Below, one piece after another: positions 1-64,000 of a DNA stretch of 64,000 nt. The translations under genes and the position numbers were made by a program. How positions within the stretch are numbered: position 1 is the stretch's first letter; each line of letters opens with the position of its first letter. The notes under the pieces are model-generated. The model was given only the letters and a program-made list of their open reading frames with translations. It was not told where the DNA came from and did no database searches. This DNA is from Jannaschia marina (lineage in GTDB: Bacteria > Pseudomonadota > Alphaproteobacteria > Rhodobacterales > Rhodobacteraceae): assembly GCF_013404595.1 (NCBI RefSeq), contig NZ_JABVAX010000002.1, positions 434,001 to 498,000 on the forward strand, read 5' to 3'.

Positions 1-181
1 TGCGGGCGACGAACTCGATGTCTTCGATATCGCTGTCGGTGAAGGCGGTATAGCGCGCGGGGCCGCCGTCGAGGTCGTTGACGATGACCATCGCCGCCGC
101 GAGCGAGGTGACGATGGCGGTCACCGGCATGAGGAACATGGAAAACCGCAGCCGCCGCGGCGCGTCGTCGAGTTTGCTCAT
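1..181 (-). CDS. Partial membrane-anchored protein of unknown function, cut by window edge
   Basis: The first 60 codons of a minus-strand gene are present; the rest lies beyond the left edge. The ATG at 179-181 is preceded by a GAAGGG ribosome site. The protein starts MSKLDDAPRRLRFSMF, a short basic stretch followed by one hydrophobic segment (about residues 13-32) and then an acidic, probably periplasmic, region. This layout, a positive N-terminus, one membrane anchor and an exported remainder, resembles the next gene upstream on the same strand, although the sequences do not clearly align. It follows the tad pilus cluster in the same direction, so a link to pilus assembly is possible but only inferred. 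I do not recognise a family. Confidence 0.6.
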   Translation of the reverse strand, partial: MSKLDDAPRRLRFSMFLMPVTAIVTSLAAAMVIVNDLDGGPARYTAFTDSDIEDIEFVAR

Positions 182-370
182 CTCGGAACCCTTCTGCTCG
201 GGCGCGCTTTTGATGCGCGTTGGGAAACAGCTACGGACGAAACAAGGCGAAAATCGGGCAACCTGCGGCGGTCCGGCCACGGCCATGACATTGGGAACGG
301 GGAGGGGCGTCCCCGGCCGCCGACGGACAGGCACGGGGAACGGAGCCGAAACAGCAGGCACCGGAACGGC

Positions 371-850
371 TTAGCGCCTGGAGGCGAGCTGTTGCGTGTA
401 GTGGTGGGCGATCCGCGCGGCGGAGGCGAGTTCCAGGAAGGCCAGGTCGGCCGCGTTCGAACCGGGTGCCGCGGCGTCGTAGCTGCGCTGCCCCCGTGCC
501 AGAAGGCGCATCTGCGCCCAGCGGGCGGCACGCAATTGCTCGGCGTCCATCTGCCCGGCGTAGGCCGTGATCATAGGATGTAGCGCGATGGTATCGCATC
601 CCGCGAGAACGCAGGCGTCGGCGATCGCGGCCGTGACTTCGGCTTCTGTGAAGGTCGTGAACTCGATTGCGGTCACGCCCTCGATGCGCGTTTCCCGTGC
701 CGCGGTCTCATCGGGCCTCTGGTCGAGGGCGGCGACCGTTGTCGCGGTCGTCACTGCCGCGACGACGGCGGGGATGACGAAGCGGCCGATCCGTGTGAGC
801 GGGCGTGACGTGGGGTCTGGACTGGTGCCGGGGGTCGTATCGTCGACCAT
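371..850 (-). CDS. Small membrane-anchored protein of unknown function downstream of tad cluster
   Basis: A 159-residue protein. I chose the ATG at 848-850 because GGAGG sits six bases before it; the reading frame extends further upstream but only as a shadow of the ATPase gene. Residues 1-25 are polar, residues about 26-42 form a single alanine/valine/threonine-rich membrane segment, and the remainder is exported or cytoplasmic and alanine-rich, with two cysteines close together (about residues 79 and 83: CVLAGC). No known domain is visible. It lies 168 bases after the AAA ATPase gene on the same strand and may be the tail of the tad operon. The role is unknown. Confidence 0.7.
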   Translation of the reverse strand: MVDDTTPGTSPDPTSRPLTRIGRFVIPAVVAAVTTATTVAALDQRPDETAARETRIEGVTAIEFTTFTEAEVTAAIADACVLAGCDTIALHPMITAYAGQMDAEQLRAARWAQMRLLARGQRSYDAAAPGSNAADLAFLELASAARIAHHYTQQLASRR

Positions 851-1017
851 GGTGTCCTCCGTTGGTAGGCTCCGTTCTGGAGCGGGATACCGGGAGGATG
901 CCGGGGCAATTGGCCCAAACCGGGGCGATATCGCCCGCGTTTTGCGAAAGCGCCGCTGCAGGAATACATCCATGCAGCGATCTTTCTCGTGTCTGTGCGA
1001 GGGAGGGCCTGACGCCC

Positions 1018-2337
1018 TCAGTGGACGATCTCGACTTCCTCGACGAAGAGGTTGGCCCAGGCGCGATCCACCAGTTCGGGCGTCATCCGGTAGGGCAGGC
1101 CCTCGAAGTCGCAGGCGGCGATCATCTGGTCGATCAGGAAGACGCCGTGGAAGTTGGCGTAGACATTGTTGATCTCGGGATAGCGCTTCTTGAGCAGGTG
1201 CACGAGCGCGGCCTCGTCGAGCTCGAACTTCTTCTTCTTGGCGACCATGGCGAAGATCTTGAGGAACTCCGCCTGCGTCGGCCCGTCGATCAGCACCTTG
1301 AAGAAGATCCGGCGCAGCGCCGCCTGATCGAAGATCTTGTTGGGGTGGAAGTTCGTGGAGAAGACGACGAGCGTGTCGAAGGGCACCTCGAACTTCTCGC
1401 CCGATTGCAGGGCGAGGATGTCGTAGCCCATCTCCATCGGGACGATCCACCGGTTGATGATCTTCTGCGGCGGCTCCGCCTGACGGCCGAGGTCGTCCAC
1501 GATGAAGACGCCGCCCGAGGACTTCAGCTGCAGCGACGCCTGATAGGTGCGTGCGACCGCGTTGTAGTTGAGGTCGAGCATGTCGAGCGACAATTCGCCC
1601 CCCGTCATCACCGTCGGCCGTTGGCAGAGGAGGTAACGGCGGTCGACCCGCCGGTTCACCTTGCGCAGCTCGCTGACGTTCTCCTCCTGCGCGACGGCAG
1701 TGTGCACGATCGGGTCGTAGAGCGTGATGACCTGGCCCGCGTATTCGATCGCGTGCGGGATCCAGATGTTGTCGCCAAGCGCCGCGCGGATGCCTTCGGC
1801 GATGGAGGATTTGCCGTTGCCCGGCGGCCCGTACATCAGCACCGAGCGGCCGGAGCCGACCGCCGGACCCAGCTGATCGAGCAGGTTGTCGGGCAGGATG
1901 AGATGACCCATCGACTTCAGGAGAAGCTGACGCGTGATCTGGATGTTCTTGACCGACTGCGCGCGCACCTGCGCCTTGTAGCGTTCCAGCGGGACGGGCA
2001 TCGGCCCGTAGTATTCCGACTGCGCCAGCGCATCGCCCGCCCGGGCCTTGCCCGCGTCGGTCAGCTGGAACCCCATCTCGCCCGAGGAGCCGGCGTGCAG
2101 AGTACCGGTCGCCTGCATGAGCCCGGCATCGCGCGCCTGGTCGATGAGTTCCTGCGTGAGACCCGTCGTCAGGCAGATCGCCTCGGAGATCTCGCGCGTC
2201 GTCTCGACCGATTTGCGGAACACCGTCTTGAGGAGGATATCGCGCAGCATCGTGCCGGTCAGGCCTGTGTCGACGAGGGTGCGGGGCTGCTCGGGCGCGG
2301 GCACGCCCAGTGCGGCGGGGTCGGGGCGCATGTTCAT
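1018..2337 (-). CDS. AAA-family ATPase associated with the tad pilus locus
   Basis: A 439-residue cytoplasmic ATPase. Walker A is GPPGNGKSS (170-178), Walker B is VFIVDD (277-282), a sensor-1 STN lies at 327-329 and a likely arginine finger LRR follows at 341-343. The first 100 residues look like a DNA-binding-like or adaptor helical domain, not a membrane segment. Proteins of this type are commonly seen next to cpaA in alphaproteobacterial tad loci, but to my knowledge their role is undefined; they are distinct from the pilus motor TadA. It starts about 60 bases after cpaA on the same strand, with GGAG ahead of the ATG. Possible jobs are remodelling of pilus parts or regulation of the locus; this is inference. 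Confidence 0.85.
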   Translation of the reverse strand: MNMRPDPAALGVPAPEQPRTLVDTGLTGTMLRDILLKTVFRKSVETTREISEAICLTTGLTQELIDQARDAGLMQATGTLHAGSSGEMGFQLTDAGKARAGDALAQSEYYGPMPVPLERYKAQVRAQSVKNIQITRQLLLKSMGHLILPDNLLDQLGPAVGSGRSVLMYGPPGNGKSSIAEGIRAALGDNIWIPHAIEYAGQVITLYDPIVHTAVAQEENVSELRKVNRRVDRRYLLCQRPTVMTGGELSLDMLDLNYNAVARTYQASLQLKSSGGVFIVDDLGRQAEPPQKIINRWIVPMEMGYDILALQSGEKFEVPFDTLVVFSTNFHPNKIFDQAALRRIFFKVLIDGPTQAEFLKIFAMVAKKKKFELDEAALVHLLKKRYPEINNVYANFHGVFLIDQMIAACDFEGLPYRMTPELVDRAWANLFVEEVEIVH

Positions 2338-2396
2338 GGGCTTCTCCTCCGGGGCCTTCCTAGGGCAGGGGGGTTACGGTTTCCTGAAGATCGCGG

Positions 2397-2915
2397 TCAT
2401 CCGGCGAGCGCGCCGAAGGCAAAGTAGCTGCTGACCGTGGGCGCGAGGGCCAGACCGAAGGGCACGTAGCCCTTGCGGTCCTCGGCGAACCAGATCCAGT
2501 CGGGCTTCGCCCGCCGCAAGGCACCGCTGCGCCGGGCGACGAACATGCCCAGAAGCAGGATCACCGACCAGACCGCGTAGAGGAGCGCCACCGCGCTCAC
2601 ATCCGGCAGCGCCACGAAGGGCGCGACGGCGGCGATGTACTTGGCGTCGCCCGCCCCCATGCCGATCGTCATCGTCAGGCCGAAGCAGATGACGAGCATC
2701 ACGACGAAATGCAGGTAGCGCCATGCATAGTCGGAGAGCGGCATCACGAAGAGACCGGCCACCACGAAGATCGCCAGCATGGCGAGGACCGCGCCGTTCC
2801 TGATCTTCATGGTCAGCAGATCCGTCCAGATCACCCAGAGCGTGACCGGCAGGGTCAGCAGGCCGAAGACGGTCGCCTGCATCGGCGTGATCGCCAGCGT
2901 CGAGAGCATCTCCAT
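2397..2915 (-). CDS. cpaA: Prepilin peptidase, CpaA/TadV family
   Basis: A 172-residue inner-membrane aspartyl protease that cleaves the leader from Flp prepilins and TadE-type pseudopilins. It has the reduced form of type IV prepilin peptidase, without the N-methyltransferase domain, with about six membrane segments. The two catalytic aspartates are visible: Asp32 in WTDLLTMKI and Asp90 in GMGAGDAK, the expected D and GxGD motifs. It lies 10 bases after the TPR lipoprotein gene and before the AAA ATPase, all in one direction, so it is probably co-transcribed with the tad assembly genes. Its substrates in this window are the three Flp pilins at 13.1-14.2 kb and the two TadE-like proteins at 42-43 kb. 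Confidence 0.93.
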   Translation of the reverse strand: MEMLSTLAITPMQATVFGLLTLPVTLWVIWTDLLTMKIRNGAVLAMLAIFVVAGLFVMPLSDYAWRYLHFVVMLVICFGLTMTIGMGAGDAKYIAAVAPFVALPDVSAVALLYAVWSVILLLGMFVARRSGALRRAKPDWIWFAEDRKGYVPFGLALAPTVSSYFAFGALAG

Positions 2916-2925
2916 CGGGTTCGCC

Positions 2926-3768
2926 TCAGCCGAGGGCCTGAAGCGCGCGCTGCGCGGCCTCGAAGTGGCGGGGATGGGTGTCGATGGCGTCCTGCAGGAG
3001 GTTGCGCCCGATGTCGACGTCGCCCTGCTTGACAGCGGCGAGGCCCGCGGTGTGCAGAAGCTGCGCGCGTTCCTCCTGCGACATCGGGACGGCCGGCAGC
3101 GTGTAGGTGCGCCGCGCCGCGCGGGCGAGCACGAGGTTGTTCTTCGCGGTGAAGAGCGTCTCGTCGTAGGTGATCGCCTCGGTAAAGAGCCGCTCGGCGG
3201 CCTCGCTGTCGCCGCGCGTGAGCTTCGAATAGCCCCAGTTGTTCATCACCCCCGCGGGCGTCGTCGTCAGGCCGACGGCCGTTTCGTAGAAGCTGTCGGC
3301 GCGGTCCCATTGCTGGTTGCTGTCGGCGACCATGGCCTCGAGCCGGTAGCGGGCGAAGGTCTCGTGGGTGGGCGGGATCGTGTCGAGCACGACCTTGGCC
3401 GCGGCCCAGTCGGAATTTCGGATCATCGCGTCGGCGAGAAAGACGAGATCCTCGTTGTTCGATTCCTCGTGGTCGACGATCTCCTGCCAGGCGCGTTTGC
3501 CTTCGGTGTTGCGGCCCGCCTTGATAAGCGCGCCGGCCAGGTCGCGCTGTTTGCCGATGTCGTCGGGATCGTCGGCGACCTGGCGCTGGAAGTAGGCCAC
3601 GGCCTCGCGCGGGTCGGCCACGGTGAGCATGATGTCGCGGATGCTGTCGGCTTCGGCGCGGGCGGCCCCGTTGACGGCGCGGGTCACGTCGGTCTGCCCG
3701 AGTTGGCCGCAGGCCGACAGGGCGAGGCTCCCTCCGAGGAGAAGGGCGAGAAAACCAGGATGGCGCAT
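2926..3768 (-). CDS. TadD-like TPR lipoprotein (second copy)
   Basis: A 280-residue lipoprotein made almost entirely of TPR-like helical repeats. The signal peptide (1-19) ends in a lipobox LSAC with the lipidated Cys at residue 20, so it should be anchored in the outer or inner membrane facing the periplasm. TadD proteins act as pilotins or scaffolds for assembly of the CpaC secretin. The ATG at 3768 has AAAGGA seven bases upstream. It follows a shorter TPR lipoprotein gene (3802-4377) with 33 bases between them; the two probably arose by duplication but have diverged strongly. Confidence 0.88.
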   Translation of the reverse strand: MRHPGFLALLLGGSLALSACGQLGQTDVTRAVNGAARAEADSIRDIMLTVADPREAVAYFQRQVADDPDDIGKQRDLAGALIKAGRNTEGKRAWQEIVDHEESNNEDLVFLADAMIRNSDWAAAKVVLDTIPPTHETFARYRLEAMVADSNQQWDRADSFYETAVGLTTTPAGVMNNWGYSKLTRGDSEAAERLFTEAITYDETLFTAKNNLVLARAARRTYTLPAVPMSQEERAQLLHTAGLAAVKQGDVDIGRNLLQDAIDTHPRHFEAAQRALQALG

Positions 3769-3801
3769 TTTGCGTCCTTTTCTGCTCGATGCCTTCGGTT
3801 C

Positions 3802-4377
3802 TTATGGGAACTGGCCGTCCGGTGACCGAAGATCGTAGACCCCGGTGCCCCGCCGCGCCAGCGTGAAGGCTTCATCTTGGGCGACAGCGTAGCCGCCATT
3901 TTCGATTTTTGCACTCGCAACGCGCAGGTTGCGCAGGATTTCCGGCGAGGGTTGCAAAGCGAACGCAGTCTCGAAGACGCGCAAGGCCTCGCCGGTCTTG
4001 CCCTGCTCGAGGAGCGCGACCCCGAGGTCGTTCCACGCCGGCCCGTTGCGTGGCTCGGCCTCGACCACCTCCCGCAGGAGGCGTTCGGCCTGCCCGAGAC
4101 GGCCGAGACGGATGTTCGCGCCCGCGATCGCCGCCTTGACCTCGGGCGTGAGCCCTTCCGGTCCCGCGGCGGCGCGCAGGTAGCTGTCGAGGGCGAGGTC
4201 CGGCTCGCCCGCCGCAAGAAGCCGGTCGCCGACGATGAGGGGGTCGACCACGTCGTCGCCTCGCGCGAAGCCCGGCGCGGTCAGCGGATCCTCGGCCAGC
4301 GCGCCCCGCGCGGTCACACCGGACTGGCAGGCCGAGAGCGCGGCCGCGGCGAGGAGGAGAAGGACGCGCCGGCCCAT
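3802..4377 (-). CDS. tadD: TadD-like TPR lipoprotein (first copy)
   Basis: A 191-residue lipoprotein: signal peptide MGRRVLLLLAAAALSAC with lipobox LSAC (Cys17), then three or so TPR units (about 45-165) containing the usual small-residue helix pattern such as GPAWNDLGVALLEQGK. The likely role is periplasmic scaffold or pilotin for the Tad secretin. Its start codon overlaps the stop of tadC in a TGATG arrangement, so translation is probably coupled. The downstream neighbour is a longer TPR lipoprotein, and the system therefore has two TadD-type proteins, as is common in Rhodobacterales. Confidence 0.88.
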   Translation of the reverse strand: MGRRVLLLLAAAALSACQSGVTARGALAEDPLTAPGFARGDDVVDPLIVGDRLLAAGEPDLALDSYLRAAAGPEGLTPEVKAAIAGANIRLGRLGQAERLLREVVEAEPRNGPAWNDLGVALLEQGKTGEALRVFETAFALQPSPEILRNLRVASAKIENGGYAVAQDEAFTLARRGTGVYDLRSPDGQFP

Positions 4378-5360
4378 CAGAACGCCGCGTTCCCGGAGAG
4401 CGCGTCGGCGATTCCGTGCAGCGACGGGCCGATGAGGATGATGAGGAGCGGCGGCACGCAGAACATCATGGTGCCCACGGTCAGCTTCGTCGGCAGCACG
4501 TTGGCCTTCTCCTCGGCGCGCATCACCCGCTTGTCGCGCATCTCGGAGGCATAGACGCGCAGGGCGTCCGCGATCGAGGTGCCGAAGCTCTGGGACTGGA
4601 TGAGCACGGTCACGAAGCTCGTGATGTCGTTGATGTCGCAGCGCTCGGCCATGGAACGCAGGACCGCGGGCTTGTCCTTGCCGGCCTTCATCTCCTGCGC
4701 GACCATCAGGAACTCGCCCGCGAGCGCGGGGTAGGAGGGCTCGATCTCGGTCGCCATGCGGATGATCGACTGGTCCAGCGACTGGCCCGCCTCGACGCAG
4801 ACGAGCAGCAGGTCGAGCGCGTCGGGGAAGCCCTCCTGGATCTCTTCCTGACGTTTGCCCACCCGCTTCTGCACCCAGTAGCGCGGGGCGTAGTAGCCGA
4901 CGAGGCCGGGCCCGAGCACGTAGAGCAGCTTCATGTGCGCCGGGGTCTCGTCGCCCGCGAGGAAGAGCATGTAGATCGCGCCGAGCACCATGAGCCCGAT
5001 GCCGAGCAGGAACTGGGCCGCCGTCAGCGTGCGCACCGCATCCTTGTGCGGGTAGCCCGCGCGGATGAGCATCGTGCGCGTCGCCGAGGCCTGCTCCTCG
5101 TCGGCGGGGTCGAGGTATTGCGCGTATTTGGCGAGATGCTCGTTGCGCTGGCCGTGGCGCGACAGCTGGGTCTCGGCCGCGTCCTCGTCGAGGATGATGC
5201 CCTTGCGCTCCCGGGCGATCCGATCCATCGGCTCGACCTTCTTGCGCATCACAAGCGGCAGCATCAGCAGCACGAGCAGGAGGCCCGCGCCCCCGGCGAT
5301 ATAGATCCAGCCGTCGGGGCCGAGCATCGCGGCGAGGATTTCGTTCAGCGTATCCATCAT
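4377..5360 (-). CDS. tadC: Tad pilus inner-membrane platform protein TadC
   Basis: A 327-residue polytopic protein of the type II secretion F family (GspF/PilC-like), which with TadB forms the inner-membrane platform on which the TadA motor acts. Start: tandem ATG codons at 5358-5360 and 5355-5357 beginning MMDTLNEIL; the frame stays open upstream but only inside tadB. Hydrophobic segments lie at about residues 17-35, 120-140 and 145-165 and near the C-terminus, around the conserved cytoplasmic T2SSF domain (about 175-300) that includes FPDALDLLLVCVEAGQSLDQ. It is eight bases downstream of tadB and overlaps tadD by one base. Confidence 0.94.
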   Translation of the reverse strand: MMDTLNEILAAMLGPDGWIYIAGGAGLLLVLLMLPLVMRKKVEPMDRIARERKGIILDEDAAETQLSRHGQRNEHLAKYAQYLDPADEEQASATRTMLIRAGYPHKDAVRTLTAAQFLLGIGLMVLGAIYMLFLAGDETPAHMKLLYVLGPGLVGYYAPRYWVQKRVGKRQEEIQEGFPDALDLLLVCVEAGQSLDQSIIRMATEIEPSYPALAGEFLMVAQEMKAGKDKPAVLRSMAERCDINDITSFVTVLIQSQSFGTSIADALRVYASEMRDKRVMRAEEKANVLPTKLTVGTMMFCVPPLLIILIGPSLHGIADALSGNAAF

Positions 5361-5368
5361 GGGCGGCC

Positions 5369-6337
5369 TCAGACCTTGATGTTGACCATCATGCGCATGA
5401 AGATCACGTTCACGATCAGGAACACGATCACCACGGCCGCGGCCGGAATGAAGTAGGCGGTCTCGGAGACCTCGGTGTAGTAGTCCGGCTTCATCACATT
5501 GATGCCGACCGCGGCGAGGATGGGGAAGGCCGAAAGGAACATGCCCGACCACCGGGCCTCCGCCGTGATCGCCTTGACCTTGCGGAAGAGCTTGAAGCGC
5601 GCGCGCACGACGTTGGCGAGGCCCTCGAGGATCTCCGCGAGGTTGCCGCCCGATTTCTGCTGGATGGCGACCGCCACGGCAAGGAAGCGCAGGTCCTGCA
5701 ACTCGACGCGCTCGGCCAGGGCACGCAGCGCCTCGGGCACGTCCCGGCCGTAGGCGGCCTCGTCGGCGATGAAGCCCATCTCGGATCCCAGCGGATCGGC
5801 GATCTCCTTGGCGACGATGCCGATCGCGGAGTTGAGCGGGTGGCCCACGCGAAGCGACCGCACGATCAGTTCGATCGCGTCGGGCAATTGCTCCTCCATC
5901 AGCGCGAGGCGCTTCTTCGCCTGTCCGTTGACCCAGAAGTAGACGCCTCCGATGCCGATGAAGAGCGACAGCGGCAGCCGGATCAGCAGCGCGGCCTGCG
6001 TCAGGAAGGTCATCAGGAAGAAGGACATAAAGACCATCAGGATCATCACGCCGATCAGCATGCCCGGGGTGAAGGCGAGGTTCGCCTTCTGCGCCTTCTC
6101 GGCAAGGAGGGAGTAGAGCGGGATCGACCTGGCCCCGTCGTGCTGCGACATCTCCTTGCGCAGCTGGGCCATGACCTCGTCGCGGGTCTGGCCCTTTTCG
6201 AGCATCTCGAGCCGGCGGTTGACCCGGTTGTTGAGCTTGATCGACTTTCCGAAGATCAGCATGTAGATGCCGCCGATCGAGAAGAACACCGCGCCGAAGA
6301 TGGCGAGGTAGATCAACGGCTCGATTGAGAGTTCCAT
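5369..6337 (-). CDS. tadB: Tad pilus inner-membrane platform protein TadB
   Basis: A 322-residue protein, partner of TadC. It has an N-terminal membrane segment (about 7-27), a cytoplasmic stretch with basic and acidic residues (30-85), two further membrane segments (about 95-135), the T2SSF domain with LPDAIELIVRSLRVGHPLNS (about 155-175), and a C-terminal hydrophobic pair. It converts motor motion by the TadA ATPase into pilin insertion. The ATG at 6337 follows the tadA stop by three bases, so the genes are tightly coupled. Confidence 0.95.
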   Translation of the reverse strand: MELSIEPLIYLAIFGAVFFSIGGIYMLIFGKSIKLNNRVNRRLEMLEKGQTRDEVMAQLRKEMSQHDGARSIPLYSLLAEKAQKANLAFTPGMLIGVMILMVFMSFFLMTFLTQAALLIRLPLSLFIGIGGVYFWVNGQAKKRLALMEEQLPDAIELIVRSLRVGHPLNSAIGIVAKEIADPLGSEMGFIADEAAYGRDVPEALRALAERVELQDLRFLAVAVAIQQKSGGNLAEILEGLANVVRARFKLFRKVKAITAEARWSGMFLSAFPILAAVGINVMKPDYYTEVSETAYFIPAAAVVIVFLIVNVIFMRMMVNIKV

Positions 6338-6340
6338 GCG

Positions 6341-7792
6341 TCAGACTCCCGCGGGTTCGTAGATCGAGGCCGGCAGGTCGTAGCCCCAGGCCTTGAAGCG
6401 GTCGGAATAATGGCTGCGGATGCCGGTGCCGGTGAAACGACCGATGATCTTGCCGTCCTGTTCGAGGCCGAGACGCTCGTAGCGGAAGATTTCCTGCAGG
6501 GTGATGACCTCGCCCTCCATCCCCGTGACCTCGGTGATCGAAACCATGCGACGCGAGCCGTCCTGAAGACGCGACGCCTGCACGATGAGGTTCACGGCCG
6601 AGGAGATCTGGGCCCGCACGGCCTTCAGCGGCATCTCGATGCCGGCCATGGCGACCATGTTCTCGAGGCGCGAGATGCCGTCGCGGGCGTTGTTGGCGTG
6701 AATCGTCGTCATCGAACCGTCGTGGCCGGTGTTCATGGCCTGGAGCATGTCGATGACTTCCTCCCCGCGCGTCTCGCCCACGATGATGCGGTCGGGACGC
6801 ATCCGCAGCGCGTTCCTCAGACAGTCGCGCTGGGTGACGGCCCCCTTGCCTTCCACGTTGGGCGGGCGGCTTTCCATCCGGCCCACGTGATCCTGCTGGA
6901 GCTGGAGTTCGGCGGTATCCTCGATCGTCAGCACGCGCTCGGCGTTGCCGATGAAGGACGACAGGGCGTTGAGCGTCGTCGTCTTGCCCGAACCCGTTCC
7001 GCCCGAGACGATGACGTTCAGGCGGCAGGCGACGGCGGCCTGAAGATAGGTCGCCATCTCCTCGGTGAAGGCCCCGAAGTTCACGAGGTCGTCGACCGAG
7101 AGCTTCTCCTTCTTGAACTTGCGGATCGAGACGAGCGAGCCGTCGACGGCGACCGGGGGGACCATGGCGTTGAAGCGCGAGCCGTCCTTCAGGCGGGCGT
7201 CGACGTAGGGGTTCGATTCATCGACGCGCCGGCCCACGGCCGAGACGATCTTGTCGATGATCCGCATCAGATGCTTCTCGTCCTTGAAGCGGATCTCGGA
7301 CTTCTGCAGCTTGCCCGCCCGTTCGATGAAGATCGAATGGGGGCCGTTGACGAGGATGTCGTTGACGCTCTCGTCCTTCAGGAGCGGTTCCAGGGGGCCG
7401 AGGCCCATCACCTCGTCGAAGAGTTCGGAGTTCAGCGTGTCGCGGTCCTCGCGGCCGAGGACGACGCCCAGTTCCGAAAGCTCCTCGGAGGTGATCGACA
7501 CGATCTCGCTGCGCAAGGCGGTCGGATCGGCCTTCTCGATCGCCGAGAGATTGAGGTTGTCGAGCAACCGATGGTGCATCTCGGTCTTCAGCTCCTCGAT
7601 GCGCTCTCGGCGCTTGAGATCCTTGTCGGAGGCCTCGGGCGCGGCGGGCTTCGGTGCCGGCTTCGGCTTCGGGGCAGGGGCGGAGGCCGGGGCCGCGGCG
7701 GCCGGTGCGGCCTGGGCCTCGGTCGGCGCGGCCTGCGGTGCGCCGATCGGTTTCGCCCCGTCGATCTGCGGCTTCTTGTAGCGTGAGAACAT
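6341..7792 (-). CDS. tadA: Tad pilus assembly motor ATPase TadA/CpaF
   Basis: A 483-residue secretion ATPase of the CpaF/VirB11-like class. Residues 1-60 are a low-complexity Ala/Pro/Lys tail (including PKPKPAPKP). The N-terminal domain runs to about 240. Walker A GGTGSGKT is at 264-271, the Asp box TIEDTAE at 289-295, Walker B RIIVGE at 335-340 and the His box [12 protein letters not shown] at 356-367, all intact, so it should be active. In Tad systems this enzyme powers both extension and retraction. It is 22 bases downstream of cpaE and three bases before tadB. Confidence 0.97.
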
Positions 7793-7814
7793 TTGCTCGG
7801 TTCCTCGCGGTCGT

Positions 7815-9185
7815 TCAGCCGAACTTCAGGCCGAAGATCGCCTTCTTGGCGGGTTTCTTCTTCGACTCGAGCGCCGTGCCCGTCGCGATCGCCTCGCGCG
7901 CGTCGAGCAGGCTGCCGGCCAGCTTCTGGATTTCCTTGGCGAGCGGGTTGCGCGGCGCGAGCGTGCTCAGCGGGGCCGCCTGATCGTTGATCTCGGTCAC
8001 CTGCTTGCCGCCGTCGGGCAGCACGGCGTGGAACTTCACGTCGAGGCTCTCGGCCATCTTCTCCACGCGCGACTTGCCGGTCATGTCCATCTTGCCGGGG
8101 CCGCGGTTGAGCACGAAGGCCATCCGCTCGACGGGCAGGCCCTCCGATTGCAGAAGCTTCTGGAAACGCATCGCATTCTGCGCCGACCGTACCTCCAGCC
8201 CGCAGACGACGAAGTAGAGGTCGCTCTCGCTCAGCACGGTGTCCGTCCAACCGGTGATCGTGTTCGGCATGTCGACGATGACGATATCGAAGCAATCGCG
8301 GGCGAGCGACAGAAGCCCGGTCACGTCCTCCGGTCCGATCAGGTCGAGCGGCAGGATCTCGGGCGGCGAGGTGAAGACGCTGATCTTCTCCTTGTAGCTG
8401 CGCAGCGCCTGGCGAAAGGCCTGCTCGTCCATCGACGCGACATCCGAGAGGATCTCTAGGATCATCGGCTTGCGCGCCAGATCGAGATACGTCGCCACCG
8501 AGCCGAACTGCAGCCCGAAGTCGATCACGCAGACGCGCGGGGCATCGTGCTTCGAGGCATTCGCCAGCTCCCAGGCGAGATTGACCGTCAGGGTGGTCGA
8601 GCCGTCGCCGCCCGCGGCGGATTGCACGGCGAAGATCGCACCCTTGCCGTCGCTGCGGCCGCCGCCGGTCGGCGTGGCCGGTACGGGGAGCGGGGCCGCC
8701 TCCTCCGGGGCGTCCTGCACCGCGTCCACGATGTCGGTGCCCGCGCGCTTCATCATGTCGGCACCGTCCGCCCCGCCCGTCGTGCGGATGCGGGCCACGG
8801 CCTCGGAGAGGGCGGCTTCGGGCAGGGGATAGGGCGCGAAATCGTCGGCCCCGGCACGCAGCAGCTCGTGCAGCGGCATGGGGCCGAGGCCGTCGGCCAC
8901 CAGGATCACCTTGAGCCCGGCGCGTTTGGCCTGGCGGATGACGTCAGAGATGACCTGAAGCCGGGGCTCGTCTTCGCCATCGACGGCGATGACGATGAAT
9001 TCCAGCGCCTCGGCCTCGTCCTGGCGCAGGAAGGCGGTGGCTTCGGCAAAGTCGAGGTCGCCCCAGGCCTCGCCGAGTTCGGTTTCCATGTCCTCGATCA
9101 GCAGGTCGAATTCCTGCACGTCACGCGAGACCGTGACCGCGCGGAGCGGTTCGGGCTCGGGGAGAAGGGCCAGGTTACTCGCCAT
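7815..9185 (-). CDS. cpaE: Tad pilus localisation protein CpaE/TadZ
   Basis: A 456-residue protein with an N-terminal receiver-like domain lacking the usual acceptor layout (about 15-135), a linker, and a ParA/MinD-type ATPase domain (about 180-430). The P-loop reads AAGGDGSTTLTVNLAWE: the lysines of the usual KGGxGKT deviant Walker motif are replaced, as is often seen in CpaE/TadZ, which serve mainly to place the pilus machine at a pole or focus. A switch region VCVIDFGLQFG and DIVIVDMPNTI follow. The ATG is at 9185; a hairpin terminator for the preceding transcript lies about 230 bases upstream, so cpaE probably has its own promoter and heads the cpaE-tadABC-tadD-cpaA unit. Confidence 0.94.
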   Translation of the reverse strand: MASNLALLPEPEPLRAVTVSRDVQEFDLLIEDMETELGEAWGDLDFAEATAFLRQDEAEALEFIVIAVDGEDEPRLQVISDVIRQAKRAGLKVILVADGLGPMPLHELLRAGADDFAPYPLPEAALSEAVARIRTTGGADGADMMKRAGTDIVDAVQDAPEEAAPLPVPATPTGGGRSDGKGAIFAVQSAAGGDGSTTLTVNLAWELANASKHDAPRVCVIDFGLQFGSVATYLDLARKPMILEILSDVASMDEQAFRQALRSYKEKISVFTSPPEILPLDLIGPEDVTGLLSLARDCFDIVIVDMPNTITGWTDTVLSESDLYFVVCGLEVRSAQNAMRFQKLLQSEGLPVERMAFVLNRGPGKMDMTGKSRVEKMAESLDVKFHAVLPDGGKQVTEINDQAAPLSTLAPRNPLAKEIQKLAGSLLDAREAIATGTALESKKKPAKKAIFGLKFG

Positions 9186-9472
9186 AGGACATCACCACAC
9201 ATTATCTATGACCCGACCGGGGGCCATCGTTACCAGGCACCGGAACGGGCCGCTGCGGGGACAAGATGCCACCCGCGTCCCCACCGTTGTGCCGGGGAAT
9301 TCAGGCAACAATTGGACCGGAAAGATGAAATTATTGGAAACATCGGCACCAAAACTTGTCTCAACTCGACCCGACCGACGATGCGCACGCGGATTCGAGC
9401 CGCGGGCCCCGCGCAACGAAAAAGGGCCCCGCGTTCGCCGCAGGGCCCTCCGAATACCGGCTCCGGCGCGGT
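9186..9472. other. Intergenic region between the ompA-like gene and cpaE
   Basis: This 287-base stretch holds a clear terminator for the ompA-like transcript (9419-9451) and, closer to cpaE, the probable cpaE promoter region. A minus-strand GATAAT about 25 bases before the cpaE start could be a -10 box, but no good -35 is visible. No credible gene is seen. Confidence 0.5.
9419..9451 (-). terminator. Rho-independent terminator after the ompA-like gene
   Basis: On the minus strand an AGGGCCC arm, a GC-rich inner part with a GCGAAC turn, and GGGCCCT are followed by a run of T residues (TTTTTCG). It lies about 20 bases after the stop of the ompA-like gene and should end the cpaC-ompA transcript before cpaE. 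Confidence 0.85.
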
Positions 9473-10123
9473 TCAGCCGCCCCCGCCCTCCGTTCCGATG
9501 GTCAGTCGTGTGCTGCCGCTCGACGTGTAGTTGCGGTAGATGATCTGGCCGTATTTTCCGTCCAGAACCAGCGGGTTGTCGGCGACGAAACCCGAAACCT
9601 CGGTCACGGTGCGACGGTTCGCGCGTTCGCGCGACTGCGTCGGCACGAGGGGGCGCGTCTCGCCGAAGCTGACAAGGGCATCGAGCCGGCCGCGCGAGAC
9701 GCCGCGCTGTCCGAGATAGGCGACCGCGGCGCGGGCGCGCCGGCGACCGAGCGACTGGTTGTAGGCGTTCGAGCCGACCTTGTCGGTATGGCCGAAGACG
9801 CTGAAGCGGACCTCGGGGAAGGCACGCATGAACTCGGCCTGCTGGTCGAGCACGGCGCGCGCCGTGGCGTCGAGGCGGTCGCTGTTGAAGGCGAAGTTGA
9901 TCGTCGTCGGCACCTCGGCCGCGAACCGTGCGCCCAGATGCGACAGGGCCGGGGCCTCGCCGTTCATCACCAGCATGTTGCGCATGGTCGGGTCGCCGAA
10001 GCCGCCCTCGTCGATGCCGGCCCCGGCCTCGCGGTTGAAGCGGGCCCCGGTGCAGGCCGTCAGTCCACCGGCGGCGAGGCCGGTCAGCATCAGGCGGCGG
10101 GTGATAGCGTTCGTCTTCATCAT
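9473..10123 (-). CDS. OmpA-family lipoprotein of the tad cluster
   Basis: A 216-residue exported protein. The start is the double ATG at 10118-10123, one base after the cpaC stop, with GGAG six bases upstream. The signal sequence contains twin arginines (ITRRLMLTGL) and ends in the lipobox LTAC, so it may be a Tat-exported lipoprotein. The OmpA C-terminal peptidoglycan-binding domain (about 85-180) shows INFAFNSDRLD, FGHTDKVGS and the arginine pair near NQSLGRRRARA. Proteins like this in tad loci probably tie the secretin to the cell wall. The C-terminal tail (180-216) is Gly/Ser/Thr-rich. Translation is probably coupled to cpaC. Confidence 0.88.
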   Translation of the reverse strand: MMKTNAITRRLMLTGLAAGGLTACTGARFNREAGAGIDEGGFGDPTMRNMLVMNGEAPALSHLGARFAAEVPTTINFAFNSDRLDATARAVLDQQAEFMRAFPEVRFSVFGHTDKVGSNAYNQSLGRRRARAAVAYLGQRGVSRGRLDALVSFGETRPLVPTQSRERANRRTVTEVSGFVADNPLVLDGKYGQIIYRNYTSSGSTRLTIGTEGGGG

Positions 10124-10124
10124 A

Positions 10125-11489
10125 TCACTCCAGCACGTAACCATAATTGCCCGAGAAATCCTGCGCGGCGGCATCGCCCCCGCGAGAGGAGGCGCGGGTG
10201 CTCGTCGCGCTGCCGACGTTGCGGCCGTAGAGGAAGAGCTCGTTCTCGCTCGGCGGGCGGATGCGGTCGGTCGGAACCGAGAGCGTGCCCGATGTCGGCT
10301 GCACCAGATGCGCCGTCACGATGATGACGAGCTCCGTCTGCCGCCGCTGGTAGCCGGCGGACCGGAAGAGCGCGCCGAGCACGGGCAGATCGCCGAGGAG
10401 GGGAACCTGATTGATGTTGTCCGAGAAGTCGTCCTGCAGGATGCCGGCGATCGCGAAGCTCTGCCCGTCGCGCAGTTCCACCGTCGTGGCGGCGCGGCGC
10501 GTGTTGATCGCGGGGACAAGCGCGCCCCCGATGTCGGTCGCGTCCGCGCCCGTGTCGATCGAGGAGACCTGGCTCTCGAGAACGAGGTTGATGATGTCGT
10601 CGTCCACGACCGTCGGCGTGAAGTTCAGCACCACGCCGATCTCGCGGAAGTCGACGCCCACGTTGCCTTCGTCGTCGATGACGGGGATCGGGATCTCGCT
10701 GCCGGCGAGGAAGCCCGCGACCTGGCCCGACAGGGCGGTGAGGTTCGGCTCGGAGAGCGTGCGGACGACTCCACGCTCCTCGAGGGCCTGAAGCATGAGG
10801 TCGAAGTTGACCGAGCCCACGCCGAAGCTGACGTCGAGCTGTCCGGTGCTGTTGGCGACCGTCCCGGTCGTGCCGGTGAAGCTGCCATCGGTGGCGTTGC
10901 CGCTCAGCGATGCGCCGAGCTGCTTGGACACAGTACGCGACATCTCGGCGAAGCGCACCTTGAGCTGCACCTGCTGGGTGCCGCCGACGACCATCAGGTT
11001 CAGCACCCGCTCCGGTGCGTAGCGTTCGGCGATCTCGAGCGCCTGGTCCAGTTTCTGGACCGAGGAGACGATGCCCGACAGGACGATGCCGTCGTTCGCG
11101 GTGCGGACTTCGATGTGCTCGCCGGGCAGGAGCTCGTTCAGACGCTCCTTGAACTCGGCGACATCGGGGGTCACCTGCACCTCGACGTTGGTGATGAGCC
11201 GGCCGTCGGGGCCCAGAAGCGTCAGCGTCGTGCGCCCGGGCAGCTTGCCCAGCACGTAGACGGTGCGCTCCGACAGCGTGGCGATGTCCGCGATTTGCGG
11301 GTTGGCGACCGATAGCTCGGCGAAGGGGACGTCCGACTCAAGGACGATGGCCCGGTTGAGGGGCACGCGCAGGGCCCCCTGGGTCCGGCCCTCGCTCAGG
11401 CGCAGGGTCTGGGCGTAGGCGTCAGCGGCGGGCGTTCCGGAAATCAGAAACCCGAGCAACGCAGCCCGAAGGATCGTGCGAATTTTCAT
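10125..11489 (-). CDS. cpaC: Outer-membrane secretin CpaC/RcpA of the Tad pilus
   Basis: A 454-residue secretin subunit that forms the outer-membrane pore for the Flp pilus. The signal peptide MKIRTILRAALLGFLISG ends near AYAQ. The N-terminal pilus-specific domain (about 30-110) is followed by a BON/N-type domain (about 110-190) and the secretin beta domain (about 215-425), which contains VRTLSEPNLTALSGQVAGF, the hallmark of the family. I chose the ATG at 11489, which gives a normal signal peptide; a frame 11 codons longer exists but lacks one. The next gene, the OmpA-like lipoprotein, follows at once. It lies 630 bases downstream of cpaB. Confidence 0.95.
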   Translation of the reverse strand: MKIRTILRAALLGFLISGTPAADAYAQTLRLSEGRTQGALRVPLNRAIVLESDVPFAELSVANPQIADIATLSERTVYVLGKLPGRTTLTLLGPDGRLITNVEVQVTPDVAEFKERLNELLPGEHIEVRTANDGIVLSGIVSSVQKLDQALEIAERYAPERVLNLMVVGGTQQVQLKVRFAEMSRTVSKQLGASLSGNATDGSFTGTTGTVANSTGQLDVSFGVGSVNFDLMLQALEERGVVRTLSEPNLTALSGQVAGFLAGSEIPIPVIDDEGNVGVDFREIGVVLNFTPTVVDDDIINLVLESQVSSIDTGADATDIGGALVPAINTRRAATTVELRDGQSFAIAGILQDDFSDNINQVPLLGDLPVLGALFRSAGYQRRQTELVIIVTAHLVQPTSGTLSVPTDRIRPPSENELFLYGRNVGSATSTRASSRGGDAAAQDFSGNYGYVLE

Positions 11490-12119
11490 GTGACCTGCCT
11501 CTCTGATCACTCTGCTCAACAAACGGCGGATCTTCTGCCCGCATCGCGATCATGATTGCACAGACGCCGTTTTTTGCAACGAATCCCCCTCCGATGACGC
11601 AGATAACCGGCAGTTTTGACACAGTTTGCCCCTTTTGGGACACATTCGGCTGTGTTCGGAATGGGATCTCAAACGCTGTTTCGAGGTGGTTGCGATCCTC
11701 TTCCCTGGCCCGGATCGGGCGATTGATCCGCAGAAGTGACCGCACCCACGTACGTCGCGCGACATTCAACTTGGGATCGTTTGGATCATCCATCGGAGCG
11801 CGCCCGGCCGCCGGTTCCGAGCGCGGTGCGCAGCCCGATCGGCCGGCGACGGCACGACCTCATGCGGCATCTTGGAGAACAGTGTCCAGTTCGAGCGCGG
11901 ATGTCCCGTCTCTTGTCACCGTCGCGAAGATGCTCGCGAGATGTAGCCAGCTGCCCGCCAAGCAAGTGTGTTCCAGAGGGACGCGACGAGACTAACCAGC
12001 GATCCATCACCTACCGGAAACGGCAATGCGCGCCTTCGCGGTGAAGGCGCACATTGTTGATCGAGGTCAAGCGTGGCATCGCGACATCCAGAGCCGCGCG
12101 GCCGGCGGCGCGATGGAGT
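11490..12119. other. Long intergenic region between cpaB and cpaC
   Basis: There is no convincing gene in these 630 bases: the open frames on both strands show poor codon use and no family match. Near cpaB there is a 14-bp hairpin (12024-12056). Closer to cpaC lie an inverted ACACA-N6-TGTGT (11640-11655) and two GACACA-type elements, which could be regulator sites for the cpaC promoter; the AT-richer part at about 11550-11640 is the likely promoter area. Confidence 0.5.
12024..12056 (-). terminator. Strong 14-bp hairpin after cpaB, probable terminator
   Basis: Arms at 12024-12037 and 12043-12056 are complementary over 14 positions with one G.U pair on the transcribed strand, around a five-base loop. 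It begins about 65 bases after the cpaB stop. The tail on the minus strand (GCCGTTTCC) is only weakly T-rich, so it may be a terminator or a stabilising 3' hairpin. Confidence 0.55.
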
Positions 12120-12950
12120 TCAGCCCTGCTCGGGGCAGGGAACCGGCATCCGGACCACTTCGGCACCACGGCGGGTGCGCACGGAGCAGGTACGCTCCTG
12201 CTCGACGACCGGCGCTTCCTCCTGCGGACCGAGAATCTCTGCCAGCGTCGCCTCGACGGCCTCCGACTCGGACTCGTCCCGCACACCGACAAGGGCCAGC
12301 GTCAATCTGCCCGTCGCCTGTGCCTGTGCGAGTTTCGCGACCACGGCCGGCGTCACTTCCACGGTGATGTTGCGCGCGATCGTCGGGGCATTGCGTTCCG
12401 TATCGGTCTGCTGGTCGATCGCGATCAGCGGAAGATTCGCATGGATCAGACGGGTCACCCCGCCCTGGCCACCACCGCCGGTCCAGTAGACGTCGACACG
12501 GTCGCCCGGACGAAGGAACCCCGACACGCCGGAATTCACATTGACCTGCAGCGTGAACGCCCGCATCCCCGGCGTCAGCGCAGCCGCGATACCGGCTTCC
12601 TGTCCGGGGCGGGTCACCTTGACGAGCAGTACGGGTTCGTCGCGCTCCATCGCGCGCAGCACGGTGCGGTTTCCTTCCTCCTCGGACGGAAAGATCGCGT
12701 CGAGCGTGTCGAAGGCACCGGCCGGCACCGCGTCGGCAGGCCAGGCCACGGCGCGGACGTCGTCGGGCGTCAACACATCACCGTAGCGCATCGGGCGCTT
12801 TACGACGAAGACGTCGCGCACGGGAACGACGGCTTCCTGGGTGCGGGCGAGAGCGTTCTGGTACTGGTCGAACCGCCCCTTGGCGGTGTTGACGGCGAAT
12901 CCGGCCAGGCCCAGGCCGACCAGAAGCAAGAGGCCGAAGATGAGGCGCAT
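12120..12950 (-). CDS. cpaB: Tad pilus assembly protein CpaB/RcpC
   Basis: A 276-residue protein, periplasmic with an N-terminal membrane anchor (MRLIFGLLLLVGLGLAGFAV, residues 1-20). It contains the SAF/RcpC domain (about 45-125, with VVPVRDVFVVKRPMRYGDVL) and a second beta domain (about 130-220, with RAFTLQVNVNSGVSGFLRPG). Its proposed role is to stabilise the CpaC secretin or gate the pilus pore. The ATG at 12950 has AAGGAAGA upstream. A C-terminal tail has two cysteines (ERTCSVRTRRG and PVPCPEQG), which could form a disulfide. It is separated from the pilin genes by a terminator and from cpaC by 630 bases, so it may be a single-gene unit. Confidence 0.92.
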   Translation of the reverse strand: MRLIFGLLLLVGLGLAGFAVNTAKGRFDQYQNALARTQEAVVPVRDVFVVKRPMRYGDVLTPDDVRAVAWPADAVPAGAFDTLDAIFPSEEEGNRTVLRAMERDEPVLLVKVTRPGQEAGIAAALTPGMRAFTLQVNVNSGVSGFLRPGDRVDVYWTGGGGQGGVTRLIHANLPLIAIDQQTDTERNAPTIARNITVEVTPAVVAKLAQAQATGRLTLALVGVRDESESEAVEATLAEILGPQEEAPVVEQERTCSVRTRRGAEVVRMPVPCPEQG

Positions 12951-13037
12951 CTGTTTCTTCCTTGTTAAACCACGGCCCGCGTCGCACGGGCGATCGTTTC
13001 CGGTCTGACGCCCGATTGCGGCAATTCCATGGACCGG

Positions 13038-13053
13038 CATGGGTTATCCCATG
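13038..13053. promoter_or_regulatory. Palindrome upstream of cpaB, possible operator
   Basis: CATGGGTTATCCCATG is a 6-bp-arm inverted repeat located 88 bases before the cpaB start, flanked by further CCATGG elements. It may be a regulator site in the cpaB promoter, but no regulator is known to me. Confidence 0.3.
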
Positions 13054-13090
13054 GCTGTCCTAACGATGGGTTAAGCCGTGCTCGAAACGC

Positions 13091-13121
13091 AAAAAGCGCC
13101 CGGTCCGGGACCTGGGCGCTT
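13091..13121 (-). terminator. Rho-independent terminator after the flp pilin genes
   Basis: On the minus strand AAGCGCCC, an inner GGTCC/GGACC stem and GGGCGCTT are followed by TTTGCG. It lies about 20 bases after the last pilin gene and should close the pilin transcript before cpaB. Confidence 0.85.
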
Positions 13122-13142
13122 GAAGCGTGGATCGCTGTCGGA

Positions 13143-13406
13143 TCAGCGGTTGACGCCGGTCGCGGCGGTGCCCTCGGTGTAGGTCGAGCTGTTCGCGGTA
13201 AAGGTGGCGCTCGACGGGAAAGGACTCGCGACCGGATCCTGGTTGGCGAGAGTTTGGCCGACGTCGCCAGAGAGGTTCTGGATGCCGCCCGAGACGACCG
13301 ACATGACGGCGAGGCCGAGGCCTACGAGAGCGGCGGTCAGGACGACCCAGTCGACCGTCACGGCACCGGATTCGTCGTTGATGAAGGCGTTGATGGTGCG
13401 CAGCAT
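13143..13406 (-). CDS. flp: Flp-type pilin, copy 1 (most diverged)
   Basis: An 87-residue Flp family prepilin. The leader MLRTINAFINDESG is followed by a cleavage point G/AVTVD and a hydrophobic helix (WVVLTAALVGLGLAVMSVV). It is the major-pilin type substrate of CpaA. The canonical Glu5-Tyr6 after the cleavage site is Asp5-Trp6 here, as in the two neighbouring copies. The C-terminal tail (about 55-87) differs from the other two: it has VASPFPSSATFTANSS instead of GADVFNGNATFTANSS. It is third in a tandem of three on the same strand and is followed by a terminator. Confidence 0.9.
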   Translation of the reverse strand: MLRTINAFINDESGAVTVDWVVLTAALVGLGLAVMSVVSGGIQNLSGDVGQTLANQDPVASPFPSSATFTANSSTYTEGTAATGVNR

Positions 13407-13474
13407 GGGAGGAGTTCCTCGTTAAAGGTGGATCCGTCGGATCCAGGCTGACCTATTACGGTATCGGGATTGGC

Positions 13475-13501
13475 GGGCCCCCGCGCAGGACGCGGGGGCC
13501 C
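13475..13501 (-). terminator. GC-rich hairpin between flp copies 2 and 1
   Basis: A perfect 11-bp stem (gggcccccgcg and its complement) with a five-base loop lies about 25 bases after the stop of pilin copy 2. No T tract follows, so it may attenuate transcription or protect the 3' end of pilin mRNA, giving different dosage of the copies. Confidence 0.6.
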
Positions 13502-13526
13502 CGGATCAGATATCCGCGTTGCGGAC

Positions 13527-13796
13527 TTAGTTGTTGGAGCCGTGCGAGGGGGCGGTGCCGACCGTATAGGTCGAGCTGTTCGCGGTAAACGTCGCGTTGC
13601 CGTTGAAGACATCCGCACCCGGGGCCTGGTTGGCGAGGGTCTGGCCGATGTCGCCTGAAAGGTTCTGGATACCACCCGAGACGACCGACATGACGGCGAG
13701 GCCGAGGCCCACGAGGGCGGCGGTCAGGACCACCCAGTCGACCGTCACGGCACCGGATTCGTCGTTGATGAAGGCGTTGATGTTGTTGATGATCAT
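13527..13796 (-). CDS. flp: Flp-type pilin, copy 2
   Basis: An 89-residue Flp prepilin with leader MIINNINAFINDESG and cleavage before AVTVDW. The mature region differs from copy 3 at a single residue (GADVF versus GADAF) while the leaders differ more. The tail ends GTAPSHGSNN. Such near identity points to recent duplication or gene conversion. It probably supplies the bulk pilin together with copy 3. A GC-rich hairpin follows its stop, and AAGGAAGA lies ahead of the start. Confidence 0.92.
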   Translation of the reverse strand: MIINNINAFINDESGAVTVDWVVLTAALVGLGLAVMSVVSGGIQNLSGDIGQTLANQAPGADVFNGNATFTANSSTYTVGTAPSHGSNN

Positions 13797-13849
13797 GGTC
13801 TTCTTCCTTGAACTGGGCCGTTGACTGCGCGGCCGAAGGGTTTGCTCGA

Positions 13850-13867
13850 CCCGTGCCGGAGCACGGG
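13850..13867 (-). terminator. Short hairpin between flp copies 3 and 2
   Basis: A 7-bp perfect stem (cccgtgc/gcacggg) with a four-base loop lies about 24 bases after the stop of pilin copy 3. It lacks a T tract. It occupies the same relative place as the larger hairpin after copy 2. Confidence 0.45.
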
Positions 13868-13891
13868 CCGATTGATATGGGGAGCGCCGAC

Positions 13892-14158
13892 TTAGTTGTT
13901 GGAGCCGTGCGAGGGGGCGGTGCCGACCGTATAGGTCGAGCTGTTCGCAGTGAACGTCGCGTTGCCGTTGAAGGCGTCTGCACCCGGGGCCTGGTTGGCC
14001 AGCGTCTGGCCGATGTCGCCCGAGAGGTTCTGGATGCCGCCGGAAACGACCGACATGACGGCGAGGCCGAGGCCCACGAGCGCGGCGGTCAGGACAACCC
14101 AGTCGACCGTCACGGCACCGGATTCGTCGTTGATGAAGGTGTTGATGGAGTTCAGCAT
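13892..14158 (-). CDS. flp: Flp-type pilin, copy 3 (promoter-proximal)
   Basis: An 88-residue Flp prepilin beginning MLNSINTFINDESG at the ATG 14156-14158; a longer open frame upstream has no pilin features, so the short start is right. Cleavage is before AVTVDWVVLTAALVG, again with Asp5-Trp6. Mature residues are almost identical to copy 2. As the first of the three genes it probably carries the promoter, in the long upstream intergenic region. Confidence 0.92.
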   Translation of the reverse strand: MLNSINTFINDESGAVTVDWVVLTAALVGLGLAVMSVVSGGIQNLSGDIGQTLANQAPGADAFNGNATFTANSSTYTVGTAPSHGSNN

Positions 14159-14906
14159 TGGTTCAGTCCTTGGTAAGTTCACGTTCAGTTGTCTCGTCAG
14201 GCCGTCTCGCCCTTTCGATGAAGCCGTTCTGACGGGCAAACGGGGCGGGAATGAGACGCGTTGGGGACGAGTCAGGGGAAATACGCGGGTCAAAGAAAGG
14301 TGATTTTTCCCCAAGGCACTGATTTAAAACGCGATCCGGCGCGTGATCGGAAGATTTCGAGTCAAATGCCGAGGATCCGGCCCCATAGAGCGTGCCCTGA
14401 CCGACTCGCCTTTGATCGCCTCTGAACCCCGTCGCCTGAAAGAAGCGAGGGCCGCGCCTGCCAGCACGACCCTCTGTCCCTCGGAAGATCCGATGGAAGC
14501 TTGGTGACGTTTTCCTCTTGTCCGCTCCGCCTGCCAACGGAGGGTGGGGCTGCTCGATCGTCACGTTTCCTGCCCGAGTGTCCCGGTGCTTCTTTTTGAT
14601 CCGTCGTCCGGGCGGTCTGCCATCGCCCGTTCAGCGGATGAGACGGGTATGCGGGGCAATTGCGGCAAGATCGTGTCGCATTTGGTTCAAATTGCGGACA
14701 ATCCCGATTTCACAGGAAATTAACGCGTCTTTGGCAACACGAAGCCGGCCGGGCGAGGGCATCGCGACGGCGCAAGGGGGCCGAACAGGGGCCGACGCGT
14801 GGCATATGTCACAGCCGGGCCACTTCCGCGCGGGCCCGCCATGACAGGTGGAGGGCCATATGGCATCTTCGGGCAAAACCAGGCCGAAACGGCAGAGCAG
14901 TCAGAC
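14159..14906. other. Long divergent intergenic region between flp and the lytic transglycosylase gene
   Basis: About 750 bases without a credible gene. It must hold the promoter of the pilin genes (minus strand) and of the transglycosylase (plus strand). An AT-richer patch at about 14280-14340 is a candidate pilin promoter area. An AATTGCGG element occurs twice at 14658 and 14690, 32 bases apart, and could be a regulator site. No tRNA or known riboswitch was recognised. Confidence 0.5.
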
Positions 14907-15761
14907 ATGAAAGCCTTTCTCATCCCCGCGGTCGCCATCGCGCTCTCGCTCACGCTGCCGGTCGCACCGGCCAGCGCGGAGTTCACCTTCAAGCGCGTGC
15001 GCCCGCCCGCGAGCGGCACGGCGAGCCGGATCACCGTCCAGATCACGCCCGAGGATTTCGAGGAGCAGCAATCGCCGTCGCGCGCGCCGCGGCCCGCCGC
15101 TCCCGAGGCCCCGCAGCTCGCCAGCGCCCGTACCGCGCCGTCGGAGCCGCGCGGTGGGCGCAGCAACCATCAGGCCTGGTTCTGGTCCGCCGTCTCGCCC
15201 AGTATCGAGGCGACGCCGGGTCGTTTCACCAAGGCCGCGCAGGTCGCGGCCCGTCCGCCCGAGGGCAGTGGCGTGCGCGCGCCCTCGCTCGCTCAGCTCC
15301 AGGCCATCGCCAAGCTCCACGGCCCCGAGATCCTCGCGCGTTCCGTCGGTACGCGGGTCTCGCCCGCGCTGGTCCTCGCGCTCATCTCGGTCGAGTCGGG
15401 CGGGCGCGTCACCGCGGTGTCGAACAAGGGCGCGCAGGGGCTGATGCAGCTCATCCCCGCCACCGCAGAGCGGTTCGGCGTCTCCGACGCAAACGATCCG
15501 GCGCAGAACATCCAGGGCGGCATCGCCTATCTCGACTGGCTGATGGGCGAGTTCGGCAACGATCCCGTGCTGGCTCTCGCAGGCTACAACGCGGGCGAAG
15601 GGGCCGTGCGGCGCAACGGCGGCGTTCCGCCCTATGCCGAAACGCGGGCCTACGTGCCGAAGGTTCTCGCCGCCTGGAACGTCGCGCGCCAGATGTGCCT
15701 CACGCCGCCGGTGTTGCCGGGCGACGGCTGCGTCTTCAATCCGACCTTGACAGATTCCTGA
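14907..15761 (+). CDS. Secreted lytic transglycosylase
   Basis: A 284-residue exported peptidoglycan lytic transglycosylase, SLT/goose-lysozyme-like. The start at 14907 gives a clean signal peptide (MKAFLIPAVAIALSLTLPVA, cleavage near ASA-E). After a Pro/Ala-rich linker (about 55-125) the SLT domain (about 140-250) shows ALISVESGGRVTAVSNKGAQ with the catalytic Glu in the VESGG motif, GLMQLIPATAERFGV, and GYNAGEGAV, all family hallmarks. It lies alone on the plus strand opposite the pilin genes; such enzymes open the wall for envelope machines, so a link with pilus insertion is possible but not shown. Confidence 0.92.
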   Translation: MKAFLIPAVAIALSLTLPVAPASAEFTFKRVRPPASGTASRITVQITPEDFEEQQSPSRAPRPAAPEAPQLASARTAPSEPRGGRSNHQAWFWSAVSPSIEATPGRFTKAAQVAARPPEGSGVRAPSLAQLQAIAKLHGPEILARSVGTRVSPALVLALISVESGGRVTAVSNKGAQGLMQLIPATAERFGVSDANDPAQNIQGGIAYLDWLMGEFGNDPVLALAGYNAGEGAVRRNGGVPPYAETRAYVPKVLAAWNVARQMCLTPPVLPGDGCVFNPTLTDS

Positions 15762-15799
15762 TCCCGCCATTCCTCCGGCGCGAAACACGCCACGGGGAT

Positions 15800-15820
15800 C
15801 CGGGGGTGCGAAACCCCCGG
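15800..15820. terminator. Hairpin between convergent genes
   Basis: CCGGGGGT and ACCCCCGG form an 8-bp stem with a five-base loop in the 75-base gap between the transglycosylase (plus) and the GNAT gene (minus). It can serve both directions, but no clear T tract follows on either side. Confidence 0.5.
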
Positions 15821-15836
15821 CGGCGCAGGGCGTCGG

Positions 15837-16130
15837 TCAGGCGATGACGTCCGCCCACGCGGGGTGACGCCGCGCCTGGGCCTTCACGAAGGGGCAGAGG
15901 GCGACGACGCGCGTCCCCTCGGCCCGCATGTCCGCCACCATCCGCTCGGCGAGGGCCAGGCCCACGCCCCGTCCGCGGAAGGCGTCGGGCACGCCGGTGT
16001 GGTCCACGATGATCTGCGTCGCGCCGAGGCGGGAATAGGTCATCTCCGCCTCCACACCGCCCTCGCGGTAGATCCAGCGGCCCCCGCTCCCGCCGTCCTC
16101 GCGGGCGATCTCGCCCGGCAGGTCGCTCAT
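15837..16130 (-). CDS. Small GNAT-like N-acetyltransferase (YjdJ/COG2388 type)
   Basis: A 97-residue single-domain protein. The acetyl-CoA-binding signature is VPDAFRGRGVGLALAERMV (about 47-65), matching the RxxGxG/A motif of GNAT folds, and the C-terminal CPFVKAQARRHPAW is typical of the short GNAT subgroup. The substrate is not known. It starts seven bases after the scoB stop on the same strand and is probably in that operon. Confidence 0.85.
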   Translation of the reverse strand: MSDLPGEIAREDGGSGGRWIYREGGVEAEMTYSRLGATQIIVDHTGVPDAFRGRGVGLALAERMVADMRAEGTRVVALCPFVKAQARRHPAWADVIA

Positions 16131-16137
16131 GCGGTGC

Positions 16138-16767
16138 TCACGCGACCAGCGTGGCCTCGGTCAGATCCCGCAGCTCCGCCTCGCTCACGCCCTCGGCCAG
16201 TTCCACGATCCTCAGGCCGCCCTCGACCACGTCGAGCACGCCGAGGTTCGTGATGATCCGGTCGACCACGCCCTGACCCGTCAGCGGCAGCGTGCATTCC
16301 TTCAGAACCTTCGACTGCCCGTGCTTGTTGGCATGATCCATCACCACCACCACACGGCCCACGCCGGCCACCAGGTCCATCGCGCCGCCCATCCCCTTGA
16401 CCAGCTTGCCGGGGATCATCCAGTTCGCCAGGTCGCCGTTCTCGGCCACTTCCATCGCGCCCAGGATCGCCATGGCGATCTTGCCGCCGCGGATCATGCC
16501 GAAGCTCTGCGCGCTGTCGAAATAGGCGGTCTTCGGCAGCTCGGTGATCGTCTGCTTGCCCGCGTTGATGAGATCCGCGTCCTCTTCGCCCTCGATCGGG
16601 AAGGGGCCCATGCCGAGCATCCCGTTCTCGGATTGCAGCGTCACCTCGATGCCCTCGGGGATGTGGTTCGACACCAGCGTCGGGATCCCGATGCCGAGGT
16701 TCACGTACCAGCCGTCCTGCAGCTCTTGCGCGGCGCGCGCGGCCATCTGATTGCGGTCCCAGGGCAT
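16138..16767 (-). CDS. scoB: 3-oxoacid CoA-transferase subunit B
   Basis: A 209-residue beta subunit of succinyl-CoA:3-ketoacid (or acetate/acetoacetyl) CoA-transferase, which moves CoA onto acetoacetate for ketone-body or PHB breakdown. The start at 16767 ([16 protein letters not shown]) is the usual one. The catalytic Glu lies in [11 protein letters not shown] (about residue 51), and [11 protein letters not shown] and [10 protein letters not shown] are conserved. Unusually, the alpha subunit gene is not adjacent: a LOV-domain kinase-like gene lies between them on the same strand. Confidence 0.93.
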
Positions 16768-16830
16768 GTCTCGTCCTCGCTGTCTCAAATCTCGGCCCGA
16801 GTCCTGCGCCACTTTGCGCCGGACGTAAAG

Positions 16831-17937
16831 TCAGGCGTCGGCGATCCCCGCGGGCACGTCGAGCATCACCACGGTCCCGGCCGCGCCGCGCACCGGCGTG
16901 ATGGTCGCGTCGAGCCCGTCGGCCAGCGTGGAGATGAGCCGCCCGCCCATCGTGGCCAGGTCGGGGAAGGGCGCGTTCGGGAGCATTCCGACCCCGTCGT
17001 CGGTCACCACGAGGCGCAGCCCGCCGGCCGCGAGCCGCGTCACCCGAAGTTCGATCAACCCCTCCTCCAGACGGTCGAAGGCATGGTGGAAGGCGTTGAA
17101 GAGCAGTTCCGATAGCAGCAGAGACACCCGCACCGCCGCCTCGAGGTTGACCTCGGCCCCCTCGATCGACTGCTGGTAGCGGATGCCGGGCCGGCCCTCC
17201 TCGTGGGCGATACCCGCCGCGACCCGGCTGATGAGCGCCCCGAGGTCGATGCCGCCCCGGAGCGATCCCTGCGCCTCCGACAGCTGCATCGCCTCGTAGA
17301 CGAGCTGCAGGCATTCGAGCCGCCGCGACATCGCCTCGAAGGCCAGCGGCTCGCCGTCGGCGCTGCCTTCGCTGATGCTCTTGAGGACCATCGAAAGATC
17401 CTCCTGCACCCGCGAGCGGATCGCACCCAGAAGCGCGTTGACCGAGGCCTCCTCGCGTTCGCTTTCGTAGAGTTCCTTCTGGATGCCGAGGAAATACATC
17501 ACCTCGCCGTCGCCGTCGGTGATGGGCGCGATGATGAGCCGGTTGGTGAAGGGACGCCCGTCGGCGCGGTAGTTGCGGATGTCGACGCTGATGTCGCGCC
17601 CCGCCTCGATGGCGGCGCGGATGTCGTCGACGTCGGCCTTGCGCGTGTCCTCGCCCTGCAGGAAGCGGCAGTTGCGCCCGATCACCGCGGAACGGGCATA
17701 GCCCGTTGTCCGCTCGAAGGCGGAATTGACGTAGACGATCGGGTTGTCCTCGGCCCGTGGGTCGGTCAGCACCATCGCCACCTTTACGCGGCTGAAGCCC
17801 GCGATCGCATCCTCCTCGCCCATCACGGCCGCCAGCTTGCGCTTTACCCCCTCCGTGGGGCCGCGCACGGCGGGTCGCCCGGCATCCCCTGGCAGGGGGT
17901 TCGTTTCCGGCAGTTTGTCGTCGTGGTCGTTCGTCAT
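16831..17937 (-). CDS. LOV-domain photoreceptor, histidine-kinase-like protein
   Basis: A 368-residue soluble protein. The LOV domain spans about 47-155: the flavin-adduct motif GRNCRFLQGEDT has Cys90, and the FMN contacts N122, N132 and Q153 are in place (NYRADGRPFTNR, FLGIQ), so blue-light sensing is expected. The dimerisation helix (about 160-215) resembles HisKA_2, but where HRVKNNL is expected the sequence reads SRVQEDL (175-181), so the acceptor His is missing. The ATPase-like domain (270-365) keeps the N-box Asn281 (SELLFNAFHHAF), DDGVGM (313-318) and the G2 glycines. It sits between scoB and scoA in one direction. Output may be non-canonical or the protein may act on another kinase. 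Confidence 0.88.
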   Translation of the reverse strand: MTNDHDDKLPETNPLPGDAGRPAVRGPTEGVKRKLAAVMGEEDAIAGFSRVKVAMVLTDPRAEDNPIVYVNSAFERTTGYARSAVIGRNCRFLQGEDTRKADVDDIRAAIEAGRDISVDIRNYRADGRPFTNRLIIAPITDGDGEVMYFLGIQKELYESEREEASVNALLGAIRSRVQEDLSMVLKSISEGSADGEPLAFEAMSRRLECLQLVYEAMQLSEAQGSLRGGIDLGALISRVAAGIAHEEGRPGIRYQQSIEGAEVNLEAAVRVSLLLSELLFNAFHHAFDRLEEGLIELRVTRLAAGGLRLVVTDDGVGMLPNAPFPDLATMGGRLISTLADGLDATITPVRGAAGTVVMLDVPAGIADA

Positions 17938-18097
17938 GTCGCCCTCCCCGGACCGCGGGACATGCAGACTACTCGTCAGCGCGGCGCGGCCGGGCCGGTC
18001 CTCCGGGTCCCGATCCCGGTGCCGACGTCTCTGGCCTAGCGCGACCCGTCCCGGCGCGCGGCCGGACCGGGTTCAAGCGTGCGGTCGGGGGCGCATA

Positions 18098-18811
18098 TCA
18101 GGCGGCGCGCACCGTCCGCTGTTCGATCCGTTTCTCGTGCTCTCCCTGGATCAACCGATGAACATAGATCCCCGGCAGGTGAATGCCATCCGGATCGAGC
18201 GATCCGGTCGGCACGATCTCCTCCACTTCGGCCACGCAGACCTTGCCGCACATCGCCGCCGGCGGGTTGAAGTTGCGCGCGGTCTTGCGGAAGACGAGAT
18301 TGCCGGTCTCGTCCGCCTTCCAGGCCTTGACGATCGACAGGTCGGCGAAGATGCCCGCCTCCATGATGTAGGTCTCCTCCGCGCCGTCCGGGCCGGTGGG
18401 AAAATCCTTGTGTTCCTTGCCCTCGGCGATGACGGTGCCCACGCCCGTCTTGGTATAGAAGCCGGGGATGCCGCAGCCGCCGGCGCGCATCCGCTCCGCG
18501 AGCGTGCCCTGCGGGTTGAACTCCAGCTCCAGCTCGCCCGAGAGATACTGGCGCATGAACTCCGCGTTCTCGCCGACGTAGGAGGAGATCATCTTCCTCA
18601 CCTGCCGCGTCTGAAGCAGGATGCCGATACCGAAGTCGTCCACGCCGGCGTTATTCGACGCGAAGGTGAGATCCTTCGTCCCGGCCTCCTTGATCGCCTC
18701 GAGCAGCAATTCCGGGATCCCGCAGAGGCCGAAGCCGCCGGCCGCGATGAGCATTCCGTCCTGCAGGAGACCGTCGAGCGCCTCGGCCGCCGATCCGTAA
18801 ACCTTCTTCAT
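18098..18811 (-). CDS. scoA: 3-oxoacid CoA-transferase subunit A
   Basis: A 237-residue alpha subunit, partner of ScoB at 16138-16767. The start is the ATG at 18811 (MKKVYGSAAEALDGLL); the frame stays open upstream only as a shadow of the membrane protein gene. The CoA-binding motif AAGGFGLCGIPE (about 23-34) and GAEETYIMEAGIFADLSIVK are characteristic. The two subunits normally form one tight operon; here about 1.3 kb with the LOV kinase gene separates them, and about 160 bases lie between the scoA stop and the LOV gene start. Confidence 0.93.
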   Translation of the reverse strand: MKKVYGSAAEALDGLLQDGMLIAAGGFGLCGIPELLLEAIKEAGTKDLTFASNNAGVDDFGIGILLQTRQVRKMISSYVGENAEFMRQYLSGELELEFNPQGTLAERMRAGGCGIPGFYTKTGVGTVIAEGKEHKDFPTGPDGAEETYIMEAGIFADLSIVKAWKADETGNLVFRKTARNFNPPAAMCGKVCVAEVEEIVPTGSLDPDGIHLPGIYVHRLIQGEHEKRIEQRTVRAA

Positions 18812-18867
18812 GCAATCCCCCGGATGTCGCTGTGTCGCGGGAAGGCTACGCGGAACCCGACGGGCTT

Positions 18868-19842
18868 TCAATCTCCGTTTCGCTCCAAGGGTTTGGACTG
18901 ACGGCGCTCCGCCGGTTGCCGGTGGATCAGACCGTGCAGCATGGCCCGTCCCCAAAGCCACAGCGCTGTGGGGCCGAGCGTGAAGATGGCAAGCGCGTTG
19001 ATTTCCAGCGGGATGCGGGCCTGCGTGAAGACGGCGAAGCCCGCGACCGCCAGCAGCGGAAGGGCCGAGGTCAGAAGGATGCGCCGCCCCGGCACCGCTT
19101 CCATCCGCCGCGGCGCGCCGGCCGGCGTGCCCCGCAGCGCCAGCAGACTCGCGCCGACGAGACAGGGCAGCACCAGCGCGGCCGGAAAGGCCGCGACCGC
19201 CCAGGTCGTCGCCCAGAGCAGCGTTGCAAGGCCGAGGAGAATGGCGAGATCGACGCGCAGGTCGAGCGCCGCAACCCGCCCTGCAAGGCGGTCCCAGCCC
19301 CGGTGTCCCGCCGCGAAGAGAACCCAGCCGACGGCGCATTGCACCGCGAAGGGAGCGACTGTGGCCCAGTCGAACGCCATCGCGCCCGTCTCCGTCTCGC
19401 GCACCGACCACATCCAGCCGTTCCAGAGACCGAACCCGAGCCCGAATGCGGCCGAGAGCAGCAGCGTCGCGCCGGCTCCCCGCGCCATGGCCCACCGGAG
19501 TGCGCCGAGGCAGAGACCGACCGTGACCAGCATGTGCCAGGCCAGCGGCGTCCAGAGGATCGAGATCGGGAGCGCGGTATAGAGCTCCCCGACGACGAGG
19601 CCCTCGGCCAGCAATCCGAAGATGCCCGCGCCGATCCACCAGCCGCCCGCGTCCCGGCGACCCGTCACCGACAGGAGCGCCACCATCGTCCAGCCGAGCA
19701 GCCCGTAGAGCACGACCGCCATCGCGAAATCGGGTCCGAGGTGGACGGGGTAGAACCAGACCTCCGACGGCACCACGAGGACCGCGCCGAGCGAGAGGAT
19801 CGCCGCGGCGCGGGTCAGAAGGGCGGGGGCGATCCGGTCCAT
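18868..19842 (-). CDS. Polytopic membrane protein of unknown function
   Basis: A 324-residue inner-membrane protein with about nine or ten hydrophobic segments rich in Trp (for example FGLWNGWMWSV near 145). I recognise no family. It ends with a short basic tail (RRQSKPLERNGD). The ATG at 19842 lies just downstream of a pair of 23-bp direct repeats that look like operators, so the gene is probably under specific control. It is upstream of scoA by about 55 bases on the same strand and could be co-transcribed with scoA and the LOV kinase. A sensor, transporter or lipid-related role is all speculation. Confidence 0.8.
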   Translation of the reverse strand: MDRIAPALLTRAAAILSLGAVLVVPSEVWFYPVHLGPDFAMAVVLYGLLGWTMVALLSVTGRRDAGGWWIGAGIFGLLAEGLVVGELYTALPISILWTPLAWHMLVTVGLCLGALRWAMARGAGATLLLSAAFGLGFGLWNGWMWSVRETETGAMAFDWATVAPFAVQCAVGWVLFAAGHRGWDRLAGRVAALDLRVDLAILLGLATLLWATTWAVAAFPAALVLPCLVGASLLALRGTPAGAPRRMEAVPGRRILLTSALPLLAVAGFAVFTQARIPLEINALAIFTLGPTALWLWGRAMLHGLIHRQPAERRQSKPLERNGD

Positions 19843-19863
19843 CGCCGGAGCCTAGCGTCGCCC

Positions 19864-19919
19864 GCGGGTCTGTACAAAACGTTCAATCGCGCCCTGCGGG
19901 TTTGTACAAAACGTCCAAA
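19864..19919 (-). promoter_or_regulatory. Paired direct repeats with TTTGTACAAA core, probable operator
   Basis: Two copies of a 23-base element (19864-19886 and 19896-19918) differ at two positions and are offset by 32 bases, about three helical turns. Each contains TGTACAAAACGT; the second copy has the perfect palindrome TTTGTACAAA. They sit 22 to 76 bases before the start of the polytopic membrane protein gene. The arrangement fits two regulator dimers on one face of the helix. The regulator is unknown. Confidence 0.7.
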
Positions 19920-19939
19920 TCCGCCGCTCCGCCCCCGGA

Positions 19940-21235
19940 TCAGAGGTCGGGATAGATCGGGAAGCGGTCGCAGAGATCCTTCACCTTCGTGCGCACCGCG
20001 GCCTCCACCTCGGAATTGCCCTCGGCCCCGTTTTCCGCAAGCCCGTCAACGACTTCCACGATCAGATCCGCGATCGCGCGGAACTCCGGCTCGGCGAACC
20101 CCCGCGTCGTGCCCGCCGGCGTGCCCAGGCGTATCCCACTGGTGATGGTGGGTTTTTCGTCGTCGAAGGGAATGCCGTTCTTGTTGCAGGTGATATGCGC
20201 GCGCCCCAGGGCGTCCTCGGTCGCATTGCCCTTCACACCCTTGGGACGCAGATCCACGAGCATCAGATGCGTGTCCGTCCCACCGGTCACGATATCGAGC
20301 CCGCCCTTAATCAGCTGGTCGGCAAGGGCTTTCGCATTTTCAATGACTTGCGCTTGATAATCCTTGAAGCCGGGCCGCAGCGCCTCGCCGAAGGCCACGG
20401 CCTTCGCGGCGATCACATGCATCAGAGGCCCGCCCTGAATGCCGGGGAAGATCGCCGAGTTGACCTTCTTCGCGATCGCTTCGTCATCGGTCAGGATCAT
20501 CCCGCCCCGCGGCCCGCGCAACGTCTTGTGCGTAGTCGTCGTGGCGACATGGGCGTGCGGGAAGGGCGACGGGTAGTGGCCCGAGGCCACGAGGCCGGCG
20601 AAATGTGCCATGTCCACAAGGAGATAGGCACCAACACTGTCCGCGATCTCGCGCATCCTGGCGAAGTCGATGACCCGAGGGATCGCCGAGCCGCCGGCGA
20701 TGATCATCTTCGGCTGATGCTCGGTCGCCAGCTCCTGCACGGCGTCGTAGTCGAGCGTCAGGTCCTGCTTGCGCACGCCGTATTGGATCGCGTTGAACCA
20801 CTTCCCCGACTGGTTCGGCCGGGCACCATGGGTCAGGTGGCCGCCTGCGTCGAGCGACATGCCGAGGATCGTGTCGCCGGGCTGCAGGAGTGCGGTAAAG
20901 ACGCCCTGGTTGGCCTGGGAGCCGGAGTTCGGCTGCACGTTGGCAAAGCCGCAGCCGAACAGCTGCTTCGCGCGGTCGATGGCGAGGTTTTCCGCGATAT
21001 CAACATATTGACAGCCGCCGTAGTAGCGCCGGCCCGGGTAGCCCTCGGCATATTTGTTGGTCATCACGCCGCCCTGCGCCTCCATGACGGCGCGGCTGAC
21101 GATGTTTTCCGAGGCGATGAGTTCGATCTCGTCGCGCTGCCGGCCGAGCTCGAGCCGGGTGGCCTCGGCGATCTCGGGGTCGGTGTCGCCGAGCGTGGCG
21201 GAGAAGAAGTTCGGGTCGCGGTGGGGGGCGTTCAT
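19940..21235 (-). CDS. glyA: Serine hydroxymethyltransferase
   Basis: A 431-residue PLP enzyme that interconverts serine and glycine with transfer of a one-carbon unit to tetrahydrofolate. The ATG at 21235 ([15 protein letters not shown]) has GGAG nine bases upstream; an in-frame GTG three codons earlier lies on top of that site and is less likely. The PLP lysine is in [15 protein letters not shown] (about residue 240), and [10 protein letters not shown] at the N-terminus and [13 protein letters not shown] are conserved. It is divergent from nadK with about 150 bases between. Confidence 0.97.
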
Positions 21236-21383
21236 GGCTGGCACTCCGATCTGGGATCCGTCGCGGCCTCATACGCCGATGGAGCCCGGTTTGAAAGCGA
21301 CCAAAACGGCGCAGCGTCGTGCAGGCGCGACCTTGTGTTTCCGATCGGCGCGCGCCAACCCTGTTCCAAACCCCGGGGAGCCC

Positions 21384-22151
21384 ATGCCGCGCGCCAGACC
21401 CATCGCCTTCGTCGCCTCCGACACGCCCGAGGCCCGCGACGCGCTCGCGCGGCTGACCGAGCGGTATGGGCAGACGCCCGTCGAGGCGGCGGAGGTGATC
21501 GTCGCGCTCGGAGGCGATGGCTTCATGCTCGAGACGCTGCACGCGACCATGGCGATCGACGCGCCGGTCTACGGGATGAACCGGGGCACCGTCGGCTTCC
21601 TGATGAACGACTATCGCGAGACCGGTCTGACGGCGCGGCTCGCCAGGGCCGAGGAGGCGGTGACGAACCCCCTGCGGATGGCGGCGACGCGCGCCAACGG
21701 CGAGGTGGTCGAGGCGCTCGCCATCAACGAGGTCTCGCTCCTGCGCGCCGGACCGCAAGCCGCGCGCCTGCGCATCTCGGTCGACGACAAGGTGCGGATG
21801 GAGGAGCTCGTCTGCGACGGCGCGCTCCTGGCCACGCCCGCCGGGTCGACCGCCTACAACTACTCGGCGCACGGGCCCATTCTGCCGATCGGCTCCGGCG
21901 TCCTTGCCTTGACCGCGATGTCCGCCTTCCGGCCACGGCGCTGGCGCGGGGCGATCCTGCCTAGGGCGGCGCGCGTGCGCTTCGACGTGCTGCACCCCGA
22001 GAAGCGGCCGATGATGGCGGAGGCCGACGGCAACTCGGTGCGCGACGTGGTCGCCGTCGAGATCGAGAGCGACGCGAGCATCGCGCACCGACTGCTCTTC
22101 GATCCGGGCCACGGGCTCGAGGAGCGGCTGCTGCGCGAGCAGTTCACCTGA
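21384..22151 (+). CDS. nadK: NAD kinase
   Basis: A 255-residue kinase that makes NADP from NAD and ATP. The start [12 protein letters not shown] at 21384 follows CGGGGAGCCC. The catalytic GGDGFML (about residues 45-51), the NE motif INEVSLLR and the glycine-rich [18 protein letters not shown] (about 156-173) are all present. It is compact, like other alphaproteobacterial NAD kinases. It is followed by metG with about 120 bases between. Confidence 0.95.
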
Positions 22152-22274
22152 GGCGACGGACGGGGGGCGCTGCCCCTCGCGCTCCCCGGAGTATTTGCGG
22201 CAGGAAGATGGGGCCAGCGCGGCTTGCGGGGGCGGGGGCGGGGGCCTAGAACGCGTCGACCTCTGGAGACACCC

Positions 22275-23984
22275 ATGCCCCGCACGCTCATCACTTCGGC
22301 CATTCCCTACATCAACGGGATCAAGCACCTCGGGAACCTCGTCGGCAGCCAGCTGCCGGCGGATCTCTATGCGCGCTACTGCCGGGCGCGGGGCCATGAG
22401 GTGATGTTCATCTGCGCGACCGACGAGCATGGGACGCCGGCGGAACTGGCGGCGGCGAAGGCGGGCAAGCCGGTGGCGGAGTATTGCGCCGAGATGTGGC
22501 AGGTGCAGAAGGATCTCGCCGACGGCTTCCGTTTGTCGTTCGATCATTTCGGCCGCTCCTCCTCGCCGCAGAACCATCGGCTGACGCAGCATTTCGCGGG
22601 CAGGCTGGACGCGGCGGGGCTCATCGACGAGCGCACCTCCGAGCAGGTCTACTCGGTTGCCGACGGACGCTTCCTGCCGGACCGCTACATCGAGGGCACC
22701 TGCCCGAATTGCGGCTTCGAGGACGCGCGGGGCGATCAATGCGACAACTGCGGCAAGCTCCTCGACCCGACCGATCTCATCGAGCCGCGCTCGACCGTCT
22801 CGGGCGCGACCGACCTCGAAGTGCGTGAGACGAAGCACCTCTTCCTGCGGCAGTCGCAACTGAAGGACCGGCTTGACCAGTGGATCGACAGCCAGGAGGG
22901 CTGGCCCGTCCTGACGACGTCGATCGCCAAGAAGTGGCTGCACGACGGCGACGGGCTGCAGGACCGGGGCATCACTCGCGACCTCGACTGGGGCATTCCG
23001 GTGAGGAAGGGCGACGCGCCGTGGCCCGGGATGGAGGGCAAGGTCTTCTACGTCTGGTTCGACGCGCCCATCGAGTACATCGCCGGCACGGCCGAATGGG
23101 CCGATGCGACGGGCGGCGACTGGGAGCGCTGGTGGCGCACCGACAAGGGCGCGGACGACGTGCGCTACGTGCAGTTTATGGGCAAGGACAACGTGCCCTT
23201 CCATACGCTGAGCTTTCCGGCGACGCTCCTCGGGTCGGGCGAGCCCTGGAAGACGGTCGACTACCTGAAGTCGCTCAACTATCTGAACTACGACGGTGGC
23301 CAGTTTTCCACCTCGCGCGGGCGGGGCGTCTTCATGGACCAGGCGCTCGACGTGCTGCCGTCGGATTACTGGCGCTGGTGGCTTCTGAGCCGGGCCCCAG
23401 AGAGCAGCGATACGGAGTTCACCTGGGAGGCCTTCCAGACCGACGTGAACAAGGATCTGGCCGATGTGCTGGGCAATTTCGTGAGCCGTGTGACGAAGTT
23501 CTGCCGCTCGAAGTTCGGCGAGACCGTGCCCGAGGGCGGGACGCCGGGTGCGCCGGAGGCGGCGCTGATCGCGCGGCTCTCCGAGGGGCTTGCGACTTAC
23601 GAGCGCCACATGGACGCGATCGAGATCCGCAAGGCGGCGGGTGCGCTTCGGGCGCTCTGGGTCGCGGGGAACGAATACCTGCAGGACGCGGCCCCCTGGT
23701 CGACCTTCAAGACGGAGCCGGAGCACGCGGCGATGCAGATCCGCCTCGCGCTGAACCTCATCCGGCTCTATGCGGTGCTCTCCCGACCGTTCATCCCCGA
23801 TGCGGCGGCCGCGATGCTGCGCGCCATGGGCACGGAGGATGACGGCTGGCCCGACGACGTGAGCGCGGCTCTGGCTGTCCTCGCCCCCGGTCACGCCTTC
23901 GAGGTGCCAGAGGTGCTCTTTTCTAAGATCACCGACGCGCAGCGCGAGGAATGGGCGACGCGCTTCGCCGGAAAGCGGGAGTGA
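22275..23984 (+). CDS. metG: Methionyl-tRNA synthetase
   Basis: A 569-residue class I aminoacyl-tRNA synthetase. The HIGH-type motif is INGIKHLGN (about residues 14-22), so the second His of HxGH is Asn, as in many MetRS. A zinc knuckle [19 protein letters not shown] (about 145-163) is intact with four cysteines. The KMSKS loop reads QFSTSRG (about 343-349), replacing the usual lysines; variants of this loop occur in the MetG group without the C-terminal tRNA-binding domain, which is also missing here. The N-terminal start at 22275 is the one that places SAIPYING at the normal position. Confidence 0.95.
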
Positions 23985-24047
23985 TGGCCAAGCGCCGAAT
24001 CTAGGTTTTCATTTCGAATCCGATGCTTACGCGTCGATCGTATCCCC

Positions 24048-24076
24048 CTTGAAAGGGATGCGATGACTTCCCACGT
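24048..24076 (+). promoter_or_regulatory. RpoH-type heat-shock promoter of hsp20
   Basis: CTTGAAA at 24048-24054 matches the sigma-32 -35 consensus exactly, and CCCACGT at 24070-24076 approximates the CCCCATnT -10, with 15 bases between. Transcription would start about 24084, giving an approximately 95-base leader before hsp20. Confidence 0.75.
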
Positions 24077-24084
24077 CTAGTGTG

Positions 24085-24178
24085 TCGGACGCCGCAGTCG
24101 GGTTCGACGGGAAGATGGCCCCGGTCCGGCGTCGGACGGGGCGACAGCAAAATCGTATCGCTTTGAAAAGGATGCACC
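24085..24178 (+). promoter_or_regulatory. ROSE-like RNA thermometer in the hsp20 leader
   Basis: The last hairpin (24155-24175) pairs GUAUC and CUU with AAG and GAUGC, with one bulged G and a UGAA loop, and so covers the ribosome site AAGGA (24168-24172). The 5' strand contains UCGCU, matching the UYGCU signature of ROSE thermometers with the bulged G opposite the Shine-Dalgarno. An upstream stem (GGACGCCG with CGGCGTC, about 24087-24135) precedes it, as in multi-hairpin ROSE leaders. Folding was judged by eye. Confidence 0.75.
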
Positions 24179-24640
24179 ATGCGTACCTATGATTTCACCC
24201 CGCTCTACCGCGCCACCGTCGGCTTCGACCGGATGGCCAACCTTCTCGACCGCGCGATGGCCGCCGATACGGCGACTGGCTATCCGCCCTACAACATCGA
24301 GAAGCTGGGCGAGAACGACTATCGCATCTCCATCGCCGTCGCCGGCTTCACCGAGGCCGAACTGTCGATCGAGGCGCGTGAGAACCAGCTTGTCGTGACC
24401 GCGCGCAAGGCCGAGAGCGACGAGACCCCGACCTACCTGCATCGCGGTATCGCGACCCGCGCCTTCGAGAAGTCGTTCCAGCTGGCCGACCATGTCCATG
24501 TGACCGGCGCGACCCATGCGGACGGCATGCTGCACATCGAATTGCAGCGGCAGGTTCCCGAGGCGCTCAAGCCCCGTCGCATCGAGATCGCGACGGCGCG
24601 TCCGGCGCTGACGGGAACTCCGGATGCCGTCGAGGCCTGA
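24179..24640 (+). CDS. ibpA: Small heat-shock protein, Hsp20/IbpA family
   Basis: A 153-residue ATP-independent holdase chaperone that keeps unfolding proteins soluble during heat stress. The alpha-crystallin domain spans about 35-135: YNIEKLGENDYRISIAVAGF and the C-terminal GMLHIELQRQVPE are typical of the IbpA class; the usual IxI tail element appears as RRIEIATA. The ATG at 24179 follows AAGGA, which sits inside the predicted thermometer hairpin. Regulation is therefore expected at two levels, RpoH transcription and heat-melting of the leader. A terminator follows. Confidence 0.95.
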   Translation: MRTYDFTPLYRATVGFDRMANLLDRAMAADTATGYPPYNIEKLGENDYRISIAVAGFTEAELSIEARENQLVVTARKAESDETPTYLHRGIATRAFEKSFQLADHVHVTGATHADGMLHIELQRQVPEALKPRRIEIATARPALTGTPDAVEA

Positions 24641-24670
24641 CCCGAGACCGGGCTTCCGGTGACGGAGCGG

Positions 24671-24703
24671 CGCGCGCCCGACACGGGGCGCGCGTTTCGC
24701 TTG
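24671..24703 (+). terminator. Rho-independent terminator after hsp20
   Basis: CGCGCGCCC and GGGCGCGCG form a 9-bp stem with a six-base loop, followed by TTTCGCTT, about 30 bases after the hsp20 stop. Confidence 0.75.
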
Positions 24704-24738
24704 CCTGACCGAAGTGCGCGGTGCCATACGCTCGACCC

Positions 24739-25185
24739 ATGACCGAACCCGCGCCCTCCGCGAGACGGATTTCCGAACGCCTCCTGTCGGCGACGGGGGA
24801 CGCTATGCTGCGCGGCGATTTCGACGAGTTCGCCGCCTATTTCGCATTGCCGCAGCGGATCGGCACCTTCGACGGCAGCCGGGTCCTGACCACTCGGACG
24901 GAGCTGCGCGACACCTTCGAGGCGGTGCGCGCGCACTACAAGCGCCTCAACGTGACGGACATGGCGCGGCACTGCGCCGATGCGATCTTCGTCGACGACA
25001 GGACCATCCAGTCGACCCACGTCAGTCGCCTGCTCAGCGGGCCGCTCCTGGTGCAGGAGGCCTACCCGGTGCTTTCCATCCTCAGGAAGACGGACGCCGG
25101 ATGGCGTATCGTGTCGAGCCAGTATGCCGCGCCCGGCAAAGCCGGTCTGAACGCCGTGCTGCTCGGCGCGCGCGTCGGGGTCTGA
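24739..25185 (+). CDS. NTF2/SnoaL-fold protein of unknown function
   Basis: A 148-residue protein of the NTF2-like fold (SnoaL or DUF4440 type), inferred from length, the helical start (ISERLLSATGDAMLRGDFDEFAAYFALP), and the beta-rich remainder ending with TDAGWRIVSSQYAAPG, a pattern common in that fold. I chose the ATG at 24739; a GTG six codons upstream is also in frame. These proteins may be small-molecule isomerases, cyclases or binding proteins; no catalytic set is evident. It converges with the gene at 25193, with seven bases between stops. Confidence 0.7.
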   Translation: MTEPAPSARRISERLLSATGDAMLRGDFDEFAAYFALPQRIGTFDGSRVLTTRTELRDTFEAVRAHYKRLNVTDMARHCADAIFVDDRTIQSTHVSRLLSGPLLVQEAYPVLSILRKTDAGWRIVSSQYAAPGKAGLNAVLLGARVGV

Positions 25186-25192
25186 TCGCGGC

Positions 25193-26053
25193 CTAGAACC
25201 ACTGCCCCGGCTCCATCAGCCCGAGGTCCATCAACTGCTGCGCGCGCCATTCGAAGGGGATCGAGCCGTCCCAGTGGAGGCTGTCGATCGCCGCGCGCGA
25301 GCCGGGGTTCGTGGCAAGCGCCTTGGCCGCCCGGAAGGACGCGATGGCCGCAGTCATGGAATGGTGCCAGGGGCAGGCGTAGGTGTTCATCTCCTCGATC
25401 GAGAGACGGTGATCGGGCAGGAGCCGCAAGTCTCTGCGCACGCGGAAGAGAGCCACGCGGTCGATGCGCCGCCGTTCCCAGGGGATGTGCTCCTCGAAGC
25501 GCCAGCGCAGGCCGCCGAAGAAGTCGAGCTGCCGCTCGGCCGGGCCATCCGTGCCCCAGCGGGCGAGCGCGAAGTAGCCGGCCTCGTCCATCCAGGCATC
25601 ATTGGTGTCGACGGCGTTGCAGCCCTTAGCGAGCGTGCGGGCATAGAGGTCGACCACGAAGGTCAGCACGGCGTCGCGGCGCTCCTCGGTGCAGAAGTGC
25701 AGCGCCTCGCCGATGCGGCGGCTTTCGGCGAAGGGATGGTAGAGGTATTCGGCGTTGTAGACGTAGCCGGTCCAGGCTCCGGCGGGGCGCCCGTCGATCA
25801 GGGCGTTGACACAGGTCGAGGCGAGGTCGTCGGGCCGCCGGTCGAGGCTCAGGCGATGCACGCCCTCGGGCAGATCTGAGGGCAGCGCGATGCCGGGCGC
25901 GACCGCGAGAACGATCTGGCCGAAACCCGCGTCGCGATGGTGCGCGATCGTGCTTTCGATCTCGGTTCCGTCCTCGCAGAGGATCATCAGCGCCGGCCCC
26001 TTGCCGAGGGTGCCGGCCCTGGCGCGAAGATCCTCCAGGGATGAGAAGTCCAT
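25193..26053 (-). CDS. Conserved glycosyltransferase-like protein
   Basis: A 286-residue cytoplasmic protein starting MDFSSLEDLRARAG at the ATG 26053; the frame remains open far upstream but only as a shadow of miaB. The first part (20-75) looks like a Rossmann-like half of a GT2-type fold (ALMILCEDGTEIESTIAHHR, then FGQIVLAVAPG), and the middle part has the invariant-looking AEYLYHPFAESRRIGEALHF and GCNAVDTNDAWMDEAGYFAL, which I associate with Rhodobacterales proteins labelled glycosyltransferase family 2. No donor-site DXD is clear. Function uncertain. Confidence 0.65.
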   Translation of the reverse strand: MDFSSLEDLRARAGTLGKGPALMILCEDGTEIESTIAHHRDAGFGQIVLAVAPGIALPSDLPEGVHRLSLDRRPDDLASTCVNALIDGRPAGAWTGYVYNAEYLYHPFAESRRIGEALHFCTEERRDAVLTFVVDLYARTLAKGCNAVDTNDAWMDEAGYFALARWGTDGPAERQLDFFGGLRWRFEEHIPWERRRIDRVALFRVRRDLRLLPDHRLSIEEMNTYACPWHHSMTAAIASFRAAKALATNPGSRAAIDSLHWDGSIPFEWRAQQLMDLGLMEPGQWF

Positions 26054-26176
26054 CGGGTGCCTGCCTGCCGTTTGGCGGCACTGTCCCGCAAAGTCGCGCG
26101 CCCCGCAACCGGCGGCGCGTTGCGGCGGCGGCGGGCCTGCGGTATTGCCGCCACGCATTGAGACCGGGGATCCGTC

Positions 26177-27499
26177 ATGCCTGCGCCGAAGAAGCTGCAT
26201 ATAAAGACCTATGGCTGTCAGATGAATGTCTACGACAGCGAGCGCATGGCCGAGGCCATGGGCGGGCAGGGGTACGAGATGACGGACTGTCCGGAAGAGG
26301 CGGACATGATCCTCCTCAATACTTGCCACATCCGGGAGAAGGCGGCCGAGAAGGTCTATTCCGACCTGGGCCGTCTGAAGCCCCTGCGGGAGGCGAAGCC
26401 GGATCTCAAGATCGGGGTCGCGGGCTGCGTGGCGCAGGCCGAGGGCGCGGAGATCATGGCGCGGCAACCCATGGTCGACCTCGTGGTCGGGCCGCAGACC
26501 TATCACCGCCTGCCGGCGATGATGGAGCGGGTGGAGGCCGGTGAGAAGGCGCTCGACACCGACATGCCGGAAGAGGACAAGTTCGATCACCTGCCGAAAC
26601 TGCGGACGCCCACGGCCCGGCCGACGGCCTTCCTGACGGTGCAAGAGGGGTGCGACAAGTTCTGCGCCTTCTGCGTAGTGCCCTATACCCGCGGTGCGGA
26701 GGTGAGCCGGCCGGTCGAGCGGCTCTTGCGCGAGGCGCGCGATCTGGTGGCCCGTGGCGTCAAGGAGATCACGCTGCTCGGGCAGAACGTGAACGGCTAC
26801 CACGGGGAGGGGCCCGACGGGCGCACCTGGTCGCTTGCCGATCTGATCTGGGCGCTCGACGGGATCGAGGGGCTGGAGCGGATCCGCTTCACCACCTCGC
26901 ATCCGAACGACATGACCGACGACCTGATCGAGGCCCACGGCACCTGCGCGAAGCTCATGCCCTACCTGCACCTGCCGGTCCAATCCGGGAGCGACCGCAT
27001 CCTGAAGGCGATGAACCGCAAGCACACCGCCGAGGACTACGTCGCGATCATCGACCGGCTGCGCGCCCTGCGCCCGGATTTGGCTCTGTCGGGCGATTTC
27101 ATCGTCGGCTTCCCGGGCGAGATGGAGGAGGATTTCGAGGCGACCATGGCGCTCGTGCGGCGTGTCGGCTACGCCGCCGCCTATTCCTTCCGCTACTCCG
27201 CGCGGCCCGGCACGCCCGCCGCCGAGAAGCCCGATGTGCCGATGGACGTCGCCGTCGAGCGGCTGCACCGGCTTCAGGCGCTCATCACCGATCAGCAGCG
27301 GGCCGCGCAGGACGCGATGGTGGGGCGCGAGACGACCGTCCTATTCGAGAAGGCGGGGCGCAAGCCGGGCCAGCTCGTCGGCAAGTCGGAGCATCTGCAG
27401 GCCGTCCATGCGGAGGCACCCGAGGCGCTTCTGGGCGAGGTTGCACGCGTGCGAATCGTCGCGGCGAAGACGAATTCGCTCGAAGCGGTGTTGATCTGA
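26177..27499 (+). CDS. miaB: tRNA-2-methylthio-N6-dimethylallyladenosine synthase MiaB
   Basis: A 440-residue radical-SAM methylthiotransferase that adds a methylthio group to i6A37 of tRNAs reading UNN codons. The N-terminal UPF0004 domain carries three cluster cysteines ([22 protein letters not shown]). The radical-SAM core has CDKFCAFC (about 158-165), and a TRAM domain lies at the end (about 375-440). It starts the classical miaB-phoH-ybeY-corC-lnt order, here interrupted by three small secreted-protein genes. The ATG at 26177 is preceded by a weak GGGG site. Confidence 0.96.
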
Positions 27500-27706
27500 G
27501 CGCTGCAATCGGCGCTCGCCCCGGTGATTGTCGCCCTTGTGGCACCAAAACATGCCAATCGCATGGGATTGTCCGACAATTTTAACCGAGTTCGCCACTT
27601 TCCCTTCACACCCTCGCGCGCGGTGCCGATACTCGGTGCCGTTGCGTAATTGCAGGTGCCGGCGGTGGGGGCCGCGGGCGGCCTGCCGTCAATCAGGGAA
27701 GTTTCC

Positions 27707-28039
27707 ATGTTCATGAAGTCTGCCGCCCTTGCCGCCGTCGCTTTCGGATGCGTCGGGGCGGGTCTCCTCGCCGCGCCTGCCGCGGCCGACCACCATCTTC
27801 AGGCCCAACCGATCCAGATCACCGTGAAATGCGCGCGCTATCTCAGCCGCGGCGTCATCTGGGACAGGGCGATGCCCGAGTTCCTCGATGACCTGAGGGC
27901 CGCGGGCTATTCCTTCGAGGAAGCGGATGCCATCGGGAGCCGCGTCTGCCGCGACGAGGCCGGCGTCGGCAACACCGCCGTCATGGGCCAGACGATGCGC
28001 AATATCCTCCGCCAGAACCCGCCGCGGGGCCGTCGCTGA
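27707..28039 (+). CDS. Small secreted protein of unknown function
   Basis: A 110-residue exported protein. The ATG at 27707 follows CAGGGAAG; a signal peptide (MFMKSAALAAVAFGCVGAG, cleavage near AAAADHH) precedes a mature part of about 85 residues with two cysteines (VKCARYLSRGV and GSRVCRDEAG), possibly a disulfide. No family recognised. It is the first of three small exported proteins between miaB and phoH. A long hairpin lies directly after its stop. Confidence 0.72.
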   Translation: MFMKSAALAAVAFGCVGAGLLAAPAAADHHLQAQPIQITVKCARYLSRGVIWDRAMPEFLDDLRAAGYSFEEADAIGSRVCRDEAGVGNTAVMGQTMRNILRQNPPRGRR

Positions 28040-28048
28040 ATGCCCGCT

Positions 28049-28106
28049 TGTGGCGTTTGCGAAAAATGACCCAAGATATGGTTCTTTGGCCTTTGCAGAC
28101 GCCACA
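28049..28106 (+). other. Long hairpin between small secreted-protein genes
   Basis: TGTGGCGTTTGC (28049-28060) can pair with GCAGACGCCACA (28095-28106) over 12 positions with one G.U. The 34-base loop contains a further CCAAGA/TCTTTGG pairing. It may be a terminator variant, an mRNA processing signal or a regulatory RNA. No T tract follows. Confidence 0.5.
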
Positions 28107-28213
28107 GGTCTGGTAGTCTTCCGTCACGTGAGGTTCGACCGTTTGCCCATCGCCTGCCGATGTCGGGCGAGCCCCGCTCTGACTGTCTCGGACGAAAAGG
28201 GGGAGGCTGAAAG

Positions 28214-28555
28214 GTGTCTCGGATTGCAATGAAAGCCGCGGTCTTTGCGGCGGCCTCTGCCATGGTCGCGCTGCCGGTCGCGGCGCAGAACGTGGGCGAC
28301 GTGGGCGAGGACTCGCGCGGCAACGTCTATACTTTCACACGCGACGCGCAGGGCCGTGGCGTCTGGACGCCGGGCCGCGTGCTGACCGGACCGACGCGCG
28401 AGCGCACGATCCTCGCGGAACGCTACACCCCGACCATCTGGACCGACCCCGACGGTTGCGAGCATTGGGTCATGGACGACGGGGCCGAGGGCTTCATGAC
28501 GCCGCATGTGACGGCCCATGGCCGCCCGGTCTGCAACCGCCCGGGAGGACACTGA
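28214..28555 (+). CDS. Small secreted protein with GCEHW motif, copy 1
   Basis: A 113-residue exported protein. GTG at 28214 is preceded by GGGGGAGG at good spacing; an ATG five codons later is less well placed. The signal peptide ends near VAAQ. The mature region ends in a conserved block, IWTDPDGCEHWVMDDGAEGF, then a Cys (RPVCNRPGGH), so one disulfide is likely. The same block occurs in the next gene. I have the impression that this motif is found in other Rhodobacterales envelope proteins, some with OmpA domains, but I do not know its function. Confidence 0.75.
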   Translation: MSRIAMKAAVFAAASAMVALPVAAQNVGDVGEDSRGNVYTFTRDAQGRGVWTPGRVLTGPTRERTILAERYTPTIWTDPDGCEHWVMDDGAEGFMTPHVTAHGRPVCNRPGGH

Positions 28556-28556
28556 C

Positions 28557-28868
28557 ATGACGATCCTGCGCTTTTCCACCGCCGCCTCCTGCCTGGCCGC
28601 GCTCGTGGCCTGCGACACCGACAACTCCCGCGACAAGACGGTCGACGGACAGCTCGTCGGCCGCTCCTCCCTGCAGGAGCTGACGCCCGGCATCTGGGTC
28701 GACCCGCGCGGCTGCGAGCACTGGCTGATCGACGACGGCGTCGAGGGTTATCTCTCGGCGCGCTACGACCCGCGGACCGGCAAGCATGTCTGCGGCCGCA
28801 GCACCGCGCCGCCCGAATATGTGACCGGTCCGTTCCGCGCCGGTGCCGACGTCAACGATCCGGTATGA
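28557..28868 (+). CDS. Small lipoprotein with GCEHW motif, copy 2
   Basis: A 103-residue predicted lipoprotein: the signal peptide MTILRFSTAASCLAALVAC ends in a lipobox-like ALVAC. The mature part carries IWVDPRGCEHWLIDDGVEGY and a second Cys (GKHVCGRST), closely matching the C-terminal part of the preceding gene, so the pair arose by duplication with one copy soluble and one lipid-anchored. It starts one base after the preceding stop (TGACATG), implying coupling, and is followed by a terminator. Confidence 0.78.
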   Translation: MTILRFSTAASCLAALVACDTDNSRDKTVDGQLVGRSSLQELTPGIWVDPRGCEHWLIDDGVEGYLSARYDPRTGKHVCGRSTAPPEYVTGPFRAGADVNDPV

Positions 28869-28894
28869 TGCGCCGGACCGACGAATAAAGGGGC

Positions 28895-28931
28895 GGGGCC
28901 GTGGCGGAAACGTCACGGCCCCGTTTCGTTC
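28895..28931 (+). terminator. Rho-independent terminator before phoH
   Basis: GGGGCCGTG and CACGGCCCC form a 9-bp stem with a ten-base loop, followed by GTTTCGTT. It closes the small secreted-protein transcript 27 bases after the last stop, so phoH probably has its own promoter. Confidence 0.8.
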
Positions 28932-29026
28932 TGGGGGTGAATTCCCGCTGATCGTCCCCACCTGACCTTGTGACCCGGCCCCGACCGGGGCACGATTTGA
29001 CGAGACCGAGTGCAAAGGAAACCTTC

Positions 29027-30043
29027 TTGCCCACCCTGCTTGACCCGGAAGAGAAGATCGCCGTCCAACTGGATTTCCCCGACAACCGCCTGATGATCGA
29101 CATGGTCGGCCCGAACGGAGCCCATCTCGCCCAGATCGAGCAGCTCATGGGCGTTCAGATCGTCCACCGCGGCAACGCGCTCGTCGTCCATGGCGAGGCG
29201 GCCGGCGAAGCGGAGCGGGTTCTCGGCGCGCTCTATGCGCGGCTCGAAGCGGGCAAGGACGTGACCATGGGCGTGATCGACGGGCTGATCCGCCTGCGCT
29301 CCGGATCCGAGGACGGCGCGCGCGACGGCGACCAGAAGGAGATGTTCCCCGGCCCCGCGCTCGAGATCCGCACCCGCAAGAAGACGATGGAGCCTCGCAC
29401 CGAGGCGCAGAAGGCCTATACGCAGGCGCTTCTCGACAACGAGCTGACCTTCGGGATCGGCCCGGCCGGCACGGGCAAGACCTATGTCGCCGTCGCCGTC
29501 GCGGTGTCGAAGTTCATCACCGGCGAGGTCGACCGGATCATCCTGACCCGCCCGGCGGTGGAGGCCGGCGAAAAGCTGGGCTTCCTGCCCGGCACGCAGG
29601 ACGAGAAGGTTGATCCCTACATGCAGCCGCTCTACGATGCGCTGAACGACTTCCTGCCGGGCAAGCAGCTTGCCAAGCTGCGCGAGGAGAAGCGCGTCGA
29701 GATCGCGCCGCTCGCCTTCATGCGCGGGCGGACGCTGTCGAATGCTTTCGTCATCCTCGACGAGGCACAGAACGCGACGACGATGCAGATGAAGATGTTC
29801 CTGACCCGTCTGGGGCAGGGGAGCCGCATGGCCATCACCGGCGACCGCAGTCAGGTCGACCTGCCGCGCGGCGTGCAGTCGGGCCTGCGCGACGCGGAGC
29901 AGATCCTGGCCGGAGTCGAGGGCATCAGCTTCAACTACTTCGATGCGACCGACGTGGTGCGCCATCCGCTCGTCGCCAAGATCATCACCGCCTACGACGC
30001 CGAGGACACGCGACGGGAGGCCCGGCGGGCCGAGCGGGAATGA
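29027..30043 (+). CDS. phoH: PhoH-family ATPase
   Basis: A cytoplasmic P-loop ATPase of the PhoH/YbeZ family, associated with YbeY in RNA metabolism. I chose the TTG at 29027 because AAGGA lies seven bases before it and the resulting 338 residues match the family; a GTG at 28970 gives 19 more, non-conserved residues. An N-terminal KH-like segment (LDFPDNRLMIDMVGPNGAHL, near the start) precedes the PhoH domain with Walker A GPAGTGKT and Walker B AFVILDEAQNAT. It overlaps the next start by ATGA. It leads a unit with the rraB-like gene, ybeY, corC and lnt. Confidence 0.92.
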   Translation: MPTLLDPEEKIAVQLDFPDNRLMIDMVGPNGAHLAQIEQLMGVQIVHRGNALVVHGEAAGEAERVLGALYARLEAGKDVTMGVIDGLIRLRSGSEDGARDGDQKEMFPGPALEIRTRKKTMEPRTEAQKAYTQALLDNELTFGIGPAGTGKTYVAVAVAVSKFITGEVDRIILTRPAVEAGEKLGFLPGTQDEKVDPYMQPLYDALNDFLPGKQLAKLREEKRVEIAPLAFMRGRTLSNAFVILDEAQNATTMQMKMFLTRLGQGSRMAITGDRSQVDLPRGVQSGLRDAEQILAGVEGISFNYFDATDVVRHPLVAKIITAYDAEDTRREARRAERE

Positions 30044-30390
30044 GCGTCGACTACGACGTCCAGAAGTCCGAGACCGAACGCCGCTGGAGAGAGATCGCCG
30101 AGGGGCCGGGCGCGCCGTCCGAGGGCTTGCTCGACCTGCGGTTTCTCGGCGGGCCGGAGGCCGATGCCGTCGAGTTCATGGGATGGCTCGAAGACCGGGG
30201 CTACGACGTGGAGCACTACGCACCCGACCGCGAGAGCGGCGATCCCGAGGATGCGCTCGACGTGATCGAGGTGCAGACGGAGGTGATGGCGCTCTCGGCC
30301 GAGAGTATCCACGCGGAGGAGCGGCGCACGACCGAGGCCGCGCTGCGCTTCGGCTACCACCCCGACGGCTGGGGGTTCATGGGAACGTGA
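30040..30390 (+). CDS. RraB-family (RNase E regulator-like) protein
   Basis: A 116-residue soluble acidic protein. The pattern FMGWLEDRGYDVEHY, a beta strand VIEVQTEVMALSAESIHAEER and the C-terminal FGYHPDGWGFMGT match the RraB/DUF1260 domain, known in E. coli to bind and inhibit RNase E. Placement between phoH and ybeY, both tied to RNA turnover and ribosome quality, supports an RNA-metabolism role; actual binding to RNase E is inferred. Both ends overlap its neighbours by four bases (ATGA, GTGA), so the trio is translationally coupled. Confidence 0.75.
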   Translation: MSVDYDVQKSETERRWREIAEGPGAPSEGLLDLRFLGGPEADAVEFMGWLEDRGYDVEHYAPDRESGDPEDALDVIEVQTEVMALSAESIHAEERRTTEAALRFGYHPDGWGFMGT

Positions 30391-30854
30391 ACCACGAGAT
30401 CGACGTCCTTGTCGAAGACGACCGCTGGTCCGACCTCGACCGGCTTGCGCAGGTCGCCGTGCCCGCCGCGCTCGCGGGTCTCGACGGGCCGTTCACGGTG
30501 GCGATCCTCGGGTGCGACGACGCACGCATCGCGGCGCTCAACGGCGACTTCCGGGCCAAGCCGACGGCGACGAACGTGCTGTCGTGGCCCTCGGAGGATC
30601 GCGTGCCCGGCGGGCCGATCACCGACCCGGAGCTTGGCGACATCGCCATCGCCTTCGAGACCTGCGCGCGGGAAGCCGCCGAGCAGGGAAAGCCCTTCGA
30701 GGCGCATGTCATGCACCTTCTCGTCCATGCCACGTTGCACCTTCTGGGTCACGATCACATCGAGACCGACGAGGCCGAGCGCATGGAAGCGCTGGAGGTT
30801 CAAATCCTCGCTGGATTGGGTTTCCCCGATCCCTATGCCTCTGGTATGGGTTGA
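30387..30854 (+). CDS. ybeY: Endoribonuclease YbeY
   Basis: A 155-residue metalloprotein for 16S rRNA 3' maturation and 70S ribosome quality control. The zinc motif HLLVHATLHLLGHDH (H-x3-H-x5-H) is intact. Start is GTG at 30387 within a GTGA overlap with the RraB-like gene; no other start in this frame places the conserved N-terminus (VDVLVEDDRW-like) correctly. It works with PhoH in this operon. The gap to corC is about 50 bases. Confidence 0.96.
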   Translation: MNHEIDVLVEDDRWSDLDRLAQVAVPAALAGLDGPFTVAILGCDDARIAALNGDFRAKPTATNVLSWPSEDRVPGGPITDPELGDIAIAFETCAREAAEQGKPFEAHVMHLLVHATLHLLGHDHIETDEAERMEALEVQILAGLGFPDPYASGMG

Positions 30855-30902
30855 AGACGCGGAACGTATTTCCGCCTCAAGAGAAAGGGGCCATTGGGTC
30901 CG

Positions 30903-31790
30903 ATGGACAACGACGGATCGTCTAGGGCCGCGCAGGGCGCGCGGGACGACACCACCTCACACCTCTCGAACGGCGGCACCATCGGTGCGCGCCCCGGTTT
31001 CATGAGCCGCGTCTTCGGCGGCCTTCTGGGCGAGCCGGAACCCGAGCCCGAAACCGAAGAGGCGACCCCGGCCGGGGTGATGCCCGGCCTTCTGAACCTG
31101 CGCCTCAAACGGCTCGACGACGTGCTCATCCCGCGTGCGGAGGTCGTGGCCGTACCGCACGACATCTCGCTGCCGGATCTCGTGGCCAAGTTCCGCGAGA
31201 GCGGGATGACCCGCCTTCCGGTCTTCGACACCACGCTCGACGAGCCGCTCGGTATGATCCACCTGAAGGACCTGGCGCTCAACCACGGCTTCAATGGCGA
31301 TCGCGACAAGCCCTTCGCGCTCAAGCCGCTTCTGCGCGGCCTGATCTATGCGCCGCCGTCGATGCCCATCGGCGTGCTCCTGACCAAGATGCAGACGCAG
31401 CGCGTCCATATGGCGCTCGTCATCGACGAATACGGCGGCGTCGACGGCCTCGTTACGCTCGAAGACCTCATCGAGCAGGTCATCGGCGAGATCGAGGATG
31501 AGCACGATCAGGAAGAGGGCAAGTTCTGGCGGCAGGAGAAGAGCGGCTGCTACCTCGCGCTCGCCCGCACGCCGATCGAGGATTTCGAGGAAGAGGTCGG
31601 CCTGAAACTCGTCGACGCGGAGGACGAAGAGGAGATCGACACGCTCGGTGGCCTCGTCTTCATGCTGGCGGGTCGCGTGCCCGAACGCGGCGAGGTGATC
31701 CCGCACCCGAGCGGTGCCGAGATCGAGGTAGTCGATGCCGACCCCCGGCGCATCAAGCGCCTGCGCCTGCGGGTGCCCGACGCGGCCTGA
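30903..31790 (+). CDS. CorC/HlyC-family CBS-domain protein
   Basis: A 295-residue cytoplasmic protein with two CBS domains (about 75-200) and a C-terminal CorC_HlyC domain (about 215-295), without the membrane DUF21 part, so it is the short CorC form proposed to modulate magnesium or cobalt efflux. Motifs include VLIPRAEVVAVPHD, MALVIDEYGGVDGLVTLEDL and GRVPERGEVIPHPSG. ATG at 30903 is chosen; a TTG three codons earlier lies close to the GGGG site and is possible. It follows ybeY and precedes lnt, as in many bacteria. Confidence 0.92.
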   Translation: MDNDGSSRAAQGARDDTTSHLSNGGTIGARPGFMSRVFGGLLGEPEPEPETEEATPAGVMPGLLNLRLKRLDDVLIPRAEVVAVPHDISLPDLVAKFRESGMTRLPVFDTTLDEPLGMIHLKDLALNHGFNGDRDKPFALKPLLRGLIYAPPSMPIGVLLTKMQTQRVHMALVIDEYGGVDGLVTLEDLIEQVIGEIEDEHDQEEGKFWRQEKSGCYLALARTPIEDFEEEVGLKLVDAEDEEEIDTLGGLVFMLAGRVPERGEVIPHPSGAEIEVVDADPRRIKRLRLRVPDAA

Positions 31791-31798
31791 TCCGGGGG

Positions 31799-33277
31799 AT
31801 GCGCCATCTTGCAATGCTCCTGCCGGTGCTGGCCGGTCTCGCCGCCGCGCTTGGCCAGGCCCCGTGGGACATGTGGTTCGTCGCGCTCCCGGGCTATGCG
31901 CTCGGCATCGGGCTGATCGCGCGGTCGCGGCGGCCCTTCCTGACCGGCCTCGGCTTCGGCACGGCGCATTTCGCGATTGCCCTGCACTGGATCGTGGAGC
32001 CCTTCCTCGTGGACGCGGCTGCGACCGGCTGGCTTGCGCCCGTCGCGCTCGTTCTGGTGGCCTTGGGCTTCGGCCTCTTCTGGGGCATCGCCGCCGCGCT
32101 GGCCCGCCGCGTGGCCCCGGGGCCGGTGCCGGTCGCGCTGATGCTCGTGGCGGTCGAGCTTCTGCGGTCCTACCTCCTGACGGGATTTCCCTGGGCCTTG
32201 CCCGGCCATGTCCTTATCGGCGCCCCCGCGCTGCCGGCGGCGACGGTGGCCGGCGCGCACGGTCTGGGCCTCGCCGTTCTCCTCGGCGCGGCCTTCCTCG
32301 TTTCGTCCGGCCCGGTCCGACGGGGCGTCGGCGCTGCGGTCTGGGCCTTGCCCTTCGCGGTCGGGATGGTGTTGCCGTCCGCCGTTGCTCCGGGCCCCGA
32401 CGCGCCCGTCGTCCGGCTGGTCCAACCGAACGCGCCGCAACACCAGAAATGGGATCCGGATTTCATCTACGTCTTCTTCCGCCGCGGGCTCGAAGCCACG
32501 GCGGCAGCGCCAGAGGGTCGCGACCCCGATGCCGTCGTCTGGCCCGAGACGTCGCTGCCCGAGATCCTGCGCCATTCGGACGACGTGCGCCCGATGATCT
32601 CCGCCGCCTCGGGCGGCACACCCGTCGTCCTCGGCGCGCAGCGCTACGGCGAGGACCGGCGGCCGCGCAATTCACTCGTCGTGCTGACCGGGGAGGCGGG
32701 CGAGATCGCGCGGGTGCACGACAAGTACCGCCTCGTCCCCTTCGGGGAATACCTCCCCTTCGAGCCCCTGTTCGAGGCCGTCGGGGTCGGGGCGCTCGCC
32801 GCGCAACTCGCCGGTGGCTATCAGCCTGGCGACGGCCCCGTCCTGATCGACCTGCCGGGCGTCGGGCCTGTGCTGCCGCTCATCTGCTACGAGGCGATCT
32901 TTCCGCAGGAGCTGCGCCGGCTGGCCCGGCCCCGCGCGATCCTGCACCTGACCAACGACGCCTGGTTCGGCACCTTCGCCGGCCCACAGCAGCACCTCGC
33001 GCTCGCCCGTCTGCGCGCCGCGGAGTCGGGCCTGCCTCTCCTCAGGGCGGCCAACACGGGCGTCTCGGCGGTGATCGACGCGCGGGGGGGCGTGCGCGCT
33101 GCGCTCGGGCTCGGGCAGGCGGGGCATCTCGACGCGGCGGTGCCGCCCGCGCTGCCTCCGACGCCCTACTGGCGGACGGGCGATTGGTCGGTTCTCGCCT
33201 TCCTTGTCCTTCTCCTCGCGGTGTCGTGGCGGCGCGGCCGTGCGATTCCGGTTGCCCCCGCGCGCGAAGGGCCCTAG
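31799..33277 (+). CDS. lnt: Apolipoprotein N-acyltransferase
   Basis: A 492-residue inner-membrane enzyme that adds the third acyl chain to lipoproteins. An N-terminal set of about six to seven membrane segments (1-195) is followed by the periplasmic nitrilase-like domain (about 205-455) with the catalytic triad: Glu in WPETSLPE, Lys in HDKYRLVPFGEYLP, Cys in LICYEAIF. A last membrane helix lies near 465. It starts eight bases after corC. Two bases after its stop a short leader frame begins, leading into the metK riboswitch. Confidence 0.95.
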   Translation: MRHLAMLLPVLAGLAAALGQAPWDMWFVALPGYALGIGLIARSRRPFLTGLGFGTAHFAIALHWIVEPFLVDAAATGWLAPVALVLVALGFGLFWGIAAALARRVAPGPVPVALMLVAVELLRSYLLTGFPWALPGHVLIGAPALPAATVAGAHGLGLAVLLGAAFLVSSGPVRRGVGAAVWALPFAVGMVLPSAVAPGPDAPVVRLVQPNAPQHQKWDPDFIYVFFRRGLEATAAAPEGRDPDAVVWPETSLPEILRHSDDVRPMISAASGGTPVVLGAQRYGEDRRPRNSLVVLTGEAGEIARVHDKYRLVPFGEYLPFEPLFEAVGVGALAAQLAGGYQPGDGPVLIDLPGVGPVLPLICYEAIFPQELRRLARPRAILHLTNDAWFGTFAGPQQHLALARLRAAESGLPLLRAANTGVSAVIDARGGVRAALGLGQAGHLDAAVPPALPPTPYWRTGDWSVLAFLVLLLAVSWRRGRAIPVAPAREGP

Positions 33278-33279
33278 CC

Positions 33280-33342
33280 ATGAATGAACCGCCCCAACGG
33301 CTTCCTGACGGGGTGCGAGAAACGTATCGGAGCATCCCATGA
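33280..33342 (+). CDS. Possible 20-codon leader peptide across the metK riboswitch
   Basis: ATG at 33280 opens a 20-codon frame ([20 protein letters not shown]) with AAGGG eight bases upstream. It begins two bases after the lnt stop, runs through the entire SAM/SAH aptamer and ends with a TGA that overlaps the metK ATG (ATGA). It may be chance, but the spacing to a ribosome site and both junctions fit termination-reinitiation. No homologue is known to me. Confidence 0.35.
33290..33334 (+). promoter_or_regulatory. SAM/SAH riboswitch of metK
   Basis: The P1 arms CGCCCC (33290-33295) and GGGGUG (33310-33315) enclose AACGGCUUCCUG (33296-33307), the conserved loop of the SAM/SAH riboswitch, and GGAGCA (33329-33334) follows as the pseudoknot strand, pairing with GCUUCC. 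GGAGCA is also the metK ribosome site, so ligand binding would block translation. The class is known from metK leaders in Rhodobacterales. Confidence 0.93.
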
Positions 33343-34523
33343 CAAGTCGCGCGACCTATTCCTTCACCTCGGAATCCGTATCCGAGGGCCATCCAGACAA
33401 AGTCTGCGACCGGATCTCCGACGCCGTCCTCGATGCGCTGATCGCCGAGGAACCCGAGGCGCGCGTCGCCTGCGAGACCTTTGCCACCACCGACCGTGTC
33501 GTCATAGGCGGCGAGGTTGGGCTGAGCGATCAGGCGAAACTCGCCGACTACATGGGCCGCATCGAGGATATCGCCCGCGCCTGCATCCGCGATATCGGCT
33601 ACGAACAGGACAAGTTCCACCACGAGACGGTCGAGGTCACGAACCTGCTGCACGAGCAATCGGCCCATATCGCACAGGGCGTCGATGCCGCCGGCAACAA
33701 GGACGAGGGGGCCGGCGATCAGGGGATCATGTTTGGCTACGCCTGCTCCGAGACCGAGGCCCTCATGCCCGCGCCGATCCAGTTTGCCCACGCGATCCTG
33801 CGGCGGCTCGCGGAGGTGCGCAAGGATGGGACCGAGCCGACGCTCGGCCCGGATGCCAAGTCACAGCTGACCGTGCGCTACGAGAACGGCACGCCGGTCG
33901 GTGTCTCTTCCATCGTGCTCTCGACGCAGCATCTCGACGAGGCGATGACCAGCGCCGACGTGCGCGCGGTGGTGGAGCCCTATGTCCGGGAGGTTCTGCC
34001 CGACGGCTGGATCGGGGCGGAGACCGTCTGGCATGTGAACCCGACCGGCAAGTTCGTGATCGGCGGTCCCGACGGTGACGCCGGGCTGACGGGCCGCAAG
34101 ATCATCGTCGACACCTACGGCGGGGCCGCGCCGCACGGGGGCGGGGCCTTCTCTGGCAAGGATCCGACCAAGGTGGACCGCTCCGCTGCCTATGCGGCGC
34201 GCTACCTGGCGAAGAACGTCGTGGCGGCGGGGCTCGCCAGCCGCTGCACCCTGCAGCTTTCCTACGCGATCGGCGTGTCGGAGCCGCTCTCGATCTATGC
34301 CGATCTGCATGGCACGGGCGATGTCGACCCGGCCGCCGTCGAGGCAGCCATCCGGACGACCATGGACCTGACGCCGCGGGGGATCCGCACGCACCTGGGG
34401 CTGAACCGGCCGATCTACCAGCGCACGGCGGCCTACGGCCATTTTGGCCGCGCGCCCGAGGCCGATGGCGGCTTCTCCTGGGAGCGCACGGACCTGGCCG
34501 AGGCGCTGGCGAACGCAGTCTGA
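33339..34523 (+). CDS. metK: S-adenosylmethionine synthetase
   Basis: A 394-residue enzyme that forms SAM from methionine and ATP. The start is ATG at 33339 ([20 protein letters not shown]). The family motifs are present: [17 protein letters not shown] near the N-terminus, [12 protein letters not shown] (about 128-139), and [20 protein letters not shown] (about 265-284). It is the last gene of the plus-strand run from phoH and is under translational feedback by the SAM/SAH riboswitch in its leader. Confidence 0.97.
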
Positions 34524-34587
34524 GGGGCGCTGCACCCGTCCCGGCCTGGCCTGGCCTCCCCGGGAGCATGTCCCGAACGGAGACGGG

Positions 34588-35670
34588 CTAGCCGGCCGTC
34601 CAGCGGTGCAGGAGGTCCGGTCCGAGGATTCGGGTTTCGGTAAGGCGCAGTCGCGGGGCCTCCGACAGTGCAGCGAGGCCCATCGCGCCGAGGCCGGGCG
34701 TGCCCTCGGCCCCGATCGCCTTGCCGGCGGTGTAGCAGTCGAGCCGATCGACGAGCCCCTGCGACAGAAGCGCGGCGGCGAGCGTGCCACCGCCCTCGCA
34801 ATAGACCCGGGTGAGGCCGCGCGCGCCGAGCAGGCGCAGCGCCGCGCCCAGGTCGACGTGGCCGCCCGCACCGGCGGGGCAGGGCAGGAGCGTCGCGCTG
34901 CGGGCGGTGAAGGCCGCGCAGCGCTCGGGCGGCGCATCCCCATGCACGAGCCAGACCGGAGCCGCGCCGCGGAGCATCGCGCTCTCCTCCGGCAGCTTCA
35001 GGCGGCGCGACAGGACCACGCGAACCGGCTGCGGCACGTCGCCCATGCCGCGGACCGTGAGCTGCGGGTCATCGGCGCGCGCCGTGCCGGCCCCGACCAT
35101 CACCGCGTCATGACGCGCCCGCTCGGCATGGACGTGGGTGCGGGCGGCGGGGCCGGTGATCCACTTGCTCTCGCCGCTCGCCGTGGCGATGCGGCCGTCG
35201 AGCGTGAGCGCGAGCTTGAGCGTGACGAGCGGGCGGCCTCGGGTAACGCGGCTCAGGAACCCGGCCTGGAGCGCCCGGGCCTCGGCCTCCATCACGCCCT
35301 CGACGACCTCGATCCCCGCCGCGCGCAGCATTTCGAACCCGCCCCCGTCGACGCGGGGATCCGGGTCGCGTTGCGCGGTGACGACCCGCGCGATGCCCGC
35401 GCCGATGAAGGCTTCGGCGCAGGGCGGCGTCGCTCCGTGGTGGGCACAGGGCTCCAGCGTGACATAGGCTGTCGCCCCACGCGCGGCCGGGCCCGCTTGG
35501 GCCAGCGCCTGCGTCTCGGCGTGGGGGCGGCCCCCGTCGGCGGTGCGCCCGCGCCCGATGACCACACCATCCTTCACGACGACGCATCCGACGGCCGGGT
35601 TCGGCCAGACACGCCCGAGACCGCGCGCCGCCAGAGCCAGCGCATGGGCCATGAAGCGCGCGTCGCTCAC
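34588..35670 (-). CDS. ribD: Bifunctional riboflavin deaminase/reductase RibD
   Basis: A 360-residue enzyme for the second and third steps of riboflavin synthesis. The deaminase domain (1-145) has the zinc site HAETQAL and [11 protein letters not shown]; the reductase domain (about 150-360) has [20 protein letters not shown] and [13 protein letters not shown]. Start is GTG at 35670, overlapping the nrdR stop as GTGA, which gives the normal N-terminus [14 protein letters not shown]. The frame stays open far beyond into nrdR and yjbQ, but only as a shadow. Confidence 0.94.
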
Positions 35671-36131
35671 GTGTCGAGAGCGGGGGGGCGCAGCTCGTGG
35701 ACGAAATCCTCGAAATCGTCGGCCGCCTGGAAATTCTTGTAGACGCTCGCGAAGCGGACGTAGGCGACGGTGTCGATCCGCGCCAGGCTCTCCATCACGA
35801 TCTCGCCGATCTGCTTCGACGGGATGTCGGTGTCGCCCATCGACTCGAGCCGCCGCACGATGCCAGAGATCATCTGGTCGATCCGCTCGGGTTCGATCGG
35901 ACGCTTCTGCATCGAGATGCGGATCGAGCGCTCCAGCTTGTCGCGATCGAATTCCTCGCGCTTTCCGTTCGACTTGATGACGACGAGGTCGCGCAGTTGC
36001 ACCCGTTCGTAGGTCGTGAACCGCCCGCCGCAGGAGGGGCAGAACCGGCGCCGGCGGATGGCGACATGATCCTCGGCGGGGCGCGAGTCCTTCACCTGGG
36101 TATCGACATTTCCGCAGAAGGGGCAGCGCAT
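35667..36131 (-). CDS. nrdR: Transcriptional repressor NrdR
   Basis: A 154-residue repressor of ribonucleotide reductase genes. The N-terminal zinc ribbon has CPFC at residue 3 and CPSC at about 31-34, and the ATP-cone domain (about 46-136) begins [17 protein letters not shown] and includes [11 protein letters not shown]. The ATG at 36131 is the standard start, MRCPFCG. Its overlap with ribD is common in alphaproteobacteria. Confidence 0.96.
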
Positions 36132-36256
36132 GGGTGGTCTCCGGATCCGGGTGGCCCCGCCAGATGTGGCGCGCGGGACCATGTCTTGATGCGCCGTCAC
36201 TCTGCCCCCCCAATGCTGGTGTGGCAAGCCTTCGCAGGAAGAGAGGGATATCGGGG

Positions 36257-36670
36257 TCAGTCGCTGCGGAAATGCGCGGCGACGTGACGCGTCTGCGGGC
36301 GGTCGCGATGTTCGACCACGTAGATGCCCTGCCAGGTGCCCAGTACCATATGCCCCTCCAGCACCGGGATCGTGAGGCTGACCGGCAGGAGCATCGACTT
36401 GATATGTCCCGGCATATCATCGGGCCCTTCGTAGGTGTGCGTGAGATAGGCCATCGACGGGTCGGTCGTCGGCGGCACCGCGCGGGAGAGCCAGGCGACG
36501 AGGTCGGTCTGGACTTCCGGGTCGGCATTCTCCTGGATGATGAGGCTGGCCGACGTATGGCGGATAAAGAGCGTGAGCAGGCCAGAGCGGTCCGGGAGCC
36601 ACGCCGCTACCTCGCGGGTGATCTCGACGGTGCCGGGGCCGCGCGTCTCGACGGTGAAGCTGCCGTGCAT
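36257..36670 (-). CDS. YjbQ/UPF0047 family protein
   Basis: A 137-residue protein, [18 protein letters not shown] at the start, with [20 protein letters not shown] and [18 protein letters not shown], and a C-terminal [13 protein letters not shown]: the hallmarks of the YjbQ family. Members have weak thiamine phosphate synthase activity in some reports, but the physiological role is unclear. The ATG at 36670 overlaps the stop of the preceding DCC-family gene (TGATG). Confidence 0.9.
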
Positions 36671-37122
36671 CAGGCGGCCCGGTCGAGGAAACGCGCGGCG
36701 AGTTCGGGGGAGGGGACCATGCAGTGGTCCCTGCGTCCGAAGAGGCGGTATCGGTTGCGCGCGATCGCGTGATAGAGCGGATCTTTCAGCATCGCGGGCA
36801 GCCACGATGCCACAGCGAGCGCGCGCCAGGGCCAGCCGACGGCCCGCATCGCGGCCGCGAAAGCGTCGAGCCGCTGATGGATCACCCCGTCTACGATGAC
36901 GAGGTTCGTTTCGAAATCGTCGGTTGGCAGGCCGAGGTCGCGATAGAGCGCTTGCCCGAGGTCGGATTGTGCCGTGGCGAAACGGAAGCGACCGCTGCGA
37001 TCGATCCGGGTCATCAGGCGGAAAAAGCCCGAGCAGAGGACGCAGACACCGTCGAAGACGATGAGGTCGTGTCTGCCGATCAGGGCGCGCGTCCGCGGGG
37101 AAAGGGTAGTTGTCTCGGTCAT
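36670..37122 (-). CDS. DCC-family thiol-disulfide oxidoreductase-like protein (DUF393)
   Basis: A 150-residue protein with the DCC motif FDGVCVLCSGF (about 23-33) and the CxxC, followed by the family pattern RFRFATAQSDLG and YHAIARNRYRLFGRRDHC. Members are thought to be thioredoxin-like redox proteins of unknown partner. The ATG at 37122 gives MTETTTLSPRTRALIGRHDLIVF; the longer open frame is not conserved. It starts a probable four-gene minus-strand unit with yjbQ, nrdR and ribD. Confidence 0.87.
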   Translation of the reverse strand: MTETTTLSPRTRALIGRHDLIVFDGVCVLCSGFFRLMTRIDRSGRFRFATAQSDLGQALYRDLGLPTDDFETNLVIVDGVIHQRLDAFAAAMRAVGWPWRALAVASWLPAMLKDPLYHAIARNRYRLFGRRDHCMVPSPELAARFLDRAA

Positions 37123-37241
37123 CGTGTCGAAGCCTAGACCGCCTTCCGGGCAGGTCAAAGGTGACGCTTGGCCACGGGCGAGGCGGGGAACGCACGGCCT
37201 TGCCGGTGTGTTGAGTGGCGAAACAAAGCAGGAGGCATGCC

Positions 37242-37397
37242 ATGGAAACGCAACCGAAAGAGACCCGAACGCCGGAAGGCGCGCGCCCGGCCCCGACACC
37301 GGCGGAGGGCACGACGCATGACCCCAACTCCGTGACAACCGGCACGCCCGAAGAGCCGACGCGCGACGTCTATCCTCCCAAGGGTGAGCGGGATTGA
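37242..37397 (+). CDS. Small hydrophilic protein, 51 residues, unknown
   Basis: ATG at 37242 follows AGGAGG at ideal spacing and a perfect terminator lies just after the stop, so this short frame is probably real. The product is Pro/Thr/Glu-rich and likely unstructured (METQPKETRTPEGARPAP), with no Cys and no membrane segment. It lies alone on the plus strand between two minus-strand genes. Function unknown; a stress-related or disordered small protein is possible. Confidence 0.6.
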   Translation: METQPKETRTPEGARPAPTPAEGTTHDPNSVTTGTPEEPTRDVYPPKGERD

Positions 37398-37404
37398 CAC
37401 GACG

Positions 37405-37433
37405 AAGGCCCCGGAGCGCTCCGGGGCCTTTCC
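37405..37433. terminator. Perfect palindromic bidirectional terminator
   Basis: A 26-base perfect palindrome (arms AAGGCCCCGGAGC) lies in the 54-base gap between the small plus-strand gene and the convergent HlyU-family gene. On the plus strand it is followed by TTTCC, on the minus strand by TTCGTC. It can stop transcription from both sides. Confidence 0.85.
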
Positions 37434-37451
37434 AAATCGGGGACAAGGCGC

Positions 37452-37736
37452 TCAGCGGAAGATGCCGTGGCCCTGCTGGTCGATCATCACCCTGGCCTTG
37501 GCGACTGATGCCTCCTTGGCCGCATCCTCGGAGTTGAGCGTGTCGGCCCGGATAAGTTGATGGGTCCTCGTTTCACCGTCGACGTCCGCTTCGATCCGGG
37601 CGGCGATGCGCCAATGCGCGCCGTCCTTCATCGGCTCGGGGAAAATGCGATAGCCGTTGTATACGACGGGGTCGGCCGGAGCCGGGGCAGTCTTGTCGCC
37701 GCCGCCACCACCGAAAAGACGCGAGAGGAGGGACAT
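37452..37736 (-). CDS. HlyU-family protein
   Basis: A 94-residue protein that begins MSLLSRLFGGGGGDK and contains YNGYRIFPEPMKDGAHWRIA and HQLIRADTLNSEDAA, the pattern of the HlyU family (named after a Vibrio virulence regulator, though its DNA-binding function in alphaproteobacteria is not established). The ATG at 37736 has GAGGAGGG upstream. It follows rpoD by 49 bases in the same direction and may be co-transcribed. Confidence 0.85.
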   Translation of the reverse strand: MSLLSRLFGGGGGDKTAPAPADPVVYNGYRIFPEPMKDGAHWRIAARIEADVDGETRTHQLIRADTLNSEDAAKEASVAKARVMIDQQGHGIFR

Positions 37737-37785
37737 ATCGAACGCTCCGCTTGGGGCGCGGGGGCCGCCGACGGCCCCCACGGGG

Positions 37786-39774
<1,989 letters not shown>

Positions 39775-39854
39775 GCCGCGCTCCGTTGAGGAGTGAGTCT
39801 TTGTGGGTCGCTAGCCGAATCACTACCCCGAATCGGCCGGCTCCGCACCCCGAA

Positions 39855-41849
39855 TCACTTTTCCCGTTTCGTTTTGCCCGCTGGCGTTGCCAGAAGGCTG
39901 TCGTAGTAGTCCGCGAAGGAGGTCTCGCCGTCGCCCACGCGCTCTTCCTCCCGGCTGCGCAAAGCGGCCGATTTGCGCTTTCCCGCCTGCGCGAGCCGCC
40001 AGGTCATGGCCTCGTCGGCTCCCTCCTCGAAGTCTTCCATTGCCTCGCGCCTTTCGCGGTCGGCCCCGCGTTGGGCCCCGAGCCGCTTGAGCGCGTCGCG
40101 GATGCACTGGCGCGCGCCGCCGCCATCGCCACGCATCACCGGTGAGATGCGGACATGGCGCTGAGCGAGAAGCGTTTCAAGGGTCTCGGGGCCGATCCGG
40201 GCTTCGAGCGTCTCGCCCGCCTCCTCTGGCACGGCCTCCGGATCGAGGGTCAGAAGCGCCTGGGCGATCGCGCCGTGCATGTCGCGGCTCCAGGTCTCGG
40301 CCTCGAGTGCGTCGGTGAATTCCGCGATCAGCGTCGGATGCCGGACGAGGCCGGCCAGCACGACCTGCTCGAGCAGGATTTCCGGGGTCATCGCCCCGGA
40401 TGCGAGCGCGGAGGCCCGTGTCGCGGTCTGCGGTTGTGCCGGCAGGGCGCGGCCACCCTTCCAGTTCTTCCGGTCGCGGCGATAGGCAGGGTTCGGCACA
40501 AAGTCGCGACCGGACGGCGGCGGCGCAGGGGGCGGGGGCGCATCGAAGACAACCGTCTGGCCGGGGCTCAGTCCGAAGAGCTCGGCGCGCAGGCGCGCGA
40601 TTTCTTCGCCGTAGTGACGCCGCAGGCTCGGATCCTTGATCCTTCGCACCACCGCGCGCAGAGCGCGGTCGAGCATCGCGCGGCGTTCCGGGCTGTCGAA
40701 ATCCTTACCCTCGATTTCCCGCGTCCAGAGGAGCGTCAGCATCGGCTTCGCCGCGTCCAGAATCCGACGCATCGCCGGGGCACCTTCCGCTCGGATCAGA
40801 TCGTCCGGGTCCTGGCCTTCGGGCAAGATTGCGAAGCGAAGGCTCTGCCCCGCCTCGATCAGCGGCAGCGCGAGATCGGCCACGCGCAGCCCCGCGCGCT
40901 GACCGGCGGCATCCCCGTCGAGCGCGATGAGCGGCTCGGGCGAGACCCGCCAGAGCATCTGCAGCTGCCGCTCCGTCACGGCCGTCCCGAGGGGCGCGAC
41001 CGCCGCCTCGAACCCGGCCTGCGCGAGCGCGATGACGTCCATGTATCCCTCTGCCACGACGAGGGGCTGGCCCTTGCCGACGGCGGCGCGCGCGTCCCGC
41101 AGGTTGTAGAGGTTCGCGCCCTTGTCGAAGAGCGCCGTCTCGGGCGAGTTCAGGTATTTCGCCGGCGAGTTTGGGTTCATCGCCCGTCCGCCGAAGCCGA
41201 TGCAGCGTCCGCGCGCGTCGCGGATCGGGAAGATGATGCGGTTGATGAAGCGGTCGCGGCGGCGACCGTCGTCCTCGGCCACGCCAAGGCCCGCGCCCTC
41301 GATCAGATCCCAGGCGATGCCCTTGCCCTCGAGCGCGCGGATGAGCCCGTCCGCCGTGCCCGGCGCAAAGCCGATCTCGAAGCGGTCGAGCGTCGCCTTC
41401 GCAAGGCCCCGGCGGTCGAGGTAGGCGCGGGCCTCCGCGGCGGCCTGCGTGGACAGTTGCAGGCGGAACCACTTCACCGCGGTCTCCGTCACCTCGGCGA
41501 GGCGGGTGCGCAGGTCCGCCTTCTCGGCCGCTTTCGGGTCGCGGGCGGGCATTTCCATCCCGGCCTCCGCCGCGAGGATCTCCACGGCTTCCATGAAGCC
41601 CACGTTCTCGCTCTCCTGCACGAAGCCGAAGACGTTGCCCTTCGCCTGGCAGCCGAAGCAGTAATAGAAGCCCTTGCGGTCATCGACGTGGAAGCTGGCC
41701 GACTTCTCCTGATGGAAGGGGCAGGGGGCCCACCAGTCGCCCTTGGCCTGGTTCGTCTTCTTCATGTCCCAGGTGACCTTGCGCCCGACGACGGCCGAGA
41801 GGCTCAGCCGGTTGCGGAGATCGTCGAGGAAGCTGTCGGGCAGGCGCAT
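39855..41849 (-). CDS. dnaG: DNA primase
   Basis: A 664-residue primase. The CHC2 zinc finger (CPFHQEKSASFHVDDRKGFY and CFGC, about 40-64), the catalytic core (about 125-240), and the TOPRIM domain with VAEGYMDVIAL and LDGDAAGQRA (about 264-330) are evident. The C-terminal helicase-binding region (about 480-664) is diverged, as is usual. The ATG at 41849 begins MRLPDSFLDDLRNRLSLSAV, typical of the family. It precedes rpoD in the same direction. Confidence 0.97.
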   Translation of the reverse strand: MRLPDSFLDDLRNRLSLSAVVGRKVTWDMKKTNQAKGDWWAPCPFHQEKSASFHVDDRKGFYYCFGCQAKGNVFGFVQESENVGFMEAVEILAAEAGMEMPARDPKAAEKADLRTRLAEVTETAVKWFRLQLSTQAAAEARAYLDRRGLAKATLDRFEIGFAPGTADGLIRALEGKGIAWDLIEGAGLGVAEDDGRRRDRFINRIIFPIRDARGRCIGFGGRAMNPNSPAKYLNSPETALFDKGANLYNLRDARAAVGKGQPLVVAEGYMDVIALAQAGFEAAVAPLGTAVTERQLQMLWRVSPEPLIALDGDAAGQRAGLRVADLALPLIEAGQSLRFAILPEGQDPDDLIRAEGAPAMRRILDAAKPMLTLLWTREIEGKDFDSPERRAMLDRALRAVVRRIKDPSLRRHYGEEIARLRAELFGLSPGQTVVFDAPPPPAPPPSGRDFVPNPAYRRDRKNWKGGRALPAQPQTATRASALASGAMTPEILLEQVVLAGLVRHPTLIAEFTDALEAETWSRDMHGAIAQALLTLDPEAVPEEAGETLEARIGPETLETLLAQRHVRISPVMRGDGGGARQCIRDALKRLGAQRGADRERREAMEDFEEGADEAMTWRLAQAGKRKSAALRSREEERVGDGETSFADYYDSLLATPAGKTKREK

Positions 41850-41936
41850 GGCCTCAATATCGGGTCGGCTCCGGGCAGAGTCGAGGGCCGCCCGGCGAAA
41901 TGCCGAACGGCCCGCGCGTTTCCGGTGGCCGATGCG

Positions 41937-42623
41937 TCAGCCGCCGGCTTCTTCGTCCGCGGTGCAGTTGCCCGCCCCGATAAGCGGCAGACCGTTCACG
42001 AGAACGACGTCATCGCCGCAATCGGTGTCGTTGGCGATGATGCTGATGTTGTCGTCGGCAACGATCTGTTCGGGAGCGAAGGCAAGGCGTGCGGCATACC
42101 GCTGCGAGATCGGAACGAAGTTCGGGATGATCCGGTCGCCGAGCCCCACGTTGAAGTACGGCCGATCGAATGTGTAGGATTCGACCAGCGTGACGCGCTC
42201 GTTTTCGTCGAGCCGCGGAACCTGATTCAGGAAGCCCTGGAGGATCGCGTCGGTCATCGCCGGCTGCCCGTCGGTCGCGAAGGACCAGATGACCTCCAGG
42301 TTGTCGTTGCGACGGCGTACCTCGGTGAAGCGCATGTAGCTGAGGTTTTCGGAGTAGGTCAGCGTCTCGTAGACACTCTCCAAACCGTTCAGGTCGTGCG
42401 GGGTCACGATCGACAGGCGCCGCGACAGCATGTCGGCCACGGCATAGCTGGCCTTCGTCATATGCGCCTCGCGGCGATATTGATCGAAATACTGATAGCC
42501 CATCACGAAGATCAGCGTCAGCACCGGCAGCATGATTGCCGCCTCGATGGAGAGTGCAGCCCGTTCCTCGCGTGCGAAGCGGGCGAGGGGCGCGGACAGT
42601 CGGGACGGGATCGGGAATGTCAT
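41937..42623 (-). CDS. tadE: TadE-like pseudopilin of the Tad system
   Basis: A 228-residue protein with the TadE pattern: a short N-terminal cytoplasmic part, then RAALSIEAAIMLPVLTLIFV (about 23-42), where the Glu in SIEAA matches the Glu5 of pilin-like signals, and a periplasmic C-terminal part with a Cys pair near the end (NDTDCGDDVV, GAGNCTADEE). It is likely processed by CpaA. It is the last of three tad genes in this second cluster, 10 bases after the other TadE-like gene, and 87 bases before dnaG. Confidence 0.85.
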   Translation of the reverse strand: MTFPIPSRLSAPLARFAREERAALSIEAAIMLPVLTLIFVMGYQYFDQYRREAHMTKASYAVADMLSRRLSIVTPHDLNGLESVYETLTYSENLSYMRFTEVRRRNDNLEVIWSFATDGQPAMTDAILQGFLNQVPRLDENERVTLVESYTFDRPYFNVGLGDRIIPNFVPISQRYAARLAFAPEQIVADDNISIIANDTDCGDDVVLVNGLPLIGAGNCTADEEAGG

Positions 42624-42633
42624 CGCGACCTCC

Positions 42634-43251
42634 TCAGTTCTGTTCGACCACGAAGGCCGTCGCGGTGACGATGCGGAACGTGCCGTCGGTGTCGTCGATG
42701 AGATAGGAGCCGAGCGTTCGGTTTCCGGCGAGAACCGCGAGCGGCAGCGAGGGGCGGACCGAATAGCAGGCCCGTGCGAGCACCATCTGTCCCGCGCGTC
42801 CGCCCGCGAAGATCGACCTCGGGACGATCGACGTCAGCTGGTTCACGCAGGGCGCGTCCGCGTCCGGGGTCGCATAGCTCGTCCGGGTGATGAGCGTCAG
42901 CTCGATCAGCATGTTCTCGCGGCAATCCGGCAGGATCCGGGCCCGGTCGCAAACCGCGTTGCGCACCTGGTTCTGGGTCACGGTACTGCCGGTATCGAGG
43001 CGGATGTCGCGGACGGCAATGTCCATTGCGCGCTCCAGCATGACCTGACGCGTCAGCATGAGCGAGGCCTCGAAGGAGGAGATGAAGACCATCAGGAAGG
43101 CCGGCACCAGCAGCACGAACTCGACCGAGGCCCCGCCCGCCTCGCGCGCCGCAAGGGGAACGCGGGCAAGGCGGTCGAGCGGTGCGAGCAGCCGGTCGGA
43201 GAGGCGGCACCACAGCCGCCCCATCCGGGATATGAACGCCGGCCCGCTCAT
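42634..43251 (-). CDS. tadF: TadE/TadF-like pseudopilin
   Basis: A 205-residue protein with a longer basic N-terminus (1-35) and a pilin-like helix GGASVEFVLLVPAFLMVFIS (about 39-58), the Glu of SVEF being the expected position-5 residue. The periplasmic part has several cysteines (NAVCDRARILPDC, APCVNQL, ARACYSV), so disulfides are likely. The ATG at 43251 overlaps the tadG stop as ATGA. It is probably a minor pilin together with the TadE-like protein. Confidence 0.83.
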   Translation of the reverse strand: MSGPAFISRMGRLWCRLSDRLLAPLDRLARVPLAAREAGGASVEFVLLVPAFLMVFISSFEASLMLTRQVMLERAMDIAVRDIRLDTGSTVTQNQVRNAVCDRARILPDCRENMLIELTLITRTSYATPDADAPCVNQLTSIVPRSIFAGGRAGQMVLARACYSVRPSLPLAVLAGNRTLGSYLIDDTDGTFRIVTATAFVVEQN

Positions 43252-45335
43252 TGAACCAGTCGCAGACGGCTGACCGAGGCGAGCACGTCGTCGAACGCGG
43301 CCGCGATATCGAGGTTCTCGACATCGAAGTAGCGCGCTTCGTTGCCGGTGCCGGCACAGTCGAGCATGGCCGCTTCGCCATCGTCGGGAGCCTGGAAGGC
43401 GATTGTGTAGATCACCACCCCGTTCTGACGGGCCTGCGCGCAGATGTTGGACAGGTTCGTGTCCGCGCGGGCCTGTCTGTGGGTCGTTTCCCAGGAGTAG
43501 AAGTAGTCGACCCGGGTGTCCCAGTTCGCGCCGCTCAGCAGGTCGTTGGCGATGTAGCTCATCGACAGGGCCGCGAAGACCTCCGACCAGTCGAGCCGCG
43601 TCGCGTTCGAACCGCCGTAGGGGTTGGACCAATACTGGTTGCGATGATCGACCCAGTAGGCCCCCGCGTGGCTCGACCAGACCGAATAGCGGGTGATGTA
43701 GGTATGGTTCTCGTCGTTGTCGAACTGCACCCGGCACAGCGCGCGCTGCGTAGTGGTTCCCAGTTGGCACCCCGCCCCGTTCGATCCGAAGAGGTTCAGG
43801 TTCACCGTGTCGCCCAGCAGGTCGATGTTGATGCCACGGCAGTTGCCGTTGTTTCCGGCATTGTCGCCGTTGCCGCAGTTGGCCGTGTTGCTGCTGTCGT
43901 CATCGTCATCGTCACCGTCGTCGTCATCACCGTCATCATCATCGTCGTCGTCGTCATCATCGTCGCTGCCGAGCAGTCCGAGACCGATATCCAGAAGCGG
44001 CGCATCGGTCGGGTCGGACCCGGGCGACGGCTGACCGGCGTCATGCCAGTCGGCGCAGGCGTCCTCGTCCTCGAGGGCGATGCCGTCGTAGCGGCTGCGG
44101 CGATAGGTGCGGTAGTTCCCGTAGTAGTCGTAGTAGCTGCCCCAGCGAGGCTCTTCGTCGTGATCGTAGTCTTCGCACACGTCTTCGAGCGCTTCGCGAT
44201 AGACATAGATGCCCGATGCGCCGGACTTGCGGGCGCTCTTGAGATCCCACTGCTGGGTGTTCACGCCGTCTGTCATCACCACCAGTACCTTGTGGGTTCC
44301 ATCGGTGTTGTAATCGACGGGGCGGCCGACAAAGCCGGCATCCACCTGCTCGCCGCTCGGCAGACCGGTCATGGTGATCATTTCGGCAAGCTCGTCGCGC
44401 GAGGAGGGGTCGAGCAGCAGGCTGCCCCATTTCACACCCTGGTCCATTGCCGTCCAGTGGTTCGCCTGCAGTTGCTGGATACGCTTCTGCAGTTCGGACA
44501 CGTTGTTCGACCAGGGCAGGATCTCGGCGTAGTTGTCTGTCCGGCAGTTGGGGTTCTTCACGAGACCCGCGACGTTGGAGTTGCCCGTCCGGAAGTCGAA
44601 GTGTCCCATGCGCTGCAGTTCTTCGCCCGAGTTCATGCCGAGCCGCTGATACTCCGCATCCGAGAAGACCACGCAGTTCGAGAAGGGATGCTCGTCGCTG
44701 ATGTCGAAGACGCTGTTGATGAGCGAGCCCGCGTTCACTCGGTCGTTGTAGGGCACGAGCGAGATGGAGGTGAGCTCCTCGCGGTTGCGCAGCAGTTCGG
44801 CCACGAAGTCCGAGGCGGCGGTGCGCAGCGTCTCGATCTTCGCGCCGCCCATGGAGCCTGAGATATCGACCACGAGCGACAGTTCGAGTTCGGTGCGGAC
44901 TTCCCGCGCCTCGGAGGATACGGGCTGCACCAGCCTTTCGACGCCGAGTAGATCGAGAAAGAGGCTTTCCGTGTTCGCTTCGCTGCTGACGGTGACGCGG
45001 CGATCCGCACCGTTCTGAACGGATGTCACCTGCACGCTGTCCTCGTCGAGGCCTGCGGCGCGGACGTAGTCCTTGACGATCTGTTCGGCGTCGCGCGTCT
45101 GGTTCAGGCCGGCTGCGGCGAGGGACGCACGGTCGACGGCGTATTGCAGCTCGGTCCGCTGTACTTCCGATCGCATGATGTCGAGGGCGATGCCCCCGGC
45201 CGTCATCATCAGGACGAAAACCAGCAGCCCGAAGATGGTCAAGCTTCCATCTTCACGCTGTCCGAAGTCGGACGCGGCCCGGGTGAACAGGCGGTCCTTC
45301 GAGAGATCAAGCTTGCAAGTCACGGCAGATACCAC
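43248..45335 (-). CDS. tadG: TadG, VWA-domain protein with poly-Asp insert
   Basis: A 695-residue protein. A TadE/G-like N-terminal anchor (FGLLVFVLMMTAGGIALDIM, about 35-54) is followed by a von Willebrand A domain that starts with the MIDAS DISGSMGG (157-164). The second MIDAS part MTDGVN is at 354-359, but the domain's last strand (VIYTIAFQAPDDGEA) comes only about 290 residues later. Between them lie a Tyr/Arg-rich segment (about 395-420), a poly-Asp run (458-480), an Asn/Gly/Cys-rich part and a Trp/Asn-rich part. Start GTG at 45335 is not certain because no clear ribosome site is seen. Role in Tad pili: envelope anchoring or assembly. Confidence 0.88.
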   Translation of the reverse strand: MVSAVTCKLDLSKDRLFTRAASDFGQREDGSLTIFGLLVFVLMMTAGGIALDIMRSEVQRTELQYAVDRASLAAAGLNQTRDAEQIVKDYVRAAGLDEDSVQVTSVQNGADRRVTVSSEANTESLFLDLLGVERLVQPVSSEAREVRTELELSLVVDISGSMGGAKIETLRTAASDFVAELLRNREELTSISLVPYNDRVNAGSLINSVFDISDEHPFSNCVVFSDAEYQRLGMNSGEELQRMGHFDFRTGNSNVAGLVKNPNCRTDNYAEILPWSNNVSELQKRIQQLQANHWTAMDQGVKWGSLLLDPSSRDELAEMITMTGLPSGEQVDAGFVGRPVDYNTDGTHKVLVVMTDGVNTQQWDLKSARKSGASGIYVYREALEDVCEDYDHDEEPRWGSYYDYYGNYRTYRRSRYDGIALEDEDACADWHDAGQPSPGSDPTDAPLLDIGLGLLGSDDDDDDDDDDDGDDDDGDDDDDDSSNTANCGNGDNAGNNGNCRGINIDLLGDTVNLNLFGSNGAGCQLGTTTQRALCRVQFDNDENHTYITRYSVWSSHAGAYWVDHRNQYWSNPYGGSNATRLDWSEVFAALSMSYIANDLLSGANWDTRVDYFYSWETTHRQARADTNLSNICAQARQNGVVIYTIAFQAPDDGEAAMLDCAGTGNEARYFDVENLDIAAAFDDVLASVSRLRLVQ
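43897..43974 (-). repeat. Trinucleotide GAY repeat coding for poly-Asp in TadG
   Basis: About 26 consecutive codons are GAC or GAT, broken by two Gly and ending with Ser, giving 21 aspartates in 23 residues. The tract has a mix of both codons, so it is not a pure microsatellite, but it could still vary in length by slippage. Acidic runs like this may bind calcium. Confidence 0.85.
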
Positions 45336-45354
45336 GCGGTTGTAAACACTACGA

Positions 45355-45378
45355 GCGACTCAGGGGAGTCCGAGTCGC
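45355..45378. promoter_or_regulatory. Inverted repeat upstream of tadG
   Basis: GCGACTC (45355-45361) and GAGTCGC (45372-45378) form a 7-bp stem with a ten-base loop, immediately upstream of tadG and followed on the plus strand by ATCGCTTTTT. It may be an operator for tadG or a terminator for plus-strand antisense transcription. A nested GACTC-aggg-GAGTC is also present. Confidence 0.35.
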
Positions 45379-45552
45379 ATCGCTTTTTATCCAAATGGAA
45401 GACGGTCACTGCCGGGCGCGATTGGGGTCAAATCGTGTCATTGTCCTTCGATTTTAGACATCTGGCCGACATTCTCCCTGTCGTTTCCAGGGGAAGCGTC
45501 TAGGCTCGCGGGATCATCGGAGGATAGGCCGCGACGGCCAGGGAGGACGAAG

Positions 45553-46980
45553 ATGAGCAACAAGGCAGGAGGCTTCAGCGCCTCGGTGGATGCGATGTAC
45601 GACCGCGCGGTCGGGCTGATGGATCTCAGCCCGGGGCTCGCCGAGAAGATCCGCGTCTGCAACGCCACCTACACCGTGCGCTTCGGCGTCCGACTGCGCG
45701 GCGCGATCCACACCTTCACCGGCTACCGGTCCGTGCATTCCGAGCACATGGAACCCGTGAAGGGCGGCATCCGCTACGCGCTCGCCGTCAACCAGGACGA
45801 GGTGGAGGCGCTGGCGTCGCTGATGACCTACAAGTGCGCTCTGGTGGAAACGCCCTTCGGCGGCTCCAAGGGGGGGCTCTGCATCGATCCGACCCAATGG
45901 GAGGCGCACGAGCTCGAGCTCATTACCCGCCGCTTCGCCTACGAGCTCATCAAGCGCGACCTGATCAACCCGGCGCAGAACGTGCCCGCCCCCGACATGG
46001 GCACCGGCGAGCGGGAGATGGCCTGGATCAGCGACCAGTACCAGCGAATGCATACCACCGACATCAACGGCCGGGCCTGCGTCACCGGCAAGCCGCCCCA
46101 TGCGGGTGGTATCGCCGGCCGGGTCGAGGCGACGGGGCGCGGCGTGCAATACGCCCTGCAGGAGTTCTTCCGCCACGAGGAGGACAAGGCCGCCGCGGGC
46201 CTTGCCGGCACGCTCGACGGCAAGCGCGTCATCGTACAGGGGCTCGGCAACGTCGGATTCCATGCCGCCAGCTTCCTTGCCGCGGAGGACGGGGCCAGGA
46301 TCACCGCGGTGATCGAGCGCGACGGGGCCGTCACCAACGAGGCCGGTCTCGACGTGGAGGGGCTCCAGGCCCATATCCGCCGCACGGGTGGCGTGCGCAA
46401 CTTCGCCGGCGGGCACTACGTCGAGGATGGCTCCTCCGTCCTCGAGATGGACTGCGACATCCTCATCCCCGCCGCGCTCGAGGGCGTCATCCACAAGGAC
46501 AACGCCGCCCGCGTGAAGGCACCGCTCATCATCGAGGCGGCGAACGGGCCGGTCACCGCCGAGGCGAACGAGATCCTGCTCGACCGCGGGTGCGTCATCA
46601 TCCCCGACCTCTACGCCAACGCGGGCGGGGTCACCGTCAGCTATTTCGAATGGGTCAAGAACCTCAGTCACATCCGCTTCGGCCGGATGCAGCGCCGCGC
46701 GGAGGAGGCCCGTCACCATGTCCTCGTCAACGAGCTCGAGCGGCTGTCGAAGAACAAGAACGTGGCCTGGACGCTCTCGGAGGACTTCAAGCGCAACTAC
46801 CTGCGCGGCGCGGGAGAGCTGGAGCTTGTGCGCTCGGGGCTCGACGACACGATGCGCGGGGCCTACGGCGCGATGCGCGAGGTCTGGCACGGGCGGAACG
46901 ACGTGCCGGATCTGCGGACCGCGGGCTTCATCGTCTCGATCAGCCGGATCGCCGCCAGCTACCAGGCCAAGGGGCTCTGA
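45553..46980 (+). CDS. gdhA: Glu/Leu/Phe/Val dehydrogenase (probable glutamate dehydrogenase)
   Basis: A 475-residue NAD(P)-dependent amino-acid dehydrogenase. The N-terminal substrate domain has GGIRYALAVNQDEVEALASL and KCALVETPFGGSKGGLCIDP (about 93-112), with the catalytic Lys in this family. The nucleotide domain (about 210-370) has VIVQGLGNVGFHAASFL. The longer form with an alphaproteobacterial insert is probably glutamate dehydrogenase, but the exact substrate is not settled by sequence. ATG at 45553 follows GGAGG. It is divergent from tadG. Confidence 0.9.
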   Translation: MSNKAGGFSASVDAMYDRAVGLMDLSPGLAEKIRVCNATYTVRFGVRLRGAIHTFTGYRSVHSEHMEPVKGGIRYALAVNQDEVEALASLMTYKCALVETPFGGSKGGLCIDPTQWEAHELELITRRFAYELIKRDLINPAQNVPAPDMGTGEREMAWISDQYQRMHTTDINGRACVTGKPPHAGGIAGRVEATGRGVQYALQEFFRHEEDKAAAGLAGTLDGKRVIVQGLGNVGFHAASFLAAEDGARITAVIERDGAVTNEAGLDVEGLQAHIRRTGGVRNFAGGHYVEDGSSVLEMDCDILIPAALEGVIHKDNAARVKAPLIIEAANGPVTAEANEILLDRGCVIIPDLYANAGGVTVSYFEWVKNLSHIRFGRMQRRAEEARHHVLVNELERLSKNKNVAWTLSEDFKRNYLRGAGELELVRSGLDDTMRGAYGAMREVWHGRNDVPDLRTAGFIVSISRIAASYQAKGL

Positions 46981-47004
46981 CGCCCGGGGCGCGGGGGAGG
47001 TGGC

Positions 47005-48969
47005 CTAGCCCTCGCGCCGCTCCGCCTCCGCTGCGGTGTCGTCCGAATCCTCGCCCTCGTTCTCGGCGGCGGCCTCGGGGGTCTCGTCGACGCCGAAGCG
47101 CGTCAGCAGCGCATTCTCGAGCCCCTTGTTGAACTCGCGGGCGAGCTCCGCGTACTCCGGGTTCTTCTCGATCGCCACGCCGGGTTTCCAGACCTTGGCG
47201 AGCGCCAGCATCGCCTCGCGGTCGTGCTTGAAGAAGGCCTCGCGCGCTTCGTGCGCCTCGCTGTCGGACCAGCCGAGCGTCTCGAGCGCGTAGCGGCCGA
47301 CCCGGAGCGAGCTGTCGAACATCTCGCGCACGATCTGATCGGCCCCGGCGTTGTAGAGCTCGTAGGTATGCACCCGGTCGTAGGCGCGCGCGATGATGTG
47401 GATGTCGCGATGCGCGCGCTTGGCCAGTCGCACGAGCCGGACCGCATCCTCCCGGTCGTCGAGCGCCACGATCAGGATCTTCGCGGTCTCAAGCCCCGCC
47501 GCCTCCAGGAGTTCGGGCCGTGTCGGGTCGCCCATATAGGTCTTGATGCCGAACTTCCGCAAAAGCCGGATCGTCTTGATGTCGCGGTCGAGGACGACGG
47601 TCTGCACGCCGGTCCCCTGCAGCATCCGGTGGACGACCTGACCGAAGCGACCGACGCCGGCGATGATGACCTCCGCCGCCTCGTCGATCTCGTCGTCGGG
47701 CATGGCCTCGCCCTCGGGCTGGCGCGCGGCGAGCCGTTCGTAGGCGATGAACAGAAGCGGCGTCAGCAGCATCGAGAGCGCGATCACCAGAAGCAGGATG
47801 TCGCGTTCCTGCGATCCGATCACGCCGTCCCCGAAAGCGACCGAGACGAGCACGAAGCCGAACTCGCCCGCCTGCGCGAGCGAGAGCGTAAAGAGGATCC
47901 GGTCGCGCCCCTTCATGCGGAACGACAGGGCCAGCAGATAGAGGATCGCCCCCTTCACGAGCATCAGTGCCAGAACCGCGCCCAGCACGACGAAGGGCGC
48001 GGAGGTGAAGGTGCCGAAGTCGATGCCGGCCCCCACGGTGATGAAGAAGAGGCCGAGGAGGATGCCCTTGAAGGGTTCGATGTCGGCTTCGAGCTCGTGC
48101 CGGAACTCTGAATTGGCGAGCACGACGCCGGCAAGGAAGGCCCCGAGCGCGGGCGAGAGGCCCACCGCCGACATCAGCACCGCGACCCCGATCACGAAGA
48201 GGAGCGAGACGACGGTATGCATCTCCCGCAGGCGCGCGCGCCCGGCGAAGTGGAACACGGGGCGCGTGAGAAAGATGCCGCCGAGGATCACGGCCGTCAC
48301 CGCGCCGACGGTCAGCAGGGTCAGGCCCCAGGCCGGCAGCGTGTCGACCCAATGGCCGACGTCGGCCATGATCGTCGCGCTCTCTCCGTCGCCCATCGCG
48401 GCGTCGCCGTGGCCGCCGCCGTGCCCGCCCCCGGCCTCGCCGCGGTCGACTTCGGCCCCGATCGACAGGAGCGGCATGATCGCGAGCATGGGAATAACCA
48501 CGATGTCCTGCGCCAGAAGCACCGAGAAGGCGGAGCGGCCCCCACGCGTGGAGGTCAGATCCTTCTCGTTAAGGGTCTGCATCACGATCGCCGTCGAGGA
48601 CAGCGCCAGGATCATCCCCACCGCCGCCGCCATCTGCAACGAGAGCCCGAAGAGCATGGCGCCACCCGTGACCGCTAGAAACGTCAGCACGATCTGCCCG
48701 AGGCCGAGGCCCAGAAGCCGGGCCCGCATATCCCAGAGCGTGCGCGGCTCGAGCTCCAGCCCGATGATGAAGAGCATCATCACCACGCCGAATTCGGCGA
48801 AGTGCTGAAGCTGCTCGGTCTCCGACCCGACGAGGCCGGTGACGGGACCGATCAGGATACCCGCGACAAGATAGCCCAAGACCGAGCCGAGACCGAAGCG
48901 CACGGCGAGGGGAACACAGAGCGTGGCGGCCCCGAGATAGATCGCCGCCTGCAAGAGAAACGTTTCCAT
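47005..48969 (-). CDS. Kef-type cation/proton antiporter with RCK domain
   Basis: A 654-residue CPA2 antiporter. About 12-13 membrane segments lie in 1-420, including a cytoplasmic or periplasmic His/Gly-rich loop (GGGHGGGHGDA near 190), which could bind metal. The TrkA-N/RCK domain (about 438-555) has IIAGVGRFGQVVHRML, a Rossmann motif. The C-terminal tail (about 610-654) is acidic. It resembles KefB/KefC or YbaL potassium exporters; glutathione control is inferred. It converges with gdhA. Confidence 0.9.
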   Translation of the reverse strand: METFLLQAAIYLGAATLCVPLAVRFGLGSVLGYLVAGILIGPVTGLVGSETEQLQHFAEFGVVMMLFIIGLELEPRTLWDMRARLLGLGLGQIVLTFLAVTGGAMLFGLSLQMAAAVGMILALSSTAIVMQTLNEKDLTSTRGGRSAFSVLLAQDIVVIPMLAIMPLLSIGAEVDRGEAGGGHGGGHGDAAMGDGESATIMADVGHWVDTLPAWGLTLLTVGAVTAVILGGIFLTRPVFHFAGRARLREMHTVVSLLFVIGVAVLMSAVGLSPALGAFLAGVVLANSEFRHELEADIEPFKGILLGLFFITVGAGIDFGTFTSAPFVVLGAVLALMLVKGAILYLLALSFRMKGRDRILFTLSLAQAGEFGFVLVSVAFGDGVIGSQERDILLLVIALSMLLTPLLFIAYERLAARQPEGEAMPDDEIDEAAEVIIAGVGRFGQVVHRMLQGTGVQTVVLDRDIKTIRLLRKFGIKTYMGDPTRPELLEAAGLETAKILIVALDDREDAVRLVRLAKRAHRDIHIIARAYDRVHTYELYNAGADQIVREMFDSSLRVGRYALETLGWSDSEAHEAREAFFKHDREAMLALAKVWKPGVAIEKNPEYAELAREFNKGLENALLTRFGVDETPEAAAENEGEDSDDTAAEAERREG

Positions 48970-49019
48970 GGGAAAGGTCTAGGCCAGTCGGCCGCGCCTC
49001 ACAATCGCGGGTTGGTGGC

Positions 49020-49472
49020 TCAAAGGGGCAGGGGAGAATCGCGCTTCGGCTGATCCATGACGATCTGGCTCTGGACGCGTGCGACGGCCGGATGCGGCAG
49101 CAGGACCTGATGGACCAGCGTGTTGAGCGCGGCGAGATCGCCGCACCAGACCCGGAGGAGATAGTCGGCCTCGCCCGTCAGCGTCCAGACGGAGGCGACG
49201 CGCGGCTCGGCCTCGAGCAGGCGCAGGAAGGCGCGTGCGCCCTCGGGCGCGTGGCTCGCCATCTGGACCTGCACGAAGGCCTGCACCGAAAGACCGACGC
49301 GCACCGGGTCGACCCGCGCGACGGTCGCGCGGATATAGCCGCTGGCCTCGAGCCGGGCCCGCCGCCGCCCGGCCTGCGAGGCCGACAGGTTGAGCGCCCG
49401 CCCCAGGGCCTCGGCGGTCTGGCCCGCATCCCGCTGAAGCAGGCGGAGGATCTCGCGATCGGTCTCGTCCAT
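49020..49472 (-). CDS. Lrp/AsnC-family regulator
   Basis: A 150-residue regulator. The N-terminal winged helix (MDETDREILRLLQRDAGQTA, about 1-50) and the C-terminal RAM domain (about 70-140, with VWTLTGEADYLLRVWC) are typical of the family. It is divergent from hppD with 142 bases between, so it probably controls tyrosine/phenylalanine breakdown and perhaps its own gene. ATG at 49472 is the normal start; the frame is open upstream only by chance. The ligand may be an aromatic amino acid, an inference from context. Confidence 0.9.
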   Translation of the reverse strand: MDETDREILRLLQRDAGQTAEALGRALNLSASQAGRRRARLEASGYIRATVARVDPVRVGLSVQAFVQVQMASHAPEGARAFLRLLEAEPRVASVWTLTGEADYLLRVWCGDLAALNTLVHQVLLPHPAVARVQSQIVMDQPKRDSPLPL

Positions 49473-49488
49473 GGAGCAAATATGCTGG

Positions 49489-49542
49489 ATCCACGCGGAT
49501 TTGAAAAGATCTCCGCATGAAGTGCGCATAGGAAGCGTGGAT
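49489..49542. promoter_or_regulatory. Candidate Lrp operator between regulator and hppD
   Basis: ATCCACGC (49489-49496) and GCGTGGAT (49535-49542) form a perfect 8-bp inverted repeat with 38 bases between. Inside it lies a second pair, GCGGA and TCCGC. The 142-base divergent gap and the family of the regulator support control of hppD here. Confidence 0.5.
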
Positions 49543-49614
49543 TGGACCCGCGAACGCGCGCTCCCGGTCGCGTGTGTGCGATAGCGTCGCGACAAACAGA
49601 CAGGAGTTTGCCAG

Positions 49615-50709
<1,095 letters not shown>

Positions 50710-51065
50710 TCCACGCCGCGCGCATCCCCACATCTTTTAGCGGAACCAGAGCGCCCGCGCGCCGTTGGTTCTGCAACCTGCACCTGATGGCAGCCGCCAT
50801 TCGAATTCCAGAATACACGGGCTCCGGTCGTCTTCCGGTGGTTGTGCGGTGCGGGAGGCGATTGTTGAGCGACACCCCGGTTCCTTTTCAGGGCCGGGGT
50901 GTTCGTATTTGGGGCCCCGCCGGGCCGAAGCGGTGCCGCAAACGCCGATCCTGTCGCTAAGGTTCCGAAAATAAACGGCGATTTTCTTGGAAACCTTCCG
51001 GCGAAAGACGGTGTTGAGGAGGCAGAACGGCGCACAGCCGCGCTCAATACTGGAAAGGATGTACT
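50710..51065. other. Intergenic region after hppD
   Basis: About 356 bases with no credible gene. An ACCCCGG/CCGGGGT hairpin (50874-50900) may be the hppD terminator. The last 90 bases (AT-richer, with aaaataaacgg) probably hold the promoter of the two-repeat secreted protein. A TTCGAAT sequence inside was considered as a tRNA T-loop but nothing around it pairs. Confidence 0.5.
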
Positions 51066-51548
51066 ATGACCCGCTTCGCAATCTTCGCCGCCGCCGCCCT
51101 CACCGCGACGTCCGCCGCCGCCTACACCGGCGTTTCGCCGACGATCCTCGCTGAGGTCGAGTCGCTGCTGGAGAAGGAAGGCTACGAGCAATACAAGATC
51201 GAGCAGTTCTCCGACGATCAGGTGACCGAACTCTATCTCGCCTCGACCTCGACCGACACCGAGAACGAGAAGCAGGGCCGCATTGACGCGATCCTCTCGG
51301 AAGTCGTGGATCCGGACGCCGAAGTCATTCTCGTGACGCCCGAGGAAGCCGCCCGCATCCAAGCCGAGCGCGATGCCGACACCTCGGTTGAGGAAGCCGT
51401 ACAGGCCTCGCTCGACTCGCTGGGTTATGACGTCGACGTTACGGCGCTGACCGACGCACAAGTTGCGGAACTCTACTTCCTCACCACCTCGGAGAGCGAA
51501 ATGGAAATGCAGAAGTCCGAGATCGAGACGATCATCAACAACGGCTAA
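51066..51548 (+). CDS. Secreted two-repeat acidic protein of unknown function
   Basis: A 160-residue exported protein. The signal peptide MTRFAIFAAAALTATSAAA is cleaved before YTG or nearby. The mature part has two copies of a helical unit of about 50 residues: SLLEKEGYEQYKIEQFSDDQ and ASLDSLGYDVDVTALTDAQV, each followed by VTELY or VAELY and a Thr/Ser run, then a charged helix. It is strongly acidic with no Cys. A good AAGGA precedes the start and a strong terminator follows, so it is probably an expressed single gene. I recognise no family. Confidence 0.78.
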   Translation: MTRFAIFAAAALTATSAAAYTGVSPTILAEVESLLEKEGYEQYKIEQFSDDQVTELYLASTSTDTENEKQGRIDAILSEVVDPDAEVILVTPEEAARIQAERDADTSVEEAVQASLDSLGYDVDVTALTDAQVAELYFLTTSESEMEMQKSEIETIINNG

Positions 51549-51569
51549 CCTGTAGCCATTGAACGACAG

Positions 51570-51596
51570 GGGCGGCCCCGGTGGGCCGCCCTTTTT
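51570..51596 (+). terminator. Rho-independent terminator
   Basis: GGGCGGCCC and GGGCCGCCC form a 9-bp stem with a CGGT loop, followed by TTTTT. It lies 21 bases after the two-repeat protein and touches the stop of the convergent permease gene. Confidence 0.92.
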
Positions 51597-52423
51597 CATG
51601 TTCTCCTGTACCGCATCAAAAGGCGTTGCCGCAGGAAAGCCGCCACGAAGAGCACCGTCAGCACCATCACGATGGTCGGTGCCGGCGCGCTGTCGAGGAA
51701 GAAGCTAAGGTAGACGCCGGCGAGCATCGAGCCCGCGCAGATGAACACTGAAGCGACGAGCATCCAGCCGAAGCTGCGCGTGACGAGGAAGGCGATTGCC
51801 CCGGGCGTCACAAGAAGCGCCACCGCGAGGATCAGGCCCACGGCGTTCAGGACCGCGACCACCACCAGCGACAGGATCGTCAGCAACCCGTAGTGCAGGA
51901 GCCGTGCGTCGAGCCCCGCCGTCTGCGCCTGCGCCGGATCGAAGGCGTGGAGCAGGAAGTCGCGCCACTTGAGCGCGAAGATCGCGGCCACCGGCAAGGC
52001 GATCGCCGCGCCGGCCTTGAGGTCGGCAGTCCCGACCCCGAGCATGTTGCCGAAGAGGATGTGATCGAGATGCGCATCCGTCGGGAAGGCCACGAAGAGG
52101 ATGAGGCCGACGGCGAACATCCCTGAAAAGACGACGCCCATCACCGTATCCCGCTTCACCCGGCTGTTCTCGGCCAGATAGCCCGTTAGCAATGAACATC
52201 CCATGCCCGCCACGAAGGCCCCGAGGATGAGCGGCAGGCCCAGCAGATAGGCCAGCACCACGCCCGGCAGGATCGCGTGGCTCACCGCGTCGCCCATAAG
52301 CGCCCAGCCCTTGAGCACGAGGAAGCACGACAGGAGCGCCGCCGCCGGGGCCACGATCAACGAGATCAGGAAGCCATTCTGCATGAAGGGGAACTGGAAC
52401 GGCAGCAGCAGCGTCTCGATCAC
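51596..52423 (-). CDS. sitD: Metal ABC transporter permease (SitD-like)
   Basis: A 275-residue permease of the ABC-3 family with eight or more membrane segments. It begins with GTG at 52423 overlapping the stop of the preceding permease (GTGA), giving [16 protein letters not shown]; the frame is open upstream only as a shadow. Motifs LMGDAVSHAILPGVVLAYL and LLVTPGAIAFLVTRSF mark the family. With SitA, SitB and SitC it forms a Mn/Fe importer. The order A-B-C-D is standard. Confidence 0.9.
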   Translation of the reverse strand: MIETLLLPFQFPFMQNGFLISLIVAPAAALLSCFLVLKGWALMGDAVSHAILPGVVLAYLLGLPLILGAFVAGMGCSLLTGYLAENSRVKRDTVMGVVFSGMFAVGLILFVAFPTDAHLDHILFGNMLGVGTADLKAGAAIALPVAAIFALKWRDFLLHAFDPAQAQTAGLDARLLHYGLLTILSLVVVAVLNAVGLILAVALLVTPGAIAFLVTRSFGWMLVASVFICAGSMLAGVYLSFFLDSAPAPTIVMVLTVLFVAAFLRQRLLMRYRRT

Positions 52424-53265
52424 GGCGCGCCCTCCGCCGTCGCCGCCCGGGTCCGTGCCGCGCGCAACCCGTGGACCGGAGCGAAGACGAAGGCGAGGAG
52501 GAACACCAACGTCTGCAGCGCCACGATGATGCCGCCCGTCGCCCCGTCGAGGAAGAAGCTGAGGTAGGCCCCGACGAAGGAGCAGCCCGCCCCGATCGCC
52601 ACCGCGATCAGCAGAAGCCGCGGGAAGCGGTCGGTCAGCAGGTAGGCCGTGGCCCCGGGCGTCACCACCATCGCCACGACGAGGAAGGCCCCGACCGTCT
52701 GCATCGCGGCCACGACGCTCGCCGCGAGCAGGGTGAAGAAGATGCCCTTCAGCAGGGTGGGGCGCAGCCCGATCGACCGCGCGTGGCTCTCGTCGAAGAA
52801 GGTGACGAGCAGGTCCTTCCATTTCAGCGTCAGCACGACGGCCGAGACCGCGCCGATCAGCACGAGTTGCAGCGTGTCCTCGGGCGTGATGGCGAGGATG
52901 TTGCCCATGGTGATCGTCTGCACCGAGACCGAGATCGGGTTGAGCGACACCATGAAGAGGCCGAGGCCGAAGAAGGACGTGAAGATGATTCCGATGATGA
53001 CGTCGGGCTTCAGCCCCGACCGGTCCGACAGGAAGAGCATCGTCGCCGCGGCCAGCCCGCCCGCGAGGAACGCTCCGAAGGCAAACGGCAGGCCAAGCAG
53101 ATAGGCCCCTGCCACACCCGGCACAACGGAATGCGACAGCGCGTCGCCGATGAGCGACCAGCCCTTGAGCATCAAATAGCAACTGAGGAAGGCGCAGACC
53201 CCGCCGACGAGGGCCGAGACCCACATCGCGTTGACCATGTAGCCGTAGGCGAAGGGCTCAAGCAT
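52420..53265 (-). CDS. sitC: Metal ABC transporter permease (SitC-like)
   Basis: A 281-residue ABC-3 family permease, paralogue of SitD, with [20 protein letters not shown] and [16 protein letters not shown] matching the family. ATG at 53265 lies eight bases inside the end of the ATPase gene. About eight membrane segments. The two permeases form a heterodimer. Confidence 0.9.
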
Positions 53266-54142
53266 CGCGCTCGTCCTCGGGCGCGTCGTCGTCCTCGCGC
53301 TTCTCGCCGTAGAGGACGAAGGGCCGTTCGTCGTCGGTGATGATGCGCAGCTCCCGCGTGTCCTCGTCGTCGTGCAGGTCCGTCCCGCCGAGCGTGAAAT
53401 GCCGCAGCACCCCACCGAAGGCCGCCTCCAGGTTCTCGCGGGTGTAGATTTCCTCGGTCCGCCCATAGGCCATGACCGTCCCCTTCACGAGGATCGTATG
53501 GTCGCAGAACTCGGGCACCGAGCCGAGGTTGTGCGTCGACACGAGCATCACGCGCCCCTCGTCGCGCATCTCCCTCAGAAGGGCGATGATCTGCTCCTCC
53601 GTCTGCACGTCGACGCCGGTGAAGGGCTCGTCGAGCAGGATCACGCGCCCGTCCTGCGCAAGGGCGCGTGCGAGGAAGACGCGCTTGCGCTGCCCGCCCG
53701 AGAGCTCGCCGATCTGGCGGCGGCGGTAGTCGCTCATGCCCACTCGCGCCAGGGCCTCCGCCACGGCGGCATGGTCGGCTGCGCGCGGGCGGCGCAGGAA
53801 CCCCATGTGGCCGTAGCGGCCCATCATCACCACGTCCTCCACGAGAACGGGAAAGGCCCAGTCGACCTCCTCGGCCTGCGGCACGTAGGCGACGATGTTG
53901 GCCTTGAGCGCGGCGCGCACGCTTTGCCCGAGCAGCCGGATCTCGCCCCGCCGCGCGGGCACGAAGCCCATGATCGCCTTGAAGAGCGTCGATTTGCCGG
54001 CCCCGTTGACGCCCACGAGCGCCGTCACGGTGCCACGCGGGATGTGGAAGGTCGCGTCATGCAGGGCGGTATGCCCGTTGCGATAGGTGACGGTCACGCC
54101 CGTCGCGTCGATCCCGCCACCATCCGTCGCGTCGTTTATCAT
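53258..54142 (-). CDS. sitB: Metal ABC transporter ATP-binding protein (SitB-like)
   Basis: A 294-residue ATPase. Walker A is GVNGAGKST (about 44-52), the signature LSGGQRKR (about 148-155), and Walker B VILLDEPF (about 167-174). A C-terminal extension (about 240-294) is rich in Asp and Glu with His ([11 protein letters not shown] and [12 protein letters not shown]) and could be regulatory or metal-related. The ATG overlaps the SitA stop (ATGA). Confidence 0.93.
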
Positions 54143-55020
54143 TCGGTTCCTGTCAGCCCGTTGGCCACGGTCTCCGATGTGACGCGCAGCAGGTCCAGAT
54201 AGGTCGGCACCGGACCATCCGCCGCCGACAGACTGTCGACATAGAGCTCTCCGCCGTACCGTGCACCCGTCTCGCGTGCGACCTGACGCGCCGGGTCGGT
54301 ATTGACCGTGCTTTCGCAGAAGACGGCCGGGATCTCGTTCTCGCGCACGCCATCGATCACCCGGCGCACCTGCTGCGGCGTGCCGACGGCATCGGCGTTC
54401 ATCGGCCAGAGATACATCTCGCGCAGGCCGAAGTCGCGGGCGAGATAGCTGAAAGCCCCCTCGCAGGTGACGAGCCAGCGCTTGTCCTCTGGGATGTCGG
54501 CGAGCCGCGCGCGCAGGGGCTCCAGCACGGCGGCGATCTCCGCCTTGTAGCGTTCCGCATTGGCGGCATAGGTCTCGGCGTTCGCGGGGTCGGCCTCCGA
54601 CAGGGCGTCGCGGATGTTGTCGACGTAGATCATCGCAGCGTCCGCCCCGATCCAGGCATGGGGGTTTGCCTTTCCCTCGTAGGCCCCTTCGGCGATGGCG
54701 ATGGGCTCGATCCCCTCGCTCACGGTGGCCGAGGGAATGTCACCCAGGTTGGCGAGGAACTGCTCGAACCACAGCTCGAGGTTCAGCCCGTTCCAGAGGA
54801 TGAGATCGGCATCGGAGGCGGCCACGAGATCGCGCGGGGTCGGGGCGTAGCCGTGGATCTCCGCGCCCGGCTTCGTCACCGAGACGACCTCGGCCGCATC
54901 CCCGGCGACGTTCGCGGCCATGTCGGCGATCACCGTGAAGGTCGTCACGACCTTCAGGCGGTCTTCGGCCAGGGCAGGGCCGGCGGCGAGGAAGGTGGCG
55001 AAGAGAAGGGGGCGAAACAT
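54139..55020 (-). CDS. sitA: Mn/Fe ABC transporter substrate-binding protein (SitA-like)
   Basis: A 293-residue periplasmic binding protein of the ZnuA/TroA cluster. Signal peptide [18 protein letters not shown]. The metal ligands can be traced: His in EIHGYAPTP, His in ANPHAWIG, Glu in TCEGAFSY and Asp in CESTVNTDP, the His-His-Glu-Asp set of Mn/Fe binders rather than the three-His set of zinc binders. No His-rich loop, which also argues against zinc. ATG at 55020 is the usual start. It is first in the operon. Confidence 0.92.
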
Positions 55021-55048
55021 GGCGGATCTCCGGATTGGTAGATGAGAG

Positions 55049-55064
55049 TGATAATCGTTCGCAA
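55049..55064 (-). promoter_or_regulatory. Possible Fur/Mur-type site before sitA
   Basis: TGATAATCGTTCGCAA lies 29-44 bases before the sitA start. It has one GATAAT half of the classical Fur box and a TTGCGAA half resembling the Mur/Irr boxes of alphaproteobacteria. Dyad symmetry is weak. Sit operons in this group are controlled by the Mn-responsive Fur homologue. Confidence 0.35.
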
Positions 55065-55087
55065 GTATTCCGCAAGGGTCGAAAATG

Positions 55088-55117
55088 AAAAGGGCCACCC
55101 CTGCGGACGGCCCTTTT
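55088..55117 (-). terminator. Rho-independent terminator after pntB
   Basis: AAAAGGGCC (55088-55096) and GGCCCTTTT (55109-55117) are perfectly complementary, with a 12-base loop. On the minus strand the structure ends in TTTT, about 19 bases after the pntB stop. Confidence 0.9.
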
Positions 55118-55135
55118 GCAGAAATGTAGCGCTGA

Positions 55136-56653
55136 TCAGTCGATCTTCGGCAGGAGCGTGTCGAGCGAGGCTTTGGCGTCGCCGTAGAACATCCGCGTGT
55201 TGTCCTTGAAGAAGAGCGGGTTCTCGATGCCCGAGTAACCTGTGCCCTGACCGCGCTTCGACACGAAGACCTGCTTGGCCTTCCAGACCTCCAGCACCGG
55301 CATCCCCGCGATGGGGGAGTTCGGGTCGTCCTGCGCTGCCGGGTTCACGATGTCGTTGGAGCCGATGACGATCACGACGTCCGTGTCCGGGAAGTCGTCG
55401 TTGATCTCGTCCATCTCGAGCACGATGTCGTAGGGCACCTTCGCCTCGGCCAGCAGCACGTTCATGTGACCGGGCAGGCGACCGGCGACCGGGTGGATGG
55501 CGAAACGCACCTCCTTGCCCTTCGCGCGCAGCTTCTTCGTGAGGTCCGCGACGGCCCCCTGCGCCTGCGCGACGGCCATGCCGTAGCCCGGAACGATGAC
55601 GACCGAGTCCGCCTCATTGAGCGCGTTGGCCACGCCGTCGGCGTCGATCGCCACCTGCTCGCCCTCGACGGCCATCTGCTCGCCCACCGGGCCGCCGAAG
55701 CCGCCCAGGATCACCGACACGAAGGAGCGGTTCATGGCCTTGCACATGATGTAGCTGAGGATCGCACCCGAGGAGCCCACCAGCGCGCCGACCACGATCA
55801 GCAGGTCGTTGCCGAGCGAGAAGCCGATCGCCGCGGCGGCCCAGCCCGAGTAGGAGTTCAGCATCGAGACGACGACAGGCATGTCTGCCCCACCGATTCC
55901 CATGATGAGGTGGTAGCCGATGAAGAGCGCCGCGACCGTCAGGATGGCGAGCGCCAGCGCACTGCCGGAGCCGAGGTACCAGAAGAGGCAGAGCGCGGAG
56001 ATCGCCGCGGCACCCGCGTTGAGCACGTGCCCGCCGGGCAGTTTCTTTGCCGCGGTGTCGATCTTGAAGGGCAGGAGGCTCGAATTGCCCGACAGCTTGC
56101 CATAGGCCACGACCGAGCCGGTGAAGGTGATCGCGCCGATCCAGATACCGAGCGAAAGCTCGATCTGCAGGATCGTGATTTCGACCGGGATCTTCTTGGC
56201 GACCACCGTGCCGAAGCCGCGGAATTGCTCCACGACGGCCGCGGCGGCCGTGGCGACCTCCGGGGCCTCGTCATAGGCGCGCGGAAACGGCAGGCCGGCC
56301 TCCGCGAAGGCGGCGGCGACGCGGCCGATCTCCACATGGGCGTTGATGCCGACGAAGACCGCGGCCAAGCCCACAAGCGAGTGCATCGCGGCCACGAGCT
56401 CCGGCATCTGCGTCATCTGCACGCGGGTGGCGAGGACGTAGCCGATCGCGCCGCCCATCCCGATGAGGATGACCGACAGGGGCCAGAGCCCCGCGCCCGG
56501 CCCGACGAGCGTGGCGACAACCGCAATCGCCATGCCGACGATGCCGTACCAGATCGCGCGCTTAGCGCTCTCCTGGCTCGACAGCCCGCCGAGCGACAGG
56601 ATGAAGAGGACGCCCGCGACCACGTAGGCCGCATTGGTGAATCCGAGTTCCAT
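55136..56653 (-). CDS. pntB: NAD(P) transhydrogenase subunit beta
   Basis: A 505-residue subunit of the proton-translocating transhydrogenase, which makes NADPH from NADH using the proton gradient. The membrane domain dII (about 1-290) has nine or so helices; the NADP-binding dIII (about 325-505) has [17 protein letters not shown] and [19 protein letters not shown], both family signatures. It starts 12 bases after pntA. Confidence 0.96.
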
Positions 56654-56665
56654 GGTGCGGCCCCC

Positions 56666-58240
56666 TTACGACTTCTGGAACATGGCGAGCATCCGCCGTG
56701 TCACGAGGAAGCCCCCGAAAATATTGACCCCGGCCATGAAAACCGAGAGCGCCGCCAGCAGGATCACCAGCCAGGAGCCGGATCCGATCTGCAGGAGCGC
56801 GCCGAGGATGATGATCGACGAGATCGCGTTCGTGACCGCCATGAGCGGCGTGTGCAGCGAATGCGCGACGCCCCAAATCACCTGGAAGCCGACGAAACAG
56901 GCCAGGGTGAAGACGATGAAATGCTGCATGAAGCTCGCCGGGGTAAAGAGCCCGGCCAGAAGCAGCAGCGCGCCGCCCACGGCCAGAAGCCCCACCTGGA
57001 ACTTCGTCTCGGCCTGGAAGGCCGCGACTTCCTGCGCGCGCTTCTCCTCCGGCGTCAGCTCCTTCGGCTTCTCCTTCTTCTGCGTCGCGATCGCGGCCAC
57101 TTTCGGCGGCGGGGGCGGCCAGGTGATCTCGCCCTCGTGGGTGATCGTGGCGCCCCGGATCACATCGTCTTCCATGTCGTGTACGACGACGCCGTCCTTC
57201 TCGGGCGTCAGGTCCGCCATCATGTGACGGATGTTGTTGCCGTAGAGTGTGGAGGATTGCGTCGACATCCGGCTCGGGAAGTCGGTGTAGCCGATGATCG
57301 TGACGTTGTTGTCGGTCACGACCTTCTCTTCGGGCTTCGTCAGCTCGCAGTTGCCGCCGCGCTCGGCGGCGAGGTCGACGATGACGGAGCCGGGCTTCAT
57401 CGCCTCGACCATGTCCTTCGTCCAGAGGACCGGGGCCGGCCGGTTGGGGATGAGCGCGGTACAGATCACGATGTCGATGTCGGGGGCCAGCTCCCGGAAC
57501 TTCTCGAGCTGCTTGGCCTGGAACTCTGGCGAGGACGGGGGCGCGTATCCCCCGGTCTCGGCCCCGTCGGGCAATTCGCTGTCCTCGAACTCGAGGAAGA
57601 CGAACTCGGCCCCCATCGACTCGATCTGCTCGGCCACTTCTGGGCGCACGTCGAAGGCGTAGGTGATCGCCCCGAGCGACGTCGACGTCCCGATGGCGGC
57701 GAGACCGGCGACGCCCGCGCCCACGACGAGCACCTTTGCGGGCGCGACCTTGCCGGCCGCCGTCACCTGACCGGTGAAGAAGCGGCCGAAGTTGTTGCCC
57801 GCCTCGATCACCGCGCGATACCCGGCGATGTTCGCCATCGACGAGAGCGCGTCCATCTTCTGCGCGCGGCTGATGCGGGGCACCATGTCCATCGCGATGG
57901 CCGTCGCGCCTTTGGACTTCACGAGCTCCATCAGCGCCTCGTTCGAAGACGGATAGAAGAACGAAATGAGCGTCTGGCCCTTCACCAGGCGCTTGGCCTC
58001 GGTCTCGGTCGGGGGACGGACCTTGGCGACGATGTCGACCATCTTGAAGAGCGCGGCCGGCGTCTTCATCACTTCGACGCCCGCGGCCTTGTAGGCCTCG
58101 TCGGTGAAGCCCGCGGCCAGGCCGGCCCCCGCCTCAACGAAGACCTCGTGGCCCAGTTTCTGCAGATGCCCCGCGCTCTCGGGTGTGATGGCCACGCGGG
58201 CTTCGCCCTCGTGTACCTCTTTCGGTGCGCCGATCTTCAT
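56666..58240 (-). CDS. pntA: NAD(P) transhydrogenase subunit alpha
   Basis: A 524-residue subunit. The NAD-binding dI (1-375) begins [20 protein letters not shown] and has [16 protein letters not shown] Pro/Lys-rich linker (about 380-415, with [11 protein letters not shown]) leads to the C-terminal membrane part (about 425-524). The single-chain alpha form, with dI and the dII helices fused, is the arrangement seen here, whereas some alphaproteobacteria split it into two. It is divergent from an SDR gene. Confidence 0.96.
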
Positions 58241-58342
58241 TGCAGTCTTTCCCCGTGGTGGTGACCTTTCGCCTTCTATCTGCGGTGCAGCGTAGCCTCA
58301 AGGCAACAGGCGTCGTAGCGACACTTTATTTCGAGGAGGATA

Positions 58343-59104
58343 TTGACGTTGGGTAATCTTGAGGGACGGCACGCGCTCGTCACCGGCGGCGGCAGCGGCA
58401 TCGGCCGCGCCATCGCCGAGGCGCTGCGCGACAACGGGGCAAGGGTCACCGTGACCGGGCGGCGGCGCGACAGGTTGCAGGAGGTCGCGGGCACCTTCGC
58501 CGTCGCCATGGACGTGACCGACCCTGCCTCGGTGGCTGAGGGCGTCGCCGCGGCGCGGGCCGAACAGGGACCTGTGCGGATTTGCGTCGCCAACGCAGGC
58601 ATCGCCGAGGGCGCGAGCCTGCAGCGCACCGAGGAGGAGATGTGGCGGCGAATCATGGCCACCAACCTCGACGGGGCCTACCGCACGATCCGCGCCTGCC
58701 TGCCCGACATGACGGGGGCCGACGACGGCTGGGGCCGCGTCATCGCCGTCAGTTCCATCGCCGGCCTCAAGGGGCTCAAGGGTGCGCCGGCCTATACCGC
58801 GTCGAAACACGGGATGATCGGCCTGATCCGGGGGCTGGCCGCCGATCACCTCGGGCGCGGCGTGACGTTCAACGCGCTCTGTCCGGCCTACGTCGACACC
58901 GACATCGTGACCGACAACACCACCCGCATCATGGACCGCACCGGCATGTCCGAGGCGGACGCCCGCGACATCATGGTCGGCCAGAACCCGCACCGTCGCC
59001 TGATCGAGGTGGAGGAGGTGGCGGGTGCCGCGCTCTGGCTCTGCTCGGACGCGGCGCGCAGCGTCAACGGCCAGGCACTCCAGATCGCCGGTGGGGAATT
59101 CTGA
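58343..59104 (+). CDS. SDR-family oxidoreductase (3-hydroxybutyrate dehydrogenase-like)
   Basis: A 253-residue short-chain dehydrogenase. NAD site TGGGSGIGRAIAEAL (about 14-28), NAG (ANAGIAEG), catalytic Ser in IAVSSIAGLKG and the YTASK pair (about 150-154) are intact. The start is TTG at 58343, with GAGGAGG just upstream; a second TTG two codons later is also possible. The C-terminal half resembles 3-hydroxybutyrate dehydrogenases (NPHRRLIEVEEVAGAALWL). No ATG fits. Confidence 0.85.
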   Translation: MTLGNLEGRHALVTGGGSGIGRAIAEALRDNGARVTVTGRRRDRLQEVAGTFAVAMDVTDPASVAEGVAAARAEQGPVRICVANAGIAEGASLQRTEEEMWRRIMATNLDGAYRTIRACLPDMTGADDGWGRVIAVSSIAGLKGLKGAPAYTASKHGMIGLIRGLAADHLGRGVTFNALCPAYVDTDIVTDNTTRIMDRTGMSEADARDIMVGQNPHRRLIEVEEVAGAALWLCSDAARSVNGQALQIAGGEF

Positions 59105-59218
59105 GCCGACCCGGGGCGTGACCCGAAAGCCGCCATGCGATGGAATACCGCCGCGCCCGGCTTACAATCCGGGTGGGGGCCGCTCCTATCGCGCGACGCA
59201 TCGCCCCGAGGAGACCTT

Positions 59219-60496
59219 ATGCTCAAAGACTACCCGCAGCGCTACGAGCTCTCCAACGAACTCCATGCCCGCCCTTTCCCGGCGATGCAGATCGGGGGCG
59301 AAGCGGCCTTCCTCGCCGTCAAGCGCCCGGATGATGCTGCCAACCGCGACCGCGGGGCCGACCGCGCGCATCTGCTCGCCCTACTCGACCGCTTCGGGGC
59401 AGACCACCCGAAACCCGGCGCGACGCATTATTTCGGCCAGATCGGGCGCTACCGCCTGAAGTGGGAGAGCCACACCGAGTTCGTCACCTACACGCTCTTC
59501 ACCGACCGCCTCGCCGCCAAGCCCTTCGACGGCGAGATCTTCCGCGGTTTTCCGGCCGACTGGCTGGCCGAGGCCCCGGGCGCGCGGCTCACGTCGATCC
59601 TGATCCGGGTCGAGGCGGCGGACGATGCCATCCCCGAACGACTGGCCGAGTGGTTCGTGCCCGAGAGCCTCGCCGCCTCCGCCGTTCTCGACCGCTGCGC
59701 GGTGATCGCGGGCGACTTCCGCATCGACGAGACCGGGCACCTGCGCTTCGCTCTCTTCCCCGAGGCCGGAACCGGAGAGCGGCGCGTGGGCCGGATCATC
59801 CAGCGGCTCTGCGAGATCGAGACCTACAAGACCATGTCCATGCTCGCGCTGCCCCGTGCGCGCGAGTTGGGGGCGCGCCTGTCCGAGCTCGACTCCCGCC
59901 TGTCGGACCTCGTCGGTCGCCTGCGCGAGGCCGATTGCGATGCCGAGGCCACGCTGGCCGAGCTTCTCTCCATAGGCTCCGAACTCGAGACGATGCTGGC
60001 CCGCTCGGCCTTCCGCTTCGGTGCGATGGGGGCCTATACCGCGCTCGTCGAGCAGCGCATCGAGGTCCTGCGCGAGGAGCGTCTCGACGGTCGCCAGACC
60101 TTCGCGGAATTCATGATGCGGCGCTTCGATCCGGCCATGCGCACCTGTCGCTCGGTCGAGAAGCGCATGGGCACGCTCGCCGAACGCGCCCGCCGCGCGG
60201 GCGATCTGCTCTCGACCCGCGTCAACGTCGAGCGCGCCGACCAGAACCGCGAACTGTTGATGTCGATGGACCGCCGCGCCGCGCTGCAGCTGCGGCTTCA
60301 GCGCACGGTCGAGGGGCTTTCGGTGGTGGCCATCGGCTACTACGCCGTCAACCTCGTGACCTACCTCGCCTACCCGGTGGGGGCCGCGGCGGGACTCTCG
60401 AAGGAGATGATCTCGGCGCTTGCCGTCGTGCCGGTGGTCGCGGGCGTCTGGTGGGTCGTGCGCCGCATCCGCAAGCGAGCGGGCGGCGGCTCCTAG
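59219..60496 (+). CDS. DUF3422 family membrane protein
   Basis: A 425-residue protein that begins [20 protein letters not shown], typical of DUF3422, with [15 protein letters not shown] and [14 protein letters not shown] long alpha-helical, probably coiled-coil, middle (about 225-360) precedes two membrane segments near the C-terminus (about 365-385 and 392-412) and a short basic tail. The function of the family is unknown. Its stop overlaps that of argB by four bases (CTAG), end to end. Confidence 0.88.
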
Positions 60497-61344
60497 TCGA
60501 GGCGGATCATGCTGCCCGCGCCGTGGCTGGTGAACAGCTCCAGCAGGACGGCGTTCGGCACCCGGCCGTCGAGGATGACGACGGCCCGCGTGCCCTGATC
60601 GAGCGCGTCGAGCGCCGTCTCCGTCTTGGGGATCATCCCGCCCGCGATCACACCCTCGGCCGTCAGCGCCCGCACCCGCGCCGCCGTCAGCTCGGTCACC
60701 ACGTCGCCCGAGGCATCCTTCACCCCCGCGACATCCGTCAGGAGAAGCAGGCGATCGGCCTTCAGCGCCCCGGCAAGCGCCCCCGCCGCCGTGTCGCCGT
60801 TGATGTTGAACGTTTCGTCGTCCGCCCCCGTGCCGATCGGTGCGATGACCGGGATCATCTCGTCGCGAAAGAGCGAATGCAGCAGCCGAGGATCGACCGC
60901 CGAGGGTGTTCCGACGAAGCCGAGCTCCGGGTCGGTCTGCACGCAGGTGATCATGTCCGCGTCCTTGCCCGTCAGCCCCACGGCCCGCCCGCCGGCGGTG
61001 TTGATCGCCTGCACGATCCGCTTGTTGATCTCGCCCGCCAGCACCATCTCCACGACCTGCAGCGTCTCGGCGTCGGTCACGCGCTTGCCGCGCACGAACT
61101 CCGATTTCACGCCCAGCCGGTCCAGCATCGCGTTGATCATCGGCCCGCCGCCATGGACGATGACCGGATTGATCCCCACCGTCCGCATCAGCACCACGTC
61201 GCGCGCGAAACTCGCCATGCCCTCGTCCGAGCCCATGGCGTGCCCGCCCAGCTTGATCACCACGACCGCGTCGTCGTAGCGCGTCAGGTAGGGCAGCGCC
61301 TCGTTCAGGGTGCGGGCGATGGCGGCGTTGTCGCGGGTGGTCAT
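60493..61344 (-). CDS. argB: Acetylglutamate kinase
   Basis: A 283-residue kinase for the second step of arginine synthesis. Motifs: [27 protein letters not shown] and [16 protein letters not shown] chose the ATG at 61344 because of CAGGAC just before it; one six codons upstream (61362) is also possible and gives 289 residues. It follows engB by 34 bases, part of the minus-strand run from yidC. Confidence 0.94.
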
Positions 61345-61378
61345 GGCGTCCTGTTTCCTCATCGTCCGGGGCCTCGCG

Positions 61379-62029
61379 TCACTCCATCGTGGCGATGGTC
61401 GCACGCAGCGTCGGGATGCCCCAGCCCTTTTCACTGCTGGTCACGATCAGCTCGGGGAAGGCGGCCGGGTGCTTCGCGAGCGCGCCGCGCACCTGATCCA
61501 GAACCTTCTCGCGCTCGGCGTCCTTCACCTTGTCGGCCTTGGTCAGGACCGTCTGAAAGGGCACGGCGGAGCGGTCGAGCAACCCCATGATCTCCGCGTC
61601 CACCGCCTTGACCCCGTGCCGGCTGTCGATCAGCACGAAGGCCCGGCGCAAGGACGGCCGCCCCGAGAGATAGGCCTTCAACAGGGCCTGCCACTTGGCC
61701 ACGACGGCGACCGGCGCATTGGCGAAGCCATAGCCCGGCAGGTCCACGAGGTAGTGGCTCTCCTCCAGGGTGAAGAAGTTGATCTCCTGCGTCCGGCCCG
61801 GCGTGTTCGACGCCCGCGCGAGCGACCGGCGGCCCGTCAGCGCGTTGATGAGGCTCGATTTGCCGACGTTGGAACGGCCCGCGAAGCAGACCTCCAGACG
61901 GTCGGCCGGGGGCATCCCCGACATCGCGACGACGCCCTTCAGGAAGTCGCCACCCGTCGCGAAGAGCTTCCGCCCCGCTTCCTCGGCGGCGGGCGAGGGG
62001 GCCTCGGCCAGGGGGAACGGCAGGCTCAC
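61379..62029 (-). CDS. engB: Ribosome biogenesis GTP-binding protein EngB/YsxC
   Basis: A 216-residue GTPase for 50S assembly. G1 is GRSNVGKSS (about 51-59), G3 DLPGYGFA and G4 TKADK, all intact. Start is GTG at 62029 in a GTGA overlap with the MOSC gene, giving [17 protein letters not shown]. It commonly follows yidC in alphaproteobacteria. Confidence 0.95.
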
Positions 62030-62766
62030 GACGCCACCACGGCCGCGCCGCGCGCGATCTCGCCGCCCTCGACGACCTCCGCGTAGATCCCGAAGTCCTG
62101 ATGGTCCCAGCTGCGCAGGACGCCCAGCGTATCCGCGTCGCGCCGCCCGGTTTCGGGGTTGGCCTCGGTCGCGCGGCAGCGGGTGATCCGCGCGCGCCCC
62201 TCGAGCACGGCGTCGCCGATGCGGAACCGGCGTCCGACGAGGTCGAACTCCTCCCAGGGGGCGAGGCCCTCCAGCCAGAGGTTGCCGCGCCAGCGGTGGA
62301 TCGACAGAGCCCGCCCGAGCTTCTGCTCGACCGTGCGATGGGTGGCGAACCCGTGCACCGACACCCAGGCGTCCGGCACGTCTGTGAAGCCCGTCTCGCT
62401 CGCCACCACACCCGTCGGGCGCGGCAGGTCATCGGGCCAGATCGGCCCGAGCCAGTCCACGAGCGCCTCGGCCTGCGTGGCAGGGTCAACCGTCAGGTCG
62501 GGGCGCTCGGGATGGGAGAGCGTCACCGTGCCCGCCGCCGTGTCGAGTGTCGCCGTCACCGCCATCAGACCCGGCCCACTGACTCCGCGCAGGAAGTTCA
62601 CCTTCTTGGCCCAGCCGCCCTCGACCGGCTTCGCCTTCTCGTGGGTCACGGCCCAGCGGCGGTCGTGGGGCAGCGTGCGCCCGGGCGCGAGCGCGACCGT
62701 GTCCAGCGGCTCGCGCCCGATCGCCTTGACCGGGTGCCGCCAGATCTCGGCCAGGGTCGCGGTCAC
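62026..62766 (-). CDS. MOSC-domain protein
   Basis: A 246-residue protein. The MOSC beta-barrel domain (about 85-240) has the conserved Cys in RCRATEANPETGRRD (about 198-212) thought to carry sulfur or bind molybdopterin. The N-terminal MOSC_N-like part (IWRHPVKAIGREPL) is present. Start GTG at 62766 overlaps the yidC stop as GTGA. The presence between yidC and engB is typical of Rhodobacterales; the substrate is unknown. Confidence 0.9.
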   Translation of the reverse strand: MTATLAEIWRHPVKAIGREPLDTVALAPGRTLPHDRRWAVTHEKAKPVEGGWAKKVNFLRGVSGPGLMAVTATLDTAAGTVTLSHPERPDLTVDPATQAEALVDWLGPIWPDDLPRPTGVVASETGFTDVPDAWVSVHGFATHRTVEQKLGRALSIHRWRGNLWLEGLAPWEEFDLVGRRFRIGDAVLEGRARITRCRATEANPETGRRDADTLGVLRSWDHQDFGIYAEVVEGGEIARGAAVVAS

Positions 62767-64000
62767 GACTTGCCCTTGCCCTTCGCGCCGCCGCCCTTGG
62801 CGGTGTTCTCCGCATCCGCTTTCACCGGCCCCTTGTCAGGGCCGACCCCCGGCTCCGTCCGCTTCTTCTGGAAGCTCGACTTGATGTTGCCGAAGAGATC
62901 CGGCTTCGAGCCATGGCTGCGCATGATGAGGTACTGCTGGATGAAGGTGATCGTGTTGTTCGCGATCCAGTAGACGACGAGGCCCGAGGCGAAGCTGCCC
63001 AGCATGAACATGAAGACCCAGGGCAGCCAGGCGAAGATCATCGCCTGCGTCGGGTCGGTCGGGGCCGGGTTCAGCTTCTGCTGCAACCACATCGACACGC
63101 CGAGCAGGATCGGCAGGATCCCGATGAAGACGAGCGACAGGAGCGTGCCCGGATCGGGGGCCGCGAAGGGCAACAGGCCGAACACGTTCAGGATCGAGGT
63201 CGGATCGGGCGCGCTCAGATCCTGGAAGGGGCCGAAGAAAGCCGCATGGCGCAGCTCGATGGTGACGAAGATCACCTTGTAGAGACTGAAGAAGATCGGG
63301 ATCTGCAGAAGGATCGGCAAACAGCCCGCGGCCGGGTTCACCTTGTTCTTCTTGTAGAGCTCCATCATCCCCTGCTGGAGCTTCTGGCGGTCGTCGCCGG
63401 CCCGCTCCTTCAGCTTCTCCATCTCGGGCTGCAATTCCTTCATCCGCGCCATCGAGACGTAGGACTTGTAGGCCAGCGGCAGCAGGATCGCCTTGATCCC
63501 GAGGGTCAGCACGATGATCGCGATGCCCATGTTGCCGATGATCGCGTTGAGGAAATGCAGCCCCGCGAAGATCGGCTTCGTCAGGAAGAAGAACCAGCCC
63601 CAGTCGATCGCGTCGATGAAGCCCGGCACGCCGTCGTCGTTCTGGTAGTGGCGCAGCTCCTCCCATTCCTTCGCGCCCGCGAAGACCCGGCTTTCGGAGG
63701 TGGCCGTCGCACCCGGCGCGACGTCGACGGTCGGCAGCCGCGTCTCGGTCTGGTAGATGTTGGCCCCGGGCACGTATTTCACGACCGTCGAGGCCGGGGT
63801 GCCGGCGGCGGGGATGAGCGTCGTCATCCAGTATTTGTCGGCAAAGCCGATCCAGCCGGCCTCGGTGATCTCGTAGCGCTCCATCGGGGCATTGCCTTCG
63901 GCGGGGTTCGCGTCGAGGTCGGGCATGTCGCCGTATTCCACCCGCTCCACGATGCCGTCGGCATGGGCGACGACGCCCTCGTGGCTGATGAAGAAGTTCT
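62763..64000 (-). CDS. yidC: Membrane protein insertase YidC, C-terminal part
   Basis: The gene runs off the right edge; 412 codons are seen, starting mid-protein. The periplasmic P1 domain is partly present. The insertase core follows, with DWGWFFFLTKPIFAGLHFLN, the groove helix containing KAILLPLAYKSYVSMARMKE, and five membrane helices, then a basic C-terminal tail (KSSFQKKRTE and GGGAKGKGKS) for ribosome contact. Any start beyond 64000 is out of view; the valine seen within this stretch is internal. Confidence 0.96.
   Translation of the reverse strand, partial: NFFISHEGVVAHADGIVERVEYGDMPDLDANPAEGNAPMERYEITEAGWIGFADKYWMTTLIPAAGTPASTVVKYVPGANIYQTETRLPTVDVAPGATATSESRVFAGAKEWEELRHYQNDDGVPGFIDAIDWGWFFFLTKPIFAGLHFLNAIIGNMGIAIIVLTLGIKAILLPLAYKSYVSMARMKELQPEMEKLKERAGDDRQKLQQGMMELYKKNKVNPAAGCLPILLQIPIFFSLYKVIFVTIELRHAAFFGPFQDLSAPDPTSILNVFGLLPFAAPDPGTLLSLVFIGILPILLGVSMWLQQKLNPAPTDPTQAMIFAWLPWVFMFMLGSFASGLVVYWIANNTITFIQQYLIMRSHGSKPDLFGNIKSSFQKKRTEPGVGPDKGPVKADAENTAKGGGAKGKGKS

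Follow-up and report, generated by a model that had tools for sequence, protein, structure and literature searches.

A dispersed, orientation-bearing tandem DNA element at GC-skew steps in Jannaschia marina and relatives

Dispersed short binding sites such as those of the matS/MatP, SlmA and Noc systems occur in tens of copies per chromosome and define no regulon. REP and BIME sequences are intergenic, common at convergent junctions, lineage-specific in sequence and patchy in distribution. Chi and KOPS are polar DNA signals tied to recombination or translocation and to skew; they are short, follow the replichores and occur in much greater numbers than the element described here. In Rhodobacterales, local extremes of GC skew with raised GC have been published (Koppenhofer et al. 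2022, PMC9836097). The parts of that paper on which we draw judge deamination not to be the cause of the skew peaks, or only partly so, describe the peaks as a feature of core and GTA genes, and ascribe them to preferential use of G-rich codons, the cause of that preference being left open. Discrete over-represented regions have also been described in the GTA content of Dinoroseobacter shibae, an alphaproteobacterium with an RcGTA-like GTA; they are read as packaging initiation sites, and the relevant part of the review treats the cause of the packaging peaks as unsettled (PMC11841831).

The locus studied here lies in a 64,000-nucleotide stretch of the Jannaschia marina genome, referred to below as the window. 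A sequence-only reading of the window had described a 23-bp direct repeat before an unknown membrane protein and had taken it for an operator built around a palindrome. The repeat is indeed there (21 of 23 positions equal, start-to-start spacing of 32 bp), and it is best described as a 32-nt unit that occurs twice and is 81% identical overall, with the cores TCTGTACAAA and TTTGTACAAA. With up to three mismatches, TTTGTACAAAACGT is matched 3 times in the window where 0.40 matches are expected, a number reached by none of 100 shuffles. A palindrome is present in the window copy, but its left half is loose across copies and the conserved part is asymmetric, so it is not the conserved unit. The element is placed between the 3' end of glyA and the start of the membrane protein gene, whose 324-aa product has no Pfam, NCBIfam or PHROGs family match.

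Several other features of the neighbourhood were observed. Among the 20 genomes of the genus seen, the membrane-protein gene lies behind glyA only in Jannaschia marina, and in 10 of the 19 others a gene whose product starts with about M(T/A)TGFF.DE.C.WH.GGNYA (one start read from sequence) is found there. Tandem pairs or triples of inverted repeats, hairpins by eye, occur 3' of glyA in sister species (L129, L130, L133, L137, L139), and similar tandem hairpins, again by eye, lie behind genes in another genome of the set (G002, about 504.6 kb). A LOV-type histidine kinase gene (16831-17937) is located between two genes named by eye as CoA-transferase subunits (window 16138-18811), which are adjacent to each other in G001. 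Three near-identical short genes named by eye as pilin-like (INxFINDESGAVTVDWVVLTAALVGLG) occupy window positions 13143-14158 and adjoin a cluster that by eye is Tad-like.

A genome-wide search, which the same reading had suggested, recovered a large set of copies. With up to two mismatches, GTNTGTACAAAACGT has 53 matches in the whole genome compared with 2 for the reversed control; 16 same-strand pairs account for 32 of the 53, the spacing being 32 bp in 15 pairs and 31 bp in one. The element consists of two asymmetric units, GTACAAAACGTTCAAA, placed 31-32 bp apart; 16-20 bp of each unit are conserved, and the linker is variable and G/C-rich. For alignment we used 25 pairs, from 24 of the 30 stretches around matches and from the window, and excluded six stretches without a clear pair or with weak single matches. 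The spacing is 32 bp in 23 of the aligned pairs and 31 bp in 2. A sequence-only model of the element (R1) returned 31 rows in the same genome at E of at most 1e-3, two of which are halves of one site, giving 30 places. The double site is sequence-specific and helically phased, as had been held, and its copies are genome-wide. The element is chromosomal, dispersed and orientation-bearing, and the window pair is one of its copies. In genomes of two other genera, G024 and G074, the units are mostly GTACAAAACGGTCAA(A/T). Their linkers, profiled from 50 and 40 zero-mismatch matches respectively (in which the core is perfect by selection), mostly have G/C positions first, then a pyrimidine-rich and then a purine-rich stretch. 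G024 also has a few three-unit arrays.

The sites coincide with steps in GC skew. Skew was calculated from third-position GC, corrected for gene strand, read on the motif strand and taken within 7.5 kb. At 22 of the about 30 sites in the Jannaschia marina genome (20 stretches, one with a second site, and the window), the step is positive in 21 (Wilcoxon p=1.4e-6); the 5' side has a mean of -0.117 and is negative in 22 of 22, and the 3' side has a mean of -0.003. In this test the gene-strand baseline was set as a constant, 0.137; the baselines for G024 and G074, for the 488-kb contig C22 and for the sister species G015 were derived from the data. Unlike at the typical site, the step at the window site comes mostly from a positive 3' side, and the 5' tail is weak. 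For G024 and G074, the step is positive at 33 of 44 usable sites (p=9.7e-6; 47 loci, with L200-L203, which are located within a coding frame or at the start of rpsT, left out) and at all 16 of the longer loci (5-12 kb). On C22 the mean step is 0.135 at 8 of the 9 sites, the ninth being at the contig edge, compared with -0.014 (sd 0.062, 42% positive) at 327 other junctions and -0.013 at 50 convergent junctions. The asymmetric side mostly follows the orientation of the motif on this contig, where that orientation flips repeatedly, and the idea that orientation is set by the replichore was dropped for this genome because it flips along one contig.

The asymmetry is one-sided, usually on the 5' side of the motif, and fades with distance. 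Directly beside the site the 5' skew at 4-fold sites is -0.167; it has weakened to -0.023 at a distance of 20-30 kb and to -0.009 at 30-40 kb, with some positions on C22 counted for more than one site. The skew of the tail, 0.17-0.20, compares with -0.05 to 0.07 on the other side, and the tail side has the higher GC at 4-fold sites (0.938 vs 0.908, 0.966 vs 0.957 and 0.909 vs 0.869). The TA skew is -0.08+-0.03 in the nearest 5 kb in the Jannaschia marina genome, the wrong sign for deamination, and about 0 in the others. Nor are genes co-oriented with the tail, the fractions next to the site being 0.54, 0.37 and 0.40. The lack of a TA skew, the raised GC at 4-fold sites and the orientation of the genes argue against plain replication or deamination asymmetry, and deamination was rejected as the cause of the skew because no matching TA shift exists. 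A gene preference for G is insufficient alone, since the shift has opposite signs in genes on the two strands. A Chi-like word was also considered and rejected as a cause: k-mer polarity is general and no word stands out (in counts uncorrected for gene strand).

Most sister species lack the motif, and several of them carry an unrelated tandem repeat, GGGTGATCCAC (/TGC), with an 11-bp period and 2-3 copies. It was first noticed by eye at two steps in G015, a complete genome of the same genus in which the motif is absent and local skew domains are present. Counting triple arrays twice, GGGTGATCCAC was matched in 10 of 20 genus genomes: 44 times in G015, 39 in G011, 27 in G001, 22 in G006, 17 in G004, 9 in G017, and 1-3 times in four more. 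Jannaschia marina and G014 have none, and the controls gave 0. Family-wide, 28 of 198 have 1-2 matches; as every one of them contains a mismatch (one each), these resemble background. Of the 24 G015 arrays, 23 were tested; the step is positive in 21 of them (p=2.4e-6), and the side ahead of the arrow is positive in all 23. Among the arrays fetched after the idea arose the step is positive in 18 of 20. The arrays are mostly on the minus strand at 1.3-1.6 Mb, mostly on the plus strand at 1.8-2.8 Mb and mixed before. An isolated exact repeat of unrelated sequence, CACGCCGGGCCGCCCCGC, with a 32-bp spacing and a third, diverged copy, was seen elsewhere in this genome (G015:C1 610368).

Table 1. Locations of the tandem element, its neighbours and the related features
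Feature	Location	Strand	Remarks
Unit 1 of tandem element	19861..19892	+	core GTACAAAACGT at 19872-19882; genome match G000:C22:453868
Unit 2 of tandem element	19893..19924	+	core GTACAAAACGT at 19904-19914; genome match G000:C22:453900
Whole element as modelled by R1	19866..19923	+	second-best R1 match in genome, 58.4 bits, E 1.8e-15; itself among the 25 sequences used to build R1
glyA (serine hydroxymethyltransferase)	19940..21235	-	stop codon 16 bp from modelled element
324-aa membrane protein gene	18868..19842	-	start 23 bp from modelled element; a neighbour, its role as a target only putative
Skew step at window site	12395..27395		+-7.5 kb; 5' side -0.018, 3' side +0.102, step 0.121
GGGTGATCCAC arrays	G015, L262-L305; 24 along chromosome, e.g. 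622.7 and 773.7 kb	mixed	
Shared skew steps at orthologous junctions	G015 711.6, 767.1, 796 kb; G002 476, 505, 555.6 kb		no recognised element there
Element 2.7 kb 5' of GTA-like large terminase domain match	G024:C20 20861-24036		GTA by eye
Element 1.8 kb 5' of GTA-like large terminase domain match	G074:C55 129691-131981		GTA by eye

The reading that we prefer, tentatively and at a probability of just under 0.4, is that the element is bound by a lineage-specific protein and serves as the polar start of a DNA transaction along its 5' side that fades over about 20-30 kb. The two phased asymmetric units suggest a bound protein, the change of sequence between lineages suggests that its specificity changes, and the one-sided, fading compositional tail points to a polar process that leaves from the site. 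A lineage-specific DNA-binding protein would sit on the two units, and the occupied element would act as the start point. The transaction would most likely be the start of homologous recombination or of DNA transfer, with the same strand always invading or transferred; this is the weakest step. Strand-biased, GC-favouring gene conversion could then produce GC skew and higher GC without a TA skew. It is known that C:C mismatches are poorly repaired, and a GC-only skew with raised GC would fit recombination with a fixed invading strand better than it would replication or deamination. Against this polar-start reading count the weak 5' tail at the window site, the 11 of 44 sites in G024 and G074 that are without a positive step, and the codon-preference account in the parts of PMC9836097 used here. 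A search for the factor among proteins flanking the Jannaschia marina sites and part of those in G024 and G074 returned orthologous neighbours and common ABC, SDR and similar families and no candidate; the genes in a 1.1-kb gap next to a triple array were, by eye, rnpA/rpmH/yidD-like and included no new factor.

The best-placed alternative, although we hold it to be unlikely, is a chromosome-architecture site of the matS, SlmA or Noc kind, with domain boundaries every 60-70 kb and the skew step as a secondary mark. In three genomes, each from a different genus, the spacing of the sites is more regular than expected by chance. The null placed positions at random within the span from first to last site on each contig; against it, hand-made lists gave gap CVs of 0.47 in Jannaschia marina (null 0.81, p=0.0012), 0.61 in G024 (p=0.0046) and 0.49 in G074 (p 0/5000). 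Lists defined by rule (R1 at E of at most 1e-3; the pattern with at most one mismatch) gave 0.475 (null 0.80, p=0.0035), 0.660 (p=0.0026) and 0.483 (p=0.0001), with mean gaps of 59-70 kb over 19, 43 and 29 gaps, respectively. This even spacing favours architecture, as do the tens of copies per genome, the intergenic location beside neighbours without a shared function, and the skew boundaries in sisters that lack the element. Architecture alone does not explain the one-sided, strand-polar tail and the raised GC, and the spacing of the second element in G015 is not significantly more regular than random (p=0.16), a result that counts against the polar-start reading as well.

The distribution of the element across genomes is patchy, and this bears on a further alternative. 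Among 60 relatives, R1 has matches in three (31 in Jannaschia marina, 3 in G014, 45 in G024), and it has 0 in all 24 genomes of other families. The pattern GTACRAAA-N23..25-GTACRAAA has at least one match in 13 of 198 genera; seven of these have at least five (G024 65, G074 45, Jannaschia marina 25, G151 12, G194 7, G122 6, G203 5) and the remaining six have 1-2 each, whereas the reversed control has 0 in all 13 carriers and 3 matches in two other genera. Within the genus the pattern is found in 2 of 20 genomes (Jannaschia marina 25, G014 4; controls 2, in two others), and in a sample of the order that contains only this family it is found in 7 of 121, among them G295 with 22 and G305 with 15. 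The 22 matches in G295 have a different layout, with a G-run: at 21 places dispersed over a long contig (G295:C2) a third layout was seen, GTACAAAAC followed by TTTTGTACAAAACGTACAAAA with a run of G (or C) between them. The prevailing unit sequence changes from one heavy carrier to the next. A position behind an ABC-F-like ATPase gene is common to Jannaschia marina, G024 and G074, and one before gpmI is common to G024 and G074, with a single unit in Jannaschia marina (gene names by eye); as a few positions are common to different genera, the element is old in part. Viral contigs gave 2 matches, with spacings of 31 and 33 bp and in other sequence contexts, and a viral origin or phage-borne element was rejected on these grounds.

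Skew steps can exist without the element. Six sites of Jannaschia marina have an orthologous junction that is readable in G015 and/or G002, the latter a genome with skew domains in which our search found no motif class. At three of them (L038, L046, L047) a step of the same polarity is present in both G015 and G002, neither of which has such an element there; one of these orthologous junctions is 6.6 kb from a GGGTGATC array. The element is therefore not necessary for a step. At the window locus and at L054 the step is present in Jannaschia marina and in neither of the two sister species, both of which are without the element there. L034, for which only G015 could be read, gives a mixed picture and lies near a GGGTGATC array. 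Overall, the elements mark steps: the two coincide at some loci, and steps can exist alone. The elements may have been placed at pre-existing boundaries.

A REP-like or non-autonomous repeat, copied to or retained at existing intergenic skew boundaries without causing them, would account for such placement, and we consider this quite unlikely. It fits the patchiness (13 of 198 genera, 2 of 20 genus genomes), the intergenic location, the absence of the element at the orthologous junctions read and the step without an element at 3 of 6 testable loci. However, linkers vary while cores are conserved, which resembles selection for binding more than recent copying, the prevailing unit sequence differs per heavy carrier, and the window and L054 steps are found only where the element is present. 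The window copy also lacks the hairpin of a REP-type repeat, its folding being not clearly more stable than that of shuffled sequence (z 0.14 and -1.60). Boundaries that species have in common at some loci need explaining even if the element does no more than mark older ones.

We regard as improbable that the sites are extra unidirectional replication starts, with iteron-like initiator units and forks running towards the 5' side. The step has the sign of an origin in either orientation, the units are tandem, phased direct repeats, and the skew is strongest at the site and then decays, all of which speaks for such starts; a matching TA skew is lacking, genes do not run along the tail, the skew of the tail exceeds that of the other side, and by eye no A+T-rich stretch lies beside the sites.

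Gene context was assessed with genes called by our own codon-usage script. Among 27 Jannaschia marina sites (four single or weak matches excluded), 26 are intergenic: 11 are at convergent, 13 at same-direction and 2 at divergent junctions, and one is inside a reading frame. Many lie directly against a stop codon. Of the genes flanking the 26 intergenic sites, 18 on the upstream side and 17 on the downstream side have their ends facing the site, giving no preferred side. The 51 sites of G024 and G074 comprise 14 convergent, 25 same-direction and 8 divergent ones and 4 within genes. The neighbours are unrelated (glyA and, by eye, serC/serA, purK/trmB, def/def, trxA, infA and priA). The window site has no promoter or terminator match and no significant RNA structure, and an intrinsic terminator or 3'-UTR RNA element was rejected, as the window copy has no stable hairpin or terminator, the sites have no fixed gene orientation and no Rfam family covers the element in the 17 stretches that were searched. 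Within 300 bp behind glyA, no such pair was found in the 19 other genus genomes, where two weak 15/20 repeats of other sequence occur. The context, the unrelated neighbours and the lack of RNA structure, terminator and promoter point to a DNA element rather than an operator. The operator pair of a transcription regulator proposed by the sequence-only reading is very improbable, given that, despite the phased double site and its position 23 bp before a gene start in the window, 11 of 27 sites are convergent and only 2 divergent, their neighbours are unrelated, no promoter was matched and the expected conservation upstream of orthologues did not appear, neither of the two relatives found for the membrane protein having a GTACRAAA word in its locus.

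To return to the polar-start reading, a generalized form of it, which we find rather doubtful, would hold that Rhodobacteraceae have fast-replaced, lineage-specific polar sites about every 60-70 kb that start recombination or DNA transfer. A protein with changing specificity would set the tandem sites, and a strand-polar process would then shape composition over tens of kb. The PRDM9 hotspots of mammals are fast-evolving, and the logic of the proposed rapidly replaced initiation sites would be comparable. If true, polar initiation would explain the published GC-skew peaks of Rhodobacterales, and bacteria would own chromosome-wide directional start sites with an evolving specificity, of which we know of no description.

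The discrete peaks of unsettled cause in D. shibae GTA content, as given in the part of PMC11841831 used here, led us to consider starts of GTA packaging. A terminase-family match is present in 9 of 9 genomes examined. Only 2 of the 9 (G011 and G014, which represent both motif classes) yielded a TerS-like ORF, which has by eye no obvious DNA-binding domain; in this sample GTA TerS does not obviously track the motif class.

In a literature search by sequence, TTTGTACAAAACG was not found, six longer forms were matched only in three papers, with titles on gout arthritis, wheat and a nematode, and six further forms of both elements had no match. The 1,276 papers that match TTTGTACAAA include, among those listed, no title on this group; the Gateway attB site contains this word. 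As far as this search extends, the element is novel, and its polar function is putative. The sites point to an unrecognised DNA process in these bacteria. A searchable DNA element at skew steps, with an unrelated replacement in sisters, offers a handle on the questions of the skew peaks and of GTA packaging.

Compared with known systems, the element resembles matS, SlmA and Noc sites in that its copies are dispersed over the chromosome and define no regulon, but it is built of tandem asymmetric units at a fixed spacing, has a polar tail and is replaced in sequence between sisters. With REP and BIME sequences it has in common the intergenic location, convergent junctions, lineage-specific sequence and patchiness; it differs in the lack of a clear hairpin, the varying linkers, the even spacing and the asymmetric core. 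In contrast to Chi and KOPS, the double sites here are long, number in the tens and change orientation along a contig. The signature of an iteron-type origin is not found, the skew being of GC only and the genes not co-oriented. The D. shibae GTA peaks are discrete regions like the sites here, but no motif is known for them from the part of the review used (PMC11841831). For the skew peaks of Rhodobacterales no sequence element is reported in the parts of PMC9836097 on which we draw, whereas here two unrelated tandem elements lie at steps, and these steps, in genomes other than those of that study, are probably the edges of such peaks.
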